Origin: a virus
Reading direction: 5' to 3' (one strand)
Virus record (IMG/VR): IMGVR_UViG_3300007963_000041
Coordinates: 1 to 25,643 of that record
Length of the DNA stretch: 25,643 nt
The notes below the pieces were generated by a model. It ran no database searches, was not told the origin of the DNA, and saw only the letters and a list, made by a program, of their open reading frames with translations. Shown here in pieces: positions 1 to 25,643 of this stretch. The translations under genes and the position numbers were made by a program. Within the stretch, counting starts at the first letter, position 1. Each line of letters begins with the position of its first letter.

Positions 1-2
1 AA

Positions 3-176
3 CTGGCCCGACTAATGAAAGAATTAGAATCTCACGAAAGAGAGTGCGCTTTAAGATTTAAAAGTATTGAAGAACGGCTTGAACGAGGTTCTGCCCGTAT
101 GGATCGTTTAGAACACGCAATATGGGGGGTGTATCCCTTTATACTAGCATCAGTATTTCTGGCAAGGTATTTGTGA
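3..176 (+). CDS. C-terminal part of a small coiled-coil membrane protein (XhlA/holin-accessory-like)
   Basis: The frame is open from the window edge and ends at TGA 174-176, so the start lies outside or may be the ATG at 15. The visible part is a charged amphipathic helix rich in Glu and Arg (KELESHERECALRFKSIEER), followed by one C-terminal hydrophobic segment (WGVYPFILASVFLARYL). This helix plus C-terminal anchor layout is what XhlA-type holin-associated phage proteins look like. It sits immediately upstream of other lysis-side genes; the next start begins the base after its stop. The family assignment is inference from layout only. That it is coding is supported by the frame, composition and perfect abutment. 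Confidence 0.55.
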   Translation: MARLMKELESHERECALRFKSIEERLERGSARMDRLEHAIWGVYPFILASVFLARYL

Positions 177-623
177 TTGCTAGGCGAGGTAGCCGCTGTA
201 CTTTCCGCGCTACAGGCTTTAAACAGCGGAATCGCCACCCTTAAAGAAGGTAAAGGAAACCTTGATAGCATTGTTGGCAAGTGGGCTGAAGCAGATGAAC
301 AGTACAGGGATGTAGAAAAAAACAAAGCTGGCGCAATGAGCTACAAAGAAGCTCTAAAAATGGAGTCAGCAAAGCGACAGTTAGCTAACTTTGACCAACA
401 GCTTAAAGATGTTTGTATGATGCAGGGGCAATACGATTTGTACACCAGCATCAAGAAACGCATGGAGGAAAGCAGATACGCGCATGAGAAAGAACTCAGA
501 CTAATTAAGATTAGAAAAGCTGAGTTTAAAAAGACGATGAAGTTAATAGGTACAGCCGTTTTTGCATGGGCATTCTTTATGATTTTTTTGTTTGCGGCTA
601 TTTGGATTTATCGTCAACAATGA
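177..623 (+). CDS. Coiled-coil protein with C-terminal membrane anchor, 148 aa
   Basis: It starts at TTG 177, directly after the preceding stop, with AAGG about 9 bases upstream. The N-terminal segment LGEVAAVLSALQALNSG looks like a family N-terminus, and the first ATG comes only at codon 53, so TTG is preferred. Residues about 30-120 form a long charged helical region (ADEQYRDVEKNKAG, AKRQLANFDQQLKD). One membrane segment follows near residues 124-145 (AVFAWAFFMIFLFAAIWIY) with a short basic tail. I recognise this as a type of protein found before the lysozyme in marine phages but know no function for it. An envelope or lysis role is inferred from position. Confidence 0.75.
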   Translation: MLGEVAAVLSALQALNSGIATLKEGKGNLDSIVGKWAEADEQYRDVEKNKAGAMSYKEALKMESAKRQLANFDQQLKDVCMMQGQYDLYTSIKKRMEESRYAHEKELRLIKIRKAEFKKTMKLIGTAVFAWAFFMIFLFAAIWIYRQQ

Positions 624-835
624 TTATGGTTTTTTTGCTGGTTGTTATTGTTGACGGGGTTACAGTAAGTACAAACGACATGTTGTTTGAGAATGTATAT
701 CGCTGTAATCAATTTGCTAAAGCTATAGAGCGAGGAGAGTTAGGGCCAGATAAACAACAGTATGTTTGGCAAGAAAACATTAGCTCCTATTGTTTGCCGC
801 AAACAGTAAGAGAAGGTACATTTTTGTTTAAGTGA
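620..835 (+). CDS. Small secreted or membrane-anchored hypothetical protein, 71 aa
   Basis: The frame is also open upstream to 566, but ATG 620 overlaps the preceding stop as ATGA and begins directly with a hydrophobic leader (MIMVFLLVVIVDGVTV), so this start is chosen. The rest is polar with two cysteines (about C29 and C58), compatible with a periplasmic domain and one disulfide. No family recognised. Translational coupling places it in the lysis/envelope cassette. Confidence 0.6.
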   Translation: MIMVFLLVVIVDGVTVSTNDMLFENVYRCNQFAKAIERGELGPDKQQYVWQENISSYCLPQTVREGTFLFK

Positions 836-842
836 GAATTTT

Positions 843-1037
843 ATGAAGATTTTGGTTGTTGCGTTACTTTTATTGCTTCAAGGCTGCGGGTCAGTCGTGC
901 TGTGCGGAGAGCGAACTTACGAGTTTGAAGTTCCAAGCACTATTCCTTTTGTAAGCGGAGCATTTAAAATAAAGCGTAGCTCAGATCATGTGGATTGTGC
1001 GCGTGACCCAGAAGACAGGTCAGTAGAAAATGACTAG
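843..1037 (+). CDS. Small predicted lipoprotein, 64 aa
   Basis: A signal peptide (MKILVVALLLLLQGC) ends in a lipobox-like LQGC with the acceptor Cys at residue 15, giving a mature lipoprotein of about 50 residues. The rest (VVLCGERTYEFEVPSTIPFV) matches no family I know. An outer spanin (Rz1-like) would fit the location, but such proteins are usually Pro-rich and paired with an inner-membrane partner, and neither is obvious here. The last 8 bases overlap the lipase gene, which suggests co-translation. Confidence 0.6.
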   Translation: MKILVVALLLLLQGCGSVVLCGERTYEFEVPSTIPFVSGAFKIKRSSDHVDCARDPEDRSVEND

Positions 1038-1602
1038 CCATCAAAAGCTATCTAGCATATGCGCTGAAAGCTACAAAAAATGTACTTTTGAAGAAGCCAA
1101 TATTGAAGTTTTGGTTAAGGGCAATATCTTTGCATTTCGCGGGACTGATGAACCCAAAGACGCTCTTAGAGATATGCGAATACTTCCTCTCTGGACACGG
1201 GAATTAGGATGGTGTCCAGCGGGGTTTTTGAAGGCATCAAGACGTTTAGTTAATAAAGTAACTAGCGTATGCCTAGAAAGAAACATTGATCACAAAAACA
1301 TTATTCTTACCGGGCATAGTCTAGGAGGAGCAGTAGCTCTTATTCTTGGCGCGTTAATGACAAGAGATGAAATACCCCCAGTTGAAATTGTTACTTTTGG
1401 CGCACCGCGTTGTGGGCGGTTAAAAATATTAGATAGCGTTCCTGTAACTCAATATAGACACGGCAAAGATATAGTTCCAACGGTTCCTCCGCTGATGCGT
1501 AGACATAATAAGTTGGTCAGGCTAGGAGAGCCAAAAAGCTTAATAAAAGACCATTTTGTAGTAAATTATGTGAAGATGAAAAAACCAAAGGTTTCAGCGT
1601 GA
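1030..1602 (+). CDS. Class 3 lipase-like alpha/beta hydrolase, 190 aa
   Basis: The sequence follows the Lipase_3 pattern in order: FAFRGTD after the first strands (oxyanion region, residues 35-40), the nucleophile elbow TGHSLGGA with Ser97, VTFGAPRCG (residues 121-129), Asp147 in HGKDIVPTVPP, and His175 in KDHFVVNYV. The Ser-Asp-His triad is therefore complete. The predicted reaction is hydrolysis of an acyl ester of a lipid or envelope component. No signal peptide is visible, so access to membrane substrates would be from the cytoplasm or after holin action. The gene lies between a lipoprotein and a holin-like gene, so a role in lysis is likely but inferred. The start overlaps the lipoprotein gene by 8 bases and the stop overlaps the next start as GTGA. 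Confidence 0.85.
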   Translation: MTSHQKLSSICAESYKKCTFEEANIEVLVKGNIFAFRGTDEPKDALRDMRILPLWTRELGWCPAGFLKASRRLVNKVTSVCLERNIDHKNIILTGHSLGGAVALILGALMTRDEIPPVEIVTFGAPRCGRLKILDSVPVTQYRHGKDIVPTVPPLMRRHNKLVRLGEPKSLIKDHFVVNYVKMKKPKVSA

Positions 1603-1943
1603 GTCCTAAAAAACTAGAACCAAATTCTAGTTATAATCGTTATGATGCAGATGGGGACGGTGTTGTGAGCGATGAAGAAATAGAGTCTTCAGAAAGACTT
1701 CAGCAGCTAGAAGTTTTGCATGAAAAAGCTGATGCTCAAAAAAACATGTGCTGGTTGGCTCTTCTTGGGATGCTGCTTTATCCCTCTCTTGTTGTTATTA
1801 GTGACTTGTTAGGATTAAGTAAAGCAGCAGATGTTCTGGGGGATATGAGCAGCATCTATTTTGTTAGTGTTGGTGGACTAATATCGGTGTGGTTCTCCGC
1901 ACAAGCTTATACCAATGCTAAAAACAACGGGGGCGACAAGTAA
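1599..1943 (+). CDS. EF-hand protein with two membrane segments, holin candidate, 114 aa
   Basis: GTG 1599 overlaps the lipase stop as GTGA. Near the N-terminus is a canonical 12-residue EF-hand loop DADGDGVVSDEE (residues 16-27) with acidic positions 1, 3, 5, Gly at 6, a hydrophobic at 8 and Glu at 12. A short amphipathic helix follows, then two hydrophobic segments at about 51-70 and 85-104. Size, two membrane helices, a charged C-terminus (KNNGGDK) and position just before the lysozyme suit a class II-like holin. The EF-hand suggests calcium binding, which could affect membrane association or timing; that part is inference. Confidence 0.7.
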   Translation: MSPKKLEPNSSYNRYDADGDGVVSDEEIESSERLQQLEVLHEKADAQKNMCWLALLGMLLYPSLVVISDLLGLSKAADVLGDMSSIYFVSVGGLISVWFSAQAYTNAKNNGGDK

Positions 1944-2005
1944 TGGAGATTGCTTTGGTTGTTGGTTTTGTATTTGGATATTTTATTGGAAAGGCGGCTC
2001 GATGA
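1943..2005 (+). CDS. 20-residue single-helix membrane peptide before the lysozyme
   Basis: The reading frame starts at ATG 1943, sharing its A with the upstream TAA stop (TAATG), and ends at TGA 2003-2005, overlapping the lysozyme ATG 2002 (ATGA). The product MEIALVVGFVFGYFIGKAAR is one hydrophobic helix with GxxxG-like spacing and a basic end. The double coupling to both neighbours supports real translation despite the size. It could be a mini-holin, an accessory to lysis, or only a translational coupler bridging the two genes. There is no homology evidence. Confidence 0.5.
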   Translation: MEIALVVGFVFGYFIGKAAR

Positions 2006-2484
2006 CTGTAGATGTAAAGCAGGTCTATAACGAGGTTGCTTCGGACGAAGGGAAAATACTTCATTGTTATTTATGTAGTGAGCTACATAAAACAGTAGGA
2101 ATAGGCCATAAAGTCTTAGAAACAGACACAGAAAACAGCCTTTCAATTTATGAGGCTTACGATAACAAAGTTCCTGAAGACCAGAAAATATCAGAGGGAA
2201 GATGTTATGAGCTTTTTCAAGAAGACATCCAGATAGCTTTAGGTGGGTGTCAAAAAATATATTCTAATTGGGAAGATTTGCCTCAAGAGGTTCAGCACAT
2301 TTTAATAAACATGTGTTTTCAGTTGGGTCAAAGAGGTCTTTCTAATTTTAAAAATATGAAATTAGCAGTTGAAGATCAAGATTACGCCAAAGCATCTATT
2401 GAAATGATGGATAGTCGTTGGGCAAAACAAACCCCTGAAAGGGCTGAAAGATTAAAAAACAGAATGTTAGCTGAGGCTGACTAG
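2002..2484 (+). CDS. T4-type lysozyme (GH24 endolysin), 160 aa
   Basis: This is a muramidase cleaving the MurNAc-GlcNAc bond of peptidoglycan for host lysis. ATG 2002 is chosen because it overlaps the preceding short ORF as ATGA and puts the catalytic helix at the N-terminus as in T4 lysozyme. Glu16 in DEG aligns with T4 Glu11, Thr31 in TVGIGH with T4 Thr26, and the position of T4 Asp20 is Cys25 (in HCYLCSE). The C-terminal DSRWAKQTPERAERL is the conserved family signature. Length is close to T4 lysozyme (164). It has no signal or SAR segment of its own, so it depends on a holin or on the adjacent membrane peptide. A second Cys (C22) lies three residues before C25. Confidence 0.9.
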   Translation: MTVDVKQVYNEVASDEGKILHCYLCSELHKTVGIGHKVLETDTENSLSIYEAYDNKVPEDQKISEGRCYELFQEDIQIALGGCQKIYSNWEDLPQEVQHILINMCFQLGQRGLSNFKNMKLAVEDQDYAKASIEMMDSRWAKQTPERAERLKNRMLAEAD

Positions 2485-2496
2485 CAGGAGATCTAT

Positions 2497-3918
2497 ATGA
2501 TTCGTTACAACCCATATCAGAGATCAATGCCTCCATATGGCGGTGGTTTTGGTGGTGGTTTTGATGGTGGTTTTGGAGGAGCATATTTGCCAAGATACCC
2601 ATCCCCTCGTATGCCTTCGCCTTATCCTATGCCCTCTCCCTTCCCCGGAAGCGGCAGTTTTGAGCCAATAAGAGGCGGGGGTATGGGTCAGGTAATTCCA
2701 ACAAATATACCTTTTAGAGATCCCGGCTATGGTTCTCCAGTAAGAACTCAAAACCTAATATCAGCAATGAGCGGCCCTCAAGACTTAATGTCTAACAGAA
2801 CCTATGGCTCTTTAAATACTTTAGATATGGTTAGAAACAGGCCAGACATGCCTCTTTACTCTAATGCTTTATTTCAAAACCCTTACAGAAGAAATAACGG
2901 TGGAGGGAAAGGAGGAAGAGGCGGTGGTTTTATAAGAACTTCTGATTTTCAAGATTCAAACATGAATGGCGTTGATGACCGTGATGAGGGAGGTGCTGGC
3001 ATAGGAGGATTTTTTGGAGGAGGTTATGGAAGAGGCATGGCTAACCCCGGTTTTCTTGGCCCTCGTCTTACTCCTCCCGGCGCACCAGAAGGAGGGCTTG
3101 GTGGCCCCGGAGAGCCAGATAATCCTTATGGTAACGATGGAACAGTTCAACCTAGAAACTATGGTGTTGATAGAGCAGGAAAGCCGTTAACTGAAGCTGC
3201 TTATAATTGGATTATTAATAACGGAGGAGAAGATACTGACGGCGACGGGATTATTAATAACGCTGAATTAGAAGCTTATCATGCTGCTCAAAACCCTGAC
3301 GCTCCCCCATCAGGAAATTATATGCCGGGAACTAGACCAACTCCTGATCCTGTAGAAGGAGGCAATCCTTATGGAACTCGATATGACGGGAAGCCTTTTA
3401 CTGAAGGAAACTTTGCCACTTTTGACAAAGCTGGAGGGGACTTAAACGATGACGGCAGGATGAGTGAAAATGAATGGCTTAGTTGGATGCTTAATAAAGG
3501 GCCATCTGAAGGGTTTGAAGAGCAGTATGCTACTAAGTTAACTGGAGCATTAAAAGCGGGTATAGAGAAAGATAGTCTCGATCCTTCTACTATTTCAAAA
3601 GCTGTTGCTGCTGGAGCAGAGCTTCCTGATATGATGGAAATAGCAAACAAAAGAGCTAATCAACCTTCTCAAACCATAGGGTCTACAATGCTTACCCCTG
3701 AAGCTATAGCTCAAATTAGAGCTAACGGTGGAGACCCAGAGGCTGTAGCAGCGGCCCTTAAAAACATAAACATGGGTAGTATATTTAGACAAACCGAACT
3801 TTCTGGGGGAGGGCGTGTTGGTAGATCCTCTAACATGCAAGGAATGAACGGGAGAGGCAGGGGGTTGTCTAGCTTGGTTAATTCTTTAAATGCAAGAAAT
3901 ACAAATCTAGTTCGTTAG
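2497..3918 (+). CDS. Gly/Pro-rich virion protein with EF-hand modules, 473 aa
   Basis: The start is ATG 2497 with AGGAG 8 bases upstream. The N-terminus is low complexity (YGGGFGGGFDGGFGG, then PSPRMPSPYPMPSPF). Three calcium-loop motifs follow: DSNMNGVDDRDE (153-164), DTDGDGIINNAE (246-257) and DLNDDGRMSENE (315-326). The latter two each sit in a repeated module opening YG..R.GKPLTE or YGTRYDGKPFTE (from Y222 and Y292). A module of the same kind recurs in the 631-residue protein encoded at 6300. The C-terminal third is helical with Gly/Arg-rich stretches. No enzyme motif seen. The position between lysozyme and tail genes suggests a structural or internal virion protein. Confidence 0.75.
   Translation: MIRYNPYQRSMPPYGGGFGGGFDGGFGGAYLPRYPSPRMPSPYPMPSPFPGSGSFEPIRGGGMGQVIPTNIPFRDPGYGSPVRTQNLISAMSGPQDLMSNRTYGSLNTLDMVRNRPDMPLYSNALFQNPYRRNNGGGKGGRGGGFIRTSDFQDSNMNGVDDRDEGGAGIGGFFGGGYGRGMANPGFLGPRLTPPGAPEGGLGGPGEPDNPYGNDGTVQPRNYGVDRAGKPLTEAAYNWIINNGGEDTDGDGIINNAELEAYHAAQNPDAPPSGNYMPGTRPTPDPVEGGNPYGTRYDGKPFTEGNFATFDKAGGDLNDDGRMSENEWLSWMLNKGPSEGFEEQYATKLTGALKAGIEKDSLDPSTISKAVAAGAELPDMMEIANKRANQPSQTIGSTMLTPEAIAQIRANGGDPEAVAAALKNINMGSIFRQTELSGGGRVGRSSNMQGMNGRGRGLSSLVNSLNARNTNLVR
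2539..2580 (+). repeat. GGTGGTTTT-type tandem repeat
   Basis: Short imperfect tandem units (GGTGGTTTTGGTGG, GATGGTGGTTTT) encode the GGGF repeats at the N-terminus of the 473-residue protein. It is a low-complexity tract that could vary in copy number by slippage. Confidence 0.6.
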
Positions 3919-3929
3919 AGTAAATAAAA

Positions 3930-5777
3930 ATGCCTTTGCAGAAAATACAATTTGCTCCCGGTGTAGATAAAGAAGGCACTGAGTATACTGCCGATTCTGG
4001 CTGGTTTGACTCTGACAAAATTAGATTTAGAAAAGGAAGGCCAGAAAAAATAGGCGGTTGGACTAAGTTTAATACAACTGCTTTTCTTGGTCTTTGTCGA
4101 TCTCTTTTTGCTTGGGCTTCTCTTCAATCTGTAAAATATATAGGTGCTGGAACTAATCTAAAATTTTATATTTTTGAAGGTTTAAATCCAAATGATGTGA
4201 CTCCTATTAGAAGCACCACAAGTGCGGGTGATGTTACATTTGCTGCTACTAACGGTTCTTCTACTATTACTATTACTGACACTGCTCACGGAGCGGCAAA
4301 AGATGATTTCGTTACTTTTTCTGATGCTGCTAGTTTAGGCGGGAACATTATCGCTGCGGTACTAAATCAAGAGTATCAGGTAGCTTCTGTTTCAAGCGCA
4401 AACGTTTACACTATTACAGCTAAAGACACTTCTGGTACTACAGTTACTGCAAACGCAAGCGACAGCGGAAATGGCGGCTCCTCAACAGTAGGGGCGTATC
4501 AAATTACCACAGGACTAAATAGTTATGTTTCTGCTGCTGGCTGGGGTTCTAACCCTTGGGGCGACTCAACTTGGGGGAGTGGATCTGGGATTGGTGTTTC
4601 TGGTCAGCTAAGACTTTATAGCCAAGATAACTTTGGTGAAGATTTAATTTTTAATGCAAGAAACAGCGGGATCTTTTATTGGGATAGCTCTAGCGGGTTA
4701 ACGAACAGGGCTATTAACATAACTCAGTTAGGAGGAGCCTCTGATTGCCCTACAGTCTCAGCGCAAGTCCTTGTTAGTGATAACGATAAGCATGTTATTG
4801 CTTTCGGAGCTAATACAATTGGATCTGCTGCTCAAGATGCTTTGCTTGTCAGGTGGTCTGACCAAGAAAATGCTGCTGATTGGACTCCAACAGCAACTAA
4901 TACCGCTGGAGGAGTAAGGGTAAACTCTGGCAGTCAAATTGTAGGCGCAGTTCAGACAAGGCAAGAAATACTAATCTGGACAGATGTTTCTGTTCATTCT
5001 ATGAGGTTTGTAGGCGCACCTTTCGTTTTTCAATTTACAACAATTAGCTCTGATGTATCCATGATATCTCCTAATGCTGCGGTTAACGCTAGAGGAAATG
5101 TTTACTTTATGGATAAAACTGGGTTCTATATCTATAACGGCGCGGTGCAACAAATACCCTGCTCAGTTCAAGATTATGTTTTAAGTAATCTAGATATCAC
5201 CCAAGCCTTTAAAGTTTTTGCGGCAGAAAATAATGCTTTCTCAGAAATCATATGGTTTTACCCTGCTACTGGTTATGGGGGAGAAGTCTCTAACTATGTA
5301 AGCTACAACTATGCTGAAAACCTTTGGGCTATCGGCACTCTGGCTAGATGTGCTTGGCTTGATAGCGGGGTTCTTGACGGGCCGATTGCTTCTAGTGCTA
5401 TTACAAGCTCAGACTCTAATTACATCTATAACCATGAGCAAGGCTTTGATGACGATGGTTCTGCTATGACTGCATACATAGAGTCTGGAGATCTTGAGAT
5501 TGGCGATGGCAATAACTTTATTATGATCGACAGAGTAGTTCCTGACTTTACTTTTTCAGGGGTTAGTCCTGAAATAACAATGACTATTAAGGGTAGTAAC
5601 TATCCTTTAGAAACCCCAGCTTCATTAGCTACATCTACCATTACATCTTCTACCAAGCAGTCAAATGTCAGAACTAGGTCTAGACATGCCACGTTAAGAA
5701 TAGAATCAGATCAAGCTGGCTTTGGTTGGAGGTTAGGTGGGTTTAGGTTTGGCATGAGGCAGGACGGGAGAAGGTAA
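3930..5777 (+). CDS. Tail nozzle / packaged-DNA stabilisation-like protein, 615 aa
   Basis: The opening MPLQKIQFAPGVDKEGTEY, then GWFDSDKIRFRKGRPEKIGGW and the phrase VGAGTNLKFYI-like IGAGTNLKFYIFEGL, is the signature of a conserved podovirus tail protein family, usually annotated as structural or as a P22 gp10-like stabilisation protein (analogous to T7 gp12). The body is beta-rich with many Ser/Thr/Gly, consistent with a propeller, and contains QILVWTD-like ILIWTDVSVHSMRFVG and ENNAFSEIIWFYP. It probably sits at the distal end of the short tail and closes the channel after packaging. The start follows the upstream stop by 11 bases, and the stop overlaps the next gene as TAATG. The family is recognised from memory; the exact gp10/gp12 equivalence is inference. 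Confidence 0.75.
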   Translation: MPLQKIQFAPGVDKEGTEYTADSGWFDSDKIRFRKGRPEKIGGWTKFNTTAFLGLCRSLFAWASLQSVKYIGAGTNLKFYIFEGLNPNDVTPIRSTTSAGDVTFAATNGSSTITITDTAHGAAKDDFVTFSDAASLGGNIIAAVLNQEYQVASVSSANVYTITAKDTSGTTVTANASDSGNGGSSTVGAYQITTGLNSYVSAAGWGSNPWGDSTWGSGSGIGVSGQLRLYSQDNFGEDLIFNARNSGIFYWDSSSGLTNRAINITQLGGASDCPTVSAQVLVSDNDKHVIAFGANTIGSAAQDALLVRWSDQENAADWTPTATNTAGGVRVNSGSQIVGAVQTRQEILIWTDVSVHSMRFVGAPFVFQFTTISSDVSMISPNAAVNARGNVYFMDKTGFYIYNGAVQQIPCSVQDYVLSNLDITQAFKVFAAENNAFSEIIWFYPATGYGGEVSNYVSYNYAENLWAIGTLARCAWLDSGVLDGPIASSAITSSDSNYIYNHEQGFDDDGSAMTAYIESGDLEIGDGNNFIMIDRVVPDFTFSGVSPEITMTIKGSNYPLETPASLATSTITSSTKQSNVRTRSRHATLRIESDQAGFGWRLGGFRFGMRQDGRR

Positions 5778-5974
5778 TGGCAGAAAGACGCAGAAACCCG
5801 CTTCCTGTACCAATGGCTGAGTACAACACTCAGAATGAAGCAATTACCAGAAGAACATTAGAATTTGCCTTAGACCAACTAGAAAATGACGTTGATCTTG
5901 CTAAAACTCAAGGCGACAAGCCGGGGTCTCTAGCAATGAGAAGGTTTCAGTTTCTGTTAATGGGGGCATCGTGA
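5777..5974 (+). CDS. Small conserved virion-region protein, 65 aa
   Basis: It begins at ATG 5777, overlapping the nozzle gene stop. It is a compact helical protein (RRNPLPVPMAEYNTQNEAIT, then RRTLEFALDQLENDVDLAK) without membrane segment or metal motif. Its tight coupling on both sides (TAATG upstream, GTGA downstream) supports expression. I know no function; an assembly or tail accessory role is only suggested by place. Confidence 0.7.
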   Translation: MAERRRNPLPVPMAEYNTQNEAITRRTLEFALDQLENDVDLAKTQGDKPGSLAMRRFQFLLMGAS

Positions 5975-6300
5975 GTGACGTTATAAAGGTTTTGGGGCAG
6001 CTTGATGTTAGTGCTACTACAACAACAGTGCTTTACACGGCTCCTAATCTTGCCCAGACAACAGTAAGCTCATTAGTTGTATGCAACCGGGGTGGATCAG
6101 GAATCACCTTTAGGGTCAGTATTCATGTGGCTGGTGCGGGTGCAGATGACAAACAGTTTATTTTTTACGATGAAGACTTAGCAGCAACAACAACGAGAAC
6201 AGTAGTGATAGGCATTTGCCTAAATCAAACAGACGTAGTGAAGGTTTACTCTAGCGCAGCAAATGTAAGCTTTAACTTATTTGGAGTGGAGACAAGTTAA
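5971..6300 (+). CDS. Small beta-rich virion protein, 109 aa
   Basis: GTG 5971 overlaps the previous stop as GTGA. The sequence (QLDVSATTTTVLYTAPNLAQ, TVSSLVVCNRGGSGITFRVS, VYSSAANVSFNLFGVE) reads as a beta-sandwich of the sort seen in small phage decoration or tail accessory proteins (LYTAP, then VCNRG, then ITFRV). There is no enzymatic motif. The stop shares bases with the next ATG (TAATG). The role is inferred from fold appearance and context. Confidence 0.65.
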   Translation: MSDVIKVLGQLDVSATTTTVLYTAPNLAQTTVSSLVVCNRGGSGITFRVSIHVAGAGADDKQFIFYDEDLAATTTRTVVIGICLNQTDVVKVYSSAANVSFNLFGVETS

Positions 6301-8195
6301 TGTATCAACAAGACTCAAGAGAACTTGAAGGAATAGCCAACCTTTTAGCAACTAAAGGCAGGTACGGGGACTCTATGATGGTTCACATGAACCCTATAGA
6401 AGTTCAGGGGCTTGCATCCATGTCTCCAACAGGATCTTTAACAATAAACCCTGATACAGGCCAGCCAGAGGCTTTCTTGCCTTTCTTAGCTCCTTTGTTG
6501 GGAAGCATGTTAGGAAGCGCGGCTGTAGGAGCAGGAGGAATTCTTTCCGGGCTTGGTTTAAGCTCTGCTGTAGGTGGGGCAATAGGATCTGGATTAACAA
6601 CAGCAATAGTGGAGGGAGACCTTAAAAAAGGATTGCTCTCAGGTATTACAGGTTTTGGTGTAGGGCAAGCTTTAGGCAAGTTGGGTTCGGCAGGTGTTGA
6701 AGGTGTTGAAACCGCTTTAAACGTACCTGCTGATAAAATAACAGGGATTTCTGATCTTGTGCCAACCCCGGAAGCCAATCTAATTGATAGTTTAGCTCCA
6801 GAAGTTAGCGGAGCAACTAGCCAATCTGTTGCAGAAGGCATTAGTTTAGGGCGAGGAATAAATGATCCTTTAGTAAAAGGTTTTGTTGAACAAGCACCTA
6901 AAAATATCCCTACTTTAACTGGCGGCTCTAGTGGGCCATCTATGAGTCAAGTTTTTTCAGGAGAAGGCTTAAAAGCTTTAACAAGCCCAACGGCTCTTGT
7001 AGCCACCGCTGTTGGTGAAGGGACTAACGAGCAGCTTAGAGTGGATGAGGCTATGGAAGACATGGCTAAAGACAGCCTAAGAAAAAAAGAACAAGACTAT
7101 AAAAGTGCAGTAGCAAGAAGAGATGCTAATTATTTCCCCGGATATCAGAAGCCATATGGCGATTCTTACACTCAGTATGCGTCTAGCGGCGGCATTGTTT
7201 CTTTAGACCCAAGTGATTTTAAAAGAAGAATGAATGAGCTTCAGCAGCTTGGAGTACCTGTTAAGAAAATGGATGTCGGGGGATTTGTTCCTAATATTGA
7301 TATTGATCGACTAATTCAACAGCCTTCCAAAGACCAAGGGGGTCTTAGAGGTGCTTTTAGTATAAGCCCAGAGCAATTAGAAAGCACTTATCAAAAGCAA
7401 GGATTGCCCGGATTTGGCCCAGAGATTATGTACTTTACAGAAGAAAAAGGTAAAGACGTAAACCCTTATGAAGGATGGATGGCTGAAGAGTATGGCTTTA
7501 ACAGAGCAGGAGAGCCTTTAACAAAAAGAGATTTTGATTACATTGTTAGTCAAGGTGGGTCAGATGCAAACAAAGATGGAATTATTGATGCTGAAGAACT
7601 AGCCGCTTATCATAAAGCTCAAGATGAAAAGAAAGCTACTGGTGGTAACGCTCCTGTTACCTTAACCCCAGAACAAATAAAGTCTTTTATGAACTATGGT
7701 CAAGACTATTCTGACTACTTTAGATTTGCAGAAGGCGGCGGGATTCAAAATTTAGCTGACAAAGAAGAATCAACTCAAGATACTGATAGATTAATTGAGT
7801 TAGCCTCGATGGCTGTTCTTGGAACTTTACCAGAAGAAGAGTCAGAAGTTGTTATTCAAGCTTTTATTGATGAGTTTGGATCTGAAGCATTTCAGATGCT
7901 TAGAGACCAAGTTCTTGAAGGCGTAGTCCCCGGATCTCAAAAGGAAGGAGAAATTGTTGGATCTGGCGGCGGTATGGATGATGAGATTATGGGTATGATT
8001 GGAAATCAACAGCCTGTAGCAGTATCCCCCGGAGAATATATTGTCCCCGCTGATGTTGTTTCTGGCCTTGGTGACGGGTCAACAGATGCAGGAGTACAAG
8101 AATTAGATGGTATGCTAGACAGGGTTAGAGTAGAAAGAACTAACACAACACAACAACCAGCCCCTTTGCGTAAAGGAGGAGTTCTTCCTAGATGA
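6300..8195 (+). CDS. Large internal/tail virion protein with EF-hand module and VPADVVS C-terminus, 631 aa
   Basis: Residues about 60-120 form a Gly/Ala-rich hydrophobic stretch (LLGSMLGSAAVGAGG, GLSSAVGGAIGSGL), as in virion proteins that interact with membranes during DNA ejection. A module starting at Y398 (YGFNRAGEPLT) carries the EF-hand loop DANKDGIIDAEE (422-433) and is clearly related to the module at Y222 of the protein at 2497. The C-terminus has VSPGEYIVPADVVSGLGDGS and DAGVQELDGMLDRVR, a terminal module common in podovirus structural proteins. It starts at ATG 6300 (TAATG) and ends overlapping the next gene (ATGA). I infer a role in the ejection or tail complex; no catalytic motif is seen. 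Confidence 0.7.
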   Translation: MYQQDSRELEGIANLLATKGRYGDSMMVHMNPIEVQGLASMSPTGSLTINPDTGQPEAFLPFLAPLLGSMLGSAAVGAGGILSGLGLSSAVGGAIGSGLTTAIVEGDLKKGLLSGITGFGVGQALGKLGSAGVEGVETALNVPADKITGISDLVPTPEANLIDSLAPEVSGATSQSVAEGISLGRGINDPLVKGFVEQAPKNIPTLTGGSSGPSMSQVFSGEGLKALTSPTALVATAVGEGTNEQLRVDEAMEDMAKDSLRKKEQDYKSAVARRDANYFPGYQKPYGDSYTQYASSGGIVSLDPSDFKRRMNELQQLGVPVKKMDVGGFVPNIDIDRLIQQPSKDQGGLRGAFSISPEQLESTYQKQGLPGFGPEIMYFTEEKGKDVNPYEGWMAEEYGFNRAGEPLTKRDFDYIVSQGGSDANKDGIIDAEELAAYHKAQDEKKATGGNAPVTLTPEQIKSFMNYGQDYSDYFRFAEGGGIQNLADKEESTQDTDRLIELASMAVLGTLPEEESEVVIQAFIDEFGSEAFQMLRDQVLEGVVPGSQKEGEIVGSGGGMDDEIMGMIGNQQPVAVSPGEYIVPADVVSGLGDGSTDAGVQELDGMLDRVRVERTNTTQQPAPLRKGGVLPR

Positions 8196-8695
8196 AAGCA
8201 GAAAACACAACAATTGTTGATTTTTTACCAGAGAAAAAACAAGAACGAGTTTCTAAACAAAACGAAGAAAGGGAAAGCACCCATTTCATTGCGTTAGTTC
8301 CTGTAGAGTATCTAGGTCAAACATGGCCTGATGTTAGAGAAGAGATAGAACGTGCTGTTTTAAGAGCTAACGGTAGGTGGAGTTTGGAGGCTTTGTACGC
8401 ATCAATACTTCATGGAGAGCAGCAGTTGTGGGTTGCTTTTGATGAAGACAAAAATATTGAAGGGGTAGGAACAACAGAAATAGCGTATTACCCTGCAAAA
8501 ACAATGTTAGCAATCCAGTTTTTAGGCGGCAAAAACTTTAATGGCTGGGTTTGGGACATGTTAGAAAAATTTAAACAGTTTGGTAGAGATCAAGGATGCC
8601 AAGGCATTGAAGCAACAGGCAGACCGGGATTTTGGAAATGGTTAGGGCAGGATGGGTTTGATAAATCCTATGTTGTATATGAGAAGGAGTTATAA
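8192..8695 (+). CDS. GNAT-fold-like virion-region protein, 167 aa
   Basis: After a charged N-terminal tail (PEKKQERVSKQNEERES) the sequence follows the compact GNAT-like family found next to podovirus internal virion genes (compare T7 gp13-type proteins): helix WPDVREEIERAVLRANGRWS, then EQQLWVAFDEDKNIEGVGTT as central strands, QFLGGKNFNGWV, then GCQGIEATGRPGFWKWL and a closing strand (SYVVYEKEL). The canonical acetyl-CoA loop (Q/RxxGxG/A) is not evident, so enzymatic activity is doubtful. ATG 8192 overlaps the previous stop and the next gene starts the base after its stop. Fold assignment is moderate; the ejection-module role is inferred from neighbours. Confidence 0.65.
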   Translation: MKAENTTIVDFLPEKKQERVSKQNEERESTHFIALVPVEYLGQTWPDVREEIERAVLRANGRWSLEALYASILHGEQQLWVAFDEDKNIEGVGTTEIAYYPAKTMLAIQFLGGKNFNGWVWDMLEKFKQFGRDQGCQGIEATGRPGFWKWLGQDGFDKSYVVYEKEL

Positions 8696-9751
8696 ATGGG
8701 CAAGGGAAGCAGTTCTCCAAGCACACAAAGAAGCGAGGTAGTCCAATCCAATCTTCCAGAATACGCTAGACCGTATTATGAAGACCTTCTTGGAAGGACA
8801 ACATATGAGTCAACAAGACCTTACACCCCTTATCCGGGCCAAAGAATGGCCTATTTTGATCCTTATGAGTCTCTGGCTCAGGAGGGTACTGCCCAGCTAG
8901 GGCTTCAAGGCGCACCTTCTCAGATAGGCTCTGCGACAGATATAGCGACTCAGGTTGGCTATCAACCGACAGGGCAGGGGATAGATATTGCTAGGCAGTA
9001 TCAGCCTCAACGGCAAAGCACAAGCTACTACGGGGGGAGTGTTGCTGACCCTTCTACCGTTAGGGCTTACATGAATCCTTATCAACAGAATGTAACCGAT
9101 ATTCAAAAGAGAGCGGCTGTAAGGCAGTCTAGGATTCAAGGTAATGAGATAGCGGGGCAAGCAGCGCAAGCTGGAGGCTTGGGAGGCTATCGAGAAGCAA
9201 TTATGCAAGCTGAACGTCAAAGGAATCTAAATCAATCTCTTGATGATATGCAAGCTCAAGGAAATCTGGCGGGTTATCAACAGGCTATGCAGGGTATAGA
9301 AGCCGATAGAAGATCCAGAATGGATGAAGATACCCGAAGAATGCAAGCAAGACAGCAAAATGCTGAACTTATGAGACAAAGATCTGATTTAGGTCTTGCG
9401 GGGCTTGGTCAAGACATGGCTATGAGAGATCAATCTTTACGGGCAGCGGGAATGTTGTCTGATCTAGGTAAAGCTGATCAATCAATGGCACTTGAAAGGC
9501 TGGGTGCTTTGGGTGGTGTTGGTGAAATAAGAAGAGGCATGGCTCAAAGGTCTATGGATACAGGTTATGAAGATTACCTGCGTCAAAGATCATATCCTTA
9601 CCAGCAACTTAATTTGTTTAGCCAGATGCTACAGGGATTACCTGTTACCCCAGAACAAACAAGAAGCATTTATGGCGGCCCTTCTGCGGCTCAACAAGCA
9701 CTGGGAGCGGGTATTGGTGGTCTTGGTCTATACAGGTCATTGAGAGGTTAA
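8696..9751 (+). CDS. Gln-rich virion protein of the PEYARPYYEDLLG type, 351 aa
   Basis: The sequence matches a family I know from large marine phages: NLPEYARPYYEDLLGRT near residue 20, PYPGQRMAYFDPYE, the block YMNPYQQNVTDIQKRAAVRQ, GGLGGYREAIMQAERQRNL, a long Gln/Arg/Met-rich helical middle and LPVTPEQTRSIYGG before a Gly-rich C-terminus. It is helical, soluble and lacks enzyme motifs. It abuts the preceding stop exactly and leaves one base to the next ATG. It is likely an internal virion or tail-associated structural protein; the mechanistic role is unknown. Confidence 0.7.
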   Translation: MGKGSSSPSTQRSEVVQSNLPEYARPYYEDLLGRTTYESTRPYTPYPGQRMAYFDPYESLAQEGTAQLGLQGAPSQIGSATDIATQVGYQPTGQGIDIARQYQPQRQSTSYYGGSVADPSTVRAYMNPYQQNVTDIQKRAAVRQSRIQGNEIAGQAAQAGGLGGYREAIMQAERQRNLNQSLDDMQAQGNLAGYQQAMQGIEADRRSRMDEDTRRMQARQQNAELMRQRSDLGLAGLGQDMAMRDQSLRAAGMLSDLGKADQSMALERLGALGGVGEIRRGMAQRSMDTGYEDYLRQRSYPYQQLNLFSQMLQGLPVTPEQTRSIYGGPSAAQQALGAGIGGLGLYRSLRG

Positions 9752-9752
9752 T

Positions 9753-11759
9753 ATGAACATTCTTCAGCAAGAAGACTTAGTTAAAGGCTTGCCTGATCAG
9801 GCTCTTATGCAGCAAGCCCAGATGCCAACAGGGGAGCTACCTCAGTTTTTAGTTGTATCTGAGATACAAAGAAGAGAAAAGATGAGGAAAAGTTTTGCTG
9901 AAGCTGTTCCTGAAGAGTCAATAAAAGATCAGGTAATTAGCAGCGGCATAGCGGCTATGAACCCTACTCCTGACCCTTTAATGGCAAATGCTATGGGTGT
10001 ACAGGGTGGTCAAGATCCTATGATGGGTCAAACACAAGATCCAATGATGCAGCAGCAGGTTATGGCTGCTGATGGTGGGATGATGCCTTATCGGATGGAT
10101 GAAGGAAGGGGCGTTCCAAATATTACCCCAAGAGATCATATAGGCTCTTCTTTTCAGTTATTAGAAATGGGGCAGATAAGCAATGTAGAAGCTATATCTG
10201 AGGCTATAAGGCAATTAAAAAAGGCTAAGTCTAGCGAAGAGCTAGAAGACTTACGTTCTTTTATAGAATATAAAGCTGCTACATCAGAAGGTATGCCAGA
10301 AGATCTTGCAAATACTTTATACAACTACTCTTACTCTCCCGCTAAATCATTGATAGACGAGATTTCAAGACGCAGGGAAGAAAACACTGCGGCGGGTCTC
10401 CCTTCTGCTTCAATAGACTCTAATGCAATTCGGGAGGATATTGCGAAAAATAACGAGGTTGATCTTCCTTTAGCTCAATACATCTTAGCCGAAGAGTCAG
10501 GCGGCAGTAAGATCAATAGAAAAGTTCAAGAACGTCAAGAATCTGATATTGCAGAATCTCAGGGAAGAAGTCGAAGCGGCATTATGTCGCTTAACCCTCA
10601 AATAACTGATGCCGACAGAATCTACGCTGGAGATACGCTTAATCTTTCTGGCGGGGGCATCACCCCTTACAAGATGAATGCTGGACGCAAAACTTACAGT
10701 GCTAAAGAATTACAGGCGATAGAAAACCTTATAGTTAAAGGTTATTCCAAAGAAGAAGCAGAAAATATTGTTAGATTCACTCCCACTGGTGAAACACAAA
10801 AAGAAATAGCTGAAAGCATTTATGATTATCAGCCTCCGATTGAAACAGGAAGGCGTGGGAATCGAAGAATTCCCGGTGGAGAGACAAGAGAATCCTTAAT
10901 GAAAAGAATATTTGGAGATAATGTCCCTGAATTTATGATGGGCTTTAGCTCTTACCCATCCATAGCCGGAAAAAACAAGTTTATGGATTTAGCTGCCAAA
11001 GAAGGTTTTCTTGATAAACTCTCTTCTAATAATGGCGCAACTGTTGCAGATGTTGTTTCTGAAGAAAAAGTCGAAGAAATAATCCCCGACAACATTGTTG
11101 TCGGGGCTAAATCAGAAGATTTTTTTCTCCCCGGCTATGGCAATAGAGATGTAAAACCTCCTTATCGGCGTGAAAGCGATTCTGGTGCTAAAGGCAATCA
11201 AGTTAACCCAACTGATTTTTTGTCTAAGTTAGATACTTTTAGAAATACATATGGAAATAACCCTAATACAAATTCTATTTTAAAATCTGTTAATTATTTA
11301 GACAATAGTTTAACAACAAACTTTGAAGGACTTCTTGATGCCGAAAGAACAAGATCTCTAGAGGCTTCCAAAGAAATGAAAGCAGATGCGATGAATAATG
11401 CTTTAGTTCAGTTGGGCGCGGGAATAGCAAAAGGAGACTTGTCTGGAGGCTTATCTAAAGCTGGCACAGTTGCTATGCAGGGAAGAAAAGAAGCTAGGGC
11501 AGAAGAGAAAGGATTAACTGGCCTAGAGAGACAGATGAAGTTGTTGGGAGCGCAGGAAAAATCTTCTCTCGCCCGTAAGCAATTAGAATCAGAAGCAGAA
11601 ATTGAAAGATTTAATTTGCAGACAGCAATTAGCCAAGATAAAAACACTCTTGAAGCTTTTAAAGCGTTGGAAGCTTTGGGGATACAAAGAGAAGCTGCTG
11701 ATACAGCCGCAGAAAAACAAGCTCTTGATGATAAGATTGGTGCTGCAAGAATAAAATAG
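9753..11759 (+). CDS. Virion protein of the MNILQQEDLV type, 668 aa to an in-frame amber codon
   Basis: The N-terminus (QQEDLVKGLPDQALMQQAQ, PTGELPQFLVVSEIQRRE) is a conserved start of a large structural protein found before giant polyvalent proteins in marine phages. A Met/Gln-rich stretch follows (DPMMGQTQDPMMQQQ), then a long region with IAESQGRSRSGIMSLN and a helical coiled-coil C-terminus from about residue 560 (SSLARKQLESEAEIERFNLQ). Translation stops at TAG 11757-11759, but the same frame stays open for 87 more codons to TAA 12021-12023, which then lies 2 bases from the next start. The intact product would be about 756 residues. A natural nonsense mutation, sequencing/assembly error or programmed readthrough are all possible. 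Confidence 0.75.
   Translation: MNILQQEDLVKGLPDQALMQQAQMPTGELPQFLVVSEIQRREKMRKSFAEAVPEESIKDQVISSGIAAMNPTPDPLMANAMGVQGGQDPMMGQTQDPMMQQQVMAADGGMMPYRMDEGRGVPNITPRDHIGSSFQLLEMGQISNVEAISEAIRQLKKAKSSEELEDLRSFIEYKAATSEGMPEDLANTLYNYSYSPAKSLIDEISRRREENTAAGLPSASIDSNAIREDIAKNNEVDLPLAQYILAEESGGSKINRKVQERQESDIAESQGRSRSGIMSLNPQITDADRIYAGDTLNLSGGGITPYKMNAGRKTYSAKELQAIENLIVKGYSKEEAENIVRFTPTGETQKEIAESIYDYQPPIETGRRGNRRIPGGETRESLMKRIFGDNVPEFMMGFSSYPSIAGKNKFMDLAAKEGFLDKLSSNNGATVADVVSEEKVEEIIPDNIVVGAKSEDFFLPGYGNRDVKPPYRRESDSGAKGNQVNPTDFLSKLDTFRNTYGNNPNTNSILKSVNYLDNSLTTNFEGLLDAERTRSLEASKEMKADAMNNALVQLGAGIAKGDLSGGLSKAGTVAMQGRKEARAEEKGLTGLERQMKLLGAQEKSSLARKQLESEAEIERFNLQTAISQDKNTLEAFKALEALGIQREAADTAAEKQALDDKIGAARIK
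11084..11106. repeat. Perfect inverted repeat inside the virion gene
   Basis: Two 11-base arms, CCCCGACAACA and TGTTGTCGGGG, are separated by a single T. In RNA this gives a 9-bp GC-rich stem with a 5-base loop. A T-rich stretch (GATTTTTTTC) follows about 14 bases later. It lies within codons for IPDNIVVGA, so it could pause ribosomes or RNA polymerase, act as a protein-binding palindrome, or be chance. Confidence 0.6.
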
Positions 11760-12023
11760 TATGAAGCTCAAGCTGAGTGGTATGCGTCAGGCGGTAGCGC
11801 AAAAAATCCAATAGTAGAAGCTCAAACGTATTATAACAAGCTAGGGACGCAAAGAAGGCTAGAGCTAAAAAATAAGTACGGTAACGAAGAAGCGGCTATT
11901 CAAGCTATTGTTGCTATGATGGCTTCGGGTGAGATAGACCCTATAGCAATGTCTGGAGGGCCAACAGCTCTTCCTACTACAGGTAGTGGCGGTCACAGCA
12001 TCCTCAGAGTGAGGAATGATTAA
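11760..12023 (+). pseudogene. In-frame extension after the amber codon (readthrough or broken C-terminus), 87 codons
   Basis: Continuing the frame of the gene at 9753 past TAG gives 87 sense codons (opening YEAQAEWYASGGSAKNP, then YYNKLGTQRRLELKNKYGNE, EEAAIQAIVAMMASGEIDP) ending at TAA 12021. The composition matches the neighbouring genes and it continues the helical character of the upstream C-terminus. Nothing resembling a separate ribosome site or good start is visible, so independent translation is unlikely. If it is not translated, this is the only stretch over 200 bases without a gene inside the late operon. Confidence 0.7.
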
Positions 12024-12025
12024 GA

Positions 12026-15000
12026 ATGCCTATTTATGAGGTAACAGACCCTCTTGGTCGCATCATGGAGGTTCAGGGGTCTACCCCTCCAAGCCCCATG
12101 CAGATTCAAGCGTTGTTTGAAAGGTACGATTCCGAAAAAGAAGAAAGGTTTGCAGAAGAAAGAACTTTTGGTGGGCAAGCTTTTGAAACAGTAAAAGCCG
12201 TCCCCCGTAACTTCGCAGGATCTTTCCTGACGGCGGGAGAGGGTCTTGCTGAACTAGCTGATGCTGCTACTAACTTTGTTGGCTTAGAAGATCTGATAGA
12301 TAGTGGAGAAGAGAACGAGTTAGTTCGTCTTTCGAGGGAAGGCAGGGCTTCTTTGCAGGAAGCTATGGGTGCTGACGAGGCTTACAGAGACACATGGCTA
12401 ACTAAATTTGGAGAAGGCGTAGGTTCATTTGCCAGCTTCTTTACCCCAGCAGCGGCTTTAAAGGTTGCTGGGGCCACAGGAAAACTAGCTGGCCTTGCTC
12501 AAACAGCAGGAACTGGAGCTTTAGCAGTAGGGATGGGTTCAGGAGAACAAGCCCAGAGAATACAGGCCGCTAGAAAACAAGGCATGGAGATTTCTGAAGA
12601 GGACGAAGATTTAGCAATATTTGGAGGATCTGTTGTTGGCCTATCAGAACTCCTCCCTGTTAACAGGTTACTAAGAAGAATATCCGCAGACTTAGATCCT
12701 GCTACTAAAATATCAATAAAAGAAAGAATTACTGGCGCATTAGCAACAGGTGGCGCAGAAGGTCTTCAGGAAGTAGTTGCTTCTATTCTTCAAGATGCCG
12801 TAGAAAGGGGTGTTTATAACGAAAATCTTCCTGTTACTGGTGGAGATTCTTTGTTTGAAGAGTTTACGATAGGCGGTGCTGTAGGAACATTTGCAGATCT
12901 TGCTTTAAATGGAGCAATGGGAAGAAGAAGGGAAATGGCTTCTTCCGCGCAAACAGAGTCACAAGCAAACGCAAGAGAGGCTTTAGAAAGAGCTAGAGAA
13001 GCTCAAGCTCAAAGAGTTTCAGATGCTCAACAAGCTCAACAAGAAGCAATAGAGGCTGGTATGCCTCCTCCCCCTCCCCCTGATTTAGAAGATGTTGATG
13101 TTTCTCAAATAGATGCCCCGACTCCAAATCAAATTGAAGATGCAGAGGGAAGAAGGCTTTTAGTTCCCGGCAGATATCTTAGTGTCATAGGGCCAGATGG
13201 GGAACTTTTTGAGGCTGAAGAAAGAATATCTTTTAGAACTGACAGAAAAAATCCTGACAGAAAAATAGAAGAAAGGTACGTTCAAAAAATTAATAACGAT
13301 GGGACGAAGTCTAAAGTTGTTTTATCTAGAAATGGACAGCCTGTCGAAGGTTTCAGTATTGAAGGGGTGGCTCCTGCCCCAGAAAGCGTTCCATCAAAAA
13401 GAAAAAAAGATCCTTTGCTGCAATATGCTCGACACGTTAGGCGGTTAGTAGGAAACGATCTTCTTAAAGCTGGGAGTTTTACTTACAGGGAAGGGCCAAT
13501 AGTCAATGGTAATCCTACCTTTGAGACTGTTGATAAGTTTGGTCAAAGGTACGGCAAACCATTTTCTACACAAGAAGAAGCAATTGTTTTTGCTGGAAAT
13601 ATGAATGATCAGTTGATTGAGGCAAATGTTTCTAATTCCATAGAAGAGTCTATAGAAGCATCTAATTTAGATTTGTCTCAAGAAAATCAAAACACTATGT
13701 TTCTTTATGGATACAGACTGTTACACCCAGATCAAAATCTAATTACATCAGCAGAATTAGACCAAGCTGGAGAGACAACTGTTGCCACGGGTTTTGAAGA
13801 ACAAGCAATTCCTGACGGGGATCTAGGCAACTACGCTCCGTCAAAGCTTACAATGTCTCAAAGAATTAATAAAAAACGCTTGGCAAAAGGTCTTCCCTCT
13901 ACAAATACTTTTACTATAGAAGAGGCAAAATCTGTTCTTGGGAAAAAGTTTGGCAACCTTAGAACAGGTGAAATAGAAACAGAAACCTATCAAGCTAGAA
14001 CTAAAAAAGGCAAAGACGGAAAAACTTTAAAAGATAAAGACGGAAAACCTACTATTGTTGTTGTTAGCTCGGCAGGAGAAGTAATTACTGGAAGAGCTAC
14101 TGGACTCAAGAAAAAAGGCTCAAAAGATCAGTATGAAGTTAAACCTTTTAAAAGTATGTTTGATGCCGTTGATTTTGCAAAAACAAGAAATGCAGATAGA
14201 AACCTGACAAGTATTAACGAGTCAGTATTTGCTAACAAAAAAATTAGGATTCCTGAGCTAGAAAGGTTACTTGAAAATAAAAACATTGTTACAAAGCTAG
14301 GCTCCCCTGAGTTTAGAATAATGTTAGAGGCTTTTACGGGGGTTAAAGCTTCAGGAAGAAAAAGAATAAACGATTTAACAGATGCCGAAATGAAGGTTCT
14401 GTATCAAAAAATTCGCTCTATGCCACAGTTTTCAGAACCTACAAGGCTGGTAAATTTTAATTTAAACACAAAAAATAAGATTAATTTTAAAATAAAACAG
14501 CAAAAAGAAGGTGAAGCGGAGCAAAAAGAAGTTGTTGCTCCTCCTGTAGCCCCGGAAGGAGAACCGCAAGAGCCTCTTCGTCTAGCCCCTCCTTTAAAAA
14601 CCCCTGAGTCTAAAACTTTAAATAGCATTCAAAAAAGACTAGATGAAGAGATGAAGGGTGTTGGTCTTGCTGATATTAAGGCAAATATATCTCACAGCCT
14701 TAAAAATGTTATGCGTGACGCTAACGGAAATCTTGTTTTTGGCATTAGGGCCAGAAGGGATGGTGAACAGGGTGTAATAGAGTTTGGAAAGCCGGGATCT
14801 GGAATTGTTGTTGAAGAAAGCCCTGATGCAGATGCTTTTTATTCTAATGCCGCCAATGAGATATTTTTAGGTTTAGATAAATTAAATAAAAACTTTTCTC
14901 CAGAAAAACAGTTAGACCAAGCTTTGGGTCTTCTTTCCCATGAGCAGGTTCATGCAATGAGAGCTATGAATTTGTTTACTGATAAAGAGTGGCAGGTTCT

Positions 15001-18000
15001 TAGTGATGCAGCAAAAAATAGGAAGTCTAAAGCAGAGCCAGATAAAACTTTTATTCAGATAGCTAAAAGAGATTACAGCAGGGATGGCGAAGAGGCTCAG
15101 ATAGAGGAAGCTGTAGCTGAGTTGGTTAGAGTATCAAGGACAGACCCAAGCATTGTTTCAGGAAAACCAAAAAATCTTATCCAGAGAATATCTAATTTTT
15201 TCTCTAAGATGATTGGTTTTATTGACGGGTCAGGGTTTGTTTCCTTTGAAGAGTTAATCAGAGACATTGATACTGGCGTTGTAGGAGCTAGAGAAAGAGG
15301 AGGAAGGATTCCTGTTGAAGCGGCAAGAATAGCTGGAGAAGAAGCTGAAAAAACAAGAACTCCTGACTTTTTGCCAGAAATGGTAGAAGAGGGGTCTGAA
15401 GAGGTTGTTCCTTTATCAGATAAGTTTTCAAGAACAAGTCCTACAGAGTCTCTTGGTATAGATTCCTTACTGTCTGGAAGAGAAGAAGTCCTTCCGTTAG
15501 ACAGAAAAAATACAACTGCGGAATTAGCAGAAGCACTGCAAAGAAGAGCAGAAAACAGCGGCTACAATTTAGAAGCTCAAACAGAAGAAAACAGTGAGGT
15601 TATTGCAAGAATAATAGCTGACGAGGTAAAGAAAGCTTATTCTGCTGATGGTAACGCTGCAAACTGGTACAGGGAAAAAATAGATAACCTGTTAGCTATA
15701 GCTTCAGAGCTTTATCCAGAGCTTAAAGATAGCAATCATCAAAAATCTGCTTTTGTTGCTTCGGTTGCATTTTATAGCAACGGGCTTGATGTTGCTAAAA
15801 ATTTAGAACTAGCCGTTGAAGCCTACGAATACTTTAGGACTAATGGAAGACTGCCTGAAGGTCTTGGTATTGGCCCTCAAGGAGATGGGATAGAAAGTGC
15901 CGTAAAGACCTACAACGCAATGTTGGACGAGTATGGCCTAGAAGATACATACAAAATTCTTAATACAGAGACAAACCTTACCACGCTAAAGCAATTGGGA
16001 TATAAAGTCCCTGCTGGTGACGCAGCTTCTTTTGAAACTCCCATTAGTTATATATTTGGGCCAAAAATTGGCGGTGGCTTCTATCAAAATCTTTTAGGCA
16101 ACTTTTCTCCTATAACGATGGACAGATGGTTCATGCGTACTTGGGGCAGAATTACCGGAACAATTAAAAAAGATAACCCTAAGAAAGACGAAGAGTTGCG
16201 GGAAAAGTTTAAGTCACACTTAAAGACCGCAAAGGGAAGAAAGAAAGCTGAATTGCTTGGCATAGACGCGAATCTTGCTCTAGAGTCTAACGAGTATCTT
16301 GATAGCTCTGCTAGAATATTTCACAGAAACTACAGCAAGCTAGATAAAAAAACAGGAAAAACTTACAGCGATAGAAGTGAGTTAAACAAAACAGCTAAAA
16401 ATTTAGACATCCATTTGACTGAAGGGAAAATTGCCCCCGCCAATGGCGCAGAAAGAACCTTTATAAGATCAACAATGGATAAGACTCTTGATATTCTTTC
16501 TGAAGAAGGAATTCAGTTAGATACCGCTGCTGTTCAAGCTTTAATCTGGTATCCAGAAAAAGAGCTATATATAATGTATGGAGCAGCTAATGCTAAATCC
16601 ACGCCAACTGACTACGAGCAAGAGATAAGGAAGATAGCAAATGAGAAAGGAGTTAGCGAACAGCGAATTACAAGAGCGGTTGATGGCCTCCAGCGAGGGA
16701 GAAACATCGGCTCTAGAAGAAATGAAGAGCGAGGAGATAGGGAGCTTAGTGAAGAATCTGGGGCAACTGCTTTCACCGGAAAAGCAAAAACTAGATTCGT
16801 CAGAAGCAAAATCCTTAATACCATCAGATCTGACTCCAAGCCAAGCGGAGCATCTAGAGGAAATGATGGAGCTATACCCCAATTCTTCCGTAGAAAAGCT
16901 GGCACGACAAGTAAGAAGCTTATAGCTGGTGTTCCTGTCAGGGCTACTGAAAGAGCATTAAATAAAGGAATTAAAAACAGGCTTACTTCTTCAGGCATAT
17001 ATGACGGCAAGGTACTAGAGCTTGAGTCTGGTAAACAGTCAGCCAAAGCATTTCATAAAGCAATAACTGAAGCAAAATCAGAAAACGAGTTTGGTGCTGC
17101 TGTTTACGTTTACCCTGAATCAGAATACAGGGACATGAAGCTTTTTGTAACTCCTGACGGTAGCGCAGGGTTAGCTTTAAAAGGAGATGACATTGTCTCT
17201 TTATTTAGCAAGCAAGAGCATCCTCATGTTTCTTTACCCCTAGCTTCCTTGGCGATACAGGAAGGCGGCAGAAGGCTTGATGCTTTTGATACAGCCCTTC
17301 CTGTTTTATATAACAGGCTAGGATTTAAAGTTGTTTCTAGGTTGAAATGGGACGAAGGAGAAGCTCCTCCTGATTGGGAAAAATCTGTTTTTGATGATTT
17401 TAACAATGGTGAGCCTGATGTTGTATTTATGGCTTGGGACGCAGATAACTTTACTCCTTACAGCATAAACGAAGGGGTGTTGGCTGAAGATTACGGCGAA
17501 GCCCTGTCTTTGCAAAACGAAGCTGTTGAAGAATTAAATCCTCAAGAAGGGGATTTCGTTGAAAGAGAAAGGGCTGACGGGTCTATTGTAGGTGGTGACC
17601 CTGACATACAGAAAGTTACTAGAGATGCTGGTGCTGTACAGAAGGTAGTAGATAAGAACGAAAAAGATGCCGTAGAAACAACAGCAACTTTTGTTCCAGA
17701 GTTTAATTATAGAGCAGATCCTGAAGCACAATACGTTGCTAAAAACCCTGAAGAAGGAATAGATCCATCTCCCGCTCTTTTGGACAAGTATTCCAGAAGC
17801 AGGTCTCCAGAAGTAGACCCCAAGGTTAAAAAGATAATAGACAGGATTGCTCCTCAAGCTCCTGAAAACAAAACTCCCGGTGAAACATATTTAGAAACAA
17901 CCGACATGGGTGATTTTGAGTATTGGGTAACAAAAGCTAGAGCAGCGGCAATTAACAAATGGGCTAGACTAGAACAGCTATCAAGAATACCTCAGTTTAA

Positions 18001-20482
18001 AGAAAATTTAGCAGATACAAGCGCAATGGCTGCGGCTATTTTTTCTGACAGGTCAATGGGAATAGTTGGCTCTGTTTTAAAATCAGGATCTGTTGTTTAT
18101 AGAAATGGTGTTGTCCAAGTTGAAGATTTTTTCCATACCAACAAAAGAGGAGAAAGAAAACAATACCGTGGTCTAGTAGATATCATGGCTCCTCTTTTCC
18201 AAAATAAATATAATATTTCTTTAGAAGATCTTGCGAAAACTTACGCTATAGCTAGAAGAGCGGAAGGGATGAGAAGGAGGGGTCTGCCTACTCCAGCAAA
18301 AGCTGGTGACTTAGCGGTTATAGAAGCAGAGATAGCCAAATATGTTAACGAGAATGGCGATCCAATTATTGAGGAGTGGTATGACTCATGGCAAGCCTTC
18401 AATAACAAGACTGTAGAGTTTATGAAAGCAACAGGTCTTGTTGACGATGCTTTGGCAGAGAAGTGGCTAGAAATGTCAGACTACATACCTTTTTATCGTC
18501 AAGGAGAGGCTCCAGAAGGCGAAATCCTGAATCTAGGGAAAGACGTTCCTTCCATGTTTAAGTCTGGGATGACCACGGCTTTTTCTTTTAAAAAGCTAAA
18601 AGGTAGTGAGAAAGGGGTTAACGTCCCTATGCTTGACGCGATAACAAGAAACCTGTCAATGGCTATTGATGCAGGAATGAAGAATGTTGCCCAGCAAAGA
18701 ATAATCAGAGACATGGTAACTATAGGGCAAGCATCAAAAGCAACCGTTGCTCAAACTAAAAACAAAAAACAAAATTTTGTTGTTAGCTTTAAGGTAAAAG
18801 GTAAAGATCAAAATTACGTTGTTAATGATCCTCTTTTGTTTGAGTCTCTTCAGCCTGTTGAATCTGGCGGTTTAGCTACCTCTATTGTTGCTCCTTTTAG
18901 TAATATTTTAAGAGAGATGATTACAAGAGACCCCGGATTCATGTTAGCTAACATGATGAGAGATACTCTTTCTGCCTACAACACCTCTGGTGCAGATTTT
19001 ATCCCTGTTATAGATACCATTAAGAACCTTGGTCAAGGCATAGAGGAACTTGAAAGGTTTGGGGTAGTTGGAGGGTATGATTTTGGTAACGATCCTGATG
19101 ATATGGTTAAGGCTTTTGGTGAATACTCAAAGGAAAGGGGCATTGATATTGAGGGAGGAAATACAGGGCTTAATATGTTCAAAAAGCTTTGGAATGCAGC
19201 GGGTAGGGCTACCACTGCTTCTGACGCAGCAACAAGAAGGGCTGTGTACAAGGATGTTTTAGCAAGGACGGGGAATGAAGCTGAAGCAGCTTACCAAGCC
19301 TTAGAGGTTATTAACTTTTCAAGAAGAGGAAGAAGCCCTTTAGTCAGATTCTTAACAGCGGGGATACCTTTTCTAAACGCAAGATTGCAGGGCATAGATG
19401 TTTTGTATCGCGGATATATGGGATATAACCCAGCTAATAGAGACAAAACAAGGTCTCAAGCAGTAACAACTGCCTTGGCAAGAGGTGGCTTAATCACTGC
19501 TACTACTTTAGCGTACTGGCTTTTGGTTTCTGATGACGATCAATACAAAGAAACCCCAGATGAGATAAAAGACCTTAACTGGTTGGTTCCAACGCCAATG
19601 GGTGTTCCTTTAAGACTTCCTGTTCCTTTTGAAGTTGGGTTTTTCTTTAAAACTATTCCTGAAAGAATTTTAGACTTTTACCCTGTTGCAGAAGTTTTTG
19701 GTAAGCCGGGAGCTACATCCAGCAGAGAGCTAACAGATTCTGTTTTCAGGGGAATCTCTTCAACTTTCGAGGTTAATCCTTTCGGGTTACAGATTATTGC
19801 TCCTGTTGCTGAAGCAGCTTTTAATTACAACTTCTTTACGCAAAGAGAGATTGTTCCGCTTTATGCTTCCAAGAAGCCAATGCAGGGTCTTGTTGCCAGA
19901 GAGTCCAACTTGGAGGTTTCTAAGTGGCTGGGAGAAGCAACTAACACTAGCCCAATGAAGTGGGATCATGTTTTGTATGGTTATACAGGAACTCTAGGAG
20001 CTTACTTGTTAGATACTGTAGACCAGCTTGTTTTAAAAAACCCTGTATTCACAGGCGAAAAAGGCACAGCTTCTCCTAAAAAATCCATAACAGAGCTTCC
20101 TGTTATGAAACGATTCTTTGTAAACGAGTTTTCAAGCGACAATCGTGCTGATTTTTACAGGCTACACAATGCTGTTACTGGAATCTCTCAGGCTATTAAA
20201 GACCTTGAAGCAACAGAAAGGTTTGATGAAGCGGAGGCATTGATAAACTCTCAAGGACACCTTTTGGATTTAGAAAAAGAAGTAAATTACATATCGGACA
20301 GACTGTCTAAACTTAGAAAAGATAGAACTATAATTGAAAGGTCTGATTACTCTCCAGAGGTAAAAAGAGATGTGTTGCTTGATATAAACTCAGAGATGGA
20401 TCTCCTAACAAGAGATGTTCCTTTTCTTAAAAAATATGCAAAACTTCCTGCTTCCAACAGATTTCAGCTATTAGGTTTATAG
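12026..20482 (+). CDS. Giant polyvalent internal virion protein with HEXXH, GNAT-like and LPD38-like regions, 2818 aa
   Basis: The N-terminus (MPIYEVTDPLGRIMEVQG, PPSPMQIQALF) is a short module typical of giant ejection proteins. Residues about 130-170 are Gly/Ala-rich and hydrophobic. HEQVH at 972-976 is a zinc metallopeptidase-type HEXXH, with an acidic helix (EEAQIEEAVAEL, 1022-1033) placed to give a third ligand. Around 1150-1380 lies a domain with SAFVASVAFYSNGLDVAKN and MDRWFMRTWGRI (about 1365), probably one of the large polyvalent-associated domains. Residues about 1690-1770 (VYVYPESEYRD, ALKGDDIVSLFS, LYNRLGFKVVSR) look GNAT-like. From about 1930 to the end is a helical LPD38-like region with a hydrophobic segment near 2486-2500. 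Such proteins are packaged and ejected with phage DNA and may act in the host envelope or cytoplasm. Domain names are from memory, not a search. Confidence 0.8.
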   Translation: MPIYEVTDPLGRIMEVQGSTPPSPMQIQALFERYDSEKEERFAEERTFGGQAFETVKAVPRNFAGSFLTAGEGLAELADAATNFVGLEDLIDSGEENELVRLSREGRASLQEAMGADEAYRDTWLTKFGEGVGSFASFFTPAAALKVAGATGKLAGLAQTAGTGALAVGMGSGEQAQRIQAARKQGMEISEEDEDLAIFGGSVVGLSELLPVNRLLRRISADLDPATKISIKERITGALATGGAEGLQEVVASILQDAVERGVYNENLPVTGGDSLFEEFTIGGAVGTFADLALNGAMGRRREMASSAQTESQANAREALERAREAQAQRVSDAQQAQQEAIEAGMPPPPPPDLEDVDVSQIDAPTPNQIEDAEGRRLLVPGRYLSVIGPDGELFEAEERISFRTDRKNPDRKIEERYVQKINNDGTKSKVVLSRNGQPVEGFSIEGVAPAPESVPSKRKKDPLLQYARHVRRLVGNDLLKAGSFTYREGPIVNGNPTFETVDKFGQRYGKPFSTQEEAIVFAGNMNDQLIEANVSNSIEESIEASNLDLSQENQNTMFLYGYRLLHPDQNLITSAELDQAGETTVATGFEEQAIPDGDLGNYAPSKLTMSQRINKKRLAKGLPSTNTFTIEEAKSVLGKKFGNLRTGEIETETYQARTKKGKDGKTLKDKDGKPTIVVVSSAGEVITGRATGLKKKGSKDQYEVKPFKSMFDAVDFAKTRNADRNLTSINESVFANKKIRIPELERLLENKNIVTKLGSPEFRIMLEAFTGVKASGRKRINDLTDAEMKVLYQKIRSMPQFSEPTRLVNFNLNTKNKINFKIKQQKEGEAEQKEVVAPPVAPEGEPQEPLRLAPPLKTPESKTLNSIQKRLDEEMKGVGLADIKANISHSLKNVMRDANGNLVFGIRARRDGEQGVIEFGKPGSGIVVEESPDADAFYSNAANEIFLGLDKLNKNFSPEKQLDQALGLLSHEQVHAMRAMNLFTDKEWQVLSDAAKNRKSKAEPDKTFIQIAKRDYSRDGEEAQIEEAVAELVRVSRTDPSIVSGKPKNLIQRISNFFSKMIGFIDGSGFVSFEELIRDIDTGVVGARERGGRIPVEAARIAGEEAEKTRTPDFLPEMVEEGSEEVVPLSDKFSRTSPTESLGIDSLLSGREEVLPLDRKNTTAELAEALQRRAENSGYNLEAQTEENSEVIARIIADEVKKAYSADGNAANWYREKIDNLLAIASELYPELKDSNHQKSAFVASVAFYSNGLDVAKNLELAVEAYEYFRTNGRLPEGLGIGPQGDGIESAVKTYNAMLDEYGLEDTYKILNTETNLTTLKQLGYKVPAGDAASFETPISYIFGPKIGGGFYQNLLGNFSPITMDRWFMRTWGRITGTIKKDNPKKDEELREKFKSHLKTAKGRKKAELLGIDANLALESNEYLDSSARIFHRNYSKLDKKTGKTYSDRSELNKTAKNLDIHLTEGKIAPANGAERTFIRSTMDKTLDILSEEGIQLDTAAVQALIWYPEKELYIMYGAANAKSTPTDYEQEIRKIANEKGVSEQRITRAVDGLQRGRNIGSRRNEERGDRELSEESGATAFTGKAKTRFVRSKILNTIRSDSKPSGASRGNDGAIPQFFRRKAGTTSKKLIAGVPVRATERALNKGIKNRLTSSGIYDGKVLELESGKQSAKAFHKAITEAKSENEFGAAVYVYPESEYRDMKLFVTPDGSAGLALKGDDIVSLFSKQEHPHVSLPLASLAIQEGGRRLDAFDTALPVLYNRLGFKVVSRLKWDEGEAPPDWEKSVFDDFNNGEPDVVFMAWDADNFTPYSINEGVLAEDYGEALSLQNEAVEELNPQEGDFVERERADGSIVGGDPDIQKVTRDAGAVQKVVDKNEKDAVETTATFVPEFNYRADPEAQYVAKNPEEGIDPSPALLDKYSRSRSPEVDPKVKKIIDRIAPQAPENKTPGETYLETTDMGDFEYWVTKARAAAINKWARLEQLSRIPQFKENLADTSAMAAAIFSDRSMGIVGSVLKSGSVVYRNGVVQVEDFFHTNKRGERKQYRGLVDIMAPLFQNKYNISLEDLAKTYAIARRAEGMRRRGLPTPAKAGDLAVIEAEIAKYVNENGDPIIEEWYDSWQAFNNKTVEFMKATGLVDDALAEKWLEMSDYIPFYRQGEAPEGEILNLGKDVPSMFKSGMTTAFSFKKLKGSEKGVNVPMLDAITRNLSMAIDAGMKNVAQQRIIRDMVTIGQASKATVAQTKNKKQNFVVSFKVKGKDQNYVVNDPLLFESLQPVESGGLATSIVAPFSNILREMITRDPGFMLANMMRDTLSAYNTSGADFIPVIDTIKNLGQGIEELERFGVVGGYDFGNDPDDMVKAFGEYSKERGIDIEGGNTGLNMFKKLWNAAGRATTASDAATRRAVYKDVLARTGNEAEAAYQALEVINFSRRGRSPLVRFLTAGIPFLNARLQGIDVLYRGYMGYNPANRDKTRSQAVTTALARGGLITATTLAYWLLVSDDDQYKETPDEIKDLNWLVPTPMGVPLRLPVPFEVGFFFKTIPERILDFYPVAEVFGKPGATSSRELTDSVFRGISSTFEVNPFGLQIIAPVAEAAFNYNFFTQREIVPLYASKKPMQGLVARESNLEVSKWLGEATNTSPMKWDHVLYGYTGTLGAYLLDTVDQLVLKNPVFTGEKGTASPKKSITELPVMKRFFVNEFSSDNRADFYRLHNAVTGISQAIKDLEATERFDEAEALINSQGHLLDLEKEVNYISDRLSKLRKDRTIIERSDYSPEVKRDVLLDINSEMDLLTRDVPFLKKYAKLPASNRFQLLGL
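16641..16925 (+). CDS. Overprinted ORF inside the giant gene, 94 aa, acidic helical
   Basis: It is a second plus-strand frame open for 94 codons within residues about 1539-1634 of the giant protein. ATG 16641 has a good purine-rich site (AAGGAAG) ending 7 bases upstream, and in-frame stops at 16626 and 16635 fix the start. The product (ELANSELQERLMASSEGETS, EEMKSEEIGSLVKNLGQLL, LTPSQAEHLEEMMELYPN) is Glu/Leu/Ser-rich, acidic and helical, and looks more protein-like than a usual shadow frame. The main frame here is unusually basic with more C/G third positions than the rest of the gene. It could be a nested gene or chance in a stop-poor patch. No family recognised. Confidence 0.35.
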   Translation: MRKELANSELQERLMASSEGETSALEEMKSEEIGSLVKNLGQLLSPEKQKLDSSEAKSLIPSDLTPSQAEHLEEMMELYPNSSVEKLARQVRSL

Positions 20483-20484
20483 AC

Positions 20485-20781
20485 ATGCCTTATAAAAACA
20501 AGCCCAGACCTTATAAGAAAGAATACCGGCAACAAAAAGAACGCGGGGAACACGCCAACCGTATGGAGCGTCAAAGGGCTAGGCGCAAGATGGACAAGGA
20601 AAGCCCCGACAAAAACAAAAACGGTAAAGCTGACAAGAGAGAAGGCAAGGATATTAGTCATAAGAAGGCTCTTAGCAGGGGTGGCAAGAACAAAGATGGT
20701 GTCAAGGTAGAGAGCAGGGCAAAGAACAGAAGCCGTAACTATCAAAAGAAAAAGCCCGTTGCAAAGAAAAGAAAAAAGTAG
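20485..20781 (+). CDS. Highly basic small protein with EF-hand-like loop and HNH-like motif, 98 aa
   Basis: It starts 2 bases after the giant gene. Nearly 40 percent Lys plus Arg suggests nucleic acid binding. Residues 42-53 (DKNKNGKADKRE) fit an EF-hand loop spacing with Ala at position 8. Next comes GKDISHKKALSRGGKNKDG (54-72), which resembles the DHxxPLSxGG part of HNH nucleases but lacks zinc cysteines and the second His, so nuclease activity is doubtful. Such proteins occur next to virion genes in marine phages and could help condense DNA or RNA. It ends in KKPVAKKRKK. Confidence 0.7.
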   Translation: MPYKNKPRPYKKEYRQQKERGEHANRMERQRARRKMDKESPDKNKNGKADKREGKDISHKKALSRGGKNKDGVKVESRAKNRSRNYQKKKPVAKKRKK

Positions 20782-20787
20782 ACCCTA

Positions 20788-20819
20788 CAAAAATATTTGT
20801 GATATTCCAAAAATATTTG
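20788..20819. promoter_or_regulatory. Two direct copies of CAAAAATATTTG, 20-bp period
   Basis: Copies at 20788-20799 and 20808-20819 are identical 12-mers with the palindromic core AAATATTT, on one face of the helix (20 bp apart). They can also pair with each other as an imperfect hairpin (10 of 12 positions). They may be an operator for the downstream nuclease gene or an attenuator after the late operon. Confidence 0.5.
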
Positions 20820-20833
20820 GGAAGCCCTCATTG

Positions 20834-20848
20834 CTGTTAACAGATCAA
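20834..20848. repeat. CTGTTAACAGATCAA, palindromic repeat, copy 1
   Basis: The 10-bp palindrome CTGTTAACAG plus a TCAA extension lies 43 bases before the nuclease gene. A matching copy lies 29 bases after that gene, so the pair brackets it. Possible repressor sites or remnants of insertion of the gene cassette. Confidence 0.55.
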
Positions 20849-20890
20849 CAGTTAGGGAATGTGACCAATCAGGCTTTTGGATAATAATAG

Positions 20891-21301
20891 ATGCCAACTT
20901 ATCAGACGGAGCGAGATGCTGTAAGTGAAGAAGACACTATTTCTTTTCTTCGTTCTAAGTGGAATTGTAAGATAGAACGAATGCCTGACTTCCATGAGTT
21001 TGATTATGCCGTAATCAATAATACGGGGGTTGTCAAAGCATTGGTTGAAATTAAAAACAGGAAGGCAGACGCTGCAAAATACCCAACGATCATACTATCC
21101 ATGTCTAAAGTGCTTGCCGCTAGGCAATGGGGAGATCAGGGTCTGCGTTGTTTTTTAGTTGTCAGGGTTGGTGAGGGAAAGCCAAGATTTCTGGACATCA
21201 ATAAAACAAAGCCAGCCAGCATTAAATTTGGTGGCCGAGATGGCAGAAACCATCAAGAACCTTTGGCTCACTTTGACAAAAAAGATTTTACTATTTTGTG
21301 A
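20891..21301 (+). CDS. PD-(D/E)XK nuclease-fold-like protein, 136 aa
   Basis: After an N-terminal helix (EEDTISFLRSKWNC) the core reads FDYAVINNTGVVKALVEIKNRK, giving Asp38 and Glu53-x-Lys55, the D-(X)n-ExK signature of PD-(D/E)XK enzymes. A following helix (KYPTIILSMSKVLAARQW) and strand (RCFLVVRV) match the usual order of the fold. Likely a DNA nuclease or resolvase-type enzyme, or an inactive relative. No ribosome site precedes the ATG; an AT-rich GATAAT lies 5 bases upstream. It is the last plus-strand gene and faces the convergent minus operon. It has its own intergenic region, so it may be separately controlled. Confidence 0.65.
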   Translation: MPTYQTERDAVSEEDTISFLRSKWNCKIERMPDFHEFDYAVINNTGVVKALVEIKNRKADAAKYPTIILSMSKVLAARQWGDQGLRCFLVVRVGEGKPRFLDINKTKPASIKFGGRDGRNHQEPLAHFDKKDFTIL

Positions 21302-21329
21302 TTCTGCGCTCTTGCTCTAAAAACCCCTA

Positions 21330-21344
21330 CTGTTAACAGGTCAA
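21330..21344. repeat. CTGTTAACAGGTCAA, palindromic repeat, copy 2
   Basis: Same palindrome as at 20834-20848 with one difference (A to G) across 15 bases. It lies just downstream of the nuclease gene stop. Confidence 0.55.
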
Positions 21345-21345
21345 T

Positions 21346-21381
21346 AACTAGACCCCTCGGTATAGCTGAGTTTGGCTAGTT
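21346..21381. terminator. Hairpin between convergent operons, possible terminator
   Basis: AACTAG pairs with CTAGTT around an inner CTCGG/CTGAG stem, giving an interrupted hairpin. On the plus strand a TTTTT run follows about 11 bases later. It lies in the 101-base gap between the stop of the plus-strand nuclease gene and the stop of the first minus-strand gene. Weak for an intrinsic terminator; location is the main support. Confidence 0.3.
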
Positions 21382-21402
21382 TGGCAGATCTGTTTTTATT
21401 AT

Positions 21403-21582
21403 TTACTTGTCAGTAACAAGAGATAGGGGTTTGTAGTCACTGGTATCTGATGGGTAATAAACTTCTACATAGCTGCCGCACTCAGGGCAAGCTAGGTTTG
21501 TTATCATCGAAAAAAACTCATTATCTTCTAAGTCGTGATCTCCTCCCCAAATTAATTCAGTCTTACAGTGCCAGCAATTCAT
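21403..21582 (-). CDS. Zinc-ribbon mini-protein, 59 aa
   Basis: Read on the minus strand from ATG 21580-21582, overlapping the upstream stop as TAATG. The sequence opens MNCWHCKTELIWGGDHDLED and continues with LACPECGSYVEVYYP, giving two CxxC pairs (C3/C6 and C32/C35), a four-cysteine zinc ribbon. The opening block is one I know as a frequent small protein of marine phages. Its function is unknown; nucleic acid or protein binding is plausible. It is the last gene of the minus operon seen here. Confidence 0.8.
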   Translation of the reverse strand: MNCWHCKTELIWGGDHDLEDNEFFSMITNLACPECGSYVEVYYPSDTSDYKPLSLVTDK

Positions 21583-21788
21583 TAGTAAATACCCTTCTTG
21601 GCCTCAAGTTCTAATAATTCTTCTTCCGTTCTACAAGATGATTCGTCCAAAGCGCAGCACATTGCGTCCAGTTTAGGGTTACCTTCAAGTATGTGAGATT
21701 CAGCGGTTTTACATGACTCAAAGCTTGGGTAAGACTGAAACTCCAGCCAGCCAAAATTAGCCATAAATAAGTAAAGCACAACCTTCAT
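21582..21788 (-). CDS. Small hypothetical protein with hydrophobic N-terminus, 68 aa
   Basis: The start is ATG 21788, preceded by GGAG about 9 bases upstream (CGGAGAAAAAACT). The first 14 residues are hydrophobic (MKVVLYLFMANFGW), perhaps a weak signal or anchor. Four cysteines follow (SCKTAE, AMCCALDESSC), so a disulfide or metal site is possible. The C-terminus is acidic (TEEELLELEAKKG). No family recognised. The stop overlaps the next start. Confidence 0.6.
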   Translation of the reverse strand: MKVVLYLFMANFGWLEFQSYPSFESCKTAESHILEGNPKLDAMCCALDESSCRTEEELLELEAKKGIY

Positions 21789-21818
21789 AGTTTTTTCTCC
21801 GTTGATTTAATTTAGCTA

Positions 21819-22052
21819 TTACAAATTTCTTTCCTTTGACACTACCATTTTTAGTTTATCCAGATACCACTGAGCTTTTCTAAGATCCTCCAAAGGGTTT
21901 GTTGATTGCTTGTCTTCATAACGCCAAATGTATTTCATGTTATTGCCTTTCAAGTACCCCTTGAAAGCTTCAGCACTCATTGAAGCTTCAATAGCATCAA
22001 TACACTCAACATCACCGTCCTTGTAATGCTTTGGATTTATTGCATCGTTCAT
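21819..22052 (-). CDS. DUF3310 family protein, 77 aa
   Basis: The family signature is clear: INPKHYKDGDVECIDAIEA at the N-terminus, then FKGYLKGNNMKYIWRYE, and LEDLRKAQWYLDKL near the C-terminus. DUF3310 proteins are short helical phage proteins, sometimes labelled nucleotide kinase by distant similarity, and found among DNA metabolism genes. No kinase P-loop is present, so that label is unsafe. It overlaps the upstream gene by 4 bases. Confidence 0.9.
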   Translation of the reverse strand: MNDAINPKHYKDGDVECIDAIEASMSAEAFKGYLKGNNMKYIWRYEDKQSTNPLEDLRKAQWYLDKLKMVVSKERNL

Positions 22053-22297
22053 TTGATACCCGAATTATTATTTGTGGTTGGATAGCCGTAGGCGTGTCGT
22101 AAAGACTGATCAGGAAAATCTTGTTCAAAAACCTGAACCTTGCCGCCTTTTTCAAGAAAGGCTTTTGTTTGTTCTTCGATCAGAGCAGATTCCTCTCTTT
22201 TCCCCAAAGCGGTTTTTTTCTTTGGGCGAACTCCGTCTTGTCTTTTGCCTGATACGCTCCAGTTTTTATAGTTTTCTCTAGAATCTTTTTTTTCCAC
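22049..22297 (-). CDS. Small basic hypothetical protein, 82 aa
   Basis: GTG start at 22297 with a strong AAGGAG 6 bases upstream, which decides the start. The protein is basic (GKRQDGVRPKKKTALGKREE) with a core ALIEEQTKAFLEKGGKVQVF, a phrase I have seen in small phage proteins of unknown role that may bind DNA. The C-terminus overlaps DUF3310 by ATGA. Confidence 0.65.
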   Translation of the reverse strand: MEKKDSRENYKNWSVSGKRQDGVRPKKKTALGKREESALIEEQTKAFLEKGGKVQVFEQDFPDQSLRHAYGYPTTNNNSGIK

Positions 22298-22300
22298 AAG

Positions 22301-22603
22301 CTACTCCTTTATTGTAATTAATCCTTTTTCTACAAGAATACCCCAAGTTCTTTCTAAAGCTCTGAACTGATACTCCAATAGATCTTGCTTGGTTAAGTTT
22401 GTTTTGACTCTCCCATCAATAACATTGTGGCAGTCTGAGCATCCGTATACCGCAAAGTAATCTAGGGATTTGAGTGCCATGCCTTTTCTTGACGAGTTAA
22501 GATGACACAACACGGTAGTCTGGGTGTCATTGTTGCAGTGAGGGAATATCTGAAGGGTACACATCTCATCCCTTGCCGACTTTCTAATCGCATGTTTTGC
22601 CAT
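22301..22603 (-). CDS. DUF1364 (YbcO-like) nuclease, 100 aa
   Basis: The family pattern runs through the whole protein: RKSARDEMCTLQIFPHCN (C15, C23), TVLCHLN (H34), GMALKSLDYFAVYGCSDCHN with C55, C58 and H59, then VIDGR. This is the HNH-like zinc nuclease family of E. coli YbcO (DLP12 prophage), found in lambdoid nin-like regions. All metal and His positions appear present, so an active DNA endonuclease is expected. Length is near the family norm. The start overlaps the upstream gene by 20 bases. Confidence 0.9.
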   Translation of the reverse strand: MAKHAIRKSARDEMCTLQIFPHCNNDTQTTVLCHLNSSRKGMALKSLDYFAVYGCSDCHNVIDGRVKTNLTKQDLLEYQFRALERTWGILVEKGLITIKE

Positions 22604-22766
22604 AATAAGTCCCGCCTTTTGTTTTTTTCTTATTCTTCCTTAGAGTCCAAGGCTTGGCTAACAATTCGGCGGCTCCGTCCAATGATCTATCTGCGGAGGC
22701 ATCCATATCTCGCCTCTTGTCTGCAAAAACCTTCCACTCTTCCTCTGTGCATTCACTTTTCAGCAT
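22584..22766 (-). CDS. Small charged hypothetical protein, 60 aa
   Basis: Starts at ATG 22766, sharing its first base with the upstream stop (TAATG). The N-terminal half is acidic and helical (SECTEEEWKVFADKRRDMD), the C-terminal half Lys-rich (TLRKNKKKTKGG). No family recognised. The coupling on both sides supports translation. Confidence 0.6.
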   Translation of the reverse strand: MLKSECTEEEWKVFADKRRDMDASADRSLDGAAELLAKPWTLRKNKKKTKGGTYYGKTCD

Positions 22767-23002
22767 TACGCTACCTCCCCCGTTGGGCTGTCTTTATCGA
22801 CCCGAAGGTGGAAATTAAAAACGTCATAGCAATCGTACTCGCACACATCACTATCATCATTGCTATTGGAGCAATGGAGATGCAAATAAAGTTTTCCGTT
22901 AGTCGAGGGCCAAGATACAACATTCTGGTTCATGAGTTGAAGATCACTGCCGCAGTTTGGGCATTTAAATTCTCCAGAATCATTAGTTTTTGGTGTTTTC
23001 AT
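22766..23002 (-). CDS. Zinc-ribbon-like small protein, 78 aa
   Basis: The frame is open from 23026, but the ATG at 23002 has a strong AAGGAAG site 4-5 bases upstream and is preferred. FKCPNCGSDLQLM gives one CxxC pair; later LHCSNSNDDSDVCEYDCYDVF gives Cys residues for a second site. Likely a zinc-ribbon fold; the strand-rich middle (GKLYLHLHCS) agrees. Function unknown. It overlaps the upstream 54-residue gene by 20 bases. Confidence 0.7.
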   Translation of the reverse strand: MKTPKTNDSGEFKCPNCGSDLQLMNQNVVSWPSTNGKLYLHLHCSNSNDDSDVCEYDCYDVFNFHLRVDKDSPTGEVA

Positions 23003-23147
23003 CACGCTTCCTTTCTGTGTCTTCAAAAAACTTTTGTAGCTTTTTCTCCCTACAATCAGGGCATACGGTCACCAGTGGCGAACCTCTTAAATCTTTTTCG
23101 ATCCACCGCTCATCTTTGTGGCAGTAATGACTTTCTAATTGTGCCAT
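22983..23147 (-). CDS. Cys-pair mini-protein, 54 aa
   Basis: From ATG 23145-23147 (TAATG overlap with the upstream stop) to TAA 22983-22985. The sequence opens with SHYCHKDERWIEKDL and continues VTVCPDCREKKLQKFFED, giving Cys9, His10 and a CxxC pair (C29/C32), compatible with one zinc. The C-terminus is charged and helical. The preserved coupling and Cys spacing support a real gene. No family recognised. Confidence 0.65.
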   Translation of the reverse strand: MAQLESHYCHKDERWIEKDLRGSPLVTVCPDCREKKLQKFFEDTERKRDENTKN

Positions 23148-23365
23148 TACTTATAAGCCTCGTTGGCTTCAGTCTCAGGGTTATCTGGTAACCACCTTCC
23201 TTTGGAATCTCTGGCCCTAACCTTTGGCTCTGCTACTGACTTGTCAACATATGTCTGGGAAGCAGCCTTGGCTAGAGATCTCTCTCGATTTTCGTTTGCT
23301 ACTGCAAACGAGTCAGCTTCAGCTTGTTTTTTGCTGCGGAAAATACGGGTTAACCAATTAAACAT
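23147..23365 (-). CDS. Small basic hypothetical protein, 72 aa
   Basis: ATG 23365 overlaps the preceding gene end by 8 bases. The N-terminus is amphipathic (FNWLTRIFRSKKQ), possibly membrane-surface binding. The C-terminus (ARDSKGRWLPDNPETEANEA) resembles the short KGRxxxDxPxTxxxNEA tail seen in many small phage proteins. Function unknown. Confidence 0.6.
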   Translation of the reverse strand: MFNWLTRIFRSKKQAEADSFAVANENRERSLAKAASQTYVDKSVAEPKVRARDSKGRWLPDNPETEANEAYK

Positions 23366-23495
23366 CTTCTTCCTCCTTTAGTTGTTCTCTGACAATATCG
23401 TTAAAATCACTTAACTCTGAGTAAATGAGGTCTAGCAGTTGCTTGAAATCGTCAATGTCATCCTGATTCATGACGATTAAAGTCTTCTTATCCAT
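23358..23495 (-). CDS. Small acidic hypothetical protein, 45 aa
   Basis: The long open frame reaches 23582, but its upstream part overlaps the preceding gene. ATG 23495 has AGGA 8 bases upstream and gives MDKKTLIVMNQDDIDDFKQL, then an acidic helix ending EQLKEEEDV. An alternative ATG lies at 23501. No family recognised. Confidence 0.55.
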   Translation of the reverse strand: MDKKTLIVMNQDDIDDFKQLLDLIYSELSDFNDIVREQLKEEEDV

Positions 23496-23865
23496 ATTCA
23501 TAGTCCTGCGGTGACATCTCAGGCATGTGCGTAGCGTTCTTGCCTTCTGATGTCTGTTTCCTTGTTCTAAAAAACCCCTCATGTTCAGGGTGCTTCTTCA
23601 TAAATCGTCTGGCATAGAATGCTGGGTGATTATTTCCTATCTTGAACTGGGTAACTCCATCACCGCCAGCGTCTTTTTCCCAGCGAATTCTTTCAAAGAT
23701 AGCCTTTGCACTATAATTTTTATAGCCCCTGCTGATCATCTTAAAAGCAAACTCTTCAAACATTTCCCATACTTCTGGGTGTTTAAAATGATAAGCGGTT
23801 ACCTGATCCCGCATTTCTTCAAGCCTATCCACCGAACTTCTTCCTTGCCCCTCCACCATAGACAT
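23488..23865 (-). CDS. Conserved phage protein of the VWEMFEEFAF type, 125 aa
   Basis: The core HPEVWEMFEEFAFKMISRG, SAKAIFERIRWEKD, then NNHPAFYARRFMKKHPEHEG and FFRTRKQ matches a compact helical family common among phage replication genes, function unknown. ATG 23865 is chosen because AAGGA stands 7 bases upstream; this overlaps the SNase gene by 41 bases. A shorter start at 23814 (109 codons with stop) avoids the overlap and is also possible. It is probably a cytoplasmic DNA-metabolism accessory; this rests only on neighbours. Confidence 0.7.
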   Translation of the reverse strand: MSMVEGQGRSSVDRLEEMRDQVTAYHFKHPEVWEMFEEFAFKMISRGYKNYSAKAIFERIRWEKDAGGDGVTQFKIGNNHPAFYARRFMKKHPEHEGFFRTRKQTSEGKNATHMPEMSPQDYEYG

Positions 23866-24211
23866 GGGCGTGTCCTTCTTTAACCAACCAATCGTTAATT
23901 GATTTGCCCCCAGCGTACAATACGCCAAGATATCTGCCGTACTTGCCCTTCTCTTTAGTGCATATTTTTAGAGTTCCCTTCGCAAAGCTCTCTTCGCACA
24001 TCTCTTTAAGTCGAGCTTTGGCGGCTAGACCCTTCTTTTTCTCAGCGAGGTTGCGAGTTCTCGACTCCCAAGCATTTATTCCCGCCATTCTCACCCTGAT
24101 CTTTACCGTCAGATCAAAACCAAGATCAATACCAAGATCAACCGTATCTCCGTCAACAATCTTGATGATCTCTTTAACTTTGTAATAATAAAGATGGCTC
24201 ATTTTTGGCAT
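23825..24211 (-). CDS. Staphylococcal nuclease-like (SNase) protein, 128 aa
   Basis: The SNase order is complete: IIKIVDGDTVDLGIDLG (D20, D22), VRMAGINAWESR with Arg41 and Glu49 at the catalytic Arg35/Glu43 positions of the Staphylococcus enzyme, and KYGRYLGVLY with Arg93 at the Arg87 position. WLVKEGHAHVYGG closes the domain. A calcium-dependent phosphodiesterase acting on DNA or RNA is predicted. There is no signal peptide, so it is intracellular. AGGAG lies 10 bases before ATG 24211; a second ATG at 24202 is possible. Likely used in host DNA degradation or DNA processing. Confidence 0.9.
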   Translation of the reverse strand: MPKMSHLYYYKVKEIIKIVDGDTVDLGIDLGFDLTVKIRVRMAGINAWESRTRNLAEKKKGLAAKARLKEMCEESFAKGTLKICTKEKGKYGRYLGVLYAGGKSINDWLVKEGHAHVYGGGARKKFGG

Positions 24212-24243
24212 ATTACGCTTACTCCTTATCTATTATTTTGCTA

Positions 24244-24528
24244 TTAATCTTGAATAAAGTTCTGCGTTTTATTTTCGCCAACGCATTTCCAAACTCTAAT
24301 TTTGTCGCCCTCCTTTCTTGTGACGGCCTTGTATCCTTGCAGAGCATTTATTCTTGAGGCAAGGGAGACTCTTTCACCTGAGTTTGCGACCAGAACTGAG
24401 TCACCGGCCTCCATCGCTGCACATATTTTTGCCCATCGACCTTTTACTCCACCCGCCGTGTTAGGGGTAACCTCAATCTTTTTTTCAATAGTGAAACCAC
24501 ATACTACTTTATTTGTTTTTGTAGACAT
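24244..24528 (-). CDS. Small phage protein, perhaps DUF7303-like, 94 aa
   Basis: A good GGGAGG site precedes ATG 24528 by 6 bases. The body reads GRWAKICAAMEAGDSVLVAN, SLASRINALQGYKAVTRKEG and KIRVWKCVG, matching a small phage family with pattern MxxGDSxxV, then a helix, then a basic hairpin ending RVW. The fold looks like a compact DNA-binding domain, but function is unknown and the family name is tentative. Confidence 0.65.
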   Translation of the reverse strand: MSTKTNKVVCGFTIEKKIEVTPNTAGGVKGRWAKICAAMEAGDSVLVANSGERVSLASRINALQGYKAVTRKEGDKIRVWKCVGENKTQNFIQD

Positions 24529-24718
24529 TAATGACCTCCCAAATTTCTTTTCTAAACTGCTCTTCTTTTTGTATCGTTTTTATTCTGTAATCGAACCGCC
24601 GGTCTTTCTCCAACTCCTGACCGCTTGGGTACATATAGTCGCAAGGTGCGAGGGAGCGGAAATCTCTGGTGTGCCATCCCATTGGATAACGAATGTACAC
24701 ATCATCTTGCCATGCCAT
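24509..24718 (-). CDS. Small hypothetical protein, 69 aa
   Basis: ATG 24718 follows the NinB-like stop immediately. The protein is rich in aromatic and charged residues (DDVYIRYPMGWHTRDFRSL, then DRRFDYRIKTIQKEEQFRKE). No known family and no membrane segment. It overlaps the next gene by 20 bases. Confidence 0.55.
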   Translation of the reverse strand: MAWQDDVYIRYPMGWHTRDFRSLAPCDYMYPSGQELEKDRRFDYRIKTIQKEEQFRKEIWEVINVYKNK

Positions 24719-25189
24719 CTAAAAATCCCCGCCAATTGGCGGTGGAACCGCAAAGCCCATCTTCGCGGCTGTTATTATTAGATGGTCAATAAGAAAAGAG
24801 TATTCGTCCCGTTTGACCTGACTCGATCTTTTTGCTGGTCTTACCTTTGTCCCAAACTTTGTTTCTGATTCTTCAGACCCAAAAGCTATGCAGAGAATTT
24901 CTTCATGCATTTCGTCTGGTGTAAGCCCAGCCCACTCCGCAAACTCTCTGATCCATTTGCGATAATAATTTTCTTGAGGTCTGGTTCTCTCTTTAACAGT
25001 TTTTTCCGCTGTCACAGTGATAGAATCAACATCAAGTAAAAGCTTTAGCTCTTCGCTCTGGTCTGGAAAGAGTGAATTCAATCCAGCCAAAGTCGTAAGA
25101 ACGTCAGTAGTTTCTCTCTTAAAACGGTATTTCAATTTCTTCACCAGATTCTGGGGGATGTTCAAGACTTGACTTATCAAAATCCTCAA
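24719..25189 (-). CDS. NinB/Orf-like recombination protein, up to 156 aa
   Basis: The C-terminal two thirds fit the NinB pattern: TRPQENYYRKWIREFAEWAG, LTPDEMHEEILCIAFG, then RSSQVKRDEYSFLIDHLI and AAKMGFAVPPP. Lambda Orf (NinB) is an ssDNA-binding mediator of recombination. The start is unclear: no ATG lies in the right place; TTG 25189, GTG 25144 and TTG 25135 are candidates, the last two overlapping the upstream gene least. Adjacent to an SSB-tailed protein, it likely works in recombination. Family call is moderate. Confidence 0.6.
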   Translation of the reverse strand: MRILISQVLNIPQNLVKKLKYRFKRETTDVLTTLAGLNSLFPDQSEELKLLLDVDSITVTAEKTVKERTRPQENYYRKWIREFAEWAGLTPDEMHEEILCIAFGSEESETKFGTKVRPAKRSSQVKRDEYSFLIDHLIITAAKMGFAVPPPIGGDF

Positions 25190-25505
25190 GAGTTTCTTGA
25201 GCCTGTTTCTCCGCTAAAGCTCCTTGCAATCTTTCAAGATTAGCCTCCATCTGATCTGAAATAAAAACTGATGGACTGCCGCGCATATATTTCTGACCAG
25301 AATCTTTTGCCGTTTGCACCCAAAAGCCCATATTTATATCAACACAAATCGGCTGCCCGTCCATCTGCTGGCTTCTCGCAACGTCAGTTATAGCCTCCAA
25401 CATTTCTGCGTTAATTTGCATTTTCCCATCTTGAGTGGGTTGTTTTCCAGTTGCATCTTTTTTGCTGAAAATTGAAAAATACTCTCCCTTAGCTCTTCTG
25501 CTCAT
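25119..25505 (-). CDS. SSB-tailed protein, probable ssDNA-binding or replication accessory, 128 aa
   Basis: ATG 25505 is chosen because GGAGG stands 8 bases upstream; the open frame continues to 25589 but overlaps the upstream gene. The body (EYFSIFSKKDATGKQ, KMQINAEMLEAITDVARSQQ, PICVDINMGFWVQTAKDSG, SPSVFISDQ) looks like a small beta domain with aromatics, followed by an acidic linker and the tip GEEIEIPF. That tip is like the DDDIPF tail by which bacterial SSB recruits partners. An OB-fold is plausible but not proved. Confidence 0.5.
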   Translation of the reverse strand: MSRRAKGEYFSIFSKKDATGKQPTQDGKMQINAEMLEAITDVARSQQMDGQPICVDINMGFWVQTAKDSGQKYMRGSPSVFISDQMEANLERLQGALAEKQAQETLEDFDKSSLEHPPESGEEIEIPF

Positions 25506-25506
25506 C

Positions 25507-25643
25507 TTACTTACCTCCATTTTTTGAAAGCTCTTCGCTTCTGTTTGTGAATTCTTCAACCAACCTCGCGTGAAGATTGCTGTCTTCAACCGACATCCTT
25601 TTAATATTCACAGCGTTATTTTTGTAAAAAGATCTAAGACCAT
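25507..25643 (-). CDS. C-terminus of a minus-strand gene, cut by the window edge
   Basis: The frame is open from the window end to TAA 25507-25509. The visible end reads LRSFYKNNAVNIKRMSVEDS and LHARLVEEFTNRSEELS. This looks like the helical tail of a longer protein; a short gene starting at GTG 25611 or ATG 25596 is also possible. It abuts the SSB-tailed gene. No family assigned. Confidence 0.5.
   Translation of the reverse strand, partial: GLRSFYKNNAVNIKRMSVEDSNLHARLVEEFTNRSEELSKNGGK

Follow-up and report, generated by a model that had tools for sequence, protein, structure and literature searches.

Introduction

The locus described here raises the question of how an amber codon inside a phage gene should be read when the frame behind it stays open almost to the start of the next gene. 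The window, meaning the whole 25,643-nucleotide stretch of IMG/VR virus record IMGVR_UViG_3300007963_000041, carries a gene starting at position 9753 whose frame meets a TAG after 668 amino acids and then runs through 87 further open codons to a TAA at 12021-12023. A preliminary description of the sequence offered four options for this TAG: programmed or leaky readthrough, a suppressor-dependent genome, a recent nonsense mutation, or an error. We find that the 266-base stretch behind the TAG is very probably the 3' end of the 9753 gene and the TAG itself a derived, single-base nonsense variant. Table 1 presents the features on which the argument turns.

Table 1. Features of the interrupted gene and its flanks in the window
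Feature	Position	Strand	Evidence
Preceding gene, 351 aa, DNA-ejection-protein-like	8696..9751	+	phrog_4287, E 8.9e-10; 77-83% identical in L002-L004; used for synteny
Upstream part of the interrupted gene, 668 codons	9753..11756	+	ORF; 47 homologous loci in viral contigs; weak phrog_4602 match
In-frame TAG	11757..11759	+	TTG (Leu) in near-identical contig L001; Leu in L002, L003, L015 and L017
Last 87 codons and TAA, very probably the true 3' end of the same gene	11760..12023	+	Coding signature; motif common to homologs; open in L001
Giant gene after the interrupted one, 2,818 aa, LPD38 domain (PF18857)	12026..20482	+	ORF; domain match

Gene Neighborhood and Geometry

The same block of genes encodes a 615-aa virion structural protein (phrog_3287) and a phage lysozyme, and we infer a virion-associated role for the 9753 product within a virion- or ejection-type module. 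Its N-terminal ~115 residues are strongly conserved while the remainder is highly variable. The weak PHROG match and a comparison with L004 and L016 point to a possible degenerate LysM-like stretch in the protein, recognized by eye and not through a database match to LysM. Elsewhere in the block, an esterase/lipase-like gene (1030-1602; phrog_21992, E 1.6e-23, GHSLGG motif) lies close to the lysozyme gene (1915-2484). The giant protein looks modular, in that separate parts of it have 24-31% identity to large proteins from unrelated phages in culture (Limnohabitans phage DC33, Escherichia phage Pondi and Synechococcus phage MinM2).

The ORF coordinates bear out the geometry given in the preliminary description, including the spacing of 2 bases between the TAA and the ATG of the giant gene. 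If the gene stopped at the TAG, the 266-base gap would be unique in the late region, as had been claimed; this holds within the packed block 566-20781, where the other spacings range from -29 to +12, and a 109-base gap follows after 20781. TAG had also been described as an ordinary terminator, and it does end genes at 2482, 3916 and 20480, together with an ORF on the minus strand whose end is at 24719. Within the block, the genes other than the interrupted one that terminate in TAG number five (1035, 2482, 3916, 20480 and 20779).

The extension resembles coding sequence. Its codon-usage log-odds score is +0.28 bits per codon in frame, and the remaining two forward frames score -1.22 and -1.03; for comparison, true genes score 0.40 +/- 0.13 and wrong frames -0.72 +/- 0.40, and 0.7% of wrong-frame stretches reach at least +0.28. 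From base composition, an open run of 87 codons after a stop has p ~0.003. Searches of the extension against Pfam and PHROGs gave no match. Translation restart was considered as a way to recover the extension and fails, because the first in-frame ATG (11916) yields only 35 residues and the out-of-frame ATG at 11761 only 17 codons.

Two other features of these genes were observed. The frame of the giant gene remains open for 75 codons past its TAG at 20480 (20480-20707), a stretch that is probably due to chance, given a codon score of -0.10 and an overlap with the gene at 20485. Within the coding region of the interrupted gene, positions 11084-11106 hold a near-perfect palindrome, CCCCGACAACATTGTTGTCGGGG, also present in L001. 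As RNA it would form a 10-bp stem (-17.2 kcal/mol, z -4.75 versus shuffles), and no T-run follows the stem.

A Near-Identical Contig with a Sense Codon

The evidence that bears most directly on the TAG comes from IMGVR_UViG_3300025128_000550 (L001), an IMG/VR contig that matches the window base for base over 1-18305 with seven substitutions. At position 11758 the window reads TAG and L001 reads TTG (Leu), and the L001 gene is an unbroken ORF of 756 codons; this comparison rests on one near-identical copy, which could in principle hold an error itself. Apart from the TAG site, the extension is identical in the two. Among viral contigs, L001 was the only match both to the extension as a protein query and to a 29-base pattern across the site in which any base was allowed at the variable position. 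The nearest relative thus carries a sense codon at 11757 and an uninterrupted frame. Such a codon, which the preliminary description had named as evidence against its idea, was found at the level of a contig rather than of reads.

Position 11758 is the sole transversion among the seven differences. The other six are all transitions, four of them synonymous and two exchanging Asn and Asp. The polarity of these differences is only partly readable; at position 1282 the outgroup L002 has Asp, the same as L001, and the window state there looks derived as well. Random substitutions in these genes would be nonsense in 3-5% of cases, giving a probability of 0.19-0.28, before selection, for at least one nonsense change among seven. 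No special mechanism is called for.

Some properties of the two records concern their assembly and origin. At all six transitions the window has A/T and L001 has G/C, a direction that could stem from biased mutation or from amplification errors in one of the data sets. Both contigs begin at exactly the same base, while relatives such as L016 and L017 extend several hundred bases further upstream; the shared start suggests related read sets or a break point common to both assemblies. The final 130 bases of L001 contain two of the seven differences, a hint of strain heterogeneity at the place where this contig breaks off. A literature search found no paper naming dataset 3300025128.

Homologs and the Ancestral Codon

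A family-wide search yielded 47 homologous loci in viral contigs, encoding proteins of 410-957 aa. In all 40 loci with a readable gene end and next gene, a set that includes L001 and some near-duplicates, the gene abuts its neighbor, and in none is there a gap like that of the window. The spacing in these readable loci is -8 to +17; in L055 and L056 the frame past the stop continues into a long ORF. Outside the viral contigs, blastn and tblastn against the phages collection found no relative of the 9753 gene. The sole match in a scan of bacterial and archaeal genomes was a contig in a Chloroflexi MAG (L057), where the gene is intact and ends in TGA. Since phage contigs are binned into MAGs unreliably, no host is claimed from this match.

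Just past the TAG, where the window reads RIK, the stop and then YEAQAEWYASGG, a motif L..AQA.[FWY]Y is common to L002, L003, L015 and L017. A multiple alignment of the whole C-terminal region had too many gaps for the TAG column to be located, and the site was instead examined by local alignment and with a motif profile. The column is Leu in all four motif-bearing homologs, encoded by CTG, CTA, CTA and CTT, respectively. Scored against a profile of these relatives, the L001 protein reaches 34.75 exactly at the TAG site, compared with a maximum of 30.0 in 5000 shuffles; as the motif was picked by eye from the same four relatives, this score is supporting evidence and not an independent test. 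For L002, a single gapped alignment reaches significance (63 versus a maximum of 47 in 200 shuffles), while the pairwise alignments to L003, L015 and L017 keep the same register and are each non-significant alone. Because Leu occurs here with differing codons, the ancestral state at 11757 is a sense codon, most likely one for Leu, and on this comparative evidence the TAG is derived. In the comparison of homologs that the preliminary description proposed, the TAG is not conserved.

Weighing the Alternatives

Programmed or leaky readthrough would give two forms of the virion protein, of 668 aa and 756 aa. In its favor, the extension keeps the frame, resembles coding sequence and reaches up to the next gene. 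In Q-beta, the coat/A1 pair is a readthrough system whose leaky stop is conserved as an integral part of the gene. The likeness to that system is an in-frame extension behind the stop of a virion-type gene; the difference is that the stop in the window is private to one record. The near-identical L001 has a sense codon, and conservation of the TAG with a coding extension behind it was found in no relative, the readable homologous genes running on to the next gene. Nor did a search for readthrough stimulators at 11757 find any. U occupies the +4 position, and this context is reported to make readthrough in E. coli less frequent, mainly for UAA (PMC5289835); folding of the downstream RNA is no better than that of shuffles (z -0.33). 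Readthrough is accordingly given only a very slight chance of being correct.

Dependence on amber suppression, with the TAG read as an amino acid by means of a host or phage tRNA, is scarcely more probable. It fits a single in-frame TAG with a coding extension, and the window may be a fragment, leaving room for a tRNA elsewhere or in the host. However, five other genes in the block terminate in TAG, and L001 needs no suppressor at this site. No tRNA gene, with a CUA anticodon or any other, was found in the window, which may fall short of the complete genome, or in 44 related loci, and no other in-frame TAG interruption was seen in the packed block. In the amber-recoded phage phAss-1, TAG is reported within 41 ORFs (PMC10607447). 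What the window shares with phAss-1 and other gut phages of this kind (PMC10607447) is an in-frame TAG in a phage gene; it differs in having one such TAG, which is not conserved, in using TAG as an ordinary terminator and in the failure to find a suppressor tRNA.

It is also highly improbable that the gene truly ends at 11757 in this lineage, with the 266 bases as the remnant of an adaptive truncation. The TAG is present in the record, and the range of homolog lengths shows that the middle and C-terminal parts tolerate change. Yet the extension is without decay, fully open and otherwise identical to L001, and this alternative equals the nonsense-variant reading with a putative positive fitness effect added.

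Of the four options first proposed, the recent nonsense mutation or error is thus favored by the sense codon in L001 and the uninterrupted homologs, while programmed readthrough and suppressor dependence are disfavored by the unconserved TAG, the tRNA search, the +4 U and the unremarkable RNA. The closest known parallel is a strain-level nonsense polymorphism (natural amber mutant) or a consensus error in a metagenome-assembled phage contig. Both involve the same single substitution from sense to stop, seen here as a near-identical contig with a sense codon and the rest of the gene intact, and the window shows no distinctive difference from them.

Implications for the Phage

No special decoding mechanism is needed at this locus. 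The TAG would be a nonsense allele that really exists at strain level or else a base-call or consensus error in the record, with the allele perhaps slightly the likelier of the two. If the allele is real, the product would be 668 aa, lacking its last 88 residues, and the phage would either tolerate the loss or be defective or complemented. Since assemblers usually report the majority base, the consensus TAG hints that the allele is perhaps common in its sample. We consider it unlikely that a real amber allele of this virion/ejection-module gene exists at appreciable frequency in the wild phage population, kept there through a truncated functional protein, complementation in mixed infections or a suppressor host.

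The finding is an ordinary interrupted allele or a sequencing or assembly error, and not a new reading of the genetic code. For annotation, the gene would comprise 756 codons (756 aa) and the apparent 266-base gap would be coding. The locus illustrates that a metagenomic contig can imitate stop-codon readthrough through a single base, and that one near-identical contig suffices to reveal this. Were the allele both real and common, this uncultured phage would be an example of a natural amber mutant.
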